Positions 1 to 64,000 are shown, counted from the first letter of the stretch. The stretch: 64,000 nt of DNA from a virus (IMGVR_UViG_3300042905_003268:39780-103779); one strand, 5' to 3'. The notes: a model not told the origin generated them from the sequence alone. A program made the numbers and translations.

Positions 1-363
1 TAGTGTATCTGCTGTTATTATTTCAAGGAACTGCGGCGCTTTCTTAGCAAGGTATTCGCCGTGGCGAGTCCAGCCATGATTCCCATCGTGAAAATGACAA
101 TCAGCATTGGGGACGATCTTTCTGATATCTTTAAGGAACTGCTTTGTCTCACGGACTCCTCCATCATCTATAGAAATTGACATTTCTAGTGGCTTATCTG
201 CTGCCCACCTACTAGTGGAATCTGCATCGTCAATGTCACCAAGCAGATCTACTGCGTCTGGCTTAAACCACTTCATAACTTTAAGAAATAGGTCTACCTT
301 ACGCGGGTCGTGCCTAGGGAAGTGAACGTCTGAAACCATCATCCACTTTAGGTCGTTATTCAT
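1..363 (-). CDS. Metallophosphoesterase (C-terminus cut by window edge)
   Basis: The minus frame is open from an ATG at 363 to the window edge (121 codons seen). It shows calcineurin-like metallophosphoesterase motifs in order: D-x-H (VSDVHFP, residues 10-16), G-D-x-x-D (LLGDIDDAD, about 47-55) and G-N-H (DGNHGW, about 99-104). These residues bind the two catalytic metals in this family. The substrate cannot be told; phage members are usually linked to nucleic acid or nucleotide phosphoester cleavage. The gene lies downstream of the HNH gene at 375-635, 11 bases apart, in the same direction. The C-terminal part lies outside the window. Confidence 0.85.
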   Translation of the reverse strand, partial: MNNDLKWMMVSDVHFPRHDPRKVDLFLKVMKWFKPDAVDLLGDIDDADSTSRWAADKPLEMSISIDDGGVRETKQFLKDIRKIVPNADCHFHDGNHGWTRHGEYLAKKAPQFLEIITADTL

Positions 364-374
364 AAAATTCCTAT

Positions 375-635
375 CTATTTATGCGCTTTCATATGTTGAG
401 CGCGGGTACATACGAAAAGATTATACTCCTCGTTGCATTGTTTGTCACCATTAATGTGATGTACGGTTTCCCAGTCTTTTAATATTCTACAATATTTTTT
501 TTCCATGACCAGTCTATGCTCATAGTACCAGCCGCCTCCGAAGCACTTGGGATGCTCTGGAACCCATATTAATACATACCCATCTCGTATTATTTTTTTC
601 TTTTTATTCCATAAGGCAATAGGATTATATTTCAT
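375..635 (-). CDS. HNH endonuclease
   Basis: This 86-residue protein has an HNH nuclease core near its C-terminus: EHRLVME, then VHHINGDKQCNEEYNL, then an RAQHMKAH end. The paired histidines and Asn are the expected metal and catalytic residues. I start it at ATG 635, which overlaps the stop of the upstream gene (TAATG), and not at the ORF's earlier ATG at 662. A free-standing small HNH gene at the edge of the structural block may be a homing-type mobile endonuclease or, less likely, a packaging-associated nuclease. No terminase lies beside it in this window. Confidence 0.75.
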   Translation of the reverse strand: MKYNPIALWNKKKKIIRDGYVLIWVPEHPKCFGGGWYYEHRLVMEKKYCRILKDWETVHHINGDKQCNEEYNLFVCTRAQHMKAHK

Positions 636-1024
636 TAATCCGTTTCGCCCATTGCAATGCAATGAACTCTAGTTGATGGGGCAGAATTAATTATCTTAAA
701 CTTTACTCTGTCCTTAGTTAATTCTATTATATAAACATATGGATTTTTATCAGTAGACTGAGACATATTTTCTGCAGTTAAAACTACTGCTGGTGGATTT
801 TTATAATTAGATCCGAATGAAAATTCTAATTTATCATTCTTATTAAATAGTTTTCTATCAGCAAAAAACGCCAGATTCTCTAAATCTTTGAATGAACCCT
901 GAATGGAACTAAAAGATTTTTTTAATTTAGTCAACTGTTCCTCAACAGAATTTATCTTTTCAGATAAATCTTTGAGCATCTTATAGTCTATTCTTGCGTA
1001 TGCTTCATTAATGTCTACTGTCAT
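635..1024 (-). CDS. Coiled-coil protein with possible H-type-lectin-like C-terminal domain
   Basis: This protein has 129 residues. Residues about 10-50 form an amphipathic helix rich in K, E and L (LSEKINSVEEQLTKLKK), likely a coiled-coil trimer stem. The C-terminal half (FSFGSNYKNPPAVVLTAEN... then VYIIELTKDRVKFKIINS) has the strand pattern and the 'F...Y..PP.V' entry seen in H-type lectin domains of phage fibres. It sits in an overlapping chain of small genes after the appendage genes. I infer a minor tail or fibre component that binds sugar; the lectin assignment is by eye only. Confidence 0.5.
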   Translation of the reverse strand: MTVDINEAYARIDYKMLKDLSEKINSVEEQLTKLKKSFSSIQGSFKDLENLAFFADRKLFNKNDKLEFSFGSNYKNPPAVVLTAENMSQSTDKNPYVYIIELTKDRVKFKIINSAPSTRVHCIAMGETD

Positions 1025-1026
1025 TT

Positions 1027-1188
1027 TTATTCAGATTCTTTCATCAATTCTTTAATCTTTTCATCTCGTAATGATATTTCTTCTGTCGCCTGTGCTTTTA
1101 ACATAGCCATCTGAATTTCGTAATTAGATGTAATTTGACCAATTCTATTCTGTAGTTCTTGTACTACTAATTCTATTGTACTGGACAT
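1027..1188 (-). CDS. Small coiled-coil protein, unknown function (53 aa)
   Basis: A short gene with ATG at 1188 overlapping the upstream stop (TAATG) and ending two bases before the next start at 1024. The product is one charged helix with repeated hydrophobic spacing (IELVVQELQNRIGQI ... EEISLRDEKIKELMKE), so it probably forms a coiled coil. No domain is recognised. Translational coupling on both sides is the main reason to accept it as real. It may pair with the coiled-coil proteins encoded on either side. Confidence 0.6.
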   Translation of the reverse strand: MSSTIELVVQELQNRIGQITSNYEIQMAMLKAQATEEISLRDEKIKELMKESE

Positions 1189-1436
1189 TAAACTACCTCT
1201 TCTATTTCTGGATACTCTAATAATAATTCTTGCAACCTAGAAATTAATATTTCTTCTTTTATATCATACTTTGCTAATTCTGCTTCACAAGATAGAATTA
1301 TTAACGAATTTGGATCGGGAAGTCCCTGCTCTTGTAAAATACTCAAATCGGCTATATACCTATTATATTGAACATTTTTTATTTGAGACCTTACGATTTG
1401 TTTTTTTTCTTCTCCTGATAATTCACTATAAGACAT
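1188..1436 (-). CDS. Hypothetical protein (82 aa)
   Basis: I place the start at ATG 1436 because GGAGGAACA stands just upstream; the longer ORF from 1451 would put the ribosome binding site inside the gene. The product begins MSYSELSGEEKKQIVRSQIK, is helical and acidic at its end, and resembles small phage proteins of unknown role. It opens the overlapping chain of four small genes (1436 to 375) that follows the 2OG oxygenase gene. Confidence 0.6.
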   Translation of the reverse strand: MSYSELSGEEKKQIVRSQIKNVQYNRYIADLSILQEQGLPDPNSLIILSCEAELAKYDIKEEILISRLQELLLEYPEIEEVV

Positions 1437-1466
1437 TGTTCCTCCATTCACTATTATACATCATAC

Positions 1467-2021
1467 TTATTCATTTACCGGACAATCATTTAACCATCCA
1501 ACTATAACATATTTTTTACCTTCAGTAACGGGGAGGGCAGCATGATTGTAAATAAAGTTTGATGGGAAAATAACCAATTTTGGAGTCTTCGGCTTTACGT
1601 TTAGGTCAAAGAACTGGAAGTAGGTTTCTCCTCCAGAGTACTCACCTGGGTTTAAATATACTAAAATAGATATTGTTCTATAAAAAACATAATCACTATC
1701 AGAGTGTGGGAGGTACTGTCCTCCCTTAGAATATTTTAATATTCCTAAATCTACATTTTTTGTATAACTTGTTATGTATTTTTCACAGTAGTCGTCTATG
1801 CATTGATAAATATATAATTTTATTTTTTCTACAACATCGCTACTTTGGTCTAATAAATAATTTTTACTGGATCTAATAGATGTATTTATTTGATCTACCC
1901 CAACTCCAGAATTAACCCAACTATATATGTCGCTATTTATAATTTGATTATTTATCTCGTTGCATAGATTTTCTGGAAAATCATATTCTCTAATTCCTAA
2001 GGATAATTCTTTAGAATTCAT
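1467..2021 (-). CDS. 2-oxoglutarate/Fe(II) dioxygenase, prolyl-4-hydroxylase type
   Basis: This 184-residue protein carries the iron-binding facial triad H106-x-D108 (LPHSDSDY) and distal H160 (YNHAALPV), with K170 at the position that usually binds the 2-oxoglutarate carboxylate. Between them is the family strand block LVYLNPGEYSGGETYF. Enzymes of this fold hydroxylate proline or other residues using oxygen and 2-oxoglutarate. The target is unknown here. It lies two genes from the proline-rich appendage protein at 2631-5429, which makes virion proline a plausible substrate. It is one of eight such genes in the window. Confidence 0.88.
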   Translation of the reverse strand: MNSKELSLGIREYDFPENLCNEINNQIINSDIYSWVNSGVGVDQINTSIRSSKNYLLDQSSDVVEKIKLYIYQCIDDYCEKYITSYTKNVDLGILKYSKGGQYLPHSDSDYVFYRTISILVYLNPGEYSGGETYFQFFDLNVKPKTPKLVIFPSNFIYNHAALPVTEGKKYVIVGWLNDCPVNE

Positions 2022-2068
2022 ACTGACTCCGTACTATAATGGTTTTATTATACTAGATTGGATTATAA
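2022..2068. promoter_or_regulatory. Divergent promoter region between two 2OG oxygenase genes
   Basis: This 47-base AT-rich gap separates the minus gene ending at 2021 from the plus gene starting at 2069. On the minus strand a TATAAT-like box (within AGTATAATAAAACC) precedes a GGAG ribosome binding site. On the plus strand TATACT lies about 13 bases before the ATG. No -35 box is convincing on either side. Confidence 0.4.
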
Positions 2069-2641
2069 ATGCCTCACGAAAATAAAAGTTTTTATATGGT
2101 TAAAAATGCCATTCCTGCAGAAATGTCAAAACTTATTTACCAGTATGCCATTTTTGATCAAATAAAAACTGGTAGAGTGGGGGATCATCAAGTTCCTACG
2201 GCTCATGGTAAGTATGCAGATCCCCTAATGGAGTCTTTGCTTTTACTTGTTCAGCCTATTATTGAAAAAACAACAGGTCTTTCTCTATATCCAACATATG
2301 CTTATTATAGAATATATAGAAGAGGAGATATTCTAAAGCCACATTATGATCGTCCGTCCTGTGAAATATCTGCAAGTTTATGTATCGGACATAATTACGA
2401 AAATTATGAATGGCCCCTATTTGTTGATGACTCCAAAATAATATTAGAGCCTACAGATCTAGCAATTTATAAAGGTTTGGATTCGTTGCATTGGCGAGAT
2501 GAATTTTTAGGACCGCATAATGCTGTTCAAGTTCAAGCCTTTTTGCATTATGTGGACGAAAATGGTCCCTACCAGGAATACAAATACGATGGTCGTCCTG
2601 CGGTGGGATTTCCATCATCATCTAAAAGAATTATTGACTAA
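2069..2641 (+). CDS. 2OG-Fe(II) oxygenase-like protein, lone plus-strand gene
   Basis: This 190-residue protein has an HxD site at H92/D94 (KPHYDRPS) and a distal histidine at H141 (DSLHWRDE), inside the usual strand pattern. The YEGGEL block of its neighbours is replaced by a different segment ([11 protein letters not shown]), so it belongs to a separate subfamily. It is the only coding gene on the plus strand between 1 and 54000. Its 3' end overlaps that of the convergent gene 2631-5429 by 11 bases. The orientation suggests separate regulation or recent insertion. A catalytic role is likely, its substrate unknown. Confidence 0.75.
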
Positions 2642-5429
2642 GCCATTCTTTTCTATTGTATACGAGAGCATTTTGTGTAAAGAATATATCGTACGGTTCG
2701 CAATCAACAACATATACGATTTCTTCTATGTCTGTAGCAATTTCTACTGAATCTATTTGTCTCCACCCCATTAAATTATAATCAAATATCTTATATGTTG
2801 TATCTAAAAATACTGACTGAGTAAACGAGTACACCCCGTCCTTTTCAACCAAAATATTATGATTATCGGTAAACCATTCATTGTTTATTTTAACCATAGT
2901 GCCAGTAACTCGTCTTGCATAAATATTAGTTACTTCTGTTGTTGTGTATCCATTATTTGTGAAGGTTTCAGAACTCCAATTATCTACATCGAAAGTCTCT
3001 CCTGCTAATGGCACTTCAGAAATATCTAAGGACACAAGCATATCTCCTATAGACAAGTACTTTACTTCAACATATCCATAGTCTCTAGTAAGAACTTTTG
3101 TATCTGGTCCAAGGCTAGTTGCTGGTGGTGGTTTTGGTGCTGGTGTAGGCGTTGGTGTAGGCGTGGGTGTAGGCGTGGGTGTGGGTGTAGGCGTGGGTGT
3201 GGGTGTGGGTGTGGGTGTAGGCGTGGGTGTAGGCGTGGGTGTGGGTGTAGGCGTGGGTGTGGGTGTTGGTGTTGGTGTTGGGGCGGGACTTGGTGTTGTG
3301 AATGATGTGCTAGACGTTGAACTACCTCCTGCACCAGTTGCCGTTAGAGTTGCAGTATAAGAAGTTCCCGTGGAAAGGTCACTATCGAATCCTACCCCAA
3401 CAGAAAGACTGGTTGATGTTGTTGAATAACTAGTACTTCCTCCAAATGGGTTAGATATTACAATAGAATAAGAACTTGCATTAGTAGCAGACCATGACAG
3501 AGTAGCAGTTGTTGTTGTTGAGGAAGCACTAAAAGAAAAAATAGTGGGTGGAGGTGGTGGAGGACTTGTGGTTGTAAATGAAACGCCGTTTGAATTAGTC
3601 ACTTGCATTGTGTCACCAGCATAATTTATCGCTGCAACCTGAGCGTAGTAATTCCGTCCTGGTTCTAAACCTGTTGCAGTATATGGACTAGAAACATTAG
3701 AATATGTAAAGTCGAACTCTCCAATTACGTCTGTCACAAAAAGGGTGTACTCCGTGGCATAGGAGGAGTTGGTCCAACTAAATTTTGCAGAGTTTTGTCC
3801 TACATCACTTACAGATAGACTAAATGCTCCTGGATTTGGGGGATATGTATTTGCCGTAACGGATGCTGAATATGGACCAGTTCCAGTAGGATTAACTCCT
3901 GCTACTCTAAAGTAGTATAAAGTTCCCGCCGATAATCCTGTAACTGTAAAATTAGAACTAGAAGTTCCATTTACTGTAGTCCATGTTGAATTGTCAGTAC
4001 TGTATTGTATACGATAATACGGAGATGATAAATTAAATCCATATATCTCATTCCAAACTAAATACACCTGACTCTGACTTAATGTGTATGCTTGCAGTCC
4101 TGTCGGCGCTGGGGGAGGTGAAATTAGTGTAGTAAAACTTACAAGATTAGAGTTAGTAACATCTACTTCATTGACAGCCGCTACCTGTACATCATATGAA
4201 ACTCCTGGAGATAGTCCTGTTAAAGTATAGAAGGTTGATGTAATATTACTTACGGACTCACCATTTCCAAACTGGTCGGTATAAAATACAACATAATAAC
4301 TAGCATTACTTGATGCCGTCCAAGTTAAATTAACGCTATTCTGACCAACACTATTATATGAAAGTGTAAATGGCCCAGGAGAACTAAAAATAATTCCGGG
4401 CGAATTAGCAAAAGCATAGGCCCAGTCAGAAAATGTTGAATCAACCAAAAGCCTAGCGCCTACTCTGCATGTAACATAATATCCTATATCAGAATTTGAT
4501 AAAGTATAACTTGAAAAAAATGCTCCTGGTATCTCTGACCATGTAGAATTATTTAAACTTCTTACCCATTGATATGCATAAAACAATGTTCCAGTACCAG
4601 TCCATGTGCCATTACTATTTACCTGTTGAGTAGATCCTACAATTCTAAAGCCCGTAGTAGTTGGAAGAACAGTATTTACTGGTGCTGGAGGTGGGTCTGT
4701 TGTAAATGGCGTTCCTGTAAGAGATGCCGTATTTCCAGTAGAAGATTTTATTATTATCTGTGGAGTATATTCTGTACTCGGATCTAAGTTTGAAAAACTA
4801 TAAGATCTAGCAGAAGTACTAGATATTTCTCCACTATTTACCTGACCAGTTCCATCTCCAAAGGGGTAGTACAGGATTATTCTATATGTAGATTGATTTG
4901 TAGATTGCCATGAAAGTGTGGCGGAATTAAAAGTCTTTGATACTAAAACAAAATTAGAAACTGTAGGAATAATAGGTATGGAAACATTTTCACTATCCTG
5001 AGCCATTGTATCTGTTTCTGAATAAACTCTTAAAGTAAAAACATAATTACCTGGAGAAATATTATTTGTAATTGTATATGTCTTTAATTGAGTATATACT
5101 TCTGTTGTTGTAAATACCTGAGATGGATTATCTGTCCTGTAATAAGATATTACTATATATTCTTGATATTCTGAATCCCAATTTAAAGTAACAGACGATG
5201 GTGTTGTAGAATAATCTGTTATAGATACTGTTGGAGTTAAGGTTCCAAAAAACACCGTCCATCCTGTCATTGTGCCGAATGATGGTTCATATACCCACCC
5301 AACATCAACAGATTTCCAAGATAGGTTAGTACCATCACCCACCCATACTGCACTTACTAATTTATTTCCTGAGTCTCCCCAGGCTGGGCTAGCATTTGTA
5401 CTATCATATAGTCTTATTTGCTTTGGCAT
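2631..5429 (-). CDS. Large fibronectin-III appendage protein with PT repeat and C-terminal Hint domain
   Basis: This 932-residue virion appendage protein starts [20 protein letters not shown]. Residues about 60-730 hold a series of fibronectin type III-like repeats (recurring [27 protein letters not shown]) plus one phage Ig-like repeat (Y.YQWVRS, about 255-345). About residues 715-763 are an almost pure Pro-Thr repeat encoded by hexamer-rich DNA. The last ~160 residues form an intein-like Hint domain: S772-L-G-P-D-T-K-V-L-T opens it, TDNH is the block-B histidine and V-Y-N925 closes it. The usual Cys1 is Ser and the His before the final Asn is Tyr. It lies between a tail protein gene and two 2OG oxygenase genes. 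Confidence 0.8.
3141..3282 (-). repeat. Pro-Thr coding microsatellite
   Basis: About 23 copies of a 6-base unit (on the plus strand GGTGTG/GGTGTA/GGCGTG variants) encode the (PT)n run of the appendage protein. Units are multiples of three, so copy-number change keeps the frame. Codon variants (GGTGTA against GGCGTG) show that the array is not perfectly homogeneous and has evolved by duplication of larger blocks. Confidence 0.9.
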
Positions 5430-6742
5430 TACAAATACCTTAAGTGTATGTCTCCACGATTCGGAGTACCAGTCGGGCCGGAAGCACTAAATGTAATCTT
5501 ATTTCCATCGGATGGAGAGTTAATTCCGTTCTTATACCTGTTTCTTATAGTTGCAGGAGTTTCAACAGTTTCACCATCAATTGTAAATGATCCACCATTA
5601 TTGGTATCTATATTTACATCTTTTGATCTTAAAATAATGTTTCCCTGGGCACCAGCATCTATTAAAATTTTACCATCATTTCCCCCAAGAGCGCCTAAGG
5701 ATCTAACCACAAAGTACTGGGGGAAATTAGATGAAGTCGGTTCCCATCCAACAGTAGCCCTTTGGTAATCTGTTTGATCTACCCATCTTATTTTTGCAGG
5801 ATCTCCTCCACTTACTGCCTCTAATACAATATCTTTTCCATCCGTAGAAAGTAAAGAATAGGTCAAGGGGGCGCTTTCGGGCCAACCTGGAAGAACTTTT
5901 ACAGTTGCGGCCCCACCCTCAACAATAAGTCCAGTACTAGTTACTGTGCCCTTTATTGTTAATGATGTACTATCCCAATAAAATTTATCCTTTAATGAAA
6001 GTTTTCCAGTCGAATCGACATAGAATGCTGTTTGAATATCACGATATCCACTACCTATTTCTCCTGTTGGGTTAACTCTCGTTCCAACATAAATCTGACC
6101 GCGTGGGGATGAATCATTAGATTTAATAACTATTGGAACTAAAGTTCCTACACTAATTTGTTGATTAGCCTGCAGGGTTCCAGTTGTGATTTTATCTGCA
6201 CTTAGATCAGAAATATATGCATTAGCAAACATCGGAATGGCAGACGCCTGTGTAGTAGGTGAGGCAGAAGATCTTTGCCCACTCATATCTACTGCTATAA
6301 CATAGAACCATCTACTGGCTGTTTCTCCTGGAGCATTTACTGAAAGAGTCCCTTCTGAATATGCTCCTAATCCTGGCCTAGTAGCCTTGACAGTACCTAT
6401 TTGAGTACCACCAGAATTAGAATCGGTGGTGCTTACATATACTTCAAAGTAGTCTATGTCTGCTTCTAGGTTTCCTCCGCCGTTTTTTGTTGCATCATGC
6501 CTAAATCTAACAGTTTGAGGACCCATTGCTGATGCATTTCTAGAAGACTGTGTTGAAAGATCTGGAACAAATATCGTGGGCGCGGAGGGCTGAGATGGAG
6601 GATCTGTATCTCCTTTAACCTTTAATTTAAATAATTTAGACCAGTTACTATATGACCCATCTCTATATAATGCTCTTACTCTTATAGAATGATTGGAGTT
6701 AGGTTGTAACCCATCAATATTAAAAATTTTTTCCGTGGTCAT
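5429..6742 (-). CDS. Tail tip/fibre protein with fibronectin-III domain
   Basis: This 437-residue protein starts at an ATG overlapping the previous stop (GTATGA). Residues 1-45 look like the second half of an fn3 domain ([24 protein letters not shown]), followed by another fn3-like unit to about 165. The segment [14 protein letters not shown] (about 170-185), followed by repeated strand motifs ([18 protein letters not shown]), is typical of central tail-tip or host-specificity proteins. It sits between the tail baseplate genes and the PT-repeat appendage. The beginning of its first fn3 domain seems to be missing, so an upstream partner or a truncation is possible. Confidence 0.65.
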
Positions 6743-7656
6743 ACAATTCTTACCCTATATTCTATATCTACTTCTATCCCAGGATTTTTCACGATATAGT
6801 CAGAAGAGGAGTTTCCTGATACAGATCCAATTAATGATCTACTTACTAAAGAAAATAAAGGATCTATCTCATCGGCATCATTAATTCTTATAGCGTCAAG
6901 GCTCGCTGCTGCGGTAGAACTTGTGGATGATGCTGAAATAATAATCTTTGATATAGTGTTATTAAAATTATTATTAGTAAGATTTCCTAATTGTGTTGTA
7001 AAAATTTTATAACCAGTAGTATTTGTTGGAAGAGTTACATTTATACTTTTAGATCCTGGAGAGGGCAACTGATCGTCCTGGAAGGTAATGGTGATGACTC
7101 TATTAGAGCCAGTAGCAGTAACATTATAAAGTATTGATAATGTATCTAAACTAGAATACCCAGATAAATCAACTGTAGAATTGGTTTGAGCATAGGCAGA
7201 AGCATTAGAAATATTTAAATTTCTTGATCCAACCCTAGATGTAGAAGAGAACAGGGAAGAAGATAGGATAGCACCATTTGAGTCTGCCCAAGTTTCATCA
7301 AAGTTAACTAAAACTCTATCATCAAATCCTTCTGAAGAAATATTTACTACAGATGAATATAACCCAATTTCATAAATTCTGCCATTGAATTCTGTAGGTA
7401 GCGTTCCACTAAGTATTAATTCATTATCCTCTACACTCTTTAAAAGAACTGGGACGCGAATTGATTCAAACTCTAGGGACCTGTCTGTTGCTGATGGAGC
7501 GGACGAATTGCTGGCTCCTATTGATAGCGCCCCAGCCCAGTCTGAGACTCCTCCAGCCATATATGTTCTAATAATATGCATACCATCATTAGTGATAATA
7601 TTTTTGCATTCCCCAACAAGTTTTTTATTATTATAAATAAAATATTTACCCTGCAT
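6739..7656 (-). CDS. Tail appendage/baseplate protein
   Basis: This 305-residue protein starts at ATG 7656 behind GAGGATTGATA; the ORF could be extended two codons through a TTG. The N-terminal part (GKYFIYNNKKLVGECKNIITNDGMHIIRTYMAGG, about 3-36) and the following IGASNSSAPSATD...EIGLYS segment resemble phage baseplate wedge/collar proteins that hold fibres. The middle (about 130-260) is a jelly-roll-like Ser/Thr-rich domain with DITF and DSIRI-type strands. It overlaps the next gene by four bases. Confidence 0.55.
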   Translation of the reverse strand: MQGKYFIYNNKKLVGECKNIITNDGMHIIRTYMAGGVSDWAGALSIGASNSSAPSATDRSLEFESIRVPVLLKSVEDNELILSGTLPTEFNGRIYEIGLYSSVVNISSEGFDDRVLVNFDETWADSNGAILSSSLFSSTSRVGSRNLNISNASAYAQTNSTVDLSGYSSLDTLSILYNVTATGSNRVITITFQDDQLPSPGSKSINVTLPTNTTGYKIFTTQLGNLTNNNFNNTISKIIISASSTSSTAAASLDAIRINDADEIDPLFSLVSRSLIGSVSGNSSSDYIVKNPGIEVDIEYRVRIV

Positions 7657-8047
7657 TATCAATCCTCGTTATCTGAACTTCTATACTAGACATTTCTTTA
7701 TTAGTACTAATTGCCTTTGCAGTAACATCTACTACATACTCTCCATCAGAAGATATGTATAAATTTCCATATGCAAAATCTTCATCATAATCAAATTCTC
7801 CAGAGTCATTTAAAAATTTTATAGATTCTATAGCCCCAGGATTTTTTGAACCATCTGGAGTAGGTATTAAGTCTTCTACATCAGGATCTACTTCAATTTC
7901 ATCTGAATCACTAGATATCTGATCTTTATCTAATAAAGATTCAATAGCGTCTTCTATTGAAGCATCTGTATACTGTCTCGCTTCTGCAAGAATTTGCTTT
8001 CTTAGTATTTCTAAATCTACTGGGTTTTTTCTTGTAAAATCACTCAT
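7646..8047 (-). CDS. Small tail-region protein, unknown function
   Basis: A 133-residue acidic protein with an N-terminal helix (DLEILRKQILAEARQYTDASIEDAIESLL) followed by an acidic linker (SDSDEIEVDPDVEDLIPTPDG) and a small C-terminal strand domain ending AISTNKEMSSIEVQITRID. No family is recognised. Its position between tail hub genes and appendage genes suggests a tail-tip linker or adaptor. Confidence 0.6.
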   Translation of the reverse strand: MSDFTRKNPVDLEILRKQILAEARQYTDASIEDAIESLLDKDQISSDSDEIEVDPDVEDLIPTPDGSKNPGAIESIKFLNDSGEFDYDEDFAYGNLYISSDGEYVVDVTAKAISTNKEMSSIEVQITRIDNAG

Positions 8048-8075
8048 ATGGCACCAATACTATTCTATCATTAAA

Positions 8076-8639
8076 TTATATATTTAGATCAAAAACTTTC
8101 TTTACTGGTTTTAAAATTATTTCCGTACTCAAGCCTTTATCAAATTTTTGTTTTATTGATGATACTATCCAGTATTGTGTTTCTGGGAATTCTACCTTAT
8201 ATGTTTTTATTTTAATTTTTGCTAGATCTCCTACCTGTATCAATGGGTTTGGGGAGATTTTTAAAGATAAATTTTTGTAGTACATATCATAGTATGCACT
8301 TATTATATACAGACAATAATTTGCAATTTCTTCATTTTGTATCCAAACTGATTCTACATCCAGTTGGGCGTCAAAGGAGCCAAGTTCAAGGTCTTCTGAA
8401 ACTTCATACGTTTCACCTTCAATAATTGTAGAACCCTTAACTATCAGACCTCCTCCAGATATGTTATTTGAAGATCCGGCACTTAAATAAATAGTCTGAT
8501 TGCTAGCATTTAATACTGCTATTCTAGCATCTTGAGGAGTTCCGGCAACTATACTAGTGGCTATAGCGTCCTCTGGAACTTCTACAATTTCTTCTATCAC
8601 AAGAATTTTATTGTATTTTTTATTTTTAGTTTTAGCCAT
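8076..8639 (-). CDS. Tail hub-associated protein
   Basis: This 187-residue protein starts at ATG 8639 directly at the end of the 1302-residue tail gene (1-base overlap). The C-terminal half (SLKISPNPLIQVGDLAKIKIKTYKVEFPETQYWIVSSIKQKFDKGLSTEIILKPV) has the features of the terminal domain of phage tail hub proteins, where a 'GD.v.v' turn and 'y.v..i...l..G.t..i.l' strands recur. I infer a split-off partner of the preceding tail protein. Confidence 0.55.
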   Translation of the reverse strand: MAKTKNKKYNKILVIEEIVEVPEDAIATSIVAGTPQDARIAVLNASNQTIYLSAGSSNNISGGGLIVKGSTIIEGETYEVSEDLELGSFDAQLDVESVWIQNEEIANYCLYIISAYYDMYYKNLSLKISPNPLIQVGDLAKIKIKTYKVEFPETQYWIVSSIKQKFDKGLSTEIILKPVKKVFDLNI

Positions 8640-11600
8640 TAGAATTCGTCCTTGGTGTCAGAATTTCTCAAATCATTATTTATTTTAACTGAATTTGATT
8701 CATAACTGTACCCTAAAAATTTTGCAGTAGCATTTCCAGATATTGGAAAATCATTAAATTCTATATTTAGTATTTTAAGGCCACGGGCGACTGGGGCACC
8801 TGTCCAGATAAAGTTATCTTTATTTAGTGGATTGTTTATAGAAAATTCTATATTCCTATTATATACAATTTGATTTAATAACGTATTCTTTCCTATGTAA
8901 AAAAGATTTCCGGCCTTTTCATCATAAGAATAATCATTTTCTATATCATCAATATTATCATTATTTAGATTTCTTGGGTCTGATTTTGAAGTAAACGCAA
9001 AGTCATCCAGCCAGCCTCTTCCATATTCTAATGCCACAAAGCCAAAGGTGCTGTCCTTATCTATTTTTAATTTTACTTCGTGTCCCACATCTATTATTTT
9101 TTCTGTCTTTTTCTCTTCCTTATCTTTCCCTTTTTTAATTTTTTGGAATATGCTGGTTGGACCGACATAAACTCTCATAGAATTTCTTGATGCATTAAAA
9201 TTTACATACAATTCTATTTGTTCGTTTTCTTCGAATAGTGTTTCATCAAGTTCCATACGGCCCTTTGGAACTATATTGTTTATAGTTCCATTAACTATTT
9301 CTTGAATAAATAATTTTACCTCAGTTTTTTTATCTTTAGACTCTGTTCCAGTAAATATAAAAAGCCCATCTTTTATTTTTCCAGATTCTATATTTACACC
9401 TATTGCTGCACCTAAGTATCCACTCTTATTTGCTGGTATATTACCTAATCCATACCTCATAAATAATTTTCTTTTACTTCCCACCGTATTATTTTTATTA
9501 GGAGTAATAATAATTCCACCATTAGTTTTTTCAGAAATTAAACTTATTCTTCCATTAGATAATGAATACTTACCATCTGACTTATCCAAGGAACTTACAT
9601 TATCGTACTTAGAGTCGAACTCTTTAGCGCTCCAGTCTTTTGGAGAATTAGCATTTACCGTAATATGTCTATCTGGGATAGTGCCAAATACCCCTCTCTC
9701 TACATTCATCAAATAGCCCGTGGGCTGGTAATAAATAGTTTTTGCTCCAAACCTGTCTGTGGCGTCAGAAATTATTGAAACTAGGTCTTCTCTATTCTTA
9801 ATTATTGCTTTAAACGATTCTCCAGAATTATTAATTTCATTGTTAGATATATTTACTGGAGTGAATATATATTCTAATCCATCGTATTTAACAATTTCAC
9901 TATCTATCAGAAGATACCCATTAAAATCTATAGTTTTATTTATATACTTTAAATTATCTATATTAAATTTTATAAATTTTTGAGACTTAGATGTTATTCC
10001 TGGGGCCGATAGTTCAAAGTAGGGGAGTACCAGTCCTTCTTGTTCCGGCTCCCACACAATCTTACTAGTATTTTTTACCAAAGATCCGCTGCTGTCAGAT
10101 AAAGTTTTTTTAACTTTCTTTCCTATTTTTGGCTGAGTGTAATATGGATATGGCTTTTTATATCTAAGAGTTATCTTTGAAGGTCTTTCATTTTCATCTA
10201 TTAAGAATGATGCTAAATTGCTAGTAGAATTACTATCTGTAAAATCTTGAATATTAACTACATATTCATTTGACACATTATTTAATCTTCTATTTATATC
10301 GTATAAAGATGTAAAACGAACTGCTCCAGTTTCATCTGCAAACATTGAAATTTGATAAACCTTGAATATATCATTCAAGGAGTCTGCTGCGGAATTATCT
10401 TTACTGCTCCAGTAATGATTTATAGATTCTAGATTATTTACTAAATTGTTTTCAGAATTATCATTGCTAAAACTTTTTAATATTCTTAAATCTGATAATT
10501 CATTAGACATATAATCAGAAAAACCTATTGAATCTAAAATACTATATATCACTTCTTGTATTGTTTTCCCCTTTAGATATAGCGGTCTTGACAAGGTTGA
10601 CTGCAGTCTTTTAATAATATCGTAGCATTCTACCTTTATAGTATTGTTAGATTCTGACCATAACTCAGAGTACATTACGAATGCCGGGACGGACGATTTA
10701 GTATTTGCTGGTCCAGAACCTGATAGGCTAGTATCTATATCGAAAAATCCGCGAAGTTTTACACCTCTTACTAGCATGTCTTTAAGTGGCGATCTTGACT
10801 GCTCACTACCAGATACATATATAGATGCATAGTTGCTTATAGGAACAATATCATTAGTTTCGGATGTTTGTAAATCTGGATTAGATATTATTATTGGTAT
10901 TTTACTAAAGTTTATTGTTGCTGAATTAGAAGATAAATTTCCTAGCGGTAGTGGAATAGAGTCGTCTGCTATTTCTTTATTTATAGAAAAATCTATTAAA
11001 TAGTCTGATAAATCTAATGATAGTCTAGGTGATATTTCTATAATATCTAGATAATTTAAATCAAATGCGGAGGTGCCACCCCTAATTTCATTATTACCAG
11101 ATGAATAAGATAATGAATTTATTTCAATCGCTATTGCTTTTATACTTACATATTTATCTATGTCTCCATTAGTTGAAGAAATTTTTGGATATGAATTATA
11201 TGCCCATTGATTAGATGACCATTGCGTTCCATTATAATATATTCTTAAAATTCCACTAGCATTAAATGATGCTGTTGCATGTGTTGCTATTTCTGTCCAG
11301 GCATTATTAATAAATGCTTTTATAGAAAAATTAGATGGTTTATTTATGATAGAATTTACTTTTATCACAACGTTATTTGTTTTAAAATCTTTTTTATAAA
11401 CACACCAAAATTTCTTACTGTCAGAGGAAGATCCAGACACATAGTAACTATTTGGGTTTCCTGCGTATGGAGCAACACTTCTTTGAATTCTAGAGAATCT
11501 TCTTGTGATAGCCCATCTCATAGCCATATGAACATTAGTACATTGTTGAGGAAATGTTTCTGTTGAAGATAAATTAACATTTACTGGACCAGTTTCTAGC

Positions 11601-12547
11601 AGGAATTCTCCAGGTCTATCTGGCGAAAAGATATTTTTTACTGGCATTATATCTGAACAATAAATCTCATATGGAGATACTTTAAAAGCAAAAATTTGAT
11701 CCACAAGAAGAGCGGCAACTTGTTCAGAATTAGTAGATATATCTATTCTTAATCTTACTTTATCTATATTAGAAGATAGTTTTGACTCATCTGGATTGGC
11801 AAAGTCTACAGATATAGTTTCCCAGTCTACTGCATTAACATTTATTCTTTTTGTAACTAGTTGAGTAAGAACTTCTTGATTATTCTTCATCCCGACCACA
11901 GTTAACACAACATCAAAATTTTCAGAATAACTACCTAATGGATTTTGTGATAATTGATAGTAGTAGTCAGACTTTAACATCATGTAAAATCTAACTCCAT
12001 CAGAAGCATTTGCATTATAATCTATATAATAAGAACTTTCTCCAACGGTTACAGATGCCCCTCTTACTGTTTTATCATTAATATTCTGTATAGAAGGATT
12101 ATTTGTAGTATAAACAATTTTACTTTTATCTGTTCCGGTTATAGTAGTAAACTTTCCATTAATATCATTAATATTTGTATCTACAAATATTTCTGATCCT
12201 ATTCCTATGTTATTTTTAATAGGAGATTTTGTTTTTAATGTAACTACTCCAGATTGAATACTTATATTATTAATAGTTATTGATTGTTCATCATAATCTG
12301 AAATTAATAATTTACAGTTAGTATCGGACCCTATTGATGTAGATATTCCTCTATTTACTGATTGTGGTGCGGGGGTAGATCCTGACGAATTTATAGTTGT
12401 TATTTCACTAAATGTTGGAGGAGATGCAGTACCGTACATATATGGATTTGATATTGCATTAGCATTCCACTCTGCAAAAATTCGTGGCTTTATGTCCAAG
12501 GAGTTGGACTTTGCGATATGCTCTCTTAAAGTGCTGTCTCCAAGCAT
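8639..12547 (-). CDS. Large minor tail protein (tail hub with lectin-like domains)
   Basis: This 1302-residue protein is encoded just after the distal tail gene in the order tape measure, distal tail, hub. The N-terminus (STLREHIAKSNSLDIKPRIFAEWNA) and the segment DIIEISPRLSLDLSDYLIDFSINKEIADDSIPLPLGNLSSNSATINF (about 495-545) match the typical start of actinophage minor tail hub domains. The middle (FFDIDTSLSG..SVPAFVMYSELW...VECYDIIKRLQ) continues the hub fold. The C-terminal third (about 960-1160) resembles a concanavalin/LamG sandwich (FGFVALEYGRGWLDDFAFTS). It probably forms the tail-tip ring and binds the cell surface. Confidence 0.7.
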   Translation of the reverse strand: MLGDSTLREHIAKSNSLDIKPRIFAEWNANAISNPYMYGTASPPTFSEITTINSSGSTPAPQSVNRGISTSIGSDTNCKLLISDYDEQSITINNISIQSGVVTLKTKSPIKNNIGIGSEIFVDTNINDINGKFTTITGTDKSKIVYTTNNPSIQNINDKTVRGASVTVGESSYYIDYNANASDGVRFYMMLKSDYYYQLSQNPLGSYSENFDVVLTVVGMKNNQEVLTQLVTKRINVNAVDWETISVDFANPDESKLSSNIDKVRLRIDISTNSEQVAALLVDQIFAFKVSPYEIYCSDIMPVKNIFSPDRPGEFLLETGPVNVNLSSTETFPQQCTNVHMAMRWAITRRFSRIQRSVAPYAGNPNSYYVSGSSSDSKKFWCVYKKDFKTNNVVIKVNSIINKPSNFSIKAFINNAWTEIATHATASFNASGILRIYYNGTQWSSNQWAYNSYPKISSTNGDIDKYVSIKAIAIEINSLSYSSGNNEIRGGTSAFDLNYLDIIEISPRLSLDLSDYLIDFSINKEIADDSIPLPLGNLSSNSATINFSKIPIIISNPDLQTSETNDIVPISNYASIYVSGSEQSRSPLKDMLVRGVKLRGFFDIDTSLSGSGPANTKSSVPAFVMYSELWSESNNTIKVECYDIIKRLQSTLSRPLYLKGKTIQEVIYSILDSIGFSDYMSNELSDLRILKSFSNDNSENNLVNNLESINHYWSSKDNSAADSLNDIFKVYQISMFADETGAVRFTSLYDINRRLNNVSNEYVVNIQDFTDSNSTSNLASFLIDENERPSKITLRYKKPYPYYTQPKIGKKVKKTLSDSSGSLVKNTSKIVWEPEQEGLVLPYFELSAPGITSKSQKFIKFNIDNLKYINKTIDFNGYLLIDSEIVKYDGLEYIFTPVNISNNEINNSGESFKAIIKNREDLVSIISDATDRFGAKTIYYQPTGYLMNVERGVFGTIPDRHITVNANSPKDWSAKEFDSKYDNVSSLDKSDGKYSLSNGRISLISEKTNGGIIITPNKNNTVGSKRKLFMRYGLGNIPANKSGYLGAAIGVNIESGKIKDGLFIFTGTESKDKKTEVKLFIQEIVNGTINNIVPKGRMELDETLFEENEQIELYVNFNASRNSMRVYVGPTSIFQKIKKGKDKEEKKTEKIIDVGHEVKLKIDKDSTFGFVALEYGRGWLDDFAFTSKSDPRNLNNDNIDDIENDYSYDEKAGNLFYIGKNTLLNQIVYNRNIEFSINNPLNKDNFIWTGAPVARGLKILNIEFNDFPISGNATAKFLGYSYESNSVKINNDLRNSDTKDEF

Positions 12548-13014
12548 CAGATCTCCGTAAATTCAGCAGATACGTTCCAGTAATCAAAGTTCCGGTATCT
12601 CTTGATGACATCAAAACCGAAGTCAGTCCAATACACTTGACATGTCTCATCTACTGGGGCTTCTGCATTATTTCTTTTATATCTTAAAGTTAAAGTAAGT
12701 GGACTATAACAATATAATTCATAGTAAGCCTTCATTTTAGCAGCGTCAGCATTCCCGTCTGCCATCATTGTAGATACTGTAGGCATCATATCCCATGTAC
12801 ATGAAAAACCCTTTTTCTTAGAAATAATACTTTTTCTCATGGTTCCATCAGCCATTCTTTGAGAATTTTCTATTATTTCGTAGGAAACGCTAAGTGGCGA
12901 TCTTGAATGATCGGATAAAGTTAGTTGACCATTATTTGGTGTTGATGTAGAGAATTCAGAGGCGGCCTTACCATTGGCTTGAAGTCTAATAATTGATGGA
13001 ATTATAAATGTCAT
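12547..13014 (-). CDS. Distal tail/minor tail protein
   Basis: A 155-residue protein between the tape measure and the large hub gene, overlapping each by a few bases (ATG 13014 overlaps the tape measure stop). It contains NGKAASEFSTSTPNNGQLTLSDHSRSPLSVSYEIIENSQRMADGTMRK, a strand-rich stretch common in actinophage distal tail proteins, and a C-terminal DVIKRYRNFDYWNVSAEFTEI. Position and size fit a protein that caps the tail tube. The assignment is mainly by order. Confidence 0.6.
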   Translation of the reverse strand: MTFIIPSIIRLQANGKAASEFSTSTPNNGQLTLSDHSRSPLSVSYEIIENSQRMADGTMRKSIISKKKGFSCTWDMMPTVSTMMADGNADAAKMKAYYELYCYSPLTLTLRYKRNNAEAPVDETCQVYWTDFGFDVIKRYRNFDYWNVSAEFTEI

Positions 13015-16000
13015 ACTCTAGTTACCGCCCCAACCATTCTTTCTTTTCTTTTAAGTGATTTCATTACGGCTTCTGCTATATCATCAGGAGATGAATTAGT
13101 CCCTGCTACGTTTACATTTATATTATACTCTACATTAGAAATTGGAGAGGAATCATTATTCATTCCAAACTTCCTGGAAAGCATTCCACCATCTCCCATT
13201 CTTTGGACATATCCAGGATACTTAGAAGAGAACATTCCTCCCATGGCTGCCTCTGGAAGTATACCCTTATTTACAGCATCCATAAAGTCTTTACCATAAT
13301 GACTTACAGCACTTGCATTCATTACATATTCGCCGTTGCTTATTAGTGCAAGAATATCGTCTGACGTTGGCCCACCCTTACCGTACACCTTCCCGCCCAT
13401 CTTAAATTTAGCAGTCGGTATTCCCATCCCAGCAATTGTTTCTGGTAAATATCTCTTTATTGCAGATCCGCCAGCACGCTGTCTGGCTCTATCCATTCCA
13501 GCGCCGTCAATTCCAGTAATTTGAGTTCCTAATGCTTCACTTCTAGCATGGAACATGCTTCCATTTCCTAGCGCCATGCCAACGTGATTAATTGGATTTG
13601 ATGTATTTACCCCATTTGGATAGTAGAAGAATAACAAGTCCCCAGGAAGCATATCGTTAACTCTTGATCCAGAACCACTTGAATATTGTGATGCAGATAA
13701 TGATGGGTGACCTGGGTCTACTCCAGCATAGGAATCATAGAGCCACTTAGTGGCAGTAGCGCATCCCCACCCGTTTGCTGGTCCATCTGCCCATGCTGCC
13801 CCAGATGAATATGGTGTTCCAACAAATCTTCTCGCATAGTCAGATATACCTTCTCCTAGTACAGTAAGATTTTCTTTACCTACTCTGACTAGTCCACCTT
13901 CAGCAAATTTAAATGGGGCAAGTCCTTCTCCAGTTTTTATAGAAACTAGATCCATTCCCAATGAGTCCTGAAGATACTTAAGTAATTGTTTATTCTCTGA
14001 AGACATAGAATCAATCTTAGATAGATCAAGTTGCCAGTAAGGTCCAACTCTTCTAAATCCAGATCCACTAAGCAATCTAGTTGGAGAAAGACCAATACTT
14101 TTAGCGTATCCAACTATCGAGTCATGATTATTTACAAAATCGTCGTGCTTTATTCTTCTAGGCATAAGAACATTTTCTGGGTCAAATGCTCTGTATGGTC
14201 TATCTGGAGAAATCTTTGTGTTTACTCCATGCTCAGTAACTACTTCTGCCCAGGCTGATTCTGGAATAAATTGTGCAAATTCGTCAGCCCAGCCAGTAGT
14301 TCCAAGAATCTGTGGCAAGTCTCCTACTGATATGTCTGTTGCCCAAATTCCTCTGCCAGCCCATCTTGAGAAAGATTTAGCAACATTTGGATCTGTTGTA
14401 GAGTATCCTCTAAAAACACCATGAACATTTGATTGTTCGCTTCTAGTTAATCCTCTATATAGTCTAATTAAATCTGTGTCTGAAAGTCCATAGTTTTGTC
14501 TTGCATATACAGAGTTTACTGATCTAATAAAGTCATGATCTAATAATGCTGTAGCCTTATCTGCAGATGTGCTAGTATCTTGTGCAGATATAGATGAATT
14601 CCTAACCTTTGACATAAACTCATCAAACGTCATGTCTCCGACTGCTGGGCTTCCAGATGCTGAAAGTTCATCGTAAATAGACTTAAATCTCTTTGCCTGA
14701 TTTGTGTCTCTAAGAATGTCTAGAACGCTCAATCCATGTTGATGCATTCTTGCTCCTGGATTTCCACCCATTGATGAACTATATGGTGGAGCATTGATTA
14801 CATCTAGTTTTCTTACATTTCCATTCTCGTCAAATATCTTTCCAATAAGGTCTGCTTTTTCTGCTGGAGTAATAGAAGGCCATGCAGTTTCTACATAATC
14901 CTCAAAGTCCTGTCTAGACATGCCTAGCATGTCTTCATAGTCCTTTGCTACAATATCTCTACTTGCTCTAGTTCCTGTGGCTCCAGCCTTTACACCTACT
15001 GGAATAAAACCGCTGGCCATGCTGCTGCTTCCCTTTCCGCCACCTGGGGCAAAGTCTAGCATGGAAGCAAGTAGTTCTGATCCTGAAGTATTTAGATAGT
15101 TGTCTCCACCAATAAGCGATCCGATAGAGGTTCTATTCCAATTTATTCTGTCTAAGAATGAATCTCCAGATCTTTCTGATCTCATAAATGGAGGAACAAA
15201 TCCCCCAAGTAGAAGGTCGGTTGTTGATGCTGCAATATTTCTTAATATTTGCCATATACCACCAACCTCTTCACCAATTCCTGGAGAGTAAAATGGTTGT
15301 CTAGTCATAGACATTATTGAAGCATTTCTTAATGCTTTATTGTATAGTCCCTTCATTACACCGCTGCCACCGCTCTGTCTTGTAGCCTGTGTATTTGAAT
15401 TACTATATCCACTAGTATATGTAGGTGTTCCACCAGAATATTGTGGTTTAGGCTTGTATCCACCAAGATACTTGTTACCGCTTGCTGCTGTTTCTGCACG
15501 GTCGGCAGAAACATATCCGCCAGTATAAAACTTTCTAGCATTAATTTGATCTAATAATTCTGTGCCATACTGACTAACACTAGAAGCCTTGATTACATAT
15601 TCTCCATCAGAAAGTAGAGCAGGAATTTTATCTTCTGTTGGACCGCCTGGACCGCTTACATATCCACCAGTAGCATACTGTGGCATAGTGGAGGTAAACA
15701 TTCCATCTGGAATTCCATCAAACACCCTCTGCCATAGTGATCTTGCCCCACCATCATAAATCTTTGGATTTCCAGTAATTTGGAAGGTATAGTTAGTTAA
15801 ATTAGTTTTAAGTATGTTATTAATTTCATCTACAGTTTCCTGCATTCTTGTGGTCATAGTGTTGTAGAAATTATCTGCAGCAGTCTTTACTTCTGCATCT
15901 ATTACACCACTTATTCCATTTGTTGGATCTGTAAATAATATTTTGTATGAATCTACTGCTGACTTAAATGTATCTGTTATTGTTGTAATAACGCCAGTTG

Positions 16001-19000
16001 CGGTGTCTGGAGGGATAACTAATCCATTGATAAGTCCAGCAATCATATCTTTGCCTAATAACTTATATACTTCTGAGGGAGAATTAGTTTTTGTTTCATC
16101 TCTCATCCATATTTCAAGCCACTTTATAGCCTGTCTAGTGGCAGCCTCTGTTGCCTGAACTCCATCAGTTAAACCTTTTTCTACTCCAAGCATCAGGTCA
16201 GATCCAATATTTTCTCCAGTAAGTTTTACTCCACCCGCATTAAATGTTGGACCAGTTTGTGCAGTACTTTGACCAGCAGCGGTTCTTGCCACCTCTTCTA
16301 ATCTATCTGCAGAAAGACCTAAATCAGATATTGTTGCGCCCTCAGACAATTGTTTGTTTATTTTTCTTAGTCTATCCTGCGCCTTAAGAATAATATCATT
16401 CCACTCAACCCATCTAGCAATTTCATCATCTATTCCCTTGCCATCAAAGTCCTCGCCGTACTGATCATATAGTTTCTTTGCTTTTCTATATGCTTCATCA
16501 GTTTCATATCCAAGATCATACAAGGCTCCGGCTATAACATCTATTTTTTCTTTAGGATTAAGTTCTTTATCCAGAAGTGCCCCGAAAACATCTGGCATTA
16601 CTTCTTTTAGATCTTCTCCTGCTACGCCCATCTTCTTCAATGAATCTTCTATAAACTTATAATCATCGGTTTGAGCAAACAGTTGATTATTGTTGTCTAT
16701 CCATGAATCATATAATTCATTTAATATTTGATCTATATTTTCTGCGGGTATATTTAACTTCTCTAGTTCTTGTCTATAAGACTTTACTCTATCACTATCG
16801 AAGAAGGCTGTCCATGGCCCCATTTGTGAAGTTCTTACTCTTAGTTCCGCACCCTCTGTCCAGTTAACAACTCCACTAGTTAGAACCTCTACCCTATTAG
16901 CAGTCCATTTCTGTTGTGCTGCTGAAGGACCAGTAGATCCCCCACCACCGCCGCCACCAGAAGAAGCATCTTGAAGTTTTTGAAGTCTTTCTTTTTCTTT
17001 TTCAGCGGCAGCAATTTTCTTATCTTCTCTTTCCTGCCTTCTTCTTTCAATCTCTTCTGCTTGATATTTTTCTTTTTCTGCATTTAATTGTGCCTGTAAA
17101 AGAGCCGCTTCCGCAAAATTGCCTTCTGCTGTTGCTCTGGCTATTTGATTTTCTAAGTCTTGTCTGCGTAGTGCAAAATCCACTTGCTTTTCTTGTAATT
17201 CAAGTAGTTTTTGACGCTCCTCACGTTCCTTTTGAATACCTTCAATTATCTTATCTTGTGCTTCAATAAGTTTGTCGTAGTAGTCTGATCCAGATCCTCC
17301 AGATCCTCCTCCAGCGTCACCTGAGTAATCTATGGCTCCTAATGCTGATTGAATTGCATCTTCTGGATTCGTCGCAGCCTGGGCGGTAGGAGTTGTTCCA
17401 ACTGGACTTCCTTGTATGAAAGAGGTCCAAACATTCGCTCTAAAGTTTGCAGGATTAGTTCTTGCCATATCAGCAAGTGCTGCCCAGTCTGTATTAACAT
17501 CAGCAATAACCATTGATACAATTCTTAATGCATCTTGAAGTTGAACTCCGCCTTCCATCATCATGGAGAATGCTCTACCAGCATCTGGAGACATTTCATT
17601 AATTTGTGTTTGTATTTCACCAATTAGTTGCTTATTACTATCTAAAGCATTTGCACTAGCGCCTAGTGAAGTTAAGAATTGATCAAATGTCTGCCCCCCA
17701 GAAGCCATGGCAGCAAATATTCCTTGAGCCATCATAGATGCTTCATTGCCAACAGCCCCCATAACGTCTTCTATTTCATATAAGTCTGGAGATATGGCAA
17801 CGACTTCTTTTAATGCTGGCAAGATATCAAGTATGAATTGATTAAATTCTGGTCCATATTGCTGACCATCTACAGAAAGCCCTTTCATAGCAGCATCTAC
17901 TGCTGGGTTACTTTCTGCTTCAGGATTAGTTATTCGTTCTTGAATTAATCCTAGCAGTTCTTCTAGAGTCATTCCAAATTGTTCTGCTATGCTATTGAGA
18001 TATACTGCAGTATCTGCTAAATTAGCCTGTTCACTTTCCCCAGTTTGAGGGTTAACTGCTAGTACTTCTTTCCCGCCTCTAGATTCTTCATACAACTGCT
18101 GTGCTTTTCTTAATCTATCTGCTTCTTTTTCAGTATAATCAGCACCCCTAATTACTCTATCAGCAATATCTTGTAATTGTGCTAGATACTTTGCTCCTAT
18201 TTCTTCTGGCTTTGTGCCAAGTTTTCCTATTCGATCTAACTCAGCATTTACAATTGGAGCAAATATTTCTTTACCAGTAGCAGATAAATAACCACCTATC
18301 ATGGTCTTAATGCTCTTTATATCCATGCCACCTAGAAGTGCTTCTGAAACCATCTTACTAAACATTGGATCATTAATAAATTGCTCTGCAGATTCCATAG
18401 ATGCAATTTGATCTCTTCTTCCAGCCTCAACACTTCCTGGCTCCGCGTTTGCTACAGCATTAGCAAACTCTCTTAACTTATTAGTAGCCTCTTGCGTTCT
18501 TAGATTAAATGCATTTAATGGTAAATCTTCTAATTGTTTTAACGGCTCTACATTAAAGAATTGTTTTTCTAGTTCTGTGAGTCCAGTCTTAGACGCTTCT
18601 ATTCCAGCCTTTAGTTTTGCAAGTTCTGCTGCTGCTTCTTCAGACCTTCTGCCAAAGAATGAAATTCCTTCTACAGCGACACCTATAGCAGCACCTATAG
18701 CAAGTCCCTTGGGTCCAAACATTGCGCCCATGCCAGTCATATTTGCTATATTTATTCCAGCATTCATTGCTTGCCCAGCCCCAGTATCTTCTCCAGGACG
18801 AGGTAGGAACATCGCAGCCATACTTGCAAGGCTTATTGCTCCTCCCAACTTGCCTCCCGCAAGCATTCCTCCTTTGTTAGAAGATATTGCTGCAGTTTGC
18901 CCTTCTCTTGCTACAGTTCCTTTATTAGTAGAATCACTATTTCTTTGGGTAGAAACAATATTTTCTGTAACTTCCAGAGATTGTCTTTCTCTTAATGCTG

Positions 19001-22000
19001 CTAATTGAATTTCTTCTTCAGAAAGTTCTTGACTAGCCCTATTACTTTGCAATATGGCTGTCTTTTTTCTTTCTGATGCGGCAACTAATTCTACATCTAA
19101 CTGCATAAGTCTTTGTTGAGCCTGATATTCTGCTTGCTTTGCAGCCTTGTATTGAGGGCTATTAGGACCATATCTTAATAACGCCTGTGCGCTTTCTTTT
19201 TGTGCTTTAGCATATGCTGCCTGTGCCTCCGCTTGATTCTTTGCAGCAAGTTGGTACTGTTCTTCTGCTGCAACATTTTCTTCCGACGCCATGGCCTCAC
19301 GCTGTCTGGCTTCTGCCAATCTTAATAATGCATCTACAAGTTTTTTATTTCCTGTTGCTAATGCAGCAGACATTTCTTGACTTATTTGAGCATCATTAAA
19401 CATTCTATCTGTGTACATTTGAATGGCATGTAGTAATGGATTTCTTAACCCGCCTTCGCCCATTCCTTTAATTCCAGCAGCAGAAAGTGTTTGTGTAGGA
19501 TCAATCTCGTATGGAGTTATTATTCTCTCTTTAACTAGTTCTGCTGTACGAACTGCTCTTTCTCGTCCCGCTGGCATGGCAAGCAGTTCTTGTTCGATTT
19601 TATCGAACTCTGCCGCGATTTCTTTAACTTTTTTATCTACGGCCTGATCAGTACCATCTATAGCAGATCTTAATTCACTTAAAGATGCGATTGGATCTCT
19701 ACCAGATTCTATATCCTGTGAATATTTTTTAAACGCTGCAGCAACTTCTTGATTCCCTGCTTCTGCTTTTTCTGCAGCAACTGAAAGAATAGCAAAATAC
19801 TCTGTAGACTGAGTTGTAAGTTTTTCCCATGTAGGAAGAATTTGCGCCAATTGCTCATCTGTTAATGCTCTAATTTGTGCTAGAGAGGCTTCTAATGCTG
19901 GTCCTGTGCCATGATAACCTCTAGATAAGTCTTCTAAGGCTTGTCTTCTAATTTCTGGAGTTATTGATTCTTCTCTTAATGAAACTAAATCTTGATAGAA
20001 ATTTTTAAGATCTTTCTGAACATCAGATCCTGCCTGATCAACAAATGTACCAAGCCCTAGTACTCCTCTTCCCCCCAGCATAGACTCTGGTGTTAGGTGG
20101 GAATACGTTACTCCAGCCTCTGCCCTGCCTTTATATCTTTGTCTTCCTTGCTCCTTAGTCCATGGAATTTCAGGAGTAGTATATGGAGTTCCTGGACCCA
20201 TTCTTACAATTGCTGCGGCTTCTGCATTGGCTAGAACACCCTGTGAAACCTGATCCAATCCTCCAGATGCACTCTTTGTATGATTTAATTGATTAACAAG
20301 TTCTTGAAGTTTTTTGACCAGGGTGTCCACAGCCTGGGCCATTGTATTCATAGCAGTACCTTGATCGTAAAGGCTTTCTGAGAGCAACTCTGAGGCATCT
20401 CTTGCAGCAATAGAGTCTAATGTTAATAGATCAAAGGCTCCCCTGCCCTCTTTCTTAAATGCCATTAATGTTGATATGCCTTTAACTAGATAGCCAAAGA
20501 AGTTACCTAGTACACCAGTAATCATAATAATTGGACCAAGTACCGCCGTGAATCCTAATAATCCATTAATAATATTTTTTATTGGGTCTGGTATAGCATT
20601 AAATATTTCTAATATTTTATTTCCAACATTTAGTAATATCGTGCCAATAGTTACAAATGTCTCACCGATTGGGATGAGGCTTGCCTTTAGTGATTCGAAA
20701 GCCCTTTGGAATTTACCAGTAACTGACTCTGTTACTGCTTTTAATTCTGCGTCTGCATTTTTTGCAAGTTCCTCTATGCTCATTCCTGCTATAGCAAACA
20801 CTTGTTCTGTCTGACTTCCCGCCCTGCCGAGGTTCGCTAGAAGAGCATTGATTCTTGAAAATTGGAACTTACCAAAGATCTGTTCGATAGATCTTTGTCT
20901 ACTTAAATCATCAAGTCCTGCTAAAGCAGACTGTAGATCCATCAGGGTTCCAATAACATCTCCAGCATTTTTATCTACAATACTTTTAATGTCTATGCCA
21001 AATCCTGACAGGACTTCCGTTGTTTGTTTTGTAGGATTAATCAAGGATGCTAGAGATGACTTGATTGCGTTGGCTGCCTCAGATGCAGATACGCCACCTT
21101 CACGCATAGCAACCATCATTGCTGCGAGATCCTCAACATCTCCACCCAGACCTTGCACAACTGGTCCAGCCTTAACAATTCCAGTTACTAAATCATTAAT
21201 TGTTGCAGAGGTTTGATTTTCTACAGCATTGAGTAAGTTAATGGATTGCGTTAGACCTTCTGTATCCTTTTTGAACACACTCTGAATTGAAAGAGTAGCC
21301 TTCATAGCCTCTTGTCTATCAACTTCTCCGAGTACTGATAATCTCATTGCCTCGCTAGTAGCGGCAAGCAACTCGTTGCCCTGCACTCCAGTAGCAGCAA
21401 TATCTGCAGCAATTCCTAGAGTTTCTTCAACTGAAACTCCCATAGTGCGAGCAATTTCTTGAGATAATGCTAGAGTTTCACTTCTTATTTTAGCCAACTC
21501 GCTAGAGTTAACCATACCCTTTGTTGCATCTCCATAAACCTTAGTAAGTCTTGTTAGTTGCTTATCAGCATCCATAAACGCTTTTCCAGCGGCTGCTCCA
21601 AAGATGGTGAGTGGTACGGTTAATCCTACTGTTAACTGCCTACCAGCCCATTGTGTATTCTTGCCCCAATTAATAATTTCAGTAGATCCATTAGCAACTA
21701 CTTGTCTAAAGATTCTGTATTCTTGATTAAGAATTCTTTGCTTTTCAATTCCTTCATCAATTCCTCTAGGAACAATTACTTGAGTAGCACCATCAGCCAT
21801 TCTCATGGTTGTGGAATTCATAAGCCTTACTTGTTCTCTTGCAAGTTGTCTAATTTGACCTAACTCGCCTCTTCTATAGTCAGAGGCTGCTTTAAATAAT
21901 TGACCAAGCCTAGCGCTACCAGACTCAAGGCTCCTGCCGAATCTAGTAGTTTCTGTTGTAAGGTTTACCATGTGTCGTTCAAACATGCCGCTACTATCAA

Positions 22001-22175
22001 TGGCGTTGTTGAACTGATTTTGGAATGATGATACTGAATTAGATAATGCAGAATTAAACCCAATGCTCATCATAGAGGCATTGAGAGAATCTATTTGAGA
22101 TCTTAATCTAGCAACTGAAGTTTCTACATTTCTAAAATTACCCGTAGCAACTATATTAAGTTCTATGCGACTCAT
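13011..22175 (-). CDS. Tape measure protein with C-terminal NlpC/P60 peptidase
   Basis: This 3054-residue protein has a helical N-terminal tape measure region: WAGRQLTVGLTVPLTIFGAAAGKAF at about 170-195, EGGVSASEAANAIKSSL at about 355-375, and hydrophobic segments near 535-560. Two copies of the S[D/N]GEYV[I/M][K/N]AS motif common in tape measure proteins lie near 2185 and 2945. Residues about 2770-2890 are an NlpC/P60 peptidase (Cys in GWGCATATKW, His in NPINHVGMALG), which would cut peptidoglycan during DNA entry. Residues about 2540-2680 resemble an ADP-ribosyltransferase fold (LYRGL, GYSTTD). The length predicts a tail of roughly 450 nm. Confidence 0.93.
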   Translation of the reverse strand: MSRIELNIVATGNFRNVETSVARLRSQIDSLNASMMSIGFNSALSNSVSSFQNQFNNAIDSSGMFERHMVNLTTETTRFGRSLESGSARLGQLFKAASDYRRGELGQIRQLAREQVRLMNSTTMRMADGATQVIVPRGIDEGIEKQRILNQEYRIFRQVVANGSTEIINWGKNTQWAGRQLTVGLTVPLTIFGAAAGKAFMDADKQLTRLTKVYGDATKGMVNSSELAKIRSETLALSQEIARTMGVSVEETLGIAADIAATGVQGNELLAATSEAMRLSVLGEVDRQEAMKATLSIQSVFKKDTEGLTQSINLLNAVENQTSATINDLVTGIVKAGPVVQGLGGDVEDLAAMMVAMREGGVSASEAANAIKSSLASLINPTKQTTEVLSGFGIDIKSIVDKNAGDVIGTLMDLQSALAGLDDLSRQRSIEQIFGKFQFSRINALLANLGRAGSQTEQVFAIAGMSIEELAKNADAELKAVTESVTGKFQRAFESLKASLIPIGETFVTIGTILLNVGNKILEIFNAIPDPIKNIINGLLGFTAVLGPIIMITGVLGNFFGYLVKGISTLMAFKKEGRGAFDLLTLDSIAARDASELLSESLYDQGTAMNTMAQAVDTLVKKLQELVNQLNHTKSASGGLDQVSQGVLANAEAAAIVRMGPGTPYTTPEIPWTKEQGRQRYKGRAEAGVTYSHLTPESMLGGRGVLGLGTFVDQAGSDVQKDLKNFYQDLVSLREESITPEIRRQALEDLSRGYHGTGPALEASLAQIRALTDEQLAQILPTWEKLTTQSTEYFAILSVAAEKAEAGNQEVAAAFKKYSQDIESGRDPIASLSELRSAIDGTDQAVDKKVKEIAAEFDKIEQELLAMPAGRERAVRTAELVKERIITPYEIDPTQTLSAAGIKGMGEGGLRNPLLHAIQMYTDRMFNDAQISQEMSAALATGNKKLVDALLRLAEARQREAMASEENVAAEEQYQLAAKNQAEAQAAYAKAQKESAQALLRYGPNSPQYKAAKQAEYQAQQRLMQLDVELVAASERKKTAILQSNRASQELSEEEIQLAALRERQSLEVTENIVSTQRNSDSTNKGTVAREGQTAAISSNKGGMLAGGKLGGAISLASMAAMFLPRPGEDTGAGQAMNAGINIANMTGMGAMFGPKGLAIGAAIGVAVEGISFFGRRSEEAAAELAKLKAGIEASKTGLTELEKQFFNVEPLKQLEDLPLNAFNLRTQEATNKLREFANAVANAEPGSVEAGRRDQIASMESAEQFINDPMFSKMVSEALLGGMDIKSIKTMIGGYLSATGKEIFAPIVNAELDRIGKLGTKPEEIGAKYLAQLQDIADRVIRGADYTEKEADRLRKAQQLYEESRGGKEVLAVNPQTGESEQANLADTAVYLNSIAEQFGMTLEELLGLIQERITNPEAESNPAVDAAMKGLSVDGQQYGPEFNQFILDILPALKEVVAISPDLYEIEDVMGAVGNEASMMAQGIFAAMASGGQTFDQFLTSLGASANALDSNKQLIGEIQTQINEMSPDAGRAFSMMMEGGVQLQDALRIVSMVIADVNTDWAALADMARTNPANFRANVWTSFIQGSPVGTTPTAQAATNPEDAIQSALGAIDYSGDAGGGSGGSGSDYYDKLIEAQDKIIEGIQKEREERQKLLELQEKQVDFALRRQDLENQIARATAEGNFAEAALLQAQLNAEKEKYQAEEIERRRQEREDKKIAAAEKEKERLQKLQDASSGGGGGGGSTGPSAAQQKWTANRVEVLTSGVVNWTEGAELRVRTSQMGPWTAFFDSDRVKSYRQELEKLNIPAENIDQILNELYDSWIDNNNQLFAQTDDYKFIEDSLKKMGVAGEDLKEVMPDVFGALLDKELNPKEKIDVIAGALYDLGYETDEAYRKAKKLYDQYGEDFDGKGIDDEIARWVEWNDIILKAQDRLRKINKQLSEGATISDLGLSADRLEEVARTAAGQSTAQTGPTFNAGGVKLTGENIGSDLMLGVEKGLTDGVQATEAATRQAIKWLEIWMRDETKTNSPSEVYKLLGKDMIAGLINGLVIPPDTATGVITTITDTFKSAVDSYKILFTDPTNGISGVIDAEVKTAADNFYNTMTTRMQETVDEINNILKTNLTNYTFQITGNPKIYDGGARSLWQRVFDGIPDGMFTSTMPQYATGGYVSGPGGPTEDKIPALLSDGEYVIKASSVSQYGTELLDQINARKFYTGGYVSADRAETAASGNKYLGGYKPKPQYSGGTPTYTSGYSNSNTQATRQSGGSGVMKGLYNKALRNASIMSMTRQPFYSPGIGEEVGGIWQILRNIAASTTDLLLGGFVPPFMRSERSGDSFLDRINWNRTSIGSLIGGDNYLNTSGSELLASMLDFAPGGGKGSSSMASGFIPVGVKAGATGTRASRDIVAKDYEDMLGMSRQDFEDYVETAWPSITPAEKADLIGKIFDENGNVRKLDVINAPPYSSSMGGNPGARMHQHGLSVLDILRDTNQAKRFKSIYDELSASGSPAVGDMTFDEFMSKVRNSSISAQDTSTSADKATALLDHDFIRSVNSVYARQNYGLSDTDLIRLYRGLTRSEQSNVHGVFRGYSTTDPNVAKSFSRWAGRGIWATDISVGDLPQILGTTGWADEFAQFIPESAWAEVVTEHGVNTKISPDRPYRAFDPENVLMPRRIKHDDFVNNHDSIVGYAKSIGLSPTRLLSGSGFRRVGPYWQLDLSKIDSMSSENKQLLKYLQDSLGMDLVSIKTGEGLAPFKFAEGGLVRVGKENLTVLGEGISDYARRFVGTPYSSGAAWADGPANGWGCATATKWLYDSYAGVDPGHPSLSASQYSSGSGSRVNDMLPGDLLFFYYPNGVNTSNPINHVGMALGNGSMFHARSEALGTQITGIDGAGMDRARQRAGGSAIKRYLPETIAGMGIPTAKFKMGGKVYGKGGPTSDDILALISNGEYVMNASAVSHYGKDFMDAVNKGILPEAAMGGMFSSKYPGYVQRMGDGGMLSRKFGMNNDSSPISNVEYNINVNVAGTNSSPDDIAEAVMKSLKRKERMVGAVTRV

Positions 22176-22495
22176 GGCTCAACTACCTCCATGATGGCAT
22201 GGCCAAGTCCCACACCTACACCAAATCCTTGCTGGACGGCTGTGGCACCCTTTAGGTCTGCGATATCTGAAACTTCATCACTATCAGATATATCAATGCC
22301 CTGGATCATTGCAAAGAATTTTTGATCTTCATATCTGCGCTTTCTTTGAGCATTTAGCGTTGCTAATAACTCATCTACAGACAATTGATCTTCTAGTTCT
22401 TCATAGTTTTTCCAGTTTCCCAAAAGGAAAACCTCCGATTCTAAAGAGGCTAGATCTAAGTCGTCCCAACTAGAGCCGCCCCTAGGAGATTTGGG
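22172..22495 (-). CDS. Tail assembly chaperone, downstream (T) part, probably made by -1 frameshift
   Basis: The frame that encodes NWKNYEELEDQLSVDELLATLNAQRKRRYEDQKFFAMIQGIDI is -1 relative to the upstream chaperone gene. It stays open upstream past that gene's stop, back through the heptamer at 22489-22495. In lambda-like tails, G and G-T chaperones are made by such slippage, and this pair sits exactly before the tape measure gene. A separate TTG start (22423) with GGAGG eight bases upstream could also allow independent translation, so both routes are possible. The 3' end overlaps the tape measure start by four bases. Confidence 0.65.
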   Translation of the reverse strand, partial: PKSPRGGSSWDDLDLASLESEVFLLGNWKNYEELEDQLSVDELLATLNAQRKRRYEDQKFFAMIQGIDISDSDEVSDIADLKGATAVQQGFGVGVGLGHAIMEVVEP

Positions 22496-22791
22496 TCATT
22501 CATCTTTAACCCTCCACAAACCTCAAGAATCTTCATCATTGTAGGAATATTAACACTTTCCTCAAAGGCGTCCTTGTCTTCTGAAAGGTCTGGCCTAGTC
22601 TTTTCTAAACAAATCATAGAAGCCTGGATAAATATATCCATAGCATCTTCTTCACTCTTAACTTCTTCTGAGTCTAACTCTCTAATTACTTTCATAAATT
22701 TCTTTAACTGCTTAATTGGTAAAGGCTTGACAATGATCTTGTCTCCGTTTTCCAGTTCTAATTCAGCAGTATCATAAATTGTTGTTGCCAA
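22456..22791 (-). CDS. Tail assembly chaperone, upstream (G) part
   Basis: This 111-residue protein starts at TTG 22791 (ATTIYDTAELELENGDKIIV), behind a strong AGGAGG placed 6 bases upstream; an ORF start at 22839 would place this site inside the gene. Central helices (PLPIKQLKKFMKVIRELD, DIFIQASMICLEKTRPDL) are typical of gpG-type chaperones that bind the tape measure during tail assembly. It sits between the major tail protein and the T part. A TATAAT box lies just upstream. Confidence 0.7.
   Translation of the reverse strand: MATTIYDTAELELENGDKIIVKPLPIKQLKKFMKVIRELDSEEVKSEEDAMDIFIQASMICLEKTRPDLSEDKDAFEESVNIPTMMKILEVCGGLKMNDPNLLGAALVGTT
22489..22495 (-). promoter_or_regulatory. Putative -1 ribosomal slippery site CCCAAAT
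   Basis: On the coding strand the zero frame reads GAC CCA AAT, so the heptamer C-CCA-AAT fits the X-XXY-YYZ rule with full re-pairing of the P and A site tRNAs at their first two positions. The -1 frame downstream has no stop until the end of the T reading frame. A C/G-rich stretch with CTAG repeats follows within 15 bases and could form a weak stimulatory structure. Confidence 0.6.
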
Positions 22792-22816
22792 TTTTTTCCT
22801 CCTAAGTAGCAATATA

Positions 22817-22824
22817 ATTATATC
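22817..22824 (-). promoter_or_regulatory. Late-type -10 box (GATATAAT) upstream of tail chaperones
   Basis: GATATAATTATAT on the minus strand lies about 25 bases upstream of the TTG start at 22791. It matches the -10 element repeated before other late genes (33550, 40766, 42540, 26706). No -35 box is seen. Confidence 0.45.
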
Positions 22825-22852
22825 AAAATGGCTGCTCAAAACATAAAGGATT

Positions 22853-22872
22853 GGCCCCGCATTTGCGGGGCC
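22853..22872 (-). terminator. Hairpin terminator after major tail protein gene
   Basis: GGCCCCGC, loop of four, GCGGGGCC forms a perfect 8-bp stem right after the major tail protein stop. On the minus strand it is followed by AATCCTTTAT, a weak T-tract. It probably limits read-through from the highly expressed tail tube gene into the chaperone and tape measure genes. Confidence 0.75.
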
Positions 22873-22905
22873 GCACCTTTACTACTTATTAAGTTATAAA
22901 TTTAA

Positions 22906-23616
22906 TTACTGTGTTGACCAAACGCGATCAAGAACCTCACCGTATTCAGCGGTTGGGAACTGTGGGTCTGGCAGGCAACGGAATGTAACAGGGTAGACAG
23001 TTGACTCATTTCTGCGGAGAGCGTGTGAAACGGTCTCCATTGAAAGTACACGACGAGCGAGATAAACTCTCTCAGACTTGTCTGCTGACAAGGATGTTGG
23101 TGCAGCGCCAATAGCAACGAGTCCTCTTTCTACAGGAGCCTCACCAAGTGAGCCTCCTTCAAGATTCATTACTCTTGCTGCTCCTGATCCTGATGGAGTT
23201 GCTGTGTATGATGCAACTGGTGTAGTTGTTGGTGTACCAGCAGATCCTCCTGTAACGACTGCTGTTGTTACAGCGGCGTCTTTTTGTCCGAATGCTGTGT
23301 TGATATTCTCGAATGTTCCTTCATTGAAGGAAGTACGAAGCATGACTCTCAACTGTGTCTTGAAGATACGGGCGGAGTCAAGGAGTTGATCAACTTCAAC
23401 CTCTCCGTACTGTGGTTCGTAAGAAACCTCAAGTCCTTCTGATGTGAAGCCAACATCTCTCCAGTCTGCTACTCCGTCGTTTAACAAGTATGCTGATGCC
23501 TTCTTGTTACCAAACGTCGGCATAGCCTTTGGATAACCTGAAACGTCTGTGCTGTCATTCTTGCTCAAGAAGATCTGTGCAGCACCTACGAGAATATTGG
23601 AAATAGATCCAGCCAT
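22906..23616 (-). CDS. Major tail tube protein
   Basis: This 236-residue protein starts MAGSISNILVGAAQIFLSKND. The order (tail terminator, this gene, chaperones, tape measure) and the content fit the tube subunit: KASAYLLNDGVADWRDVGFTSEGLEVSYEPQYGEVEVDQLLDS is the conserved strand block of actinophage major tail proteins. A Gly/Thr-rich insert (about 120-150) may form a surface loop. Its codons are more GC-rich than its neighbours', and it has its own leader and terminator, which fits strong expression. It shares an AAAGGTAGGTGAAAA ribosome binding region with the capsid gene. Confidence 0.85.
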   Translation of the reverse strand: MAGSISNILVGAAQIFLSKNDSTDVSGYPKAMPTFGNKKASAYLLNDGVADWRDVGFTSEGLEVSYEPQYGEVEVDQLLDSARIFKTQLRVMLRTSFNEGTFENINTAFGQKDAAVTTAVVTGGSAGTPTTTPVASYTATPSGSGAARVMNLEGGSLGEAPVERGLVAIGAAPTSLSADKSERVYLARRVLSMETVSHALRRNESTVYPVTFRCLPDPQFPTAEYGEVLDRVWSTQ

Positions 23617-23710
23617 TTAAATTTTCACCTACCTTTCGGATATTAATTTATTAATATCCAGATTGATCATTCCTCTTTTATATAATAACATTGTTAAGTC
23701 GGAAAGCAAA
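23617..23710 (-). promoter_or_regulatory. Leader of the major tail protein mRNA with a perfect inverted repeat
   Basis: This 94-base gap includes a perfect 10-bp inverted repeat (GGATATTAAT-TT-ATTAATATCC, 23638-23659) that ends just before the GAAAGGTAGGTGAAAA ribosome binding region. Upstream on the minus strand is a TATAT-rich stretch (about 23680-23690) that could be a -10 box. A stem next to the ribosome binding site could protect the message 5' end or serve as an operator. Confidence 0.5.
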
Positions 23711-24220
23711 CTATGTAAATCTTCCAGTTGAATTGACTTCTCTAGAATACTTATATGTTATTTGTACTACTCCAACTATTCTTCCGCCCTCTGATTCCGC
23801 TGGGGAGGGGCTGCTGACATAATCTAAACATGCAGAATAAAATTTTATTTTTGCCTGGTTGGTATTAAATGATTGTAAATCTTTACCAGATAAGTCTTTT
23901 CTTCTAAACAAATCAACCATGAGTTCTGTTATTTCCATTACTTTGCCGAATTTAGTTCCCACTATGGAATATGACATTGATTCTTCACAAATCCACCATT
24001 TATCCATATAATCATTTATTTCATAATCATAAATTATATATGTTTTATCTGGAAGAAGATTGTTGAATTCTGGAACCTCTTGTGCTGGTATTATTGGTAC
24101 TAAAGTTTTTGTAAAGTTATCTGGCCTATAATCATCCTCATCTAATACTCCAGATTCTTTAATTTCATTCCATAAAAAAGAATTTATTATAGATCTAGCA
24201 TTCTCTCTATATATTGTCAT
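23711..24220 (-). CDS. Tail terminator protein
   Basis: A 169-residue protein just before the major tail tube gene. The content (PAQEVPEFNNLLPDKTYIIYDYEINDYMDKWWICEESMSYSIVGTKFGKVMEITELMVDLFRR...IKFYSACLDYVSSPSP) fits tail completion proteins with alternating strands and a central helix. Position between the neck gene and the tube gene supports the role of ending tail growth and joining tail to head. Confidence 0.65.
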   Translation of the reverse strand: MTIYRENARSIINSFLWNEIKESGVLDEDDYRPDNFTKTLVPIIPAQEVPEFNNLLPDKTYIIYDYEINDYMDKWWICEESMSYSIVGTKFGKVMEITELMVDLFRRKDLSGKDLQSFNTNQAKIKFYSACLDYVSSPSPAESEGGRIVGVVQITYKYSREVNSTGRFT

Positions 24221-24945
24221 ATTACACTTCCAACTATTAGATGTGGGGATAGAGTTCTTTTAATAGCAGATCTGGCAGATGCTGGACCCGCTCCTTTCGC
24301 AGACAAGGCTCTTGCCACATTTACTTCTAAAGATTTTGGAATATTTTCTGTTTCTAACACATTGGGAAAATTTAATTTCCACCAAGTAACGAAGTGGTTT
24401 CTAAATGATCCACTTGTGTCTTGCCCTCCTGGATTCATAATATTTATTTTTTTACCTGGAGGGATAAAAACTATCCCACTATCTTTAGTGCTAAATGCAA
24501 TATTTCTAGATGTTATAAAAGATACAGGAGATCCAGACTCCATAACTTCCGCTTTTCTTTTAAAGACCCCACTCTTAGTTACTTTTTTACCAGTCTTACC
24601 AGATTTTCTTAGTTCTGGTGCTATTGGGCTGGACTTTTTTGAGTTATTAAATTTATAGTAAACGGATGCAGATGTAGACCCAGCCTGTCTCTTTATTATT
24701 CTAAAGAGCCTACCATTTTCTCTTCCCACCGCACCCCATTCATAAACATGGTGAAATGATTTTTTTGCAGATCTTGCGAGTAGATTGGTATGCTTAATAA
24801 ACTTTAATGCGGAAATAGAATATGCTGCCGTCATAATATCTCTTGATGTTTCAGAACTTGATAATTCCTGCATACCTCTAATTTTATTTTCTAGTTCCAT
24901 GTATAATTCATTTTTAGAAGACTCAGTAACCTTGATATTAATCAT
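24217..24945 (-). CDS. Head-tail connector/neck protein
   Basis: This 242-residue protein overlaps both neighbours by a few bases. A long N-terminal helix (NELYMELENKIRGMQELSSSETSRDIMTAAYSISALKFIKHTNLLAR) is followed by a basic region (KSFHHVYEWGAVGRENGRLFRII...KKVTKSGVFKRKAEVMESG) and a DTSGSFRNHFVTWWK segment. Position between the head-closure and tail-terminator genes suggests an HK97-gp10-like neck protein. Confidence 0.55.
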   Translation of the reverse strand: MINIKVTESSKNELYMELENKIRGMQELSSSETSRDIMTAAYSISALKFIKHTNLLARSAKKSFHHVYEWGAVGRENGRLFRIIKRQAGSTSASVYYKFNNSKKSSPIAPELRKSGKTGKKVTKSGVFKRKAEVMESGSPVSFITSRNIAFSTKDSGIVFIPPGKKINIMNPGGQDTSGSFRNHFVTWWKLNFPNVLETENIPKSLEVNVARALSAKGAGPASARSAIKRTLSPHLIVGSVI

Positions 24946-25363
24946 TACTCTGTACCGTAGTTCTTCTTAAATGATTTTCATAGTATTGAATATTTCCAAA
25001 TATGTCAAGTATCGGGTGTGAAGCATAGACCTCAAATATGGTATCTGGACTAGATATTCTATCTATTTCTTTATAAAGAGCAGTTCCAGAGTTATTTTTA
25101 ATTCCTGAAACGCGCCATCTTTTACTTAATTGCTCCATACTATACATTTTTGTTTCTAAATCTTCTGTATACTCTTTAGAAAAATATTTATTATCTGATG
25201 TTGCAGATCCACCGCTCTCTCTAATTGGATTTATAGCGCAAGATATATTTTTTAAAAGTGACCATCTTCTATCAATTTCGTTAGTAGATGGGTCTTGAGA
25301 TTCTATTTGATAATAAATATCAGCAGTCATATTGAATACAGAACTTTGTAAGCATCCATACAT
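24938..25363 (-). CDS. Head closure protein
   Basis: This 141-residue protein begins MYGCLQSSVFNMTADIYYQIESQDPSTNEIDRRWSL and contains RWRVSGIKNNSGTALYKEIDR, a small beta-barrel pattern seen in phage stopper proteins. Gene order (connector, this gene, neck, tail terminator) supports the role of plugging the filled head. The start overlaps the stop of the connector gene at 25363. Confidence 0.6.
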   Translation of the reverse strand: MYGCLQSSVFNMTADIYYQIESQDPSTNEIDRRWSLLKNISCAINPIRESGGSATSDNKYFSKEYTEDLETKMYSMEQLSKRWRVSGIKNNSGTALYKEIDRISSPDTIFEVYASHPILDIFGNIQYYENHLRRTTVQSND

Positions 25364-26307
25364 TAAATAATCACGGCCTGTATCATTTTAAATTTTTGCA
25401 AAATAGAATCTACTAGTGCATTGCCAGTACCATTAAATGACTGACTTGATAACTCTACAGACATTTGACCACTATTTATTTTTTTAACATATTTTGTTCT
25501 CCACAAAGAGTCGTTGCAAAGTAGGTCGTTAATTAAAAGATACATACATTGTTTAATTTCTACTGGCACATAATTCCATCCGAATGTGCCAGTTATTTCA
25601 TACCTATATCCATCTCTAAATCTACCCTTATTCAATCCTATGTAATCAAATTCTTCTTCTTCATCTATGTCATCGCCAGGATTTGTAGGAATTACTCTAA
25701 TTCCGTATCCAGTTTCAGTAACTTCTACCTCGTATCCAAAAACATTGTAGTTATTTGAGTTATTTATAACCAACTCATCATTTTCATATATTGATGAGAT
25801 ACTTATTATTTTTTCTAGTAGAAGAAGAACATCTGCCCCATCGCCATAAGCAACTACTGTTTTCTCATACTTACCAATAGAAAATCCAAGTTCGGTATCT
25901 ATCATCATTCTTGCAACACGGGCCGCGCTGCGTATTTTTTCATAAGAGTAATAGTTAGAGTCTTCTGGCCTCATAGAGAATCCAAGTTCGTCTACTATTT
26001 CATCTACTGTTGCATATGGGGTTACAACATATACATACTCTGTTTCGTGAATAGATCTGCCACTTATAGAATATGTCCATACTATTTTTAAAATCCTGTC
26101 TGTTGAAGTAGCAGAAGTTGGTAAATTATAGTAGTATTCACCCTCGTAGTTTGGATTAAGAATAGTAGCGCTACCACTTGCTACAAGTACTCCGGTTTCT
26201 GCATTTGTGACTACTACTGAAGGAGTAGAATCTGGCGCTACTGGCACACCATCCTTATAAGTAATTAATTCTATGGTGCCTACTGAGCCAGTATATGTTT
26301 CTATCAA
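25363..26307 (-). CDS. Head-tail adaptor with N-terminal Ig-like domain
   Basis: This 314-residue protein has two parts. Residues 1-95 form an Ig-like sandwich (GTIELITYKDGVPVAPDSTPSVVVTNAETG..., ending ILKIVWTYSISGRSIHETEYVYVV). Residues about 100-314 are the connector, starting ATVDEIVDELGF with helices, then FGWNYVPVEIKQCMYLLINDLLCND, typical of gp6-like adaptor rings. An Ig domain on a connector could decorate the neck or bind whiskers. An acidic stretch (DDIDEEEEFDY) occurs about residue 222. Confidence 0.65.
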   Translation of the reverse strand: MIETYTGSVGTIELITYKDGVPVAPDSTPSVVVTNAETGVLVASGSATILNPNYEGEYYYNLPTSATSTDRILKIVWTYSISGRSIHETEYVYVVTPYATVDEIVDELGFSMRPEDSNYYSYEKIRSAARVARMMIDTELGFSIGKYEKTVVAYGDGADVLLLLEKIISISSIYENDELVINNSNNYNVFGYEVEVTETGYGIRVIPTNPGDDIDEEEEFDYIGLNKGRFRDGYRYEITGTFGWNYVPVEIKQCMYLLINDLLCNDSLWRTKYVKKINSGQMSVELSSQSFNGTGNALVDSILQKFKMIQAVII

Positions 26308-26322
26308 TTGCCATCACTCCGA

Positions 26323-26706
26323 TTAATTATAGTATTCTTGAACCTCGCGTGGGGTAGCCATTCTAAATCCTTCTTGAGTTTCAAATATAAACTCTGCATC
26401 ATCTGGATGCATTACTGCGAATGGATGCTCTCTAGTAAATGTATATCCATTTACTTCATAGTGTGCATTCTCTCTATCCATTCTTACTAACACATCATTT
26501 GGACTGGACTCACGCTTTTTAGGCTTATCTAAAATATCTGGCTTTACTGTTTCCGCATTAAGAAATTTATCATACATTTCGTATGTGATTCCTTCTTCTT
26601 CTAATGCTGAAAGTATTGCACTCTTTGTCTTTGCATCTTCTAAATCAACAGCGAAATGATCCGCCACCTTTTTTAAATCAGCCGTTTTCATTGTATTAAA
26701 AGACAT
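26323..26706 (-). CDS. Small head-region protein with HeH/SAP-like N-terminus
   Basis: This 127-residue protein starts at ATG 26706 behind AAAAGGAG. Residues 5-45 (MKTADLKKVADHFAVDLEDAKTKSAILSALEEEGITYEMYDKF) match the helix-extended-helix pattern that binds DNA or protein in phage and Lsr2-like proteins. The rest (HYEVNGYTFTREHPFAVMHPDDAEFIFETQEGFRMATPREVQEYYN) is a compact strand region seen in small phage head proteins. It sits directly after the capsid gene, beyond a terminator, and carries its own GATATAAT box. Confidence 0.55.
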   Translation of the reverse strand: MSFNTMKTADLKKVADHFAVDLEDAKTKSAILSALEEEGITYEMYDKFLNAETVKPDILDKPKKRESSPNDVLVRMDRENAHYEVNGYTFTREHPFAVMHPDDAEFIFETQEGFRMATPREVQEYYN

Positions 26707-26730
26707 TAAAACTCCTTTTCCTCAACATTA

Positions 26731-26738
26731 ATTATATC
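26731..26738 (-). promoter_or_regulatory. Late-type -10 box (GATATAAT) between capsid and connector genes
   Basis: GATATAATTAATG lies on the minus strand just after the capsid terminator and about 25 bases before the ATG at 26706. It matches the element found at 33550, 40766 and 42540 and would restart transcription past the terminator. No -35 box is seen. Confidence 0.5.
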
Positions 26739-26751
26739 AGAAAAGGCGAAA

Positions 26752-26773
26752 GGGAGGGATTTTAACCCCTCCC
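26752..26773 (-). terminator. Terminator after major capsid gene
   Basis: On the minus strand GGGAGGG pairs with CCCTCCC across an 8-base loop and is followed by TTTCGCCTTTT. It sits directly after the capsid stop, as expected for a terminator that isolates an abundant message. Confidence 0.75.
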
Positions 26774-26794
26774 TAACGCACTAGATAACTAATT

Positions 26795-27793
26795 TCAGGA
26801 TGCGACCTTGACGTTCTTTACAACTACGAAAGAATCAAGATTTTCGATTGCCACACCAACACGGATGAAGAGTGTGTATTCAATTGTATCCTTCTTTGGC
26901 TTGAATTCACGGTAAACAGTAACATCACGCTTGATGCCGATAATGAAATTCTGTGGGAATGTCAAATGGACTTCACCATGATTTCCTGTTGCACCTGAGT
27001 AATCGCCAGAACGTGTCTCGTTGATTAACGGAACCTCAACTACTGGAATGCCGAATGCAAATGGAATAACTCCACCTGGGGCACCCTCAGGGGCTGCTGG
27101 ATTTCCACGAAGAATGCTTGAAGCGATATCTTCTGGTGTGGCTCCCTGGCCAATTGATGTCAAGTTGTACAAGTAGTCCTGAACCAAGTTGCTTCCGGTG
27201 AAGAAGCGCAACTGGTTACGACGTTGCTTGTATTTACGAGGCATTTTCTTGAGTGCGCTATTGAAGACTGCCTTAGTGATTGTAGCACCACCAGCATCAA
27301 CAACCTGTCCACCATTAAGGGCTAACTTACGGAAGCCATTAAATGCTTTGTAAAGGTTATCAGATGATAATGCTGTATCACCATTGAGTGCCAGATCTTC
27401 AATATCGTTGCCAGCCTGTGTTGCCATAAGGCGTGCGATATGATCTTCAAGGTCTGCTCCCTCAATGTTGTCCTCAAGGGATTCGCTTGAAAGTTCCCAG
27501 TCAAGACGGAGTTTCTTTGTTGTAAGAGAAACCTTGGTGAATGTTGCGCCACGGTCTGTTTGACCAGTAGCGGCTCCCTCTGTTGCGAGAACCATCAACT
27601 TTTCACCAACACCGACCTTATCGATCTCTGTTGTATCTGCACGCATACGGATTGTACGGGCTACGCGAGTTAAAATTGTTGCATCGAACATGTAGTCAAT
27701 GAAGCGATTTGATTGCTCTGGCTTTAAAAGGCCACCACCGCCTGCACCAACTTCAGTTGTGTCGATTACTTTTTGTAAAAGTTCATTGCTCAT
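26795..27793 (-). CDS. Major capsid protein
   Basis: This 332-residue protein lies directly after the protease-scaffold gene. Motifs such as FIDYMFDATILTRVARTIRMRADTTEIDKVGVG, the E-loop-like EGAATGQTDRGATFTKVSLTTKKLRLDWELSSESLEDNIEG, and the C-terminal FGIPVVEVPLI...FIIGIKRDVTVYREF...FIRVGVAIENLDSFVVVKNV are typical of HK97-fold capsids. I prefer ATG 27793 because the shared leader (AAAGGTAGGTGAAAA) then stands at nearly the same distance as in the tail tube gene; a GTG at 27805 is the alternative. Codons are clearly more GC-rich than neighbours', consistent with high expression. Confidence 0.9.
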   Translation of the reverse strand: MSNELLQKVIDTTEVGAGGGGLLKPEQSNRFIDYMFDATILTRVARTIRMRADTTEIDKVGVGEKLMVLATEGAATGQTDRGATFTKVSLTTKKLRLDWELSSESLEDNIEGADLEDHIARLMATQAGNDIEDLALNGDTALSSDNLYKAFNGFRKLALNGGQVVDAGGATITKAVFNSALKKMPRKYKQRRNQLRFFTGSNLVQDYLYNLTSIGQGATPEDIASSILRGNPAAPEGAPGGVIPFAFGIPVVEVPLINETRSGDYSGATGNHGEVHLTFPQNFIIGIKRDVTVYREFKPKKDTIEYTLFIRVGVAIENLDSFVVVKNVKVAS

Positions 27794-27824
27794 TTTGCTT
27801 TTCACCTACCTTTCAGTTTATGTA

Positions 27825-29156
27825 TCATAGATCACGGGCTGCGAGGAATGATCCGCTCCAGATACTCTTTCTTATTGTTGTTTCTTCCTTTGATCCATCA
27901 AGATCGCCGGACTTTTTAACAGCAGTCTCACTTTCGACCAAATCGACTCTTTTTTCGATTGTATCGATTGCACTTTTTATATTTTCAACTGCCTTGCTGA
28001 GATTTTCATGTTTCTCGGCCAATTCTGTAATTTGAGCGTCGATAGTCTTGGTGATTTCTTCAACAGTCACCTTAGTTTCTTCTGCGCTCTTGCTGATGTT
28101 TTCTCCGAAGAATGTCTTGAGGTCTTCCAACATTTTAACAAAGTCGGGTTCTTCAACCTCAACATCGGAGTTTGCAGCCTTTTCTAAGTCTTCTCCCTCT
28201 TCATCTTCTGGAGAGGTTTCTTCTGCTACAGCCTCAACAGCCTCTGTTGCTTCCTCTGCAACCACGGCTCCTTTTTCTACAACTTCTTCAGTTGTTTCTT
28301 GAATTTCTGTAACTTCTTCACTTTTTTCAATTTCCATATTTTTTACTGCACCTCCTTCAATATTGGTTTCGTTGTCTGCCTGCTTTGTTATTGTTGGCTC
28401 AGGCATTTCTTCTGGATTATTTCCAGAAAGACTATCTTTGTTAACATGACGATCAATTGCCTTGCCAATTTCCTGATTCTTAGCAACGTCATTTGACTCT
28501 ACCCAACCGATATTAGTCATTTCTGAATCACAGACTAAACAGGTTGAGGAATCATTGTCTTTTGCTACTGCAATTTGATCTGACTCGCACCAGAAAATGT
28601 TATCCATCTTGATTTCTGTAGCAATTCCAGTTGCTACTAGTTGATCATCTACTTTCTGGATAGAAAACACGTTGGCAAGTTGGTTCGCTGGGCTATCTAC
28701 GAGGGAAAGTTCGACAAGTTCGTACTCTTTGATGACACGAACCATGTCATCACCCTTTTGAACTTTATCTACTTTTGTGATATTGCCACCGATAGAAAAT
28801 CCAGAAAGGGTGCCGTCAAGCACCTTTTCCCAGGTATCTTGTGCGCCCTTGGAGACATATGTATCTACAAAAACTCCACGATATGATTGTCCAGTTGACT
28901 TATCATAAAATTGCTCTTCTCTAAAGTTTGTTACCTTGCCGACAGCAATTGGTTGATGCATTTCACGGAGGTTGCCCCTAAATGTATCGAACGCCTTGAT
29001 AGAAGCGTCTGCATCAACAATATCGTTCTGTCGATCTACATTGTCTAATGTGGCAAATCCAGAAACTATTCTGCGCTCTTCATCGACTTTGAAGAACGGT
29101 ACGGACAGACTTATACGGTCGCCGTCACTATGCCAATAAGATTTAGTTATTTCCAT
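27825..29156 (-). CDS. Prohead protease fused to scaffold-like acidic domain
   Basis: This 443-residue protein has an HK97-type protease at residues about 10-175. The catalytic His is H67 (REMHQPI), the Ser S121 (LSGFSIGG) and the acidic partner lies in EYELVELSLVDSPAN (about 144-157). A small Cys cluster follows (FWCESD at about 188, CLVC at about 204), possibly a metal knuckle. Residues about 260-430 are acidic and coiled-coil-rich (VEEITKTIDAQITELAEKHENLSKAV), the usual character of a scaffold. A protease with a built-in scaffold would direct head assembly and be cut away during maturation. It is encoded between portal and capsid genes. Confidence 0.85.
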   Translation of the reverse strand: MEITKSYWHSDGDRISLSVPFFKVDEERRIVSGFATLDNVDRQNDIVDADASIKAFDTFRGNLREMHQPIAVGKVTNFREEQFYDKSTGQSYRGVFVDTYVSKGAQDTWEKVLDGTLSGFSIGGNITKVDKVQKGDDMVRVIKEYELVELSLVDSPANQLANVFSIQKVDDQLVATGIATEIKMDNIFWCESDQIAVAKDNDSSTCLVCDSEMTNIGWVESNDVAKNQEIGKAIDRHVNKDSLSGNNPEEMPEPTITKQADNETNIEGGAVKNMEIEKSEEVTEIQETTEEVVEKGAVVAEEATEAVEAVAEETSPEDEEGEDLEKAANSDVEVEEPDFVKMLEDLKTFFGENISKSAEETKVTVEEITKTIDAQITELAEKHENLSKAVENIKSAIDTIEKRVDLVESETAVKKSGDLDGSKEETTIRKSIWSGSFLAARDL

Positions 29157-29207
29157 CTCAAATAAATTCTATCAACTATACAGATTAATACAAAATTTTA
29201 TGCACAA

Positions 29208-30791
29208 CTATTGCACAGATCTGCCATCGCCCTGTGGATTTCTTGCCTCTCCATCAATATCGGGCTGGTTTTGTTGACGCTCCTGATCTCTTCTTCTATT
29301 TCCAGTAGCCTGAGTTGTTTGCTCTGCTGCTGCGCGAGCATTAAGAACTATTGGAGTATCCCCGCCATCAAGGGCTGGGAGTCCTTTCTTTGCTCTAACT
29401 TCATTTGGAACAATAACTTGCATTCTAAGGTATCTTTCATCAATCTTAGATTGTGTATCCTCATCAGTAAGACTAAGTTCGTTAAACTTAAGAGAAAACA
29501 TATCTGTAAATTCACGGATTATTTTATTGATCTTTTTCTCAAAATAGTCCTGGGTAGGCTTGGTTACTTGCTCTCTGAAATTCTTATCCGCATCCCTTGC
29601 AGCAGCAAGTGATACCCCAGAACCCATGCTTACTTTAGTTACTGGAACTCTATGAGCCATAAGTATTTCGTCACGGTTTTCAAGGCGATAGTTTCTGAAT
29701 GAAGAGTCTTGTATGCCAGCCTCAACTGGCTCCATTTTAAACTCTACCTTTGTATTTCCATCATCTGCTGGAAGTGGAATATATAAAGATCTATGGTTTT
29801 TACCCTTTAATCCTGTCTGGAAAAATTCAAGAAGTTTCCTTTGGGAATCATTAGAAAGTTTAGCACCCTTTACTACAATAATGTACCTAGGAACAGCCTT
29901 ATTCTCAAAGTAGTCAAGGTTGAACTTGGATGCAAACTCGTCCCCTGCCAACGCGGGTAGTGCTGGAATGATATCTGGCACTCCATAATAATTATTTGTA
30001 GGAGTATACTTTTTAAAGTGGACTACTTCATTTGGACGGGGGTCGCTGCCTAGTGGGTCTGAAGTAGACTCATCTCCATAATTTCTAAAGAATACAATTC
30101 TATTGTTTACTATTTGAATAAATCCATCACGATTTCTTCTTACTCTCATATTAGAAGATGGAATATGACCAATATAGCCAATAGTTCCATCGACCTTGCG
30201 ACCAATTTCCATATATCCGTTACCAGTCGCATCATAATCAGTAAGAATTTTTTTCATGGTTTCTGTAAAAGATTCGTCCTCGTTTAAATTATCAATATCT
30301 TTCTTTAAACGAGTTTTTGCACGGGAAATTTTTCTTCTTAAGAAATTAAGTCTTTCTGAATCATTATCATCTATTTCTTCTATCTTATCTTTAGTTTCAT
30401 CTGTTTCAATAAGGTCGTATCCTAATCCAACGATGTTAGATACTTTAGCATCTACTGCGGCATGGTGGGGAGATGAAACCTCATATATTTTTGCCAAGTA
30501 GTCCATGTTATATGTCGGCTCAACTGCTTCAAACATGACGTACCCAGTCACATCTGGATCTTCTATTTTCTTAGATTTTACGCCAGATACTCCTTGATGA
30601 AACTTTTGTAGGCTTCTAGATGTTTTTCTTTTAAAGTTTGATGATAGGCCAGAATATTTTTTTAATTCTTCTGCTGGCATAAGAAATGGATCTGTATGCT
30701 CATCCTGTGATGAATAAAACCTAAAAATATCATCAGAAGAAGTTATTTGAATTTCTTGTGACTCTTCATCTTCTACATATTCAAATGACAT
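29208..30791 (-). CDS. Portal protein
   Basis: This 527-residue protein of the portal family is the twelve-fold ring through which DNA passes. Recognised elements are GYVMFEAVEPTYNMDYLAKIYEVSSPHHAAVDAKVSNIVGLGYDL (about 84-128), DYDATGNGYMEIGRKVDGTIGYIGHIP, EVVHFKKYTPTNNYYGVPDIIPALPALAGDEFASKFNLDYFENKAVPRYIIVVKG, and a late HRVPVTKVSMGSGVSLAAARDADKNF. The C-terminus is rich in Gln and Arg. It is followed by the protease gene. No terminase gene lies upstream in this window. Confidence 0.9.
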   Translation of the reverse strand: MSFEYVEDEESQEIQITSSDDIFRFYSSQDEHTDPFLMPAEELKKYSGLSSNFKRKTSRSLQKFHQGVSGVKSKKIEDPDVTGYVMFEAVEPTYNMDYLAKIYEVSSPHHAAVDAKVSNIVGLGYDLIETDETKDKIEEIDDNDSERLNFLRRKISRAKTRLKKDIDNLNEDESFTETMKKILTDYDATGNGYMEIGRKVDGTIGYIGHIPSSNMRVRRNRDGFIQIVNNRIVFFRNYGDESTSDPLGSDPRPNEVVHFKKYTPTNNYYGVPDIIPALPALAGDEFASKFNLDYFENKAVPRYIIVVKGAKLSNDSQRKLLEFFQTGLKGKNHRSLYIPLPADDGNTKVEFKMEPVEAGIQDSSFRNYRLENRDEILMAHRVPVTKVSMGSGVSLAAARDADKNFREQVTKPTQDYFEKKINKIIREFTDMFSLKFNELSLTDEDTQSKIDERYLRMQVIVPNEVRAKKGLPALDGGDTPIVLNARAAAEQTTQATGNRRRDQERQQNQPDIDGEARNPQGDGRSVQ

Positions 30792-31123
30792 TACTTAATA
30801 AGTCCTTTTTGGTGATTCATTAATTCATCTCTAGCAGCACCATAATCTAATTCATCGGGTATAAGACCCCACTCAAGCCTCTGCTTTTGATATTCATATT
30901 CTTCGTCTGTTACTCTACGGTGTCCTGATAAAAATACTGGCTTGCCTTCTTCTATTCCATATGATTTAGCAGCATCAGTTAACATTTTTATTTTGGCACG
31001 GTCCCCGCGTTTTGCTGGTATATTAAGGAAGTTTTTGTCATCATCTGCGACAATACTGCCATCTGGCATCTCCCAGAGGTACATTCCGTAGTCAGTTTCT
31101 TCTATTATTCTTACTTTTGGCAT
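30791..31123 (-). CDS. Small protein before portal, unknown function
   Basis: A 110-residue protein whose stop overlaps the portal start. It begins MPKVRIIEETDYGMYLWEMPDGSIVADDDKNFLNIPAKRGD and has a helical C-terminal half (DEEYEYQKQRLEWGLIPDELDYGAARDELMNHQKGLI). Similar small proteins stand near portals in actinophages, but no function is known to me. The start codon is only six bases after TACAAT, so the mRNA may be leaderless. Confidence 0.65.
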   Translation of the reverse strand: MPKVRIIEETDYGMYLWEMPDGSIVADDDKNFLNIPAKRGDRAKIKMLTDAAKSYGIEEGKPVFLSGHRRVTDEEYEYQKQRLEWGLIPDELDYGAARDELMNHQKGLIK

Positions 31124-31129
31124 ACTAAA

Positions 31130-31135
31130 ATTGTA
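31130..31135 (-). promoter_or_regulatory. Probable leaderless promoter (TACAAT) for the portal operon
   Basis: TACAAT on the minus strand is followed by six bases and the ATG of the gene at 30791-31123. This spacing puts the start of transcription at or next to the ATG. No ribosome binding site is present. Confidence 0.45.
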
Positions 31136-31171
31136 CCATTTATTAGATAAAAGTGTAAAATATGTACAGTT

Positions 31172-33550
31172 TTACTCAGAAACAGATATGTTTTGCCATC
31201 TATTTTCTATAGCCTTAATCTTTGGAAGAGTTGTCATTTCAAAATACCTTCCTCCGTCGATAGATATTGATTGAACTGGTGATTGATTATCTAATAATGA
31301 AATTTCATCATCTTCTTCACATACAATTTTTACTCTTCCTATGAGTGCCTGATTTTTTAAATCTAAATAATTAGTGACGGAAGATGGAACATTTTCATTT
31401 ATTGTTAATTCTCCTACAGACCCAGACATTCCATTTAATCCAGACCTATCAGATCCTATAAATATAGTATCTGGTTCCGTAGTTCCAAAGTCTAGCGCTA
31501 TGTGATAGAAGTCTTTATCATTTAACTGCGTATTAGAGTTTGCCACGACTCCATCTACATATAAAGTAAACGTTCCGGTTTTCTGCAGCCCACCTGATGT
31601 ATAGGTTAATTTTTTATTTATAGATGATAAAGTATCTATTATTGTAAATGTCTCTGTTGTAGGGATCGAATCTAATTTAACTATAAAGTCTATAAATCTA
31701 ATAGTTGTTAGCCCAGAATCATCATATGGGTATACCATCCCACCACTAGTTTTTTGATTAATAAATTTAATTCCTAAATTATCTGGTTTAGATAAAATAG
31801 ATGATGATTCTGTATTTATAATATATGGCTCTACTTTTATTCCTGATGACGATGTAGGTATTGTAGATATTGTATATAATGCATTTTCTGATGCAATTTC
31901 AACATCTTGATATAAAACTAAATATAAATTATTAAAAACTGCCAGATCATTTTCAGAATCATCAGTAAATAAATTTATTTTTATGTTTATTGGATCATTG
32001 TTTTCATAATCCAAGTCTGGAATTATTGTATTTGAATTTATCTGTACATTGTTTACATATACTGTGGAATTTTTAGATGCAGTATTATATGTGATGCAAC
32101 TAGATAATATATTTTCCGTAGGGGTAAATGAATAGTACCATTGACCCCGCTGAGATACTTTTAGATTTCCTAATAACTTTAGGGTGTACTTACCTACGTC
32201 TGTAAAATTAATCTGAGAAAATTCTATTGCTTGATCTATTGTAAAATTTTTAATTTTACCCACTAGCGGGGTGTCTCCTGAAGAACTATTACCTAAAGTA
32301 AAAAATGGAGTTGATGACATGGCGGGGAAAGGATATTGATATGATAATTCTTGACTATTAACCTTTAATGAAACTAATTGATTATTAAAATTTACTGCAA
32401 CATTATGATATAAAGAAAAATTAGTTATTGCAGATGACTGCAAAATATTTTCTTCTGTCCCATCAAGGTACGTTAGAGACAAAGTGATCTTTTTATCTGC
32501 AGACTTATATAATCTGCATGATTGATAATTATCTAGGGGTCCAAACTCTAGCAATGTCTCTTCTTTTGCAGAATTATTTATTTGCTCTAGTACTTTTGAT
32601 TGGAATCTAATACAAAAATTGGAACTATTAATAGATTTTTTTATGTCAATTAAATTCAAGTATGTGGATTCTCCTAGAGAAAGCCCCTCCCCATTCAATT
32701 GATATTGATCTCCTATAATTATAGGATTTGCATACTCAACTAAGTTTATACTGTCTTCAAAAACTTCAATGTTATTTGATAGTGAATTCGATAGGGCGTC
32801 TGGTGATGTTAGTAGTACTTTTTGTTGACTAAGTATTGGCAAATATGACAGATTAAAATAGTCTGCTCCATATATAGAAGATATTTCTTTTAGTTTAGGC
32901 AAATATTTGCTCCATGCAGACCTTCTGTTTATTTGATTATTAGAAATTACATATGAATATAACGCTAGAGCATTTATAAAAAAGGGCATAGATGTGTTTG
33001 CAGAAGGACCAATTATTATATCTGGAGCAGATGTGTCTGGCAATAGGTACTCAGAACCCAGTAATATTTTTTCTATACTATTGTTTACTATAAGAGTAAG
33101 AACTTTATTTTCATATGTAATTGCTACATAATTAGAAGAATCCCATGTTGATACTGGAATAAAAACTTGTTGTGAGTCTGACTCTAGGTATATTTTATCT
33201 GATTTTATATAGCATTTTAAAAAATTTCCTATAGTAATTAAAGAATGATTATTCTCTATAGAAGATGATTCGATAGAAAAGAAGAACTCTATTGTAAAAT
33301 TTTTATTTTCTGAACCCTTTAAAAATAATCCATATACATTATCTATAGTCGCAGTTTTGTCATTTGTAAACTTGGCAGATTTTTTACATCCTGGAACTAT
33401 TGGTTTATAGTTATCTAAAATTCCAGAAATATTAATATTATTTGATCTTTTAGATAAGTCTTCTATACTAGTTGATCCAGCATTGTATTCAGGGGCAAAC
33501 TCCCAATATCCATAAGGATTTTCTGAAAGAACTATCTGGGAATATGACAT
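31172..33550 (-). CDS. Large LamG/concanavalin-like appendage protein
   Basis: This 792-residue protein opens MSYSQIVLSENPYGYWEFAPEYNAGS, the 'P.gYW...' entry common to LamG/concanavalin-like lectin domains of phage appendages. At least three sandwich domains can be seen: residues 1-215 (FTIEFFFSIESSS, VAITYENKVLTLIVN), about 280-450 (NFCIRFQSKVLE, NFSLYHNVAVNFNNQLVSLKVN) and about 600-740 (FIDFIVKLDSIPTTETFTII, FYHIALDFG). These folds bind carbohydrate or serve as spacers. It lies between the 2OG oxygenase cluster and the portal operon and probably marks the end of the fibre region. Confidence 0.65.
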   Translation of the reverse strand: MSYSQIVLSENPYGYWEFAPEYNAGSTSIEDLSKRSNNINISGILDNYKPIVPGCKKSAKFTNDKTATIDNVYGLFLKGSENKNFTIEFFFSIESSSIENNHSLITIGNFLKCYIKSDKIYLESDSQQVFIPVSTWDSSNYVAITYENKVLTLIVNNSIEKILLGSEYLLPDTSAPDIIIGPSANTSMPFFINALALYSYVISNNQINRRSAWSKYLPKLKEISSIYGADYFNLSYLPILSQQKVLLTSPDALSNSLSNNIEVFEDSINLVEYANPIIIGDQYQLNGEGLSLGESTYLNLIDIKKSINSSNFCIRFQSKVLEQINNSAKEETLLEFGPLDNYQSCRLYKSADKKITLSLTYLDGTEENILQSSAITNFSLYHNVAVNFNNQLVSLKVNSQELSYQYPFPAMSSTPFFTLGNSSSGDTPLVGKIKNFTIDQAIEFSQINFTDVGKYTLKLLGNLKVSQRGQWYYSFTPTENILSSCITYNTASKNSTVYVNNVQINSNTIIPDLDYENNDPINIKINLFTDDSENDLAVFNNLYLVLYQDVEIASENALYTISTIPTSSSGIKVEPYIINTESSSILSKPDNLGIKFINQKTSGGMVYPYDDSGLTTIRFIDFIVKLDSIPTTETFTIIDTLSSINKKLTYTSGGLQKTGTFTLYVDGVVANSNTQLNDKDFYHIALDFGTTEPDTIFIGSDRSGLNGMSGSVGELTINENVPSSVTNYLDLKNQALIGRVKIVCEEDDEISLLDNQSPVQSISIDGGRYFEMTTLPKIKAIENRWQNISVSE

Positions 33551-33556
33551 ATATTA

Positions 33557-33564
33557 ATTATATC
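33557..33564 (-). promoter_or_regulatory. Late-type promoter (GATATAAT, leaderless) for the LamG gene
   Basis: GATATAATTAATATATGTC includes the ATG at 33550 six bases after TATAAT. The same 19-base string occurs before the gene at 42540. No -35 match and no ribosome binding site are seen. Confidence 0.55.
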
Positions 33565-34137
33565 TTATTTATACCAGAATACTGGGCAAATGTATCTTTC
33601 AGAGCCATATGCTGGTTTAGGATCATGAATATAAGGGTGGGTAGAGGGGAATATTATCATGCTACCCGCCTCTGGCTTTATAGAAAGCCCATAATTTGGA
33701 AACTCAAGTTCTCCACCCTCGTAATCATCATTTAAGTAAAGAACTCCAGATATGTATGCATTTTGAGAATCATCAGTATGCGGACCCATGAATGTTCCTT
33801 CATGATACTTACATATAAGTGGAGGTATTAAAGATTTTAAAGTTAAATTATTTTTTTCAGAATAATTTTCAGCAGACATAGATATAGCATTAAAAATAAT
33901 ATCATATAAATATTTTTCTTCAATTGTGGATTCTTTATATTTATGATAATTTATTTTTTTTAAATCACCGAATAAAGTAGGACTATTCCCAGATGATTTC
34001 CATTCAGACCAAGAACCTATCAGACTTCCTTTAGATCCCACACTATTTATTAAATCTATTATTTTTAAATTTTTAGGTATTAAATCTCGGTAATAATGTA
34101 TTTTAGTGTCATCAATTCCCAGATCTTCCTGGATCAT
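33565..34137 (-). CDS. 2OG-Fe(II) dioxygenase
   Basis: This 190-residue protein has H120-x-D122 (GPHTDDSQ), distal H171 (YIHDPKP) and R181 (SERYICP) for 2-oxoglutarate. The block LYLNDDYEGGELEFP is diagnostic of the prolyl-4-hydroxylase-like family found in marine and freshwater phages. It overlaps the next oxygenase gene upstream by four bases and is last in a run of three such genes. The likely substrate is a phage or host surface protein; not shown by sequence. Confidence 0.88.
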   Translation of the reverse strand: MIQEDLGIDDTKIHYYRDLIPKNLKIIDLINSVGSKGSLIGSWSEWKSSGNSPTLFGDLKKINYHKYKESTIEEKYLYDIIFNAISMSAENYSEKNNLTLKSLIPPLICKYHEGTFMGPHTDDSQNAYISGVLYLNDDYEGGELEFPNYGLSIKPEAGSMIIFPSTHPYIHDPKPAYGSERYICPVFWYK

Positions 34138-34871
34138 GCGAACTTATTTCCCTTTGCCCATTCTTCTCTTTGCTGCTCTTGTTCTTTTCTTATGTTCTTT
34201 ATTTCTTCTTCCCACTCTAATTTTAATTCTTCAGAGTAGTCTGCATCACTATAGTCCCAGAAAGAAACCATGGTGTATCTAGTTCCTTTAGTTATTTCTG
34301 AAACACCATGTATATTTTCTACCCCTCCTGGAAAGCATATTAAAGAATATGCATTAGGCTTAAAGGATATATCATGCTCTGGAAAATAAAGTTGTCCACC
34401 TTCATAGTCATCATTTAGGTACAAAATTCCAACATACTTATTTATTTGAAAAGAATTTGGATTTCCATCAAAATCGGAGTTATCTGAATGTACTGATGCG
34501 AAGCCCCCTACGTCCCATTTTTGTGCATGAGAGGTGTTTGGTTTTACCTTCTTATCAAAGATTTTTTCTATTGCTTCTTGAAATTTTAAACTAATAGATG
34601 GAAAAAAATTTCTGTCTAAATTGAATTTATCTAGATCTTCATCTCCTGGCATTAAGCCCATACCAGAAGATCCATAAAATGCTATTGGACCCCACATATC
34701 TGCTTTGCACTCAAAGTACTCTGTCATTGCTTTTGCAGTATCTGGAGAGACAAAGTTTGGCACTTCTATAATTCTATTTTTTTCTACACCTAGTCTACTT
34801 TTTTCATTTAAATTATCTTCATCTTTATAAATTATGAAATCTTTTTCATCAATATTTTCAATTATACTCAT
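34134..34871 (-). CDS. 2OG-Fe(II) dioxygenase
   Basis: This 245-residue protein has H128-x-D130 (SVHSDNSD), distal H188 (NIHGVSEI), R198 (GTRYTMV) and the block LYLNDDYEGGQLYFP. A charged C-terminal tail (LEWEEEIKNIRKEQEQQREEWAKGNKF) is helical and could bind a partner. It forms a tight operon, with four-base overlaps, with its neighbours. The N-terminal 60 residues differ from those of its paralogues, suggesting a different substrate. Confidence 0.88.
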   Translation of the reverse strand: MSIIENIDEKDFIIYKDEDNLNEKSRLGVEKNRIIEVPNFVSPDTAKAMTEYFECKADMWGPIAFYGSSGMGLMPGDEDLDKFNLDRNFFPSISLKFQEAIEKIFDKKVKPNTSHAQKWDVGGFASVHSDNSDFDGNPNSFQINKYVGILYLNDDYEGGQLYFPEHDISFKPNAYSLICFPGGVENIHGVSEITKGTRYTMVSFWDYSDADYSEELKLEWEEEIKNIRKEQEQQREEWAKGNKFA

Positions 34872-35539
34872 GGCTTTCTATCTCCCGTATGCTTCATTAT
34901 CGTCCAAAAGAAGGGGACTGTGTATCTAATTCCAGACTTGACCTCTCTAATTCCATGTATATAGTTCATATCTCCAGGGAAAAAGTAGGCAGCACCTTTC
35001 TTGGGCTTAAATTCTATTCCTTGGTTTGGGAAGTAAAGTTCCCCGCCCTCATAATCATCATTAATATAAAAAAGACCAGCGATATCATACCAAGGGAAAC
35101 TATTAGGCTTTCCTGCGTCTGGACCCTCATGTAATTCTTTATCTGCATGAGGCATTTGAAGTTGCCCTGGCAACCACCTGACCATTGCGGGGGTGGTTGG
35201 ATGAACATCTACATTAAAAAAAGAATCAACTTCTTTTTTTAACCTATCCACCATTTCTTCAATTGTATCAACTATAGATGGATCTGTTTTCATTATATTT
35301 GGATATGTAACAACTCTATCTACCCAATAACTGTGGTCGTATGTGACAGTTCCATTTTCGTTTATATCACTTTCAGTAACGTCCCATACTTTATTATTTC
35401 TTATAAAGTTATTTAATTTAATTATTTCTTCATCTAAAATAAAATTTTCTATAGTTACAATATTAGAGGCATCTTTGCCAAAGAAGCCGGAAGGAGTTAT
35501 GGATACGGGATCTCCCTGTATTCTATCTCTATCTACCAT
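34868..35539 (-). CDS. 2OG-Fe(II) dioxygenase
   Basis: This 223-residue protein has H131-x-D133 (MPHADKE), distal H195 (YIHGIRE), R205 (GIRYTVP) and the block FYINDDYEGGELYFP. N-terminal residues 40-125 include RWLPGQLQM just before the first iron ligand. It overlaps the genes on both sides by a few bases, so the three oxygenases at 33565-35539 are probably translated together with the 35539-36261 protein. Confidence 0.88.
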   Translation of the reverse strand: MVDRDRIQGDPVSITPSGFFGKDASNIVTIENFILDEEIIKLNNFIRNNKVWDVTESDINENGTVTYDHSYWVDRVVTYPNIMKTDPSIVDTIEEMVDRLKKEVDSFFNVDVHPTTPAMVRWLPGQLQMPHADKELHEGPDAGKPNSFPWYDIAGLFYINDDYEGGELYFPNQGIEFKPKKGAAYFFPGDMNYIHGIREVKSGIRYTVPFFWTIMKHTGDRKP

Positions 35540-36261
35540 TACACATACTTCCTTCTATGCCATACTTCATTTAAATATACTCCGCCGTTTGGTACTCTAT
35601 ACTTTATAGAGTTTTCAATTATTCTATTTTCCATGGAGAATGGATCTATCACCTTATGGCTATGTTCCCAATCTTCTCTCTTAAATGGAAAAAGTTGTAC
35701 ATATGGAGTTCCTTTAGGTATTATACCAGACCAATCCTTTGCTATAAAAAACGGTATAGTCCCAGGAATGTCTACGCAATCTGAATCAACTACTCCAGAA
35801 GTATTTAGGAATGGTAAATCAAATCTATTGAATGGCTGAGAAAACAATACACTATATCCTTCTGGAACTGAAGGCATCCAATCTGGCCACCAGGCAAAGT
35901 GTTTATCTCTATACCCCATTGGACTTTCAAACCCTGGCATTTTGTCTCTATAATGAATAAAATCTTGGCACTTTGGGTCAGAAATATCTACATGGAGTTC
36001 TCCATCCTCTTCAATAAATTCTATATCGCAAGGTGTTTTTAACACATATCCAGTTGCAAGTATGTCATATATTGCTGGGCAGGCTTTCCATGAAGGTATT
36101 TTACCTCCATCCATTCCAATAAAATCGTTTCCATCTTCGTCTTTTGCGTATCTATCCGCCTTTAAATACCACTCAGGGATTTCTTTAGATGCTGGACCAG
36201 GAGCGCTAGCACTTTTTTTATTCAGCCAGGTGCGGCTTGGAACAAATTCTATTTTATTCAT
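35539..36261 (-). CDS. Phage protein of the IPEWY family, function unknown
   Basis: This 240-residue protein has a paralogue at 42959-43651: both carry an N-terminal F[V/I]PS, IPEWY[L/M]K near residue 30, a C..[Y/L]D...[T/S]GY block, FSQPFNR...LPF or FTHPLNR...LPF, and IP.GTP..Q..PFKRE.W near the end. Similar proteins occur in aquatic phages next to 2OG oxygenases, with no assigned reaction. Strand-rich content suggests a beta-barrel. Tight overlap with oxygenase genes on one side and the DUF6065-like gene on the other points to a shared pathway. Confidence 0.6.
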   Translation of the reverse strand: MNKIEFVPSRTWLNKKSASAPGPASKEIPEWYLKADRYAKDEDGNDFIGMDGGKIPSWKACPAIYDILATGYVLKTPCDIEFIEEDGELHVDISDPKCQDFIHYRDKMPGFESPMGYRDKHFAWWPDWMPSVPEGYSVLFSQPFNRFDLPFLNTSGVVDSDCVDIPGTIPFFIAKDWSGIIPKGTPYVQLFPFKREDWEHSHKVIDPFSMENRIIENSIKYRVPNGGVYLNEVWHRRKYV

Positions 36262-36955
36262 GCTCCACTCTCATAGTTATTTTTTTAACTTCATGTTCTC
36301 CTGCTTTATTACCTTTATGATCTATAGCATTTCGATAAAAATGTGTCCACTCCCCCTTGGAATTCATTTCTTCAGAAACTACTGCTTTTTCTCTGTTAAA
36401 GATATTCCATTCTTCAGAATTCATAAAATCTGGATTTTTATTTTTAACTACCAATTCAATATTATTAATTTCAGATAAAGATACTGGAAGTATTGATGCT
36501 AGTGGCGTGCCCTTTGGAATAAATATTTCCTCATCTTGTTTTGTTACCATTAAAGAAATAGGAAGTTGATTATATAGAACAGAAGTACTGATTATTGTGC
36601 TAATACATTGTACTCCATCTATAAATACATTAGGAGGAGGCATAGTTAATATTGAAATATTTTCTTCTGGAGAAAAAATAATTCCCGTATCAATACTAAC
36701 TGTTCTATTGGCTCTTCTATTTGAAACATACATATTTTCAGTAATTATATCTACATAATTATTTTCGCTTTTACTTTTTAATGTAAATCTAATATCTTCT
36801 TGAAATGATATTGACCATCCTAGCCTATTTGCCATAGTTAATGGAAAACATTGGTATGCATGTTTGTCAAATGTCTCGTCCATCCAGTCTCTATGTGGAG
36901 GCATTTGATCTATAATGCATGGAGATTCTTTACTTCTATAGGCAACTATTTTCAT
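36254..36955 (-). CDS. DUF6065-like protein
   Basis: This 233-residue protein begins MKIVAYRSK and continues with P..R.WMDETFD..AY.CFPLTMANRLGWSI, the opening pattern I recall for the DUF6065 family, then TGIIF, PPPNVFIDGVQ and IPKGTPLASILPV. The last motif resembles the IP.GTP..Q..PF motif of the IPEWY proteins at 35539 and 42959, so all three may share a fold. No enzymatic residues are known. It is translated between an IPEWY gene and a 2OG oxygenase gene. Confidence 0.6.
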   Translation of the reverse strand: MKIVAYRSKESPCIIDQMPPHRDWMDETFDKHAYQCFPLTMANRLGWSISFQEDIRFTLKSKSENNYVDIITENMYVSNRRANRTVSIDTGIIFSPEENISILTMPPPNVFIDGVQCISTIISTSVLYNQLPISLMVTKQDEEIFIPKGTPLASILPVSLSEINNIELVVKNKNPDFMNSEEWNIFNREKAVVSEEMNSKGEWTHFYRNAIDHKGNKAGEHEVKKITMRVEHE

Positions 36956-37656
36956 TAATTCCCGGTTTCTTGATAAAAATTATTATTATGAAATTTATCT
37001 GAATAGTCCAACATTGTAACGATAGAATACTTTGTACCGCTTACAACTGGCAATGATTTATGTGGATACATAAAGTTAGATGGGAATACGAAAAGGTCAC
37101 CCGCCCTTGGCTTGATTTTTAGTTTCTGTAGCCTAAATTCTAACTCTCCGCCTTCATAGTCATCATTAGGATATCCTACTAAAGATACTACGCAGTTGTA
37201 AGAATATCCATGGTCTGTATGCTCTTGGAAGTGTTGTCCTGGCCCATACTTAACAAAATTCATGGCCTCCCAGTATCTAACCTCACCAATATTAAATGAT
37301 CTACAATAATTTTTTACTGCAGGAAGTTTTAGATCGTACAGTTCTTGCCATAAACTTTTTAACTTTTCTCCAGAGTCAGAATTATCATGCTCTATATCAC
37401 TTCTTTTATATTTAAAGTCAAAGCAATCTCTGTACTCTGGCATTTTCATTCCGTACCCGACCATCGCCTCTTGATAGAAATACATGTTAGAAGAATCATT
37501 AAGAACTTCTTCTACCTTATCAATAGAGTGCTTGGGAACTAAGTCTCTGTACACAAAAATTCCAGGCCCAACCTGATCTACTGAACTCCAAGTTTCCTTA
37601 TCGTATCGATAGAAATCCTGTATTCTTTTACTTACATCATCTTGATTCTCTTGCAC
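36955..37656 (-). CDS. 2OG-Fe(II) dioxygenase
   Basis: This 233-residue protein has H146-x-D148 (QEHTDHG), distal H199 (YPHKSLPV), K209 at the 2-oxoglutarate position, and the block GYPNDDYEGGELEF. The start is GTG 37656 behind GAGAGGTGTA. It is closest to the next gene (37672-38406): both have V[S/K]YGPGQHF/KYDGQGKHF before the first ligand and F.YPHKSLP/YIYEHASLP at the second. The pair likely arose by duplication. Confidence 0.87.
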   Translation of the reverse strand: MQENQDDVSKRIQDFYRYDKETWSSVDQVGPGIFVYRDLVPKHSIDKVEEVLNDSSNMYFYQEAMVGYGMKMPEYRDCFDFKYKRSDIEHDNSDSGEKLKSLWQELYDLKLPAVKNYCRSFNIGEVRYWEAMNFVKYGPGQHFQEHTDHGYSYNCVVSLVGYPNDDYEGGELEFRLQKLKIKPRAGDLFVFPSNFMYPHKSLPVVSGTKYSIVTMLDYSDKFHNNNFYQETGN

Positions 37657-37671
37657 ACTACACCTCTCAAT

Positions 37672-38406
37672 TTAATAAATTAGTTTTTCATTGACTAAAT
37701 TGTAGTCAAAGTACTTCATTCTTCCCCTGGAATTATAATCACTCATAACTACTAATGAATATTTTGTTCCACTTATCATAGGAAGAGATGCATGTTCATA
37801 AATATATGTTGAAGGGAAAATAAACAAGTCCCCGCGCTCTGGCTTTACTTTAAGATCAAATCGCGGGAAATATAATTCTCCACCTTCGTAGTTATCATTT
37901 AAATATCCAACCATAGAAATGGTAGATACATAGGCTGGACCGTGATCTGCATGAATATTAAAATGCTTTCCTTGACCATCATACTTTACAAAATTAAATA
38001 CTTCAAAGTAGTTGACTTGAACTCCCCAGTACTGCCCGTAGTCTTGAGAGCAGGGAAATAAATGTTGAAAACTTTTTTCATGTATATTATATAACTCATG
38101 ATTTTCATCATTTTTTTCACCCAGGCATCCGTGTCCAATTTTAAAATCAACACAGTTTCTTGCGTCTAGCAGAGGATCTTTTGATTCGGTGACTGTGGCA
38201 CTTTGCCAATTATATAAAGAGTTTTTATTTAATTTTTTTTCTAAGGTTTCAATGATATTACTACATAATTCTTCTGGAAAACAATTTTTATATATGTTGA
38301 TTCCTAGTGCTGGATTTTCAACAATTATATTGTTAGATATGCTTCTAGGTGTTTTCCTATTAGTATCTGTTTCTGATCGATCTTTGTTATGCCAATCATT
38401 CATCAT
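37672..38406 (-). CDS. 2OG-Fe(II) dioxygenase
   Basis: I start this protein at ATG 38406 or 38403 (MMNDWHNKDRS), overlapping the stop of the Hint-domain gene; the longer ORF from 38469 would run into that gene. The iron ligands are HAD (FNIHADHGP) and a distal His (YEHASLPM), with Lys in SGTKYSLV for 2-oxoglutarate, and the block GYLNDNYEGGELYFP. Coupling to the proline-rich Hint protein just upstream is notable, since proline is the usual substrate of this enzyme family. Confidence 0.85.
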   Translation of the reverse strand: MMNDWHNKDRSETDTNRKTPRSISNNIIVENPALGINIYKNCFPEELCSNIIETLEKKLNKNSLYNWQSATVTESKDPLLDARNCVDFKIGHGCLGEKNDENHELYNIHEKSFQHLFPCSQDYGQYWGVQVNYFEVFNFVKYDGQGKHFNIHADHGPAYVSTISMVGYLNDNYEGGELYFPRFDLKVKPERGDLFIFPSTYIYEHASLPMISGTKYSLVVMSDYNSRGRMKYFDYNLVNEKLIY

Positions 38407-39715
38407 TTTCCTTATTATTATATACCACGCAGTCCTGAGAAATATAGAATTTTTCAGTATCACATTCAATTATATAAGAATTAACTGAAACATTTTCAAT
38501 GCATTCTATATTTTCTACAGCAGTCCAGTTCATGTCGTTAACATTAAAAATTTCATAAGACTCATCTATTTCTGAAGCGGATGTAAATTGTACCAATCCA
38601 TCTTTCTTACTAAGGATATGAGTATTATCAACAAACCAGTTGCTATTTATCTGATAGATAGATGAATCCCTATTATCTACAGAAATATTAACTACCTCTG
38701 TCTCTTTTGCTTCTATGTCATCTATTGATGCAAAGTCTTCTTCTGGAATGGCAAGTCCATATATATCTTGTATATTTAGAGTAAGAACCTTGTCACCCTC
38801 CTGAAGTTCTTGGGCAGCGACATATCCATCTACCGTCAAAATGTAGGTGTCGGATGATGTTGATGTAAATCTTGGGAACCTTGGTGGGAAGAACGGTGGG
38901 AAGAATGGGAACCTTGGTGGGAAGAACGGTGGGAAGAACGGGAACCTTGGGGGAAAAAATGGAGGGAAGAACGGTGGAAAAAACGGTGGGAAGAATGGAA
39001 AAAATGGTGGGAAGAATGGAAAAAATGGAGGAAAGAATGGAGGAAAGAATGGAGGGAAAAACGGGAAGAATGGGAAGAACGGAGGAAAGAATGGTGGGAA
39101 GAATGGTGGGAAGAATGGAGCCGTTGTTGTAACGCTAGAAGAATATGGAGACCATTCACTAAAACCATTAGCATTTTCTGTTCTTACTCTGTAGGTTTGA
39201 GAAGTTCCACCTTCTTGCGCTACTGTAACTGATGTTGATGTAGTGTTTCCAGATTTAGCATCAGTACTTTCCCAATAATATCTTATTAATGCCTTTCCGC
39301 CATTTGCTGGAACACTCCAGGAAACTGTGTCTTCATTCGCTACTGATGATGATGCAGTAGGCGCAGACATAGTTTGCGGTACGGTTGTTACAGCAATAGA
39401 GGTGCTATTCGCAGACGGAGAAGAGTTTCCTGAAGAATTTGTTGCAATAACATAAAATTGATAATTACCAGCAGCAATTCCAGATACAGTTATTGGTGAT
39501 GAAGATCCTGATGCTGTGTACCCGCCAGTTGCTGAATACACAGTATATGATGTTGCTGGAGTAGATTCTGCAGGAAGAGAAAAAGATACGGTAGCCGCGC
39601 CATTATTAAATGCTCTACCAGTACCAATATCAGTTGCAGAAACATTAATAGGTGGGGAGGGTGCCAAAAAGTCGTTCTGCTGTGCAGACCTATTGCCAGA
39701 TTCTTTCTTAGCCAC
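38396..39715 (-). CDS. Fibronectin-III appendage with Phe-Pro repeat and C-terminal Hint domain
   Basis: This 439-residue protein starts at GTG 39715 behind GGGAG. Residues about 20-200 contain two fn3-like domains (VSASDIG..., ATSYTVYSATGGYTASG..., TYRVRTENANGFSEWSPYSS). About 203-280 are an extreme repeat of FFPP/FFP units ending in RFPFFPP and FPRF. The C-terminal Hint domain starts S-T-S-S-D-T-Y-I-L-T (about 284), has DNTH as block B and ends V-V-Y-N433. Its layout parallels the protein at 2631-5429, with Ser for Cys1 and Tyr before the final Asn. A 2OG oxygenase gene overlaps its 3' end. Confidence 0.8.
   Translation of the reverse strand: MAKKESGNRSAQQNDFLAPSPPINVSATDIGTGRAFNNGAATVSFSLPAESTPATSYTVYSATGGYTASGSSSPITVSGIAAGNYQFYVIATNSSGNSSPSANSTSIAVTTVPQTMSAPTASSSVANEDTVSWSVPANGGKALIRYYWESTDAKSGNTTSTSVTVAQEGGTSQTYRVRTENANGFSEWSPYSSSVTTTAPFFPPFFPPFFPPFFPFFPFFPPFFPPFFPPFFPFFPPFFPFFPPFFPPFFPPFFPPRFPFFPPFFPPRFPFFPPFFPPRFPRFTSTSSDTYILTVDGYVAAQELQEGDKVLTLNIQDIYGLAIPEEDFASIDDIEAKETEVVNISVDNRDSSIYQINSNWFVDNTHILSKKDGLVQFTSASEIDESYEIFNVNDMNWTAVENIECIENVSVNSYIIECDTEKFYISQDCVVYNNKENDE
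38870..39120 (-). repeat. Phe-Pro coding repeat array
   Basis: About 250 bases of repeated short units (plus strand AAGAACGGTGGG, AAGAATGGAGGG, AAGAATGGAAAA and variants) encode the FFPPFFPP run. Unit lengths are multiples of three, so the frame is preserved. Mixed unit variants suggest repeated local duplication. Confidence 0.9.
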
Positions 39716-39749
39716 TTTTCTCCCAGGTATCAGTAATCAGTATATCATA

Positions 39750-40766
39750 TTAAGTTTTAAGATCGCCATATACGATCCAAGAATTAGACGCTCTCTTTAA
39801 TAGAGTACATGAAGACCATCTTGTTCTTAGTTTTAGGCCAGGGGTGGCATTTACAGTAACTCCTACTGCTCCCGCAATTGTTACTTCTCCAGTATTTATT
39901 TGAAATACGTCAATGCTTGACCCTATTGGATAATTTAATGTCGAATCTGCTGGTATTGTTACTGTGGTTGCAGATGTACTATCCATTTCAATAATATTAT
40001 CTCTTAAGGTGAGAGCGTCAAGTGTATAACTAGATGTTTTATTTATAAATGATGATATAGAAGGAACGCCAACCTTAGTCTGAGTACCATCAGAAAATGC
40101 CACTCCAGAACTTGCTGTAACAAGTCCAGAGAATGTTGGGGCATTAACTACAGATACCTGTGTTCCAGAAACTGAAGTGTTTGTACCAGCAGTTATTGCT
40201 CCCGCTCCAGAGAATTGACTAAATGTTATTGGATCAGAACCTATAGTTCCTACAATTTCTGTCTGAACCCACCCAGTATTATCATTTGAAGTTCCTCCAG
40301 TTACGAATACAAAGTCTCCGCCATCAATTTCTGCTGGGGAATCAAAGTCAGACGCTCTTACCAATGCTGTTCCATTGAATACATAAATACCATTTTGAGA
40401 TGAGGTAGATTGATTCTTAACAAGTACTCTCATATTTGTGGTAAGGGTCACATTGTCAATAGAGGCGGGAGGAGATGAAAGATTAGAAATATTAGTTGTT
40501 GTAGCAGTAGCACATGATTCGTGTATATGAAGACCTTCTGTCGTTGAATCCACATATTCTTTTGTGGCAGCGTGCATTGCCTGAGTAGGGTCTGCATGTA
40601 AGGTAATAAATCCTGTGAAGGTATCTCCTGATTTACTGGCTTTACCGTCAACAGTTGTTGATAACGAACCTAATGCTGCTTCTGTGGCATAGTCTTCCAG
40701 GTCGGGGATTTTGATTGCTACATCTACCCACTCAGTTCCAGTCCATACTTTTATAGGTTTAGCCAT
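39750..40766 (-). CDS. Tail fibre protein
   Basis: A 338-residue fibre with an N-terminal YDGTEWV-type anchor (KVWTGTEWVDVAI), the TGFITLHADPTQAMHAATKEYVDS block widespread in T4-like and aquatic phage fibres, a central domain (NMRVLVKNQSTSSQNGIYVFNGTALVRASDFDSPAEIDGGDFVFV) and a C-terminal sandwich (TVTIPADSTLNYPIGSSIDVFQINTGEVTIAGAVGVTVNA) that is also the end of the 811-residue fibre at 44703-47138. The shared C-terminal domain suggests a common receptor-binding or trimer-foldon role. Confidence 0.75.
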   Translation of the reverse strand: MAKPIKVWTGTEWVDVAIKIPDLEDYATEAALGSLSTTVDGKASKSGDTFTGFITLHADPTQAMHAATKEYVDSTTEGLHIHESCATATTTNISNLSSPPASIDNVTLTTNMRVLVKNQSTSSQNGIYVFNGTALVRASDFDSPAEIDGGDFVFVTGGTSNDNTGWVQTEIVGTIGSDPITFSQFSGAGAITAGTNTSVSGTQVSVVNAPTFSGLVTASSGVAFSDGTQTKVGVPSISSFINKTSSYTLDALTLRDNIIEMDSTSATTVTIPADSTLNYPIGSSIDVFQINTGEVTIAGAVGVTVNATPGLKLRTRWSSCTLLKRASNSWIVYGDLKT

Positions 40767-40772
40767 AGTTTA

Positions 40773-40780
40773 ATTATATC
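40773..40780 (-). promoter_or_regulatory. Late-type promoter (GATATAAT, leaderless) for fibre gene
   Basis: AGGATATAATTAAACTATGG on the minus strand: TATAAT is six bases before the ATG at 40766. It belongs to the repeated late promoter class. No -35 box or ribosome binding site is seen. Confidence 0.5.
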
Positions 40781-40783
40781 CTA

Positions 40784-41113
40784 TTAAAATTCTTCTATAG
40801 GTTGTACTGGACCCATGTCTTTCCAGGAAATGCTTTCTTCATCCCAGAACCAGGATCTGGTGTCATCATTTGGTACTCCTATTGGTGGAACCCAGGTGTT
40901 ATCAATTAATATCCATGATGGATACGGGCTTGGCATAATAATATTATTATTTTCTATAATACAACCTTCAAATACCTCTTCTTCAGATTCAACAATATCA
41001 AACTCCGAGTCTTTAAACTCATCTAATGTCGTACATGAAGATATTGCTGCATCCATATTGTCAGCAATAATAACCCTTTTTATTATATTGTTTTGTATAA
41101 TTGCAAACTTCAT
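40784..41113 (-). CDS. Small fibre-associated protein
   Basis: A 109-residue protein behind AAAGGAG. It contains MPSPYPSWILIDNTWVPPIGVPNDD, a motif (YPSW...W.PP...P) seen in many aquatic phage structural proteins, and ends with a short FWDEESISWKDM repeat of the same W-containing element. It may form a small propeller-like or chaperone module for fibres. It resembles the short proteins at 42548 and 43656 in size and position between fibre genes. Confidence 0.55.
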   Translation of the reverse strand: MKFAIIQNNIIKRVIIADNMDAAISSCTTLDEFKDSEFDIVESEEEVFEGCIIENNNIIMPSPYPSWILIDNTWVPPIGVPNDDTRSWFWDEESISWKDMGPVQPIEEF

Positions 41114-41123
41114 ATTAACTCCT

Positions 41124-42026
41124 TTATAGCCATGCGATATATATTACACCTGGAGATCCAGATCCTCCACCTACACCATTCCAGAAGCCGCCGCCTCCGC
41201 CTGCGCCATACCCTGTGGCATTACCTCCCCCAGCGCCGCTACACCTACCACCTTTTCCTATTTCATATCTACCAGCAGGCCACTCTTGAACCTCTCCTCC
41301 AAGCCCCGCCGTAGTAGATCCACATATAACTGGAGTCCCATATCTTTTATGACTTTCATATTGTGCCCCTGATGGAATATAGTTTGCTGCAGACGCGAAG
41401 GAGCCATTCAGACTAGAATAATTTCCTAATTTTGTTTCTCCAGAAGTATTAGAGGCTCCATGTGCTATAGCAGCACTTACTGTAGATATTTCTGAGCCAG
41501 TAAGAAGTACATTATGAACTATATTTACATGTCCAGTTCTTCCTCCTCCTCCCACAGATGTTCCTCCTGCTGAAGCACCACCATTCATGCCTCCTCCTAC
41601 TAAAACTAAGGTAGCCCTACCTGATTTACTTGGTGTTATTCCAGAAGAAGTTATTACTTCAAAGTTGGTCTTAGTGCTTTCTAATAAATCACTACCAATA
41701 AATTCCAGAGAAACTTGTACTGCTGGGGTAATTGAAGATATTGTTCCATCTTCACCTGTAGCAGTAACCCTTTTTTCTATCCATACTGAAGTGGCGCTAG
41801 AAGAAACAACAAGGTAGGATGCTCCGCCAGTTAGCGTTATATTCGATCCAACGAGAGTTCCACTATCATTGTATGCCCTTATATCTAGGTCTGTGGTGGC
41901 AGGATTTGTACTTATTTTCCATGTACCTCTTTTTAAGTTTGCATAGACTCCATAAGCAGTATTAGTATTGCTTACAGTATTTATAGAAAATTTTTCGGAA
42001 GTAGATCCTAATATACTTATTGCCAT
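41124..42026 (-). CDS. Fibre/receptor protein with glycine-rich tip
   Basis: This 300-residue protein has an N-terminal sandwich (KFSINTVSNTNTAYGVYANLKRGTWKISTNP) and a C-terminal half dominated by glycine runs (GGGMNGGASAGGTSVGGGGRTGHVN, GKGGRCSGAGGGNATGYGAGGGGGFWNGVGGGSGS). Such polyglycine tips, with loops between polyGly-II helices, act as receptor-binding adhesins in other tailed phages. The distal gene position among fibres fits that role. Its stop precedes a gene with a fresh ribosome binding site. Confidence 0.65.
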   Translation of the reverse strand: MAISILGSTSEKFSINTVSNTNTAYGVYANLKRGTWKISTNPATTDLDIRAYNDSGTLVGSNITLTGGASYLVVSSSATSVWIEKRVTATGEDGTISSITPAVQVSLEFIGSDLLESTKTNFEVITSSGITPSKSGRATLVLVGGGMNGGASAGGTSVGGGGRTGHVNIVHNVLLTGSEISTVSAAIAHGASNTSGETKLGNYSSLNGSFASAANYIPSGAQYESHKRYGTPVICGSTTAGLGGEVQEWPAGRYEIGKGGRCSGAGGGNATGYGAGGGGGFWNGVGGGSGSPGVIYIAWL

Positions 42027-42334
42027 TAAGTAATTTCAACCCCAGTTATGTGAATAGTTAAGGCAGATCCTGTTGCTGCCCCACCCTTAATTATTTCAGT
42101 AGTATTTAATGCTTGCTTTAAATCTATAACGGAAGCAGTATTTGCAGGAATAGTTGTTCCAGAAAGAATTGCTACGTCATTTAATGATAAAGTTACTGTT
42201 GTATCGCTTCCTGTGATATTTGTAACAACGATATTGGTTATTATAGTAGTTGTTGAGGAAGGAACTGTATATAGAGTAGTTGAGGTAGTAGTTGTTAGAG
42301 TAGTTCTAGCAAGTGGTTTTATAACATTTGGCAT
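42026..42334 (-). CDS. Small beta-rich fibre-region protein
   Basis: A 102-residue protein starting MPNVIKPLARTTLTTTTSTTLYTVPSSTTTIITNIVVTNI and continuing with TVTLSLNDVAILSGTTIPANTASVIDL. This is a single beta-sandwich typical of small decoration or fibre proteins in aquatic phages. It overlaps the genes before and after by one base, so the three genes (41124-42540) are translationally coupled. Confidence 0.6.
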   Translation of the reverse strand: MPNVIKPLARTTLTTTTSTTLYTVPSSTTTIITNIVVTNITGSDTTVTLSLNDVAILSGTTIPANTASVIDLKQALNTTEIIKGGAATGSALTIHITGVEIT

Positions 42335-42540
42335 TATAGGGCTCCCGCAATAACAAGTAGTTGATCATTACTTATTGTACCAGATATTGAAGAAATAGAA
42401 CTGGTTACTGTGCTGGCAAAGTTGGCGTCATCATTTATTGCTGCCGCCAATTCATTTAAAGTATCTAAAGCAGAAGGGGCACCATCTAAAATTATAGACC
42501 CCGCGCCCAATAAATTAGCAATATCTCTTGATCTTGACAT
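42334..42540 (-). CDS. Short fibre fragment-like protein
   Basis: A 68-residue protein starting MSRSRDIANLLGAGSIILDGAPSALDTLNELAAAINDDANFASTVT, a segment that usually occurs inside long phage fibres. Here it stands alone, so it is either a small adaptor or the remnant of a longer fibre. The mRNA appears leaderless: its ATG follows TATAAT by six bases. Confidence 0.6.
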   Translation of the reverse strand: MSRSRDIANLLGAGSIILDGAPSALDTLNELAAAINDDANFASTVTSSISSISGTISNDQLLVIAGAL

Positions 42541-42546
42541 ATATTA

Positions 42547-42554
42547 ATTATATC
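42547..42554 (-). promoter_or_regulatory. Late-type promoter (GATATAAT, leaderless)
   Basis: On the minus strand GATATAATTAATATATGTC repeats exactly the string at the LamG gene start. TATAAT is six bases before the ATG at 42540. No ribosome binding site or -35 is present. Confidence 0.55.
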
Positions 42555-42745
42555 CCATTATCAGGATTAATAAAAGTAGAATTATCTTCATCATAATTCC
42601 AACCAGGCATTACTTCTGTATTTTTTAATTCTAAAATTAATGGGTTCTGAGAAAATATTGCTGCAAACGCATCATCAACCCATATACAATCAGCAACTAC
42701 TCCATCTACAATGAAGGCAAATCTTCTGTTTGTTTCTCTATTCAT
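42548..42745 (-). CDS. Small fibre-region protein, paralogue of 43656-43886
   Basis: A 65-residue protein with RFAFIVDGVVADCIWVDDAFAAIFSQNPLILEL. Its paralogue at 43656 shares [V]NGV.A...VHDRAA...SNP.FV. The shared core is a short strand pair followed by a helix, then a W-containing end (GWNYDED / GSIWDGQNF). Small proteins of this kind, placed between fibre and 2OG genes in aquatic phages, may be fibre chaperones. Function unknown. Confidence 0.55.
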   Translation of the reverse strand: MNRETNRRFAFIVDGVVADCIWVDDAFAAIFSQNPLILELKNTEVMPGWNYDEDNSTFINPDNGI

Positions 42746-42959
42746 CTTCCGCCTGCCACTTTCCTATAGGACATTCAGCATTTGGCAGTTTTACTTTTTG
42801 TGTCATGAAACACCCGCATTTTTTGCATTGCTTTGTAGTTTTTATTAATTCAGGACATATCAAACATTTAGACAGTCTATAGTCCTGAATCTCTTCAGAA
42901 ACCTTAGAAATATTTGGATTTATTAAATCCCAAGGTTTTGCTTTTTTCTTTTTAAACAT
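42738..42959 (-). CDS. Zinc-ribbon protein (DUF6171-like)
   Basis: A 73-residue protein with six cysteines: C32 and C35 (KCLICPEL), C45, C48 and C50 (QCKKCGCF) and C63 (AECPIGKW). The pattern RLSKC..CP-...-CK.CGCFM..K-...-CP.GKW is that of the DUF6171-type zinc-ribbon proteins of aquatic phages. It should bind one or two zinc ions. It lies between the IPEWY-family gene and a small fibre protein. Its role is unknown; adaptor or regulatory functions are possible. Confidence 0.65.
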   Translation of the reverse strand: MFKKKKAKPWDLINPNISKVSEEIQDYRLSKCLICPELIKTTKQCKKCGCFMTQKVKLPNAECPIGKWQAEDE

Positions 42960-43651
42960 TATAAAAACCTTTTTTTAGTCCAAAAATTATCTCTGTAGTA
43001 TCCTCTTTTTACAGATCTACATTTTATTCCCTGACAACTTGCTTGATGAGATAAACTTTTGTCTACGGACATGGCCCAGGATTCTCTTTTAAATGGTATT
43101 ATTTGACATATTGGAGTTCCTGCTGGGATAACTCCTTCAAAGGAGGCGTCAAAAAAGAAGGGTATATTGCCCCAGGAATGCATTTTATCAGAATCTACTA
43201 TTGAAGATACAGTACTAAAAGGCAAATCTTTTCTGTTTAGAGGATGAGTAAATAAAACGGAATGTTTTTTAGGAACTTTTATTCCCCATAAACCTTTCCA
43301 GGTCATGTGATTTATTAAGTTATCATTTCCTCTAGGCATTTTTTCTCCTAGTTTGTTGTCTCTCTCTACGACAAGTGGTAGGTTGCCTTCCCATTCAACA
43401 ATTACGTTTCCATTTTCTTTAGTTACATATACATTATTTTGTAATAATATAAAATATCCAGATATTAAAGAATCTAGGTATGGCATACATGCCTTTATTC
43501 CGCTTTTTAAATCCTCGTCTTCAGAAACTATGTGATGCTCTGACTTCATATACCATTCTGGAATAGCAGATCCCGACTTTATTGGAGATATAACTTCTTG
43601 CCCGGAATCTAATAGTTCTAGAGAAGGAATAAATTTAATGTTTTTAATCAT
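42959..43651 (-). CDS. Phage protein of the IPEWY family, paralogue of 35539-36261
   Basis: This 230-residue protein contains IKFIPS, SAIPEWYMK, KSGIKACMPYLDSLISGYFIL, VLFTHPLNRKDLPF, and IPAGTPICQIIPFKRESW. The same order of motifs is in the protein at 35539-36261. It starts with an ATG at the end of the previous gene and ends one base into the zinc-ribbon gene. Two copies at separate fibre-linked sites suggest each serves a local set of appendages or oxygenases. No function is known. Confidence 0.6.
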   Translation of the reverse strand: MIKNIKFIPSLELLDSGQEVISPIKSGSAIPEWYMKSEHHIVSEDEDLKSGIKACMPYLDSLISGYFILLQNNVYVTKENGNVIVEWEGNLPLVVERDNKLGEKMPRGNDNLINHMTWKGLWGIKVPKKHSVLFTHPLNRKDLPFSTVSSIVDSDKMHSWGNIPFFFDASFEGVIPAGTPICQIIPFKRESWAMSVDKSLSHQASCQGIKCRSVKRGYYRDNFWTKKRFL

Positions 43652-43655
43652 TAAA

Positions 43656-43886
43656 TCAACTTTCAGTATTAACTATGAAGTTTTGACCATCCCATATAGA
43701 TCCTACCGGAATAACGGTATTTTCTGCAATTTGTACAAATATAGGATTGCTTCCTAGAACGCTGGCTGCTCTGTCATGAACTTTAAAAGTTGTAGCCGCT
43801 ACTCCATTAACAACTGCAACAAAAACGTACGGGGTGGGAAGTGAATCCGTTGTGAAGGGTGGTATTTCGGGAAGTATTTCTGACAT
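43656..43886 (-). CDS. Small fibre-region protein, paralogue of 42548-42745
   Basis: A 76-residue protein containing PYVFVAVVNGVAATTFKVHDRAASVLGSNPIFVQIAENTVIPVGSIWDGQNF. The core matches the smaller gene at 42548. It sits just after the large Cys-containing fibre gene and before the IPEWY gene. A fibre-specific helper role is plausible but not shown. Confidence 0.5.
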   Translation of the reverse strand: MSEILPEIPPFTTDSLPTPYVFVAVVNGVAATTFKVHDRAASVLGSNPIFVQIAENTVIPVGSIWDGQNFIVNTES

Positions 43887-43893
43887 GTCACTC

Positions 43894-44706
43894 CTAACTT
43901 AAATTAAATTTTGTAACTGAGTTTCCTTGATTATCTGATGATGATAATATTATACCAGACTTGCTTGCTGGAGAAGATATTGTTTGATTCATAGATCCTA
44001 TATTATTTGTCATGTTTGTGTCGCTATAGGCTATTGCATTTAAAGAAGTTCCAGATATTGTTGCTTTAATAGTCAATATTGTGGCGCTTGCAGAAGCATT
44101 AAATATCGTACTAACAGTATTTGATACAGATCTTATTAAAGTTAAAAATCTATTTATTCCAGATGTTGTATAACTACAGTCATAATAATTTATGTAACTA
44201 CAGTCATAATAGGTCGGACATGACCAACTCCCGCATGTGGCTGGAACACAAGTTTCTGTACATGCATCTGAATTAAAGAAAAATTGACCATATCCTGCTG
44301 GGCAACTAAGAGTACAGTAAGAGCCGCAATACCATTCACAGTATCCGTAGGAAACACAGGTAGCGGGAACATAATTGCTACACGTTTGCGGCACATAAGT
44401 AGAAAAGTTTTGCTCTCTTCTATATACTCCCCACCAATTTCCAGAATCTGAAACCCAAAATGCTATTCCTCCGCCAGAAGATACATTTGCCACTAAAGTT
44501 TGAGAAGTTGGAGAGGCAACATCAATTGTTGCTATTGGATACGAACTAGCAGAGTCTGATGAAGTTGTTGTATTAGATGATATTGACCAAGTTCCTCTAA
44601 TATTTTTCCATGGACTACCTAAAGATCCATTTGATCTATTAAATAAATCGGTAAACGTTTTAAATCCTCTTTTAGAAGATGATACTAAGCCAATTAAAAA
44701 ACTCAT
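43894..44706 (-). CDS. Fibre/appendage protein with cysteine-rich insert
   Basis: A 270-residue protein with a lectin-like sandwich (FNRSNGSLGSPWKNIRGTWSISSNTTT... LTIKATISGTSLNAIAYSD) interrupted at about residues 106-180 by a segment with about fourteen cysteines (for example CEWYCGSYCTLSC, CTETCVPATCGSWSC, YYDCSYINYYDCSY). This phage otherwise uses few cysteines. The insert could be a disulfide-rich or metal-binding surface loop. Its start overlaps the stop of the 811-residue fibre by four bases. Confidence 0.7.
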   Translation of the reverse strand: MSFLIGLVSSSKRGFKTFTDLFNRSNGSLGSPWKNIRGTWSISSNTTTSSDSASSYPIATIDVASPTSQTLVANVSSGGGIAFWVSDSGNWWGVYRREQNFSTYVPQTCSNYVPATCVSYGYCEWYCGSYCTLSCPAGYGQFFFNSDACTETCVPATCGSWSCPTYYDCSYINYYDCSYTTSGINRFLTLIRSVSNTVSTIFNASASATILTIKATISGTSLNAIAYSDTNMTNNIGSMNQTISSPASKSGIILSSSDNQGNSVTKFNLS

Positions 44707-47138
44707 GTTGTAATGTTACCAATTAGGACCCAGGTATTTTCTGCTCTTTTTATTAATGATGCTCCCGCCCATTGACCAGACAATTTTGTTCCTGAATCAA
44801 AACTGTTTACTGTTACTCCTACTCCCGCCTGAATGGTAGTCTGACCAGAACCAGTTTGAACAATATCAATTCTACTACCAACAGGGAACTCAACAGATGA
44901 ATTAGGTGGAACGGTAACAGTATTTGCAGAAGAATTATTCATTTCAACGAATTTGGTAGCATCTGCCAGAACTAAAGTATATGATGTTCCGGTTTGAGCA
45001 TTGCTAGAAATAACTTTATCTAATTTTGTTGAAATTTCAGTACTTACAAAGGCCGTAGTAGCAATTTGAGTAGTATTAGTTCCTGAGGTTGCTGTAGGAG
45101 CAGCGGGAACTCCAGTAAATGTTGGAGAGGCTATGTTTGCTTTTAACGCAAGGGAAGTGTCTATTTGAGAACTTGTATATGTGTTTGCTACATTAAGTAC
45201 ATTAAGTGCCACTATTTCAACAACATCGTTGGTTGTGGCGGCTGTTGATAAAACAACTGTTAAACCATCTGTAGCAGTATAATCAGTTCCTCTTAGAAGA
45301 AGAACTCCATTTAGATATACTTGCTCTCTACCTGGAGTATATTCTAAAAGAACTCCCGCGCTAGATATTCCAGAAAATGAAGATTGAGAGCCAGTCAAAA
45401 CTCTCGTCCATCTAACATAATGATGTGGATCTAATCCTGTTACATCAACGTCTGACTCTACCCAAATATCCCCCACCGCTGGAGATGATGGCGCTGTTGC
45501 AGAATATTTTAATGAATTAATTGCAGACCATGAAGGGTTAGTTCCATCTGTTGTTAAATATTTACCAGAATGGCTTGTTTGTGAAGGAACTCCTACCAGC
45601 CCAACCACCGTTGCTGAAGTAAGAGTAACCGTTCCAGTAAATGTTGGAGAGGCTAGTGGAGCATATGTAGTAGAGGCTACTGAAGAGTCTAATTTTCCAT
45701 TTACCTGTGTTTGGAGTGCAGAAACGGTGATGCTTGATGCTTTACCGTCTACCTCTGTTTGTAATGAAGATAAAGAAGAAGTGGATGCCTTAGCATTTAA
45801 TTGAGTTTGTATACTAGAAGTAACTCCATCTAGATAACCAATTTCTATATTAGAAACATCACCGATTGATGTTGTGGCGGGTAGTAATACAGTTCCAGTA
45901 AATGTTGGGGAGTTTAATCTTGCAACAGAACTACTTATATACGAATCAGATATGGCAGTTCCGTTCCATGTTCCAGAAGTAATTGTTCCAACAGAACTTA
46001 TAGAAGAATTTCCTGTAAATGTAGAAAGAGCAGTATTTTCTACATTAGATAGACCAAGTACTGTTTTTGCTGCGGCAATATCTGCTGAAGCAATTATGCT
46101 TCTTCCATATTCAGTTAATGTAGCGGTTGAAAAAACATTCTGCGCGTTTCCATTAAAATAAAGTATTGTATTTGCAGTATTAGTTAATCCAGATATAGAT
46201 AGTAGGTTTGGATCACTTATACTAAAGTTTAATTTTCTACTAACATTGTTAAAGTCTACCGACACACCAGATTCAGTATTGTTAGAAACCATGTTTCCAA
46301 CAGTATCTTCAACTTGAGCCGTTTGGAATGGAATTGTACCCCAGGATAAAGTGTCACCATTTGTTGTGAGAAATTTATTCTCTTGGTATTGCTGATTTGG
46401 AATTACTTCATTAATAATTGATTTATTCTGCCATAAACCTAAAGTAGAGTTATATACTATTGTGTGTCCAGTTAATGGACTTGATATAGATACATTATGA
46501 ATTTCATCTAGTTCATATCCATTTTGTACATTGACAAAAATTTGACCATTATTTTGTTGAACTCTAGTAACTATACCTATAAAAACCGTGTGAATTGGAG
46601 CGGCGGGTTTGTTAGCAGTCCCATAAAGGAGATTTCCATTTGTACCCAGCCAAACTGGATCTCCTGCGGTGGCTGAAGAAGTATTTAATCCAGAAATCAA
46701 TCCTTCTGTAACAACAAACCCTATATCATTAGTAGATAGGTTTTGTTCCAAAAGACCCAATGTTTTTGATGAAGTTAATTCTGAAGAATTTGATGCTTTA
46801 GAAACAATTTTATTTGTACCATCTGCAGATGATACATAAACGGCTTGTCCTTTATTTATTGCCTCTGCCGCTTTTACATTATGCTTAACTTGAGATGTAT
46901 AATTATCTATCCACTCGGTATTGTAATTTGTTGCATCAATTTTTGCTAATATCTGACCACTTGTTCCGCCTATTGGAACGCCAGATCCGCCGCTTGCAGA
47001 AAAAGCAACCCATGCAGATCCATCATAATATTTAAAACTATTACTTACAGTATTATAATAAATTTCACCAGCAGTACCAGTTGCAGGGTCTGCTGCTAAA
47101 TTTACAATTCTTTGAGTAGATAATAGTCTTTTAGCCAT
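44703..47138 (-). CDS. Long tail fibre protein
   Basis: This 811-residue fibre starts MAKRLLSTQRIVNLAADPATGTAGEIYYNTVSNSFKYYDGSAWV, the anchor module found in several fibres of this phage. The middle has repeated SPTFTGTVLLPA/SPTFTGTVTLTS and ASSLSSLQTEVDGKAS motifs typical of trimeric coiled fibres. Residues about 570-640 contain a domain with PGREQVYLNGVLLLRGTDYTA, the LNGVLL turn of aquatic phage fibres. The end (VTVPPNSSVEFPVGSRIDIVQTGSGQTTIQAGVGVTVN) matches the end of the fibre at 39750. It probably contacts the host receptor. Confidence 0.8.
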   Translation of the reverse strand: MAKRLLSTQRIVNLAADPATGTAGEIYYNTVSNSFKYYDGSAWVAFSASGGSGVPIGGTSGQILAKIDATNYNTEWIDNYTSQVKHNVKAAEAINKGQAVYVSSADGTNKIVSKASNSSELTSSKTLGLLEQNLSTNDIGFVVTEGLISGLNTSSATAGDPVWLGTNGNLLYGTANKPAAPIHTVFIGIVTRVQQNNGQIFVNVQNGYELDEIHNVSISSPLTGHTIVYNSTLGLWQNKSIINEVIPNQQYQENKFLTTNGDTLSWGTIPFQTAQVEDTVGNMVSNNTESGVSVDFNNVSRKLNFSISDPNLLSISGLTNTANTILYFNGNAQNVFSTATLTEYGRSIIASADIAAAKTVLGLSNVENTALSTFTGNSSISSVGTITSGTWNGTAISDSYISSSVARLNSPTFTGTVLLPATTSIGDVSNIEIGYLDGVTSSIQTQLNAKASTSSLSSLQTEVDGKASSITVSALQTQVNGKLDSSVASTTYAPLASPTFTGTVTLTSATVVGLVGVPSQTSHSGKYLTTDGTNPSWSAINSLKYSATAPSSPAVGDIWVESDVDVTGLDPHHYVRWTRVLTGSQSSFSGISSAGVLLEYTPGREQVYLNGVLLLRGTDYTATDGLTVVLSTAATTNDVVEIVALNVLNVANTYTSSQIDTSLALKANIASPTFTGVPAAPTATSGTNTTQIATTAFVSTEISTKLDKVISSNAQTGTSYTLVLADATKFVEMNNSSANTVTVPPNSSVEFPVGSRIDIVQTGSGQTTIQAGVGVTVNSFDSGTKLSGQWAGASLIKRAENTWVLIGNITT

Positions 47139-47144
47139 AGTTAT

Positions 47145-47150
47145 ATTATA
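47145..47150 (-). promoter_or_regulatory. Late-type promoter (TATAAT, leaderless) for the long fibre
   Basis: GGTATAATATAACTATGG: TATAAT is six bases before the ATG at 47138. An AAAGG further upstream is too distant to act as ribosome binding site. The site lies just beyond the terminator at 47161-47188. Confidence 0.5.
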
Positions 47151-47160
47151 CCTTTATACT

Positions 47161-47188
47161 GGTGGGGAGGTAAAAATACCTCCCCACC
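47161..47188 (-). terminator. Strong hairpin between fibre genes
   Basis: GGTGGGGAGGTA, loop AAAA, TACCTCCCCACC forms a perfect 12-bp stem right after the 350-residue fibre gene and before the promoter of the next fibre. There is no T-tract on the minus strand, so it may rely on stem strength or act as an mRNA 3' stabiliser. Confidence 0.7.
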
Positions 47189-47198
47189 GAATATAAAA

Positions 47199-48251
47199 TT
47201 AGCCTACTGTTACTACCTTGTAGTTAGTAGTACCTGATGGTGCGGCTGCAAATCTGATTGTTACTACAGAAGTTGATGTTCTCTCAATATCTACTTCTAC
47301 TGTATCGTATGGTGATGCAGCATCGTATACTTGAACTTGAACTTCTCTTGTTCCCAGGTTATGCGTAATTGCAAACGCTGTAGTAGCGGTATCTCCAGCA
47401 ATGTTACCAACATGCTTTCTTGCTACTGAATGATAATTAGTTCCATCATTTGTTAGTGTCCATAGGTCTGAGGTCTCATTCCACAGAATGCTAACATTTG
47501 TAGAATCTCCTCTTTCAACCTCTAGACCAGCGTTCAATGATGGAACTCCAGTAACACCCTTGTTAAGAAGAACAATATTGTCTTCAACTTCAAGCGTTGC
47601 TGTATTGAGTGCTGTAGTAGTTCCATCTACTGTCAGGTTTCCAGAAACAACAAGGTTATTATTAACTGTAGTAGTTCCTGTTGCAGCGCCAACAGATACA
47701 GTTGTTGCGGCTCCACCAACATTCAATGTTGTAGCATTAGCATTAAACAATGAAGCAGTTGTGGCAGTTGTTGTAACGTCACCACCATTAACAGCAGCAT
47801 CACCAGAAAGAGTTAATCCTACGAAGGATACTGAATCTGATGTTCCTACTGCCTGACCAATTGCAACGGTTGGGCTTGATCCTTCTGCTGGTGTATGTGT
47901 TACTGTAACACCAGTACCAGCGGTAATATCATTAACAAAGTTGCCTGTAGTATCAGTACCTAATGCCACAGAATTAGAAGCAATTGTTGTGCTAATGGTA
48001 ATTGTTCCATTAGAAACGTTTGCTGTACCAGTTACGTCACCTTCTAATGTAACGGTAGATGCTGCATTTGCTCCAATTGCTAATGGTTGCCATGCAGTAC
48101 CATCATAAATTTTTAATCTGTTGTTTGTTGAATCAAAGTAGACCCGACCCTTTACGCCAGAAGGCTCAGAGGCCGCTGGCAGATTTTGAATTACGGCATT
48201 CTGTAATTCATTAGTGCCGAGGTCTAAACTAACTAAAAATCTTTTAGCCAT
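47199..48251 (-). CDS. Tail fibre protein
   Basis: A 350-residue fibre starting MAKRFLVSLDLGTNELQNAVIQNLPAASEPSGVKGRVYFDSTNNRLKIYDGTAWQPLA, the same anchor type as the 811-residue fibre. The middle holds the repeated 'TVSVGAATGTTTVNNNLVVSGNLTVDG' element common in aquatic phage fibres. The end (FAITHNLGTREVQVQVYDAASPYDTVEVDIERTSTSVVTIRFAAAPSGTTNYKVVTVG) is a sandwich found at fibre tips of many phages. The AGAGGTGAAATAAAAA leader and GC-richer codons suggest high expression, as for capsid and tube genes. Confidence 0.78.
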   Translation of the reverse strand: MAKRFLVSLDLGTNELQNAVIQNLPAASEPSGVKGRVYFDSTNNRLKIYDGTAWQPLAIGANAASTVTLEGDVTGTANVSNGTITISTTIASNSVALGTDTTGNFVNDITAGTGVTVTHTPAEGSSPTVAIGQAVGTSDSVSFVGLTLSGDAAVNGGDVTTTATTASLFNANATTLNVGGAATTVSVGAATGTTTVNNNLVVSGNLTVDGTTTALNTATLEVEDNIVLLNKGVTGVPSLNAGLEVERGDSTNVSILWNETSDLWTLTNDGTNYHSVARKHVGNIAGDTATTAFAITHNLGTREVQVQVYDAASPYDTVEVDIERTSTSVVTIRFAAAPSGTTNYKVVTVG

Positions 48252-48266
48252 TTTTTATTTCACCTC

Positions 48267-48674
48267 TCATGATAAATATGCCTTTCCAGCGAAAGGGGAT
48301 GCAAATGTAGCGATAATGGTATTTACATTTGCATATGTGTAATTTCCAACTACTATCGTACCCGCAGAGTCAACTACTTCAATACTTGGATAATATTCCA
48401 AATTATGATTTATCGTCCAAGTACTTGAAGCGACTCCTTGTGTGTGTGTATACGTTCCAGGAAGACTAACTGGCTCTCCCCAGGCTCCACCTGTCTTTGG
48501 GCCGTACATTTTATATCTTGAAGTATCTATGTAAAAATCACCATTTTCACCTAAAGAAGATGATGGTGGGCCTGCACCATTTAATACTCCATTTCCTCTG
48601 GCACCTTGAATTCCTACTGAATTTATTTCTACAACATTTTCTATTCTTTCAACTGATATATTATTATGTGTCAT
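48267..48674 (-). CDS. Fibre-tip or collar protein
   Basis: A 135-residue protein containing GIQGARGNGVLNGAGPPSSSLGENGDFYIDTSRYKMYGPKTGGAWGEPVSLPG, a motif used in phage fibres with collagen-like repeats, and a C-terminal sandwich (TWTINHNLEYYPSIEVVDSAGTIVVGNYTYANVNTIIATFASPFAGKAYLS), which resembles the tip domain of the 350-residue fibre. It overlaps the gene upstream by four bases. Confidence 0.6.
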   Translation of the reverse strand: MTHNNISVERIENVVEINSVGIQGARGNGVLNGAGPPSSSLGENGDFYIDTSRYKMYGPKTGGAWGEPVSLPGTYTHTQGVASSTWTINHNLEYYPSIEVVDSAGTIVVGNYTYANVNTIIATFASPFAGKAYLS

Positions 48675-49012
48675 CGTATAACCGCCGAAGAAGTAGAAAT
48701 ATATCCTTTTAGTATTGTTGTTTGAGTTCCATTGGAAGATCTGATTTGTAACTGATAAGCAGCGCTTGGCAGAGTAAATTTTCTAGTTTGAGATGGATTA
48801 AATTGTATATCCAGTACTCCTGTAGATGGAGTTATCGTTATTCCAGATTGTTCATTTATTGAAGCGCATAAAATTTTACCAGATGGCTCGTTTCTAACGT
48901 CCATCTTTGCAGAATACCCGCTCAAATTTATAGGGGTCCCATTTGAATTTTTGTATATAACTCTAATTGCAAATGTGTCACCTTGAACTACTTTAAAATT
49001 TACTTCTTCCAT
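48671..49012 (-). CDS. Baseplate/fibre-base Ig-like protein
   Basis: A 113-residue protein starting MEEVNFKVVQGDTFAIRVIYKNSNGTPINLSGYSAKMDVRNEPSGKILC, a small Ig-like sandwich that often anchors fibres in phage baseplates (BppU-like N-terminal pattern). It opens the fibre operon, with TATAAT and AAGAGGTG upstream. The cell-surface role is inferred from its place. Confidence 0.6.
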   Translation of the reverse strand: MEEVNFKVVQGDTFAIRVIYKNSNGTPINLSGYSAKMDVRNEPSGKILCASINEQSGITITPSTGVLDIQFNPSQTRKFTLPSAAYQLQIRSSNGTQTTILKGYISTSSAVIR

Positions 49013-49069
49013 ATAAAAATAGACACCTCTTAGTTAAAATTATAACATCTATCAAGACTAATACAGAAA

Positions 49070-49093
49070 GCCCACCGTGGCGGAACGGTGGGC
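49070..49093 (-). terminator. Terminator of the lysis operon
   Basis: GCCCACCGT pairs with ACGGTGGGC across a 6-base loop (9-bp perfect stem). On the minus strand it is followed by TTTCTGT. It lies between the endolysin stop and the fibre-operon promoter. Confidence 0.8.
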
Positions 49094-49116
49094 CTTCTGC
49101 GTGGGTGGCGGGGCAA

Positions 49117-50016
49117 TTAAGGCTTATCTTTGCCGAATAACGCAATCCATGTTTCGGCGTTTGGCTTTCCAGTTCTAAGTTCTCTAGGAAGATTAAGAGA
49201 TCTTTGGTATCTCTTCAAATCTTTTTCTGGAAACTTCTGAACTCCAACCTTTTCTGGAGCGTATCTTAACACACCAAGATCGTACATTCTACAAGCAACT
49301 CGCCAGGTAGCCTTATTTGCTGCATTAGCAACTATTGCTCTATCTGCGGCTGCACGGGATGGAATTGTTTCATCCCATTGCTTATGCTTTATACGATACT
49401 TGCGTGCTTCTGCTCTCCAGAAATTTTGATCATAATATTGTCTAAGTGTATCGTTCTTACGATATCTGAATGGACCATAGTTCTTTTCTCCAAGGAACGG
49501 TCCTGAGTCAGTCCAATCTCCGTGTGTAATAATACGAGATCCGTCTTCAGGCCATTCATTGAGATCCCATAGTGCTGCAAGTGTTCTAGCAACTTGTTCT
49601 ACTTGGTAGGAATTGATTGTCTTTCCTTTACCTGGATCATCAATTTCAATTCCCCAGGCTCTCCAATGAAGCACATTGCCAACACCAACACCTACTGCTG
49701 ACCATGGACCACCGTCGCCACTATGGTAAGTCGCGCCTGCGCTAAGATACCAATTTGTTGACTTGTCTTTACCAACTAATTGATTTGCTACTGCCATTGG
49801 AGCATACGCTGTAACTGCCCAGTATAGAGATGGTGCGCCATTTCCTTCACGGGCAGAAGCGGTAGATGTGTGATGCACAACACATGCCTGCATTCCATTT
49901 GACCATGGGTTGCCCTTCTTATCCCAATCCTTATAGAATTTGGCATCCACACCGTGTTCAATTAAGGCTTTCTGAATCTCCTGAGGAGTTGGTTGTTTAA
50001 CCATTTGCATCATCAT
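49117..50016 (-). CDS. Endolysin, N-acetylmuramoyl-L-alanine amidase
   Basis: This 299-residue enzyme has amidase_2/PGRP-like zinc ligands H48 or H49 (CVVHHTSTAS) and a later His in THGDWTDSGPFLGEKNYGPFRY, with HWRAWGIEIDDPG between. It cuts the bond between N-acetylmuramate and L-alanine in the host wall. The C-terminal ~90 residues (VQKFPEKDLKRYQRSLNLPRELRTGKPNAETWIALFG) look like a peptidoglycan-binding domain. Start options are a run of ATGs at 50016-50010; AAGG lies just upstream. It is preceded by the 45-residue acidic gene and the holin gene, with overlapping ends. Confidence 0.9.
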   Translation of the reverse strand: MMMQMVKQPTPQEIQKALIEHGVDAKFYKDWDKKGNPWSNGMQACVVHHTSTASAREGNGAPSLYWAVTAYAPMAVANQLVGKDKSTNWYLSAGATYHSGDGGPWSAVGVGVGNVLHWRAWGIEIDDPGKGKTINSYQVEQVARTLAALWDLNEWPEDGSRIITHGDWTDSGPFLGEKNYGPFRYRKNDTLRQYYDQNFWRAEARKYRIKHKQWDETIPSRAAADRAIVANAANKATWRVACRMYDLGVLRYAPEKVGVQKFPEKDLKRYQRSLNLPRELRTGKPNAETWIALFGKDKP

Positions 50017-50134
50017 CCTTGTCTACAATTAATGCAGGATCAATAGGGTCTTCTTCGGGGATGAAGTCTGCTGGTGGGTGATCTGTGTACATGTCTGCAA
50101 GATCGACTGCACCGCCATCTTGTAAATCAGGCAT
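49997..50134 (-). CDS. Small acidic protein in the lysis cassette (45 aa)
   Basis: The ORF from ATG 50134 overlaps the end of the holin gene and the start of the endolysin gene. The product (MPDLQDGGAVDLADMYTDHPPADFIPEEDPIDPALIVDKDDDANG) is very acidic, has no membrane segment and no recognised domain. Coupled placement between holin and endolysin suggests a lysis regulator such as an antiholin-like or chaperone-like factor, but this is a guess. Confidence 0.6.
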   Translation of the reverse strand: MPDLQDGGAVDLADMYTDHPPADFIPEEDPIDPALIVDKDDDANG

Positions 50135-50354
50135 TTGAGTTAACTCCGAATCTGTGATCTGTAGGATCAAGTGCTGTAATAACTAAGGGTAGAACTGAGG
50201 CAACTCCTGCTGCCAACCATGTTCTTAAATCAGAAGAATCTACTGCAAAAAGGTCTGCGCCGTCTGCTAAGAATAGCCCTAGTATGACTGCTGCAAAGAC
50301 CTTAACATACGAAACTACTGCCTTGCCAATTTTTGATTCCATAAAATTATTCAT
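50127..50354 (-). CDS. Holin
   Basis: This 75-residue protein has two hydrophobic segments: about 11-32 (VVSYVKVFAAVILGLFLADG) and 43-62 (TWLAAGVASVLPLVITALDP). Position directly before the endolysin fits a holin that opens the membrane at lysis time. The start is ATG 50354 behind GGAGGTAAG, with GATATACTTAAT upstream as a promoter. Actinophage holins of this length and polar C-terminus (DHRFGVNSNA) are common. Confidence 0.75.
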   Translation of the reverse strand: MNNFMESKIGKAVVSYVKVFAAVILGLFLADGADLFAVDSSDLRTWLAAGVASVLPLVITALDPTDHRFGVNSNA

Positions 50355-50379
50355 TTCTTACCTCCAATTAAGTATATCA

Positions 50380-51018
50380 TTAATCAACTATGCTTGTAAT
50401 GGTTCTATCAGAAACATTACCTTTTTTACCAAAAAATAGAACTAGGGTGTCTCTAAGTCCCATCTCCACTAAGTTTACGCTATGCGGATATAAGTGATCA
50501 CCCTTAAATATTATAAGGTCACCACACTTAGGCTTTATAATTAAATCTTGTTTTGGAAATACTAACTCTCCTCCTAAATAGTCCACCCCATGGTCATTAA
50601 AATACAATAAGGCAGAATACTCTTGCTCCTCTGGTATTCCATCTGGTCTATTAGGCTTTCCATCTAGGGTTGTAGAGTCGGAGTGAAGACCATTATGCGC
50701 CCCTGGAGCCATAACATGGTAAGCAAACTGTACTAAATCTAACTGCTGTTGGAAAAAAACTTCTAGGTTATTTTTTATTTCTAATACTAACTTTGTTATT
50801 TTTATGCTTAAATCTTTGTCAGAGAATCCATTAACAAACTGAAGTGGATTTTCTTCACTCAGCATAGACGCCTCTTTTGAATTCTTAAAACCAACTTTAC
50901 TAGGAAATGTGTTAGCGTTGTATTCATTATTAGTAACAGTTTTTCTAAAGTAATTAGTTATATATTCAGCGTCTTCTCTAGAAATAAAATTATTTATAAT
51001 TTTTAACTGTTCAGTCAT
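50380..51018 (-). CDS. 2OG-Fe(II) dioxygenase
   Basis: This 212-residue protein has H112-x-D114 (GLHSDSTT), distal H179 (YPHSVNLV) and R189 (LRDTLV) for 2-oxoglutarate, with the variant block LYFNDHGVDYLGGELVFP. A longer insert (about 118-132) separates the first ligands from the strand. It overlaps the ribonucleotide reductase gene by four bases and lies apart from the main oxygenase cluster, which could mean a different target or simple transposition of the gene. Confidence 0.85.
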   Translation of the reverse strand: MTEQLKIINNFISREDAEYITNYFRKTVTNNEYNANTFPSKVGFKNSKEASMLSEENPLQFVNGFSDKDLSIKITKLVLEIKNNLEVFFQQQLDLVQFAYHVMAPGAHNGLHSDSTTLDGKPNRPDGIPEEQEYSALLYFNDHGVDYLGGELVFPKQDLIIKPKCGDLIIFKGDHLYPHSVNLVEMGLRDTLVLFFGKKGNVSDRTITSIVD

Positions 51019-52946
51019 GATATATCTACTATTTCACATCCAGTATCTGCGCTACAGGCAAGTTCTTGAGATCCCTTAGTGCCGTCTTCTGTTTCGTAAA
51101 ATACCATGTCAGACCAGCGAATATCCTTTGGCATCTTGGCAAGAAGTAGTTCGTACTCTTCCTTTGTAGCGTCTTGGTATGGAGCCTGCTTATAAGTGTG
51201 ATCAGAATATGGAAGGAATGAGATTCCAGACACTTCATCAAAATTTTTCCACACCCAGGCTCCCACATCCATCCATTCATCTTCTTTAACTGAAACAGTA
51301 ATAGATGGTTTATGCTCGCACCATGCACGCTGATAGGTTAGCCAAATATCTAAATGCTCTACTGCTGTAAGATCATTACGCAAAACCGCGTCTTTTGGTG
51401 CCTTGATTGGGAATGAGAATACTGTTGTATCGTTTGGCTTCATAACATCGTCTTCTGCTGGCACACCAGAATCAACAAGAAACTTTGTTAATGGATCTTT
51501 CTTGTCTCCGCGAACTGTACGAATGTAATAATCATTGTGCCATGGATGCATACCAGAAGAAACTCCTGTTAATTGAGAAACTGTTCCAGAAGGCTTAACA
51601 CATGTAATGGCAGCGGAAGGATTAATTCCTATAACTTTTGCCTCTTCTTGATTAACCTTTACGGCATGTTCTCTAAGATTATTTAATACCTGAGATAGTT
51701 TATCTAGACCTGATTGCCCTGACATTAATTTGTTTCCAAATTGTCCAGTTATTGAGACTCCAAGTAGTCTTTCTTCTTCAGTATTATCTTTCCATATCTT
51801 TCTAAGATACTTAAAATTAGTTAATGTTGACTGCCACGTTCCAAGGATTGTGGCTAGTTCTACTTTACGCATAAGAGTTTTTTCTGTGTCGTCCTCTCGC
51901 ACTACTACTTCTGACAGGTTGCAGAACTGGTACGGACGTAAAATAATTTCAGAACATGGGTTCGTTCCATATCTAATTTCTGGATCTCTGCGACCGTACT
52001 TTGCTGCCTGCCCCTGGGCGGCGGCTACGTTATAGATCCCTCGTTCTCCAGACTTGCTTTCATAAAGGTTCTTCCATTCTGACATAAAATCAGACATACT
52101 TGGACGACCAGAATAAGCAACAGAGTTATTTGAAAGAGCGCGTTGTGAATTGTATTCCCACCATGCGCCGTGCTTTGCACGCGCCATATCATGATCATTA
52201 AGATCAGAAAGTGAAATCATGGCGGATCTACGAACACCTCCTACTACAACAACCTCTCCAATTTTGCACATAATGTCATGTGCCTCTAAAGGTCTTAATC
52301 TTCTTCCTGATGCGCCCTTAATGATGTTTACACAGAAGTCAAATAATTGAACCAATGGTTCTGGTCCTGAGGCGCGTCCTCCGAAAGTTTTAAGTCTTGC
52401 TCCTGCTGGCCTAACCTTAGAGATATCCCATGTTGGAATCTGTCCCTGCCATAATAATGCAAGTAGTTCTCTTAAAGCCTTGGCCCATCCAGCCTTAGAA
52501 TCTTCAACAACAATTGTTGTGTTTGTTTTTTCAAAATGCTCGTTAACGGTGGGAAGTTTGTCTACATAGACGCTTTCTACAGAAAAGCCCACCCCTGTTC
52601 CACACATTAGAATATACATAGCCTCATCGAATGATCTAAGACTATCTACTGGAAGGAATGAACAGTTATATCCTGCAACATTGTCTCTTTCTAGGGCGGG
52701 TCCTGAGGTCATGATTGCTCGCATCGAAGGCATGATATTTCTATTAAATACTTCATCTCTTAATTCAGATACTAGTTGTTCTGATGGTTCGTAGCCACAC
52801 TCTTCCTTTAAATGTGTACGCATAAAAGTAAAGTATCTGTCTACTGTTTCACCCCACGCTTCTCTACGATTTTCATCAGAAAGCCATCTAGCATAACGGC
52901 TTAAAGCAATAAAGTTTTCATAGTGGTTATCAATACCTTGTGACAT
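51015..52946 (-). CDS. nrdJ: Class II (adenosylcobalamin-dependent) ribonucleotide reductase
   Basis: This 643-residue enzyme is of the monomeric class II type. C95 (GYNCSF), the thiyl Cys at about 330 (NPCSEIIL) and the paired Cys 11 residues later (QFCNLSEV) match the three active-site cysteines of the L. leichmannii-type enzyme. The C-terminal C-S-A-D-T-G-C acts as the shuttle pair. It needs vitamin B12 from the host and makes deoxynucleotides without oxygen. RBS AAGGAGAACAA precedes ATG 52946. No other RNR subunit is seen nearby. Confidence 0.92.
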   Translation of the reverse strand: MSQGIDNHYENFIALSRYARWLSDENRREAWGETVDRYFTFMRTHLKEECGYEPSEQLVSELRDEVFNRNIMPSMRAIMTSGPALERDNVAGYNCSFLPVDSLRSFDEAMYILMCGTGVGFSVESVYVDKLPTVNEHFEKTNTTIVVEDSKAGWAKALRELLALLWQGQIPTWDISKVRPAGARLKTFGGRASGPEPLVQLFDFCVNIIKGASGRRLRPLEAHDIMCKIGEVVVVGGVRRSAMISLSDLNDHDMARAKHGAWWEYNSQRALSNNSVAYSGRPSMSDFMSEWKNLYESKSGERGIYNVAAAQGQAAKYGRRDPEIRYGTNPCSEIILRPYQFCNLSEVVVREDDTEKTLMRKVELATILGTWQSTLTNFKYLRKIWKDNTEEERLLGVSITGQFGNKLMSGQSGLDKLSQVLNNLREHAVKVNQEEAKVIGINPSAAITCVKPSGTVSQLTGVSSGMHPWHNDYYIRTVRGDKKDPLTKFLVDSGVPAEDDVMKPNDTTVFSFPIKAPKDAVLRNDLTAVEHLDIWLTYQRAWCEHKPSITVSVKEDEWMDVGAWVWKNFDEVSGISFLPYSDHTYKQAPYQDATKEEYELLLAKMPKDIRWSDMVFYETEDGTKGSQELACSADTGCEIVDIS

Positions 52947-53011
52947 TTGTTCTCCTTGACCCCATATCTGGGAAATAAATTTATATAATTACTATGGTAT
53001 CATTCTGGCGT

Positions 53012-54031
53012 TTATGAGGCGCGACTTTTAAGAATTTTTTTAATTCTTTCCGATGTTGCTTGTGTCACAATATCCCAATCATATTCCATATGAACCTTAA
53101 AAGAATTTTTGTAAGAAAGTTTTGAGTAGTTATCATAGTTATTAACTAGATCAGACATTGAACTAGTTAGATCTGATATATCTACACTATATATTTTCCC
53201 AGGATGTAGCATAGGATATTCACTATCAGTTAGTGTAGAATTTAATGGATTTGTTATGTACTCTTTATAATCTGCCCAGTCATATGTAGATATTGTTGGC
53301 ATACCTGTAGCAATCGCCTGGAGCGGCATAAACCCAAAGCCCTCTCCCATGGTAGGGTACACCATGGCATTTGACCTATGATATAAATGTATCATCTGTT
53401 CATGACTGAGGTAGTCATCGATTATTTTTATATTTTTATAGTTAGAGTCTGGACTTCCCAGTATTGAGCCGTCTGGTGCATATACTCTAGTTGTATTTAT
53501 TGAAGAGACTTTAAGTATTAATTGAAAAGAATCATCATTTCCGAACAACTGAGTAAAAGCATCTACAACAAGTTGCCCATTCTTTCTAACCTGAGGCTCT
53601 CCTATATGAAGGAATCTAAATACGTCAGATCTATTTCTTTTTAATGGAGACCAGTCCATGGTTATGCCGTGACTATAGACAAATATATCTTCTCGGCCCG
53701 TAGTATTTTTAAATATGTCTGCTGTCCATTGTGATGTAGCCCACAGTTCGTCAACAGATAACATTGGATCAATCCAGCCATCTTTTAATTCTGTAGATTC
53801 CCAGGCCGTGTATCCAATTCTGTATTGTCCTGGATAAAACTTATAGTCCGTTGGGAACCCCATAGATATTCCAATTGGACAATTGTCAGAATCTATTTCT
53901 GAAGAAATATTGGCTCTTTCAAAGGCGTTTATTATTTCATAAGAGGCATGTCCATAGCCCATAATATCATGATAGCCCTGTACCATTTTTTTCATATTTT
54001 CAGCAGCAGTAGTAAAAGAAACGTCACCCAT
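53012..54031 (-). CDS. Glycosyltransferase family 4-like
   Basis: I start at ATG 54031 (MGDVSFTTAAENMKK); the longer ORF to 54181 adds residues with no support and crosses a promoter. The 339-residue product shows QVRKNGQLVVDAFTQLF, LSHEQMIHLYHRSNAMVYPTMGEGFGFMPLQAIATGMPTIST (about 205-250), the classic GT4 donor-binding motif E-x7-E type. It probably transfers a sugar to phage DNA bases or to a host or virion surface molecule. ATG follows a -10 box by six bases, so its mRNA is leaderless. Confidence 0.8.
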   Translation of the reverse strand: MGDVSFTTAAENMKKMVQGYHDIMGYGHASYEIINAFERANISSEIDSDNCPIGISMGFPTDYKFYPGQYRIGYTAWESTELKDGWIDPMLSVDELWATSQWTADIFKNTTGREDIFVYSHGITMDWSPLKRNRSDVFRFLHIGEPQVRKNGQLVVDAFTQLFGNDDSFQLILKVSSINTTRVYAPDGSILGSPDSNYKNIKIIDDYLSHEQMIHLYHRSNAMVYPTMGEGFGFMPLQAIATGMPTISTYDWADYKEYITNPLNSTLTDSEYPMLHPGKIYSVDISDLTSSMSDLVNNYDNYSKLSYKNSFKVHMEYDWDIVTQATSERIKKILKSRAS

Positions 54032-54037
54032 CGAAAA

Positions 54038-54066
54038 AGTATAGCATTGTATACTTAATGAGTCCA
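54038..54066 (-). promoter_or_regulatory. Promoter of the glycosyltransferase gene (leaderless)
   Basis: On the minus strand TGGACT is followed by 17 bases and TATACT, then six bases and ATG 54031. TGGACT matches four of six bases of the TTGACA -35, and the spacing is ideal. Confidence 0.6.
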
Positions 54067-54145
54067 TGTGGCGGGAATCACATAATAATATTCGCCATAT
54101 GCTAAGATCATATGTACAATTGCAATATATAAAGAAAGAAGCAAT

Positions 54146-54376
54146 ATGATTGATATAAGAATATTGAGTAAATATTATCAATATAGTTTAAAAGATAAAG
54201 TACTACCCATCAGGTGTAGTATAGATCCAGAACATCCTATTTTAATTCCTAATTTACAGATTGATGATGAGTGGAACGACATAGTTTATTTATATTGTAT
54301 TGATTGTAATTTTAAGTTATATCCTGGTACACAGTTGATTCAGAATATGGAAAAAGTGCTAGAAGAAAATGAATAA
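54146..54376 (+). CDS. Small putative zinc-binding protein (76 aa)
   Basis: First gene of the plus-strand operon that ends at 56191. It encodes a 76-residue protein with PIRCSIDPEHPILIP and YLYCIDCNFKLYPG, so the pattern C...H...CxxC could bind zinc. A TATATAAAG stretch and AAGAAAGAAG precede the ATG. Its 3' end overlaps the next gene by eight bases. No family known. Confidence 0.6.
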   Translation: MIDIRILSKYYQYSLKDKVLPIRCSIDPEHPILIPNLQIDDEWNDIVYLYCIDCNFKLYPGTQLIQNMEKVLEENE

Positions 54377-54704
54377 CTTATCATTTCAGGAAAATAACTT
54401 CTCATTTCAGCAATTAGAAATACTTAGCAGCGTATTTGTTAGCAACAGTCATAGAGATAACTTTCTTCTTAATGTCGGAAAGGCTAACGCTACATCAGAA
54501 ATAGAATGTTTCAATAATTATTTTAATATTGATAAGTGTTTAAATTTTAAATCATGGACAGAGGATGATTTAGACAAATTTGATTCAGTAATTTCTAATT
54601 TAGTAATTAAAAGATGGGTGTGGCCTGTAACTTTAAGGGCTTTAAATGCTAGTATGGCTTTAAATGAAGAAAGAGTAGGAGTAACAGGATCTCATCTCCT
54701 GTAA
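54369..54704 (+). CDS. Hypothetical protein in thyX operon (111 aa)
   Basis: An ORF of 111 residues (MNNLSFQENNFSFQQLEILSSVFVSNS...) with a helical C-terminal half (DLDKFDSVISNLVIKRWVWPVTLRALNASMALNEERVGVTGSHL). The stop is at 54702-54704, so it shares one base with the ATG of thyX (TAATG). No domain is recognised. Coupling implies joint regulation with thyX; perhaps a nucleotide-metabolism helper. Confidence 0.6.
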   Translation: MNNLSFQENNFSFQQLEILSSVFVSNSHRDNFLLNVGKANATSEIECFNNYFNIDKCLNFKSWTEDDLDKFDSVISNLVIKRWVWPVTLRALNASMALNEERVGVTGSHLL

Positions 54705-55414
54705 TGATTAAAATGAAAAAAATTGATGTTCTTAATGTTGGCTATGTTGGATTAGTTTCAACTATGGGAAATGATTTAGAAGTTGCTAATGCTGCTAGAG
54801 TTTCCTTTGATAAAAGAAGTGAATTAGATATGACTGGTCTTTTGAAAAGTAAAGATAAGAAACTAATTGACTTTCTTTGGAAAGAAGAACATACATCTCC
54901 CTTTAGGCATTGCGTTCTTTCTTTTGAAATTTACGCGCCACTTATGGTAGCACGCCAACATTGGAAGTATGCCGTTGCCTCCACATTCGTAGACGATCAG
55001 AACGGATGGAATGAGTCGTCACGCAGATACATCACAGAGGAACCCGCCTTCTATATCCCAACAGCGGAAGACTGGAGAAGTGCCCCTGAGAACTCTAAGC
55101 AGGGATCAGGAGAGCCAATTAATTACGGTCTAGGGATAGAACTCACGATGAGATTATTTAACACAATTGAGGCCGCAGAAAAGGAATACCAGAACGCCCT
55201 GGATATGGGTGTATGTGCAGAACAGGCTAGATTGTTCCTTCCTGCATATGGCATGTATGTGCGATACAGGTGGACAACATCACTTCATGGAGTTATGCAC
55301 TTCCTTCAGCAGAGATTAGCCCACGACGCACAGAAAGAAATAACAGATTATGCTCTTGCAATGAAGTCGCTCGCAGGAGAAGCATTTCCTTATTCATTGA
55401 GTCTTGTCACATGA
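54704..55414 (+). CDS. thyX: Flavin-dependent thymidylate synthase
   Basis: A 236-residue ThyX: ARVSFDK (about 31-37), TSPFRH (64-69), ARQHWKY (83-89), WNESSRRY (102-109) and FYIP..WR (about 115-121). The residues RQHW...NESSRRY bind FAD and dUMP; the actinophage-type motif differs from the textbook RHRxxSxNExSxRY by an insert. It converts dUMP to dTMP with methylene-tetrahydrofolate. The first 80 codons are AT-rich and the remainder uses more GC, a possible sign of recombination within the gene. A second in-frame ATG at 54713 is a minor alternative. Confidence 0.92.
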   Translation: MIKMKKIDVLNVGYVGLVSTMGNDLEVANAARVSFDKRSELDMTGLLKSKDKKLIDFLWKEEHTSPFRHCVLSFEIYAPLMVARQHWKYAVASTFVDDQNGWNESSRRYITEEPAFYIPTAEDWRSAPENSKQGSGEPINYGLGIELTMRLFNTIEAAEKEYQNALDMGVCAEQARLFLPAYGMYVRYRWTTSLHGVMHFLQQRLAHDAQKEITDYALAMKSLAGEAFPYSLSLVT

Positions 55415-55578
55415 GAGCCTGGATTGAAAATGATGACGATATTACGCCATATGTCGAAATTGACATATACGAGGGCGGGGAAATGATAGAAGCAATAGGA
55501 TTTCAGATGAGGCCACTACCATGGCGTATAGAGTTTGATACAATAGATATTCTAGATGAGGAGCAAGACGATGACTGA
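55411..55578 (+). CDS. Small acidic protein (55 aa)
   Basis: A 55-residue protein starting MRAWIENDDDITPYVEIDIYEGGEMIEAIGFQMRPLPWRIEFDTIDILDEEQDDD. The ATG overlaps the thyX stop (ATGA), and its end overlaps the next gene's start. It is acidic and strand-rich. No family. The longer ORF from 55270 lies inside thyX and is a shadow. Confidence 0.6.
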   Translation: MRAWIENDDDITPYVEIDIYEGGEMIEAIGFQMRPLPWRIEFDTIDILDEEQDDD

Positions 55579-55762
55579 CGAGCAGTTTGAAATTGTTCAA
55601 GAGTTATTATCAGCAATATATATTCAATTAGCACGCAATTACGATATCTTGTGTATTAGTACAAGTAATCAAGAGAAGATGCTTGAAATGTACAATAGAC
55701 ACAAAGAAGGAAAGGTCTTTGCTCCCGCCCCCGCTTTGATTATGGATGAAGATGAGCAGTAA
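55571..55762 (+). CDS. Small helical protein (63 aa)
   Basis: ATG 55571 has AGGAG seven bases upstream; an earlier in-frame ATG at 55556 would precede that site. The product (MTDEQFEIVQELLSAIYIQLARNYDILCISTSNQEKMLEMYNRHKEG) is helical and ends acidic. It overlaps the previous gene by eight bases and the next gene's start. Function unknown. Confidence 0.6.
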   Translation: MTDEQFEIVQELLSAIYIQLARNYDILCISTSNQEKMLEMYNRHKEGKVFAPAPALIMDEDEQ

Positions 55763-55835
55763 CGATATTCAATTTCTTATTTTGATACTGCTTTGTGCAA
55801 CTTTACTCACTCTTGGTATGACTTGGAAAAAATAA
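55752..55835 (+). CDS. Micro membrane protein (27 aa)
   Basis: The ORF from ATG 55752 encodes a single hydrophobic helix (residues 6-22, FLILILLCATLLTLGM) after MSSND and before TWKK. Its ATG sits inside the previous gene and its TAA gives the ATG of the HNH gene (TAATG). A tiny membrane protein translated with early or metabolic genes could be a superinfection or regulatory factor. Confidence 0.5.
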   Translation: MSSNDIQFLILILLCATLLTLGMTWKK

Positions 55836-56191
55836 TGACAAGAAATGAAAAACGAAATAGAGATCGTAAGATCAAATGGTCTATGTCTGGTCTTATTAAG
55901 AGATCTAGAGGATGTGAAAGTGAATCTTGCCCTCTTCCCCCCGATTTTTCATTTGAATCTGTCGATTTAGATTTTGACCACATAAATCCTAACCAAAAGA
56001 AAGGCAATGTATCAGATCTGATACGATCTGACTATGCATGGGACACTATCTACAAGGAGATAAGTAAATGTCGTGTGATATGTAAAATATGTCATGCGAG
56101 ACATTCCCGTGATACCCGCGCTTCCTATAATGAACATAGGACTCCAATTGATGATGAGCCTACTAGTATTTCTCATTTTCTTGGCATATAG
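55835..56191 (+). CDS. HNH endonuclease
   Basis: This 118-residue protein starts at ATG 55835, coupled to the preceding TAA. Motifs: two cysteines (GCESESCPL), VDLDFDHINPNQKKGNVSD (the D-H-I-N core) and CRVICKICHARHSRDTR (a CxxC zinc knuckle with the final His). This is a compact zinc-stabilised HNH nuclease. It is the last gene before the tandem terminators at 56207-56258 and may be a homing nuclease or a DNA-processing enzyme. Confidence 0.8.
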   Translation: MTRNEKRNRDRKIKWSMSGLIKRSRGCESESCPLPPDFSFESVDLDFDHINPNQKKGNVSDLIRSDYAWDTIYKEISKCRVICKICHARHSRDTRASYNEHRTPIDDEPTSISHFLGI

Positions 56192-56206
56192 GCACGATCT
56201 TGCCTA

Positions 56207-56258
56207 ATACTGCATTATAGTGCAGTATTTTTTAGTTTTTACTGCATTGTAGTGCAGT
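56207..56258 (+). terminator. Tandem terminators after the thyX operon
   Basis: Two near-identical 18-base palindromes (ACTGCA-TTATAG-TGCAGT at 56209-56226 and ACTGCA-TTGTAG-TGCAGT at 56241-56258). The first is followed by six T. They are placed in direct repeat just after the HNH stop and isolate this operon from the early region. Confidence 0.8.
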
Positions 56259-56510
56259 AAAACTTCTCATAAATGGAAGATATCTTATCATTTTTGATAA
56301 CTATACCATTTGCCGTTATAAAACTGTTATATTTTAATTTGATGAAAATGTTAATGGCTTGCTAATTTGGATGATACACTTTCTTGGTAGCGCAAAATCG
56401 GACAAATAGTGCGCCCATACATATTATGTCCGTGTCAAGTTATTTCGTGGAATATTTACCAAATCTTTACAATTGTATGCCCGTTTTGCCTGAATATTTT
56501 TCGTACGTTT

Positions 56511-56526
56511 TCGAACAATTGTTCGG
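56511..56526. promoter_or_regulatory. LexA (SOS) box
   Basis: TCGAAC-AATT-GTTCGG contains the perfect 14-base palindrome CGAAC-N4-GTTCG (56512-56525), the LexA operator of actinobacteria and Gram-positive bacteria (consensus TCGAACN4GTTCGA). It is not inside a gene and lies about 60 bases upstream of the first RecA-NDp-type promoter. Confidence 0.65.
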
Positions 56527-56540
56527 TGATCTAGATCACA
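56525..56540. promoter_or_regulatory. CRP/GlxR-type palindrome abutting the LexA box
   Basis: GGTGA-TCTAGA-TCACA matches the CRP/GlxR consensus TGTGANNTANNTCACA at all but the first base. GTGATC-TAGATCAC (56526-56539) is a perfect 14-base palindrome directly contiguous with the LexA palindrome. No actinobacterial CRP site has been tested here; the match is by sequence only. Confidence 0.5.
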
Positions 56541-56578
56541 CGATTCTTGATAGACATATCGGACAGTAAGCGTTTCCA

Positions 56579-56601
56579 ATGTCAGACCCCCATGTCAGAC
56601 T
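56579..56601 (+). promoter_or_regulatory. RecA-NDp-type promoter P1
   Basis: ATGTCAGAC-N8-CAGACT. The -10 has C instead of T at its first base. A second TGTCAGAC follows at 56593. The downstream ATG at 56608 lies near the expected transcript start, 24 bases and in frame before the RBS-bearing ATG 56632. Confidence 0.5.
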
Positions 56602-56631
56602 AGATACATGAGCAAGAGAGAGGAGGTGACC

Positions 56632-56775
56632 ATGAGAATCACCAAGGCTACCGTCCGTAGCATCGTCAAGAATGCGCGATGCAACGACTGTGGAGAAAAG
56701 CACTACGCTGCAATGGCTATCGTCAATGACGATATCCTGTGCGCTAACTGTCATCAGGCTAAGGCTTTCGCCTGA
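56632..56775 (+). CDS. Small zinc-ribbon protein (47 aa)
   Basis: Start ATG 56632 behind an excellent GAGGAGGTGACC. The product MRITKATVRSIVKNARCNDCGEKHYAAMAIVNDDILCANCHQAKAFA has two CxxC pairs (RCNDCGE, LCANCHQ), a zinc ribbon. An earlier in-frame ATG (56608) is possible as leaderless start. First gene of the early array; likely a nucleic acid or protein binding factor. Confidence 0.65.
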   Translation: MRITKATVRSIVKNARCNDCGEKHYAAMAIVNDDILCANCHQAKAFA

Positions 56776-56798
56776 CTGTCAGACCCTCATGGTAGGGT
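56776..56798 (+). promoter_or_regulatory. RecA-NDp-type promoter P2
   Basis: CTGTCAGAC-N8-TAGGGT fits TTGTCRGTG-N8-TAnnnT. It is followed by an 80-base leader that contains CCTAGG palindromes and a CCCCATGAGGG stretch complementary to the promoter's own CCCTCATGG. Next gene: ATG 56882. Confidence 0.75.
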
Positions 56799-56881
56799 GT
56801 ACCTATAACTGAATATTCCTAGGCAAATAAGCCCCATGAGGGATGAGCCCTAGGCCACACCGTAAGAAAGAAAGGTAAGAA

Positions 56882-57142
56882 ATGATTAGCACTACTCCCA
56901 TCAGGACTCCTAAGAGTCCCGCACCCGCTTGCCGTTGCAGCGAGTGCATCCTTGATCCCTTCAACTCGCATGGGATCTACATGATCGGAGCCTACAAGGT
57001 TCCGTCAGTCCTTTCGCTCCGTGGTGGGCGAGTCACTAAGCCTCAGGTTGCATGGGAGTGCGTTAGCACCATCAGCCAGGGTCGAATGACTGAGGTGTTC
57101 CCCTTCGCTCAGTCTGATGAGGATCGGAGGTGGCTTATCTAA
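56882..57142 (+). CDS. Hypothetical early protein (86 aa)
   Basis: An 86-residue protein behind AAGAAAGAAAGGTAAGA. It contains ACRCSECILDPFNS (CxCxxC), GIYMIGAYKVPSVLSLRGGRVTKPQVAWECVSTISQG. The Cys cluster is compatible with a small zinc site. The stop shares its last base with the next ATG (TAATG). Similar small proteins are common in actinophage early regions. Function unknown. Confidence 0.65.
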   Translation: MISTTPIRTPKSPAPACRCSECILDPFNSHGIYMIGAYKVPSVLSLRGGRVTKPQVAWECVSTISQGRMTEVFPFAQSDEDRRWLI

Positions 57143-57312
57143 TGAACGCATCACCATACCGTGGCATTGCGCCACGACAGAGTACAGCGCAACGTGCGCG
57201 GCGTGCATTGGTTGCTCGCATTGGTCACGATGCTGCAGCACAACAGGATGCAGATCGCATCGACTACTACCGTGCGCTCATCGCGCAGGCCAAGGCCCAA
57301 AAAAGCCTTTAG
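57142..57312 (+). CDS. Small basic helical protein (56 aa)
   Basis: A 56-residue protein (MNASPYRGIAPRQSTAQRARRALVARIGHDAAAQQDADRIDYYRALIAQAKAQ) that is Arg/Ala-rich and helical, probably nucleic acid binding. Its ATG is coupled to the preceding stop, and its 3' end runs into the first of two tandem terminators. Confidence 0.6.
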   Translation: MNASPYRGIAPRQSTAQRARRALVARIGHDAAAQQDADRIDYYRALIAQAKAQKSL

Positions 57313-57363
57313 ATATAAGGGTTTTTCAGACACCTAAAAAAGCCTTATAAAATAAGGGTTTTT
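57299..57363 (+). terminator. Two tandem terminators
   Basis: Two similar ~28-base units (AAAAAAGCCTTTA-GAT-ATAAGGGTTTTT, and AAAAAAGCCTTAT-AAA-ATAAGGGTTTTT) stand in direct repeat. Each forms a hairpin with a T-run of five. They end the 56882-57312 operon. Confidence 0.75.
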
Positions 57364-57366
57364 GGA

Positions 57367-57415
57367 GCGCGGCTAAGATCTTGTCCGCGCCAGCGGACAT
57401 GTCAAGTTACGACAC
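57367..57415. repeat. Intergenic module A (AAGATCTT palindrome + GTCAAGTTACGAC)
   Basis: A 24-base near-palindrome opens with GCGCGG, has AAGATCTT at its centre and ends CCGCGC (57367-57390). Ten bases later GTCAAGTTACGACAC follows (57401-57415). The same pair recurs at 58758, 59952, 61465, 61710 and 63466, always between an operon end and a promoter. A transcription terminator is the simplest reading of the palindrome; the TTACGAC element is unexplained. Confidence 0.75.
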
Positions 57416-57503
57416 ATTAAAAACTCCTTGGAAAATTTCCTGGAAAAATTGTTTTTAAATTTTTTTGAAAATGTCCAATTTGTATGCATTCTGGATTTGA
57501 CCA

Positions 57504-57526
57504 TTGTCAGTCCCCTAGTGTAGAGT
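57504..57526 (+). promoter_or_regulatory. RecA-NDp-type promoter P3 (leaderless)
   Basis: TTGTCAGTC-N8-TAGAGT. The ATG of the next gene (57534) is seven bases after the -10 box, so the transcript should start at or beside the start codon. Confidence 0.8.
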
Positions 57527-57533
57527 CGGAGAC

Positions 57534-57650
57534 ATGAGAAAGACACCATGCACAGGGATTCATAAGTCCACTATCGCTTCCGGCCTCTCCTTCTGGTGCG
57601 CTGGTTGTGGAGAGTGGAACGTCGTCAACGGAAAGGCGGTCAGGGCATGA
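57534..57650 (+). CDS. Small CxxC protein (38 aa)
   Basis: A 38-residue protein (MRKTPCTGIHKSTIASGLSFWCAGCGEWNVVNGKAVRA) with a CAGC pair plus a separate Cys6, so possibly a short zinc knuckle. The mRNA looks leaderless. The stop overlaps the next ATG (GCATGA). Confidence 0.6.
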   Translation: MRKTPCTGIHKSTIASGLSFWCAGCGEWNVVNGKAVRA

Positions 57651-57928
57651 TCGATTCAGTAGATCGTATCGTCACCACTCCAATGCGAGAGTGTCCTCCA
57701 TTTGTAGAGGGCATCCTTGGAGAGAATGACAGGGGCTTGCTCCATACTAGGTGGTTCATCATCGAACCGCTAGAGGATGACTGGTTCCTTGTGACCGACA
57801 CGCAGGGCAATGCCATGCAATCGCGTGGCTCTGCTATGGTAAAGTGGCTCAAGCCTGAAGACAAGAATGACCCTGTAATCCAAGCAGAACTGATCACAGG
57901 ACTGGCTTCTATGGGATTGGAATTCTAG
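57647..57928 (+). CDS. Hypothetical early protein (93 aa)
   Basis: A 93-residue protein starting at ATG 57647 (coupled by a four-base overlap to the preceding stop) rather than at the ORF's 57596. Content: MIDSVDRIVTTPMRECPPFVEGILG..., LLHTRWFIIEPLEDDWFLVTDTQGNAMQSRGSAMVKWLK, strand-rich. No family. The stop (TAG) overlaps the next gene's GTG. Confidence 0.6.
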   Translation: MIDSVDRIVTTPMRECPPFVEGILGENDRGLLHTRWFIIEPLEDDWFLVTDTQGNAMQSRGSAMVKWLKPEDKNDPVIQAELITGLASMGLEF

Positions 57929-58020
57929 TGTTCCGCAAATGCGCTAACTGTGGCAGGCTTCTACTGTCAGACACCCGTGGTAACTTTGGATCATGCACAT
58001 GCGAGAGGGAGGAATCATGA
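57928..58020 (+). CDS. Small zinc-ribbon protein (30 aa)
   Basis: GTG start overlapping the stop TAG of the gene before. Product MFRKCANCGRLLLSDTRGNFGSCTCEREES has CxxC and CxC pairs that would hold one zinc. Promoter P4 lies within it, so residues LLLSDTRGN are encoded by promoter sequence. Short but coupled at both ends (TGA overlaps the next ATG). Confidence 0.5.
   Translation: MFRKCANCGRLLLSDTRGNFGSCTCEREES
57964..57986 (+). promoter_or_regulatory. RecA-NDp-type promoter P4 (inside gene 57928-58020)
   Basis: CTGTCAGAC-N8-TAACTT inside the coding region. ATG 57993 follows by six bases and is in frame with the RBS-bearing ATG 58017 eight codons later, as at P1. Confidence 0.7.
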
Positions 58021-58103
58021 GGACATTCGCACAGCATGTCTTGTCATTCGTCATCATTAGCGGTATCCTTACTGCTATGGCTATCGTAGGAGGAATGGAA
58101 TGA
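58017..58103 (+). CDS. Micro membrane protein (28 aa)
   Basis: MRTFAQHVLSFVIISGILTAMAIVGGME is a single hydrophobic segment (about 8-25). ATG 58017 overlaps the stop of the previous gene and follows GGGAGGAATC. The stop overlaps the next ATG. Likely an inner membrane peptide, role unknown. Confidence 0.5.
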   Translation: MRTFAQHVLSFVIISGILTAMAIVGGME

Positions 58104-58375
58104 TTACCCGCGCAGAAACAGTCGGGAAGCACTATCTAGTCAATGCTCGCGCATCTATCTCGCATCCAATGGCCGATGAGGTTTCTATCGCCATGGGTTC
58201 GGGAGCCTATGCACGCTTCCCGCATTCTGTCGAACTTGCATTCTTCAAGAATGGGGATTGGGTAACTGAGCCTCTGCCAGAGTTGGCAGACTACTACTCG
58301 CATGAGGTCTACCCGTATGTTTCTCTGATCGAATTTGCAATGTTCATGGAGAACTTTGGGACGGGGGGAGAGTGA
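58100..58375 (+). CDS. Hypothetical early protein (91 aa)
   Basis: A 91-residue protein (MITRAETVGKHYLVNARASISHPMADEVSIAMGSGAYARFPHSVELAFFKNGDWVTEPLPELADYYSHEVYPYVSLIEFAMFMENFGTGGE). GSGAYARFPHSVELAFFKNGDWV is a motif I associate with small actinophage proteins; function unknown. ATG overlaps the stop before it. Confidence 0.65.
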   Translation: MITRAETVGKHYLVNARASISHPMADEVSIAMGSGAYARFPHSVELAFFKNGDWVTEPLPELADYYSHEVYPYVSLIEFAMFMENFGTGGE

Positions 58376-58376
58376 C

Positions 58377-58565
58377 ATGTTTCGTCTATCCATCATAGAT
58401 AGCGAAAGTGGTTACACTTTCGAATGGAATGGTTCGCACACCGTAGAGATTCGTTCTGCTAGTGGTAAGGTATTCGATGTGTTTTCGTTTGGCATGACTG
58501 AAAAGGGAACGCGACCTACATTCGTAGAGTTTGCTGCGGCTGCTGAAAGGTGGTTGTCGGAATGA
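58377..58565 (+). CDS. Small early protein (62 aa)
   Basis: A 62-residue protein (MFRLSIIDSESGYTFEWNGSHTVEIRSASGKVFDVFSFGMTEKGTRPTFVEFAAAAERWLSE): beta strands then a helix. ATG 58377 is chosen over the ORF's 58335, which lies inside the previous gene. The stop overlaps the next ATG. Confidence 0.6.
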   Translation: MFRLSIIDSESGYTFEWNGSHTVEIRSASGKVFDVFSFGMTEKGTRPTFVEFAAAAERWLSE

Positions 58566-58756
58566 AAATAGCAGAACGCCGTCCATTCGATATCAATATG
58601 ACAATGCAATGGAATGACATACAGGAATTGCTCACACGATGCAAGCGCATGTGGGCATGTGCTGAGAATCCTGGCGACTTCGAAACTTTGGAAGAACTGG
58701 AGAAGGCTCTACACATTCTTGCGGAGAATATTCGAACTAGACTTGACAAATCTTAG
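58562..58756 (+). CDS. Small helical early protein (64 aa)
   Basis: A 64-residue protein (MKIAERRPFDINMTMQWNDIQELLTRCKRMWACAENPGDFETLEELEKALHILAENIRTRLDKS), two helices, acidic in its second half. ATG overlaps the stop of its neighbour. It ends just before intergenic module B. Confidence 0.6.
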   Translation: MKIAERRPFDINMTMQWNDIQELLTRCKRMWACAENPGDFETLEELEKALHILAENIRTRLDKS

Positions 58757-58757
58757 A

Positions 58758-58832
58758 GCGCGGACAAGATCTTAGCCGCGCCAGGAGCGGTGTCAAGTTA
58801 CGACGATAAGAAATTTTCCCTGGAATTTCTTG
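58758..58832. repeat. Intergenic module B
   Basis: GCGCGG...AAGATCTT...CCGCGC palindrome (58758-58781), GTGTCAAGTTACGACGA (58790-58806) and an A/T-rich hairpin AAGAAATTTTC-...-GGAATTTCTT (58808-58832). Together they form a ~75-base unit that precedes promoter P5. Confidence 0.75.
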
Positions 58833-58835
58833 TCA

Positions 58836-58858
58836 TTGTCGGAGGGGTATGCTAGGAT
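58836..58858 (+). promoter_or_regulatory. RecA-NDp-type promoter P5 (leaderless)
   Basis: TTGTCGGAG-N8-TAGGAT, followed by six bases and ATG 58865. R in TTGTCR is G here. Confidence 0.8.
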
Positions 58859-58864
58859 TTTTCC

Positions 58865-59011
58865 ATGATCAAGAATCGCAAGCGCACCCGTGATGAAATT
58901 CAGCGTACCTTGGAATTGCGTCGGAGTAATATCGCGCAACCCCATCGGAATAAGGCTAAGTATTCTCGTAAGCCTAAGCATCGTGATCGTTTCGTTATCG
59001 AAAATGACTGA
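58865..59011 (+). CDS. Small basic protein (48 aa)
   Basis: MIKNRKRTRDEIQRTLELRRSNIAQPHRNKAKYSRKPKHRDRFVIEND is strongly basic and likely binds nucleic acid. It is preceded by a leaderless RecA-NDp-type promoter and followed by another (P6). A single-gene transcription unit. Confidence 0.6.
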   Translation: MIKNRKRTRDEIQRTLELRRSNIAQPHRNKAKYSRKPKHRDRFVIEND

Positions 59012-59024
59012 TTCCCTCTTCCCA

Positions 59025-59047
59025 ATGTCGGACCCTAGTGCTAGGAT
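59025..59047 (+). promoter_or_regulatory. RecA-NDp-type promoter P6 (leaderless)
   Basis: ATGTCGGAC-N8-TAGGAT, six bases, ATG 59054. Confidence 0.8.
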
Positions 59048-59053
59048 CATTTC

Positions 59054-59611
59054 ATGATTACAGTTACCGCCCCTGAGGGCACAGTCGCATTTGCTACCTA
59101 CGCCGCTCGCTTTGAGAGCCTTATCATGACCGCCACCCTCGCGCAGATGGAGCAAGCAGCCGTCTGGTATCGTGACGCGGAGGAAGTTGCGGAGGAGGTT
59201 GCTCGCAACCTTGACACTACCCTAGAGGTAGGCGCATCCATCGTCGCAGCATTCTCGCCGCGTGAGCGTTGGTCCACTAACGTCGCTAAGGCTATCGCAT
59301 TCTCGCTCGGTCAGACCCCTAAGGGATTGGGCAATAATCTTCGCATGGCGGAGGCTTCTATCCTCATGGGATTCGATGCGCTCAAGGGTGCCAAGACTAA
59401 TGCATTCGCTCGCGCTATTGCAGGCGACGCTAACGCTGTCGTCATCGACGTTTGGATGATGCGAGCCGCTGGCATGGATACCGACTCTCCTAATAAGTCT
59501 CAGTACGCGCTACTTTCGGAGGCTGTCGTGGCTGTCGCGCAGCAATTCGGAATCACCCCGCGCACCGCGCAGGCTCTTATCTGGATTATCGTGCGAGGGG
59601 GTGCAGCATGA
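59054..59611 (+). CDS. DUF7178-like actinophage protein with HhH-like glycosylase features
   Basis: A 185-residue protein with QMEQAAVWYRDAEEVAEEVA (25-50), AAFSPRERWSTNVAKAI (about 65-80), GLGNNLRMAEASILMGFDALKGAKTNAFARAIAGDANAVVIDVWMMRAAGMDTDSPNKSQY (about 91-150) and GITPRTAQALIWIIVRGGAA at the end. It corresponds to a widespread actinophage protein family I know as DUF7178. The order (a G-x-K-T-x-A turn, then VIDVWMMRAAG) recalls the helix-hairpin-helix GPD glycosylase fold, in which an Asp in this position is catalytic. That link is an inference. Leaderless transcript. Confidence 0.7.
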   Translation: MITVTAPEGTVAFATYAARFESLIMTATLAQMEQAAVWYRDAEEVAEEVARNLDTTLEVGASIVAAFSPRERWSTNVAKAIAFSLGQTPKGLGNNLRMAEASILMGFDALKGAKTNAFARAIAGDANAVVIDVWMMRAAGMDTDSPNKSQYALLSEAVVAVAQQFGITPRTAQALIWIIVRGGAA

Positions 59612-59766
59612 CATACTTTGCAATGGATGGAAACTATGGAAGCGCACACGGCCTAGTTGTCATTGACACTAGCGGGTGGACTGATAAAGATTGGGATAGG
59701 GTAGAGAGTGCAACCGATGATGATAGGTTCATCGTCGCGGTCGTTATTGCGGAGGAATACTCATGA
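59608..59766 (+). CDS. Small early protein (52 aa)
   Basis: MTYFAMDGNYGSAHGLVVIDTSGWTDKDWDRVESATDDDRFIVAVVIAEEYS: a common actinophage small ORF, two strands and an acidic helix. Its ATG overlaps the stop of the gene before and its TGA overlaps the next ATG. Confidence 0.6.
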   Translation: MTYFAMDGNYGSAHGLVVIDTSGWTDKDWDRVESATDDDRFIVAVVIAEEYS

Positions 59767-59822
59767 ACGATATCACGCTAGAGAACTTTCGGGAGATGCT
59801 GCGCGATTTTGTGGGGGTGTGA
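59763..59822 (+). CDS. Very small ORF (19 aa)
   Basis: MNDITLENFREMLRDFVGV lies between two coupled genes with four-base and one-base overlaps. It could be a real leader-type peptide that keeps ribosomes moving to the membrane protein at 59822. Confidence 0.4.
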   Translation: MNDITLENFREMLRDFVGV

Positions 59823-59926
59823 TGACTGACGCTATCGCATGGCTCTCAGTATTGGGTGCGGCTGTAGTATTTCTAGCACCGTTTGCCGTAGTGTATTTTA
59901 TCGTCACCGCTTTTTGGAAAAGGTAG
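59822..59926 (+). CDS. Small membrane protein (34 aa)
   Basis: MTDAIAWLSVLGAAVVFLAPFAVVYFIVTAFWKR has one hydrophobic segment (5-30) and a basic end. Start ATG overlaps the preceding TGA. Function unknown; it could be a membrane-located early protein. Confidence 0.6.
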   Translation: MTDAIAWLSVLGAAVVFLAPFAVVYFIVTAFWKR

Positions 59927-59932
59927 CCGACA

Positions 59933-60000
59933 GGGTTGCGTGTGCAACCCTGCGCGGCCAAGATCTTGTCCGCGCCCTGCGCGGTGTCAAGTTACGACAC
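59933..60000. repeat. Intergenic module C
   Basis: A hairpin GGGTTGC-GTGT-GCAACCC (59933-59950) stands before the GCGCGG...AAGATCTT...CCGCGC palindrome (59952-59975) and GTGTCAAGTTACGACAC (59984-60000). The latter has itself TGTC...GACA ends. Confidence 0.75.
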
Positions 60001-60073
60001 ACCGTATTTTTCCCCAGAATTTGTGATCTATACCACATAGAATATGACCGATAATCGGATTTCGATTGGGTGA

Positions 60074-60096
60074 ATGTCAGACCCCCATGATAGCCT
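60074..60096 (+). promoter_or_regulatory. RecA-NDp-type promoter P7
   Basis: ATGTCAGAC-N8-TAGCCT, then a short leader with AAGAAAGG to ATG 60122. Confidence 0.8.
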
Positions 60097-60121
60097 TAGG
60101 GCATAGAAAGAAAGGCTAGTA

Positions 60122-60310
60122 ATGAACAACACTCTCCATTCCCACCTCGTTTGCTGCTTTTGCGACAACGAGATTGACCTCGATGCCAAGTGGTGCGGCC
60201 TTTGCCGTGAATACAAGGGCATCATGACCGTGGAAGCCTTTGAGGACTACCTCAAGGTTGCCTATGATTGCAATTGCTTGTCAGACCTAGATGATAGGAT
60301 CTCAGCATGA
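60122..60310 (+). CDS. Small zinc-ribbon protein (62 aa)
   Basis: A 62-residue protein with LVCCFCDNEIDLDAKWCGLCREYKGIM: C11/C12/C14 and C25/C28 type zinc ribbon. Start ATG 60122 behind AAGAAAGG. The last residues (SDLDDRISA) are encoded by promoter P8. The stop overlaps the next ATG. Confidence 0.65.
   Translation: MNNTLHSHLVCCFCDNEIDLDAKWCGLCREYKGIMTVEAFEDYLKVAYDCNCLSDLDDRISA
60278..60300 (+). promoter_or_regulatory. RecA-NDp-type promoter P8 (leaderless, inside gene end)
   Basis: TTGTCAGAC-N8-TAGGAT within the 3' end of gene 60122-60310, followed by six bases and ATG 60307. Confidence 0.8.
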
Positions 60311-60411
60311 ACCTAGAAGAACTATACGAGAATTTCCTCCGTTTGGAGGCCACCCTTGACCTTGACCCCAACCCTTGGGTGTCAGACCCTGATGATAAGG
60401 TGAAGCCATGA
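60307..60411 (+). CDS. Small acidic protein (34 aa)
   Basis: MNLEELYENFLRLEATLDLDPNPWVSDPDDKVKP. Start ATG overlaps the previous stop and lies six bases after the P8 -10 box. Its own C-terminus (SDPDDKVK) is written by promoter P9. Probably a helical protein; function unknown. Confidence 0.6.
   Translation: MNLEELYENFLRLEATLDLDPNPWVSDPDDKVKP
60379..60401 (+). promoter_or_regulatory. RecA-NDp-type promoter P9 (leaderless, inside gene end)
   Basis: GTGTCAGAC-N8-TAAGGT, six bases, ATG 60408. Confidence 0.75.
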
Positions 60412-60539
60412 CAACATACAAGGTGTTCGTAGATGGAGAGTTCTTTTCCACGGTCGCCACCCGCGAGGGTGCTGAGACTATCCGAGACTTTTGGGCATCA
60501 CCCCGTCAGACCGTTGAGATTGTGGAGGTGGGAGCATGA
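60408..60539 (+). CDS. Small early protein (43 aa)
   Basis: MTTYKVFVDGEFFSTVATREGAETIRDFWASPRQTVEIVEVGA: a beta-beta-alpha-like protein. The stretch YKVF.DGEF resembles the gene at 60679 (YKVYYGGQY), so they may be paralogues. Four-base overlap with the next gene. Confidence 0.6.
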   Translation: MTTYKVFVDGEFFSTVATREGAETIRDFWASPRQTVEIVEVGA

Positions 60540-60679
60540 CCACAGTAGAGTTTGAGAAGGCATGGCTAGATAACTACTACATGCTTGGCGACCATGCATT
60601 CGACTATGCGCGGTGCATGTATCTGGACGACGGCACTCTGATTGTCGATGGGGTGCGCTATGAGGAGGTGCCTTTCTAA
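60536..60679 (+). CDS. Small early protein (47 aa)
   Basis: MTTVEFEKAWLDNYYMLGDHAFDYARCMYLDDGTLIVDGVRYEEVPF: helical start, strand end. ATG overlaps the preceding stop and its TAA overlaps the next ATG (TAATG). Unknown function. Confidence 0.6.
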   Translation: MTTVEFEKAWLDNYYMLGDHAFDYARCMYLDDGTLIVDGVRYEEVPF

Positions 60680-60834
60680 TGCAGAATATCTACAAGGTCT
60701 ACTACGGTGGACAGTACATGTGTTCATTCTTTGAGCGTGATGCTGCGCTCAACTGGATTGTCGATCTCGCTGCTGAAGGCGAGGGGGATTTCGGAGACTA
60801 CGAGATTCTGGATGGGAGTGATTTTCCTGCTTAG
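60679..60834 (+). CDS. Small early protein (51 aa), paralogue-like of 60408
   Basis: MQNIYKVYYGGQYMCSFFERDAALNWIVDLAAEGEGDFGDYEILDGSDFPA. The opening beta pair (YKVYYGGQYM) and following helix (FERDAALNWIVDLA) resemble the 43-residue protein at 60408. It ends the group started at P9. Confidence 0.6.
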   Translation: MQNIYKVYYGGQYMCSFFERDAALNWIVDLAAEGEGDFGDYEILDGSDFPA

Positions 60835-60855
60835 GTCCCGACGCAATGTTGGCAA

Positions 60856-60871
60856 GCACCGCCTGCGGTGC
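60856..60871 (+). terminator. Short hairpin before P10
   Basis: GCACCGC-CT-GCGGTGC after the stop of 60679-60834, followed by TACTTCGGG. The stem is seven bases with a very small loop. It is a likely weak terminator that replaces the AAGATCTT palindrome at this operon end. Confidence 0.45.
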
Positions 60872-60886
60872 TACTTCGGGTGCTGC

Positions 60887-60909
60887 TTGTCAGTCCCCTC
60901 CGATAAGAT
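60887..60909 (+). promoter_or_regulatory. RecA-NDp-type promoter P10
   Basis: TTGTCAGTC-N8-TAAGAT. It drives the WhiB-like gene at 60963. An ATG at 60908 overlaps the -10 box itself, so a small ORF from that ATG cannot be made from this promoter. Confidence 0.75.
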
Positions 60910-60976
60910 GGAACGTAGAATCATCAAGCGCAAGGAAGCGCGTGAATGGAAGAAGGATCAGAATGTGGCAGGATAG
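60908..60976 (+). CDS. Doubtful small ORF (22 aa)
   Basis: MERRIIKRKEARE... runs from an ATG that overlaps the P10 -10 box to TAG 60976, across the start of the WhiB-like gene. It is basic. It is listed because of its charge and its overlap with the next gene. If P10 is the only promoter here it would not be translated. Confidence 0.25.
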   Translation: MERRIIKRKEAREWKKDQNVAG

Positions 60977-61172
60977 TGCAGCGTGCAAGGATGCGGACAG
61001 CAACCTGTTTCTCTCAGGTGTTGCCTCGCGCATCGAAAAGGCTAAGTCGATTTGTGCAACGTGCAGCGTTGTGCAGGATTGCCTCGCATTTGCAATTCGC
61101 AACGAGGATTTTGAGCCGCATGTCTATGGTGGCATGACGGGTGTAGAGCGTAAGAGATTGGCGGGTGTGTGA
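60963..61172 (+). CDS. WhiB-like iron-sulfur transcription factor
   Basis: A 69-residue protein with C8, C31, C34 and C40 in the spacing C-x22-C-x2-C-x5-C that binds a [4Fe-4S] cluster in the Wbl family. After it comes VYGGMTGVERK (54-64), the family's G[V/I]WGG turn with Y instead of W, followed by a basic end (KRLAGV). WhiB-like proteins bind the principal sigma factor and redirect transcription; phage copies are known to mimic host Wbl proteins. AAGAAGGATCAGA precedes the ATG. The family is restricted to actinobacteria and their phages. Confidence 0.9.
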   Translation: MWQDSAACKDADSNLFLSGVASRIEKAKSICATCSVVQDCLAFAIRNEDFEPHVYGGMTGVERKRLAGV

Positions 61173-61306
61173 TGGTAAAGGTAGAGATGCCTCGCGCAGA
61201 TTGGGATGCAGTCCTAACGTGTCTGCGGGAACTGATGGATCAGGGATGGATCGTGAAGTCCCTCTACAATGACATTATCGACCAAGTAGACGAACAGGAG
61301 TACTGA
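61172..61306 (+). CDS. Small early protein (44 aa)
   Basis: MVKVEMPRADWDAVLTCLRELMDQGWIVKSLYNDIIDQVDEQEY: a helix followed by an acidic helix, of a type (PR.DWD.V...L.....G) common in actinophage early regions. Its ATG overlaps the whiB-like stop (TGATG). Confidence 0.65.
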   Translation: MVKVEMPRADWDAVLTCLRELMDQGWIVKSLYNDIIDQVDEQEY

Positions 61307-61307
61307 T

Positions 61308-61436
61308 ATGAGTTACCTTGACTACCTTCCCGCCGATGGCAATTTCTCAGAGGATGAACTGTGGGAGGCCATCGCAGAAGATTTGGGAGTCGATCCCTCA
61401 GAGATCATGGATGGGGATTTGGTGGATTTTATCTAG
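61308..61436 (+). CDS. Small acidic protein (42 aa)
   Basis: MSYLDYLPADGNFSEDELWEAIAEDLGVDPSEIMDGDLVDFI is very acidic and helical. It could mimic DNA or bind a host protein, but no evidence shows this. It ends just before module D. Confidence 0.6.
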   Translation: MSYLDYLPADGNFSEDELWEAIAEDLGVDPSEIMDGDLVDFI

Positions 61437-61445
61437 TTGTCGCCA

Positions 61446-61514
61446 GGGTTGCGAGTGCAACCCTGCGCGGCCAAGATCTTGTCCGCGTAAAAAAAATAAA
61501 AATAGTTTACGACG
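61446..61514. repeat. Intergenic module D
   Basis: GGGTTGC-GAGT-GCAACCC hairpin (61446-61463), GCGCGG...AAGATCTT...CCGCGT palindrome (61465-61488), an A-rich stretch and GTTTACGACGA (about 61505-61515). Here GTCAAGTTACGAC is degenerate (AGTTTACGAC). Confidence 0.75.
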
Positions 61515-61518
61515 AGGC

Positions 61519-61547
61519 TTGACAGCCCCTGGAATTTCTGATAGGTT
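61519..61547 (+). promoter_or_regulatory. Sigma70-type promoter with consensus -35 (TTGACA)
   Basis: TTGACA, 17 bases, TAGGTT. It precedes ATG 61572 with TAGGAGGAAAAA as ribosome binding site. Unlike the RecA-NDp-type promoters it needs no accessory factor by sequence. Confidence 0.65.
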
Positions 61548-61571
61548 TGGCTCATCAACCTAGGAGGAAAA

Positions 61572-61706
61572 ATGGCTCGCTGTGAAGACTACCCGTGCTG
61601 CGGTCACACCGACGGCCTTGGCTGCAACTACAACCCTGGCGATTACTACTGGCGTAAGGTAATGTCTCCTGACTATGACCCCTACTATGATGAAGGGGAG
61701 TACTGA
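61572..61706 (+). CDS. Small cysteine-rich protein (44 aa)
   Basis: MARCEDYPCCGHTDGLGCNYNPGDYYWRKVMSPDYDPYYDEGEY. C4, C9, C10, H12 and C18 in CEDYPCCGHTDGLGC form a compact metal-binding motif widely seen in actinophage early proteins. Strong AGGAGG. Function unknown. Confidence 0.7.
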   Translation: MARCEDYPCCGHTDGLGCNYNPGDYYWRKVMSPDYDPYYDEGEY

Positions 61707-61707
61707 G

Positions 61708-61756
61708 GGGCGGGTAAGTTCTTAGCCGCGCAATAAAATCTAGTCAATTACGACGA
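61708..61756. repeat. Intergenic module E (degenerate)
   Basis: GGCGGGTAAGTTCTTAGCC-GCGC (about 61709-61731) keeps the outline of the AAGATCTT palindrome with AAGTTCTT at centre. GTCAATTACGACGA follows (61743-61756), with T instead of G in the sixth position as in module F. Confidence 0.65.
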
Positions 61757-61797
61757 TTAAGAAATTTCTCCAGAATTCCCAGAATTTTTCCTTGTGG

Positions 61798-61820
61798 CTG
61801 TCATACCCCTAGGCTATAGT
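61798..61820 (+). promoter_or_regulatory. RecA-NDp-type promoter P11
   Basis: CTGTCATAC-N8-TATAGT. It leads to ATG 61846 with AAGAGGGAAC as ribosome binding site. Confidence 0.75.
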
Positions 61821-61845
61821 AGTACTACAACAGAAAAGAGGGAAC

Positions 61846-62046
61846 ATGATTGCTACTATCCGTACTCCCTCCCGCTCATCCACGGGCGCGGGGGTATTTG
61901 AAGCAATCAAGCATGGCGTAGAGTATGATGTATATGATGATACCCATTTCGATATCACGATTCATAATCAGACCCGCGCAAACTTGATTGCGAAAGCGGC
62001 AAATGGTAAGATTGTTGCCGTAGTTGATGCACTTCCCGTTTACTAG
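61846..62046 (+). CDS. Small early protein (66 aa)
   Basis: MIATIRTPSRSSTGAGVFEAIKHGVEYDVYDDTHFDITIHNQTRANLIAKAANGKIVAVVDALPVY: a small strand domain (IKHGVEYDVYDDTHFDITIHNQ) and a short end. Unknown function, common in small-gene arrays of actinophages. Confidence 0.6.
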   Translation: MIATIRTPSRSSTGAGVFEAIKHGVEYDVYDDTHFDITIHNQTRANLIAKAANGKIVAVVDALPVY

Positions 62047-62061
62047 TAGAAGGAGAAAATA

Positions 62062-62223
62062 ATGGCAAGCAAGAAGAGCAAGACCCCTAAGTTCACCTAC
62101 CTTGAGACCTGGAATACCCGTTATGGTGTCCAGACTCGTATTGTCACTCGTCAGAATGGCAAGTTCATTGACTCCACCCCCGCGTTGGAGACATTGAAGC
62201 ACGGCATCCCTGCTGGTCGATAG
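62062..62223 (+). CDS. Small basic early protein (53 aa)
   Basis: MASKKSKTPKFTYLETWNTRYGVQTRIVTRQNGKFIDSTPALETLKHGIPAGR behind AAGGAG. Basic N-terminus then two strands (YLETWNTRYGVQTRIVTRQNGKFI), possibly RNA-binding. It ends 40 bases before tRNA-Leu. Confidence 0.65.
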   Translation: MASKKSKTPKFTYLETWNTRYGVQTRIVTRQNGKFIDSTPALETLKHGIPAGR

Positions 62224-62263
62224 TAGGAAGATCCTGGGTATGATCGCTAAAACTGCCCATCTA

Positions 62264-62344
62264 GCCCGAGTGGTGGAATTGGCAGACACGCACGACTCAA
62301 AATCGTGTTCCATTGGAGTGTGGGTTCAAGTCCCACCTTGGGCA
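62264..62344 (+). tRNA. tRNA-Leu (anticodon CAA)
   Basis: Acceptor stem GCCCGAG/CTTGGGC with discriminator A; D-loop GTGGTGGAATTGGCAGAC; anticodon stem CACGA/TCGTG with loop CTCAAAA giving anticodon CAA; a long variable arm with TCCA/TGGA; T-arm GTGGG-TTCAAGT-CCCAC. The 12-base variable arm marks a class II tRNA. No CCA is encoded. It reads UUG codons. Confidence 0.92.
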
Positions 62345-62347
62345 CTA

Positions 62348-62436
62348 GGTGGGGGTATGTGACCCGCTATCACACCTTGTTTGGCGAATGGAAGGTGGGA
62401 TTCCTTCCTAAGATAGCATCGACTCACTCCCCCACC
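62348..62436 (+). ncRNA. Candidate structured RNA after tRNA-Leu
   Basis: A nested imperfect stem of ~89 bases: GGTGGGGG (62348-62355)/CCCCCACC (62429-62436), GTGA (62359-62362)/TCAC (62424-62427), GCTATC (62366-62371)/GATAGC (62412-62417) and a terminal hairpin GGAAGG/CCTTCC (62390-62395/62403-62408). Starts four bases after the tRNA and is likely co-transcribed. No coding frame fills it. It could be a small RNA, a processing signal or a terminator. Confidence 0.55.
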
Positions 62437-62446
62437 GACTAAAGTC

Positions 62447-62475
62447 TTGACGGCGGTCAGGGCTTATGCTACGAT
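62447..62475 (+). promoter_or_regulatory. Sigma70-type promoter (TTGACG)
   Basis: TTGACG, 17 bases, TACGAT. Thirty bases later is ATG 62505. It lies directly after the structured RNA. Confidence 0.65.
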
Positions 62476-62504
62476 TCTACTACCTACTACAGAAAGAGAC
62501 CGAT

Positions 62505-62894
62505 ATGGGAGACCGCGCTAACTTTGGAATCCGTCAGAATGACGGCAACATCATCTTCATCTACGGACATTGGGCAGGCGAGGGTATGCTTGCTAAGTTT
62601 GCTAATGCTCTTGACCATGTTCAGAATGTTGGTCGTATTGACGACCAGGCTTATGCAAATCGCATCATCATCTCGCAGTTGGTTGGCGAGTCTTGGTCTG
62701 GCGATCTTGGCTGGGGTGTTACTGTGAACTACCTCGCAGACAACGAGCATAAGGTTCCTGTGTATGACTTTGCACTCCGCGAGGTAACTCTCTATGACTA
62801 TGATTGGAAGTCGGGAGTTCTGACTGATATCATTGTCACGTTCTCGCTGAACGAGTTCATCAACAAGTACGCCAAGACCTTGATGGAGGTCTGA
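62505..62894 (+). CDS. Conserved actinophage-like protein (129 aa)
   Basis: ATG 62505 behind AGAAAGAGACC; an ORF start at 62466 precedes the promoter. The protein begins MGDRANFGIRQNDGNIIFIYGHWAGEGMLAKFANALDHV and contains RIIISQLVGESWSGDLGWGVTVNYLADNEHKVPVYDFALREVTLYDYDWKSG. This pattern is known from many actinophage proteins of unknown role. It is followed one base later by the next ATG. Confidence 0.7.
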   Translation: MGDRANFGIRQNDGNIIFIYGHWAGEGMLAKFANALDHVQNVGRIDDQAYANRIIISQLVGESWSGDLGWGVTVNYLADNEHKVPVYDFALREVTLYDYDWKSGVLTDIIVTFSLNEFINKYAKTLMEV

Positions 62895-62895
62895 A

Positions 62896-63318
62896 ATGAT
62901 TGATCCTAGTATGACTGACATTCATCCATTCCCGCCCACGATGCAGGAGTTGGAGCAGAGGTACCGCGATCTTGAGAAGAAACTTGCCGATATGGAGTGT
63001 GACCGCGATTTCTGGCGGGGCAAGGCTCATGAGAAGCAGTCTATGATTGACAACCTTGAGGAATACATCAAGGATCAGTTTGACTACATCGATGAGAATG
63101 TATCTCAGAGCATTGTCGAAATCTTTGGTCTTAATATCACCAAGGACTACGATGTGACAGTTACCGTCACATTCTCTGGTACTGTTAGTGTTCCTCTGAA
63201 CTACGACATGGATAACCTTGAGAATGATCTGAATGCCAGTCTTGAGGCAACATACTACAGCGATATAGAGTCTGATTTCTCAGAGGATCGTATGGATATC
63301 GACTGGACAGAGAGTTAG
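62896..63318 (+). CDS. Coiled-coil early protein (140 aa)
   Basis: A 140-residue protein with coiled-coil at 14-65 (MQELEQRYRDLEKKLADMECDRDFWRGKAHEKQSMIDNLEEYIK) and a C-terminal strand domain (YDVTVTVTFSGTVSVPLNYDMDNLENDLNASLEATYYS). It is reminiscent of small phage proteins that bind other early factors. Function unknown. Confidence 0.65.
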   Translation: MIDPSMTDIHPFPPTMQELEQRYRDLEKKLADMECDRDFWRGKAHEKQSMIDNLEEYIKDQFDYIDENVSQSIVEIFGLNITKDYDVTVTVTFSGTVSVPLNYDMDNLENDLNASLEATYYSDIESDFSEDRMDIDWTES

Positions 63319-63390
63319 GCAGCGGTGGTATCCTAACTACGCCTCCGCCCTGCAGACCTGAGCATGTCTTGCATAATAAACTGCTCACAC

Positions 63391-63463
63391 GCCCCCATCA
63401 TCTAGTGGCCTAGGATACTGCCCTTTCAAGGCAGCGGCGCGGGTTCGAATCCCGTTGGGGGTA
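63391..63463 (+). tRNA. tRNA-Glu (anticodon TTC)
   Basis: Acceptor GCCCCCA/TGGGGGT with discriminator A (first pair G-U, as in actinobacterial tRNA-Glu); anticodon arm CTGCC-CTTTCAA-GGCAG giving TTC; T-arm GCGGG-TTCGAAT-CCCGT. No CCA encoded. It reads GAA (and GAG), the frequent Glu codon in AT-rich late genes. Confidence 0.93.
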
Positions 63464-63465
63464 CT

Positions 63466-63550
63466 CCGCGTGCAAGATCTTGGCCGCGCCAGCGGCATAA
63501 GTCAATTACGACGGAAGGATATTTTCCCCAGATTTTTTAGAAATATCCTT
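63466..63550. repeat. Intergenic module F
   Basis: CCGCGTGCAAGATCTTGGCC-GCGC palindrome-like (63466-63489), GTCAATTACGACGG (63501-63514) and a long A/T hairpin AAGGATATTT-...-AAATATCCTT (63515-63550). The tRNA-Glu gene ends three bases upstream. Promoter P12 follows. Confidence 0.75.
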
Positions 63551-63555
63551 GCCCA

Positions 63556-63578
63556 ATGTCAGTCCCAGGGTGTATAGT
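63556..63578 (+). promoter_or_regulatory. RecA-NDp-type promoter P12
   Basis: ATGTCAGTC-N8-TATAGT, ahead of AAGGAGATACAT and ATG 63613. Confidence 0.8.
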
Positions 63579-63612
63579 TCTTCTATAAGTTCAATCAACT
63601 AAGGAGATACAT

Positions 63613-64000
63613 ATGGCACACGCAGTAGAGATTGGCGCTAACGGAGAGCAGGCTTTTGCTTCCTTCCGCGAACCCGCTTGGCATGGTCTTGGCACCGTGT
63701 TCTTTGAGGAGAAGTCCACCCAGGAGATGCTGGATGCGGCCTACCTGTCCAACTGGAACGTTCGCCTTGAGGCCGTTCCTTACCCTTCCGACTACAATGT
63801 GATCACGCCTTCCTACATGGTACTGCGTGACAACCCCTTTGACCAGGGTACTGACGTTCTCGCTACCGTTGGTGAGCGTTACCACGTTCTTCAGAACGAG
63901 GATCTTTTCGACTTTGGCGATGCGCTGCTTGACGGTGGTCGCTGGGAGACTGCTGGCTCTATTCGTCAGGGTCGCGTTGTGTTCGGTTCGCTTGCGCTTG
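63613..64000 (+). CDS. DUF932 phage/plasmid-like protein (C-terminus cut by window edge)
   Basis: ATG 63613 behind AAGGAGATACAT. The visible 129 residues begin MAHAVEIGANGEQAFASFREPAWHGLGTVFFEEKSTQEMLDAAYLSNWNVRLEAVPY and contain PSYMVLRDNPFDQGTDVLATVGERYHVLQNEDLFDFGDALLDGGRWETAGSIRQG. This is the opening of DUF932-type (TIGR03299, phage/plasmid-like) proteins, common in actinophages and plasmids, of unknown biochemical role. GC-rich codons and strong RBS suggest high early expression. The rest lies beyond the window. Confidence 0.88.
   Translation, partial: MAHAVEIGANGEQAFASFREPAWHGLGTVFFEEKSTQEMLDAAYLSNWNVRLEAVPYPSDYNVITPSYMVLRDNPFDQGTDVLATVGERYHVLQNEDLFDFGDALLDGGRWETAGSIRQGRVVFGSLAL

Follow-up and report, generated by a model that had tools for sequence, protein, structure and literature searches.

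The DNA analysed here, hereafter the window, is a stretch of 64,000 nucleotides covering positions 39,780-103,779 of a 103,779-bp IMG/VR record from a freshwater virus of actinobacteria. The portal protein shares 58-59% identity with its counterparts in Streptomyces Stanwilliamsviridae such as Muntaha and Faust, and up to 100% identity with IMG/VR contigs. Genes for DnaE, one RecA-family and one RuvC-like protein, DnaB, DnaG and ThyX are present in the record, along with several tRNAs. From 56 kb to the end of the window the GC content rises to 46-51% versus about 37% in the remainder, and the genes are short and rightward, including those for a WhiB-type regulator, a DUF7178 protein and a DUF932-like protein. 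This layout suggests an early-transcribed region. We counted the WhiB-type gene as evidence for an actinobacterial host. The C-terminus of the DUF932-like protein, a homolog of which is found in two copies in the Samisti12 record, is encoded at the contig start, and the two contig ends therefore belong together.

The promoter array and its neighbouring boxes

An earlier note on this DNA had described twelve NTGTC[A/G]...-N8-TAnnnT sites. We found all of them between positions 56,579 and 63,578, on a single strand (Table 1). As that note had stated, 8 nt separate the 9-mer from the -10 box in 12/12 sites. The TGTCR core is present in all twelve and TGTCRG in 11/12, while the description of bases 7-9 as mostly GAC or GTC holds for ten sites, the exceptions being GAG at 58836 and TAC at 61798. 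Eleven of the -10 boxes read TAnnnT and eight of the twelve sites have an extended -10 (TGn). The single deviating box already singled out in the note, CAGACT at site 56579, is nevertheless preceded by TG and followed by an ATG 6 nt downstream.

Leaderless actinobacterial genes have their ATG 6-7 nt past the -10 box. The same arrangement is found at 8/12 sites (6 nt in seven cases, 7 nt at 57504) and would fit transcripts whose first base is the A of the ATG. At sites 60074, 61798 and 63556 the ATG lies 25-34 nt downstream, behind purine-rich leaders resembling Shine-Dalgarno sequences, and sites 56776 and 60887 have no clear start nearby.

The window also contains two imperfect Crp-like boxes and one LexA box, neither kind being mentioned in the earlier note. 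The LexA box and one of the Crp-like boxes abut at 56,512-56,540, ahead of the first promoter. A GCGCGG..CCGCGC repeat was also considered as a potential binding site for a regulator; several of its copies form a stable hairpin, and the repeat is most simply read as a terminator.

Table 1. Promoters, regulatory boxes and genes of the array region (window coordinates).
Feature	Position	Strand	Remarks
LexA (SOS) box CGAACAATTGTTCG	56512..56525	.	sole CGAACN4GTTCG in the 103.8-kb record; 68 bp upstream of site 1, no promoter overlap
Crp-like palindrome GGTGATCTAGATCACA	56525..56540	.	55 bp before TGTC of 56579; one mismatch to TGTGAN6TCACA
Site 1, A-TGTCAGAC-N8-CAGACT	56579..56601	+	-10 deviates; ATG at 6 nt
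Site 2, C-TGTCAGAC-N8-TAGGGT	56776..56798	+	
Site 3, T-TGTCAGTC-N8-TAGAGT	57504..57526	+	TTGACC -35-like hexamer at 18 bp; ATG at 7 nt
Site 4, C-TGTCAGAC-N8-TAACTT	57964..57986	+	ATG at 6 nt
Site 5, T-TGTCGGAG-N8-TAGGAT	58836..58858	+	leaderless ATG at 6 nt, widely conserved 48-aa gene
48-aa basic protein	58865..59011	+	present in 48 of those related early loci whose upstream sequence is long enough
Site 6, A-TGTCGGAC-N8-TAGGAT	59025..59047	+	leaderless ATG at 6 nt, DUF7178 gene; kept in 10/14 relatives
DUF7178 protein	59054..59611	+	some mycobacteriophage-record homologs annotated N-glycosylase
Crp-like box TGTGATCTATACCACA	60022..60037	.	53 bp before TGTC of 60074
Site 7, A-TGTCAGAC-N8-TAGCCT	60074..60096	+	AGAAAGAAAGG leader, then ATG at 25 nt
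Site 8, T-TGTCAGAC-N8-TAGGAT	60278..60300	+	ATG at 6 nt
Site 9, G-TGTCAGAC-N8-TAAGGT	60379..60401	+	ATG at 6 nt
WhiB-type regulator	60846..61172	+	ORF start uncertain
Site 10, T-TGTCAGTC-N8-TAAGAT	60887..60909	+	upstream of WhiB gene; without clear start at 6-7 nt
Ordinary sigma-A-type promoter TTGACA-N17-TAGGTT	61516..61544	+	within array, without -26 element; copy in related locus L097
Site 11, C-TGTCATAC-N8-TATAGT	61798..61820	+	GAGG leader, then ATG at 25 nt
Site 12, A-TGTCAGTC-N8-TATAGT	63556..63578	+	precedes DUF932-like gene; kept in 37/42 relatives
DUF932/TIGR03299-like gene, N-terminal part	63613..63999	+	cut by contig end

Recurrence of the motif and exchange with -35 boxes

We compared the motif density with 2,000 dinucleotide shuffles of window positions 56,500-64,000, a check that the earlier note had proposed. 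TGTCR-N11-TAnnnT occurs 11 times against a mean of 0.19 and a maximum of 3, with 0/2,000 shuffles reaching 11, and the stricter TGTCRG-N10-TAnnnT occurs 10 times against 0.05. Alternative spacings yield 0-3 matches each in the last 9 kb. Across the 103,779-bp record, the strict pattern is found 11 times on the forward strand and 0 times on the reverse, while the control pattern read backwards gives 0 and 1. Ten of these matches belong to the array region, and the eleventh, at contig position 3,328, falls within the GC-rich contig start that is continuous with the window end.

The search in related phages, also suggested in that note, revealed same-strand arrays at the same spacing in more than 90 IMG/VR virus loci. 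An exact-pattern scan returned at least 120 loci, and 93 of the 120 matches listed carry three or more same-strand TGTCRG-N10-TAnnnT sites. Among these listed matches, 643 sites lie on the major strand and 48 on the minor strand, and the densest array reaches 28 sites in 9 kb. Once the sites used for selection are discounted, a spacing of 11 after TGTCR still accounts for 710 matches in the loci listed, compared with 93 at 10 and 65 at 12. The logo of the related promoters consists of an A-rich stretch, TGTC, R, G, A/T, two positions with C or G, the extended -10 TG and an A at +1. Their ATG distances peak at 6 nt, with a second peak at about 25-34 nt. The TGTCAGACC form and the literal RecA-NDp form TGTCGGTGG are mixed within arrays, strikingly so in G013, and the forms AGACC and RGTGG stand side by side. 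Searching cultured phages by blastn with a consensus 32-mer gave no match, and arrays are absent from eight cultured actinophages that carry related genes and whose host genera are PafBC-bearing.

It is extremely improbable that the array arose by chance or repeat expansion and has no promoter function. Some sites do lie within longer repeats, but shuffle counts fall far below those observed, the element and its ATG offset are kept while the flanks differ between sites, and the element is retained in orthologous promoters of phages with protein identities of 46-99%.

Orthologous phage promoters without the -26 element often contain a perfect TTGACA -35 box. This is the case for 4/4 such promoters of the DUF7178 gene, 4/5 of the DUF932-like gene and many of the 48-aa gene. 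The exchange is a tendency and no rule, the upstream regions being incompletely verified as true promoters, and one of these DUF932-like cases (L150) retains TGTCGGTGG with an imperfect -10. Since TTGACA often stands in promoters where the element is missing, the -26 element appears to behave as an activating substitute for the -35 box, that is, as an activator site and no operator. About 15% of the related -26 promoters carry a -35 hexamer with at least 5/6 matches to TTGACA, and some could therefore work without an activator.

These hexamers would also fit a different reading, in which a repressor of phage or host origin binds the TGTCAGAC units as operators, these lying within the spacer of otherwise ordinary sigma-A promoters. 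GTCAGAC is indeed a short dyad, and TTGACA or TTTGCAT is often found upstream in the DUF932-like promoters. However, the sites keep a single orientation and a single distance to the -10 (643 versus 48 sites by strand), most sites have no -35 box, perfect TTGACA boxes occur in the orthologous promoters without the element, and the AGTGG and GTC forms are no dyads. We consider repressor operators quite unlikely. Both this reading and that of a chance array were rejected because of how the sites are oriented and spaced and because they exchange with -35 boxes.

Bacterial counterparts and candidate readers of the -26 element

The mycobacterial RecA-NDp consensus is tTGTCRgtg-8 nt-TannnT (PMC5656591). 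Its -26 element is read by the HTH of PafB while PafC contacts sigma-A domain 4, and the PafB-PafC complex is switched on by ssDNA (PMC11804915). We searched for the same arrangement at bacterial genes and found TGTCRG-N10-TAnnnT at most 300 nt upstream of recA in 18/28 recA loci. The Actinomycetes genomes concerned are small (1.2-1.5 Mb), and many of them are, judging by size and GC, probably freshwater Nanopelagicales; five control spacings upstream of recA in the same 28 loci gave zero matches. In 15 of the 18 recA promoters a LexA box (GAACN4GTTC) lies within 24 nt after the motif. Natural variants at host recA include TGTCAGTGG, TGTCAGTGC and TGTCAGCCC, and the element reads AGTGG in nine cases, AGCCC in three and AGTGC in two. 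Host recA thus varies at the same positions where the phage differs. All 12 genomes of the recA set that were tested encode WYL proteins, each with a tandem pair, and the pair in the candidate host L359, located upstream of tatC, matches the solved PafB and PafC.

In other actinobacteria, genes for SbcD (sbcD) and RadA-like proteins follow exact TGTCAGACCC promoters at 6-8 nt; the distance is about 30 nt for WGR genes and at most 131 nt for DUF222-HNH and phosphoesterase genes. Over 395 Actinomycetes genomes, the strict TGTCAGACCN4TGNTANNNT pattern (TGTCAGACC form) occurs at about chance level, which argues that the ACC form is mainly a phage dialect.

Taken together, the geometry, the orientation, the leaderless starts, the exchange with -35 boxes and the same motif, with overlapping variants, at actinobacterial recA, sbcD, radA-like and DUF222-HNH genes, together with the PafBC confirmed in the recA set, support the RecA-NDp/PafBC-type assignment made in the earlier note, and the twelve sites are very probably promoters of the RecA-NDp class. 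As reader, that note had offered either PafBC or a phage protein. Host PafBC is supported and a phage protein is less likely, a search for the WYL domain (PF13280) having given no match in G000 or in 12 further phage records (of which some are fragments and two come from array-less cultured Streptomyces phages). Since these records lack a WYL domain, host PafBC is the simplest reader of the -26 element and probably the actual one. We counted several observations against it: bases 7-9 are mostly GAC or GTC where the mycobacterial consensus has GTG, the strict TGTCAGACC form is not enriched over the 395 Actinomycetes genomes, the eight cultured phages mentioned above lack arrays, and about 15% of the related promoters have a good -35 hexamer.

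Alternatively, the reader of these promoters could come from the phage, either as an activator or as a protein such as WhiB that rewires sigma-A, and have converged on the host motif. The WhiB gene lies inside the array, a phage array may hold up to 28 sites, phages prefer the ACC form over the GTG form and about half of the phage proteins have no family match, all of which would suit such a protein. Against it, besides the missing WYL proteins, neither a sigma factor nor a Crp-type regulator was seen among the proteins scanned, and bacterial recA is driven by the same element with overlapping variants. To our knowledge, no WhiB-family protein reads this -26 element. We therefore regard a phage-encoded reader as unlikely.

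The explanation that we favour, and hold to be likely as a whole, is that these are RecA-NDp-class promoters read by host sigma-A RNA polymerase together with host PafBC. The -26 element (TGTCRG, A/T, then mostly C/G), placed 8 nt from an often extended -10, would replace or supplement the -35 box and would be recognized by host RNA polymerase carrying sigma-A and the PafB-PafC heterodimer. Infection, DNA degradation or replication would generate ssDNA, which would switch PafBC on and result in strong phage gene expression. We infer PafBC binding, the ssDNA trigger, the early timing and the host identity, as well as the coupling of phage genes to DNA damage. The sequence comparisons suggest that this virus and dozens of related ones borrow a damage-sensing activator of the host for small early genes.

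The Crp-like and LexA boxes may add a further layer. TGTGAN6TCACA is enriched about 200-fold in the related early loci (264 versus 1.3 in mononucleotide shuffles), with wrong-spacer controls near background. The boxes most commonly start 44, 54 and 64 bp before TGTC (51, 27 and 14 cases among 680 distinct promoters), with a period of 10 bp; their calculated centres are near -64.5, -74.5 and -84.5. For CGAACN4GTTCG the count in these loci is nine, compared with 1.0 in shuffles, and eight of the nine boxes lie 83-276 bp from a -26 promoter. The candidate hosts have one Crp-family protein each and just two TGTGAN6TCACA boxes in 13 genomes. With the boxes nearly absent there, the phage infects some other actinobacterium, or else the Crp-like boxes have a different reader. 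It is conceivable, though we advance it tentatively, that many actinophages run their early programme on composite promoters, in which a helically phased Crp-family site is combined with the PafBC -26 element and some arrays are headed by a LexA box, so that host metabolic state and ssDNA jointly gate expression via host regulators only.

Relation to known systems

In the literature searched, which leaves most subscription papers outside, we found no report of phage use of PafBC. If the favoured explanation is true, phages employ the RecA/LexA-independent, ssDNA-sensing PafBC as an early switch, which would explain the activation of many short phage operons without a phage sigma factor. Mutants in pafBC would then be predicted to be resistant to these phages or to slow them down, and the collection of 680 distinct promoters would offer several hundred natural PafBC-type examples for defining the base tolerance of the -26 element.

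Streptomyces Stanwilliamsviridae (Muntaha, Faust and Samisti12) share with this virus the DUF932-like gene, Lsr2, tRNAs and a similar layout of the short-gene end, but are without -26 arrays. Start Associated Sequences of cluster K mycobacteriophages are repeats tied to translation starts. They similarly place a short repeat directly ahead of many small genes (PMC3203893), whereas the repeat described here would be a promoter with a -10 box.

The mycobacterial RecA-NDp/PafBC promoters (PMC5656591, PMC6789036, PMC11804915) share the TGTCR core, the 8-nt spacing, TAnnnT, a dispensable -35 and recA or repair genes downstream. In contrast, the promoters described here are phage-borne, form dense arrays, mostly have GAC or GTC at bases 7-9 followed by C and precede leaderless small genes, and related phages link the arrays to Crp-like boxes. 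Phages under host LexA control, GIL01 among them (PMC4551915, PMC6182141), likewise have genes placed under a DNA-damage regulator of the host. However, LexA acts there as a repressor that keeps lysogeny, whereas here an activator-type element would drive many genes of an apparently lytic phage.

Boxes near the promoters

Scanning the early loci of related IMG/VR viruses (L083-L202, at least 120 loci) for the Crp-like box TGTGAN6TCACA revealed an enrichment of about 200-fold. The boxes most often lie 44, 54 or 64 bp upstream of the -26 promoters, which carry the TGTC element, and are phased by 10 bp; at sigma-A-type promoters in the same loci, the distance from box to promoter is about 10 bp less. 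The LexA box CGAACN4GTTCG was found nine times versus one expected in 1.13 Mb of related loci, sited near -26 promoters.

Sites of the -26 type are also clustered in G223, a small Actinomycetes genome, with six within 2.5 kb, including a divergent pair that overlaps. One leaderless gene of this cluster encodes a cysteine-rich small protein.

Location of the features
Feature	Sequence	Positions
LexA box	window	56512-56525
LexA boxes near -26 promoters	L084, L113, L130, L131, L153, L154, L163, L184	
Crp-like boxes	window	56525-56540; 60022-60037
71-nt repeat copies	window	57367; 58758; 59952; 61465; 61708; 63466
Left-edge palindromes	window	56206-56259
48-aa protein gene	window	58865-59011
DUF932-like gene, interrupted	window	63613-64000
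DUF932-like gene, C-terminus	L001 (start of the phage contig)	3-122
Additional phage genes	L001	4576-16177
Bacterial -26-type cluster	L387 (G223)	7271-9807

Repeats and palindromes

The 71-nt repeat contains the palindrome GCGCGG..AAGATCTT..CCGCGC followed by TTACGAC. Five -26 promoters have such a repeat ahead of them, as does one sigma-A promoter. Some of the copies form stable hairpins and are probably operon-end terminators.

Two near-identical 20-bp palindromes, TACTGCATTATAGTGCAGTA and TACTGCATTGTAGTGCAGTA, lie at the array's left edge, the first forming a terminator-like stem followed by a T-run.

Contig ends and phage genes

Because the DUF932-like gene is split across both contig ends, the phage record represents either a circularly permuted sequence or one that was cut at a terminal repeat. 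The phage also carries genes for a pyrimidine-dimer glycosylase, three 2OG-Fe(II) oxygenases, a SpoU methylase, a Dak2-domain protein and a glutathione-peroxidase-like protein.

The early gene most widely shared among array-bearing phages (48 loci) encodes a basic protein of 48 aa, which weakly matches sequences from mycobacteriophages Sheen and Kimona.
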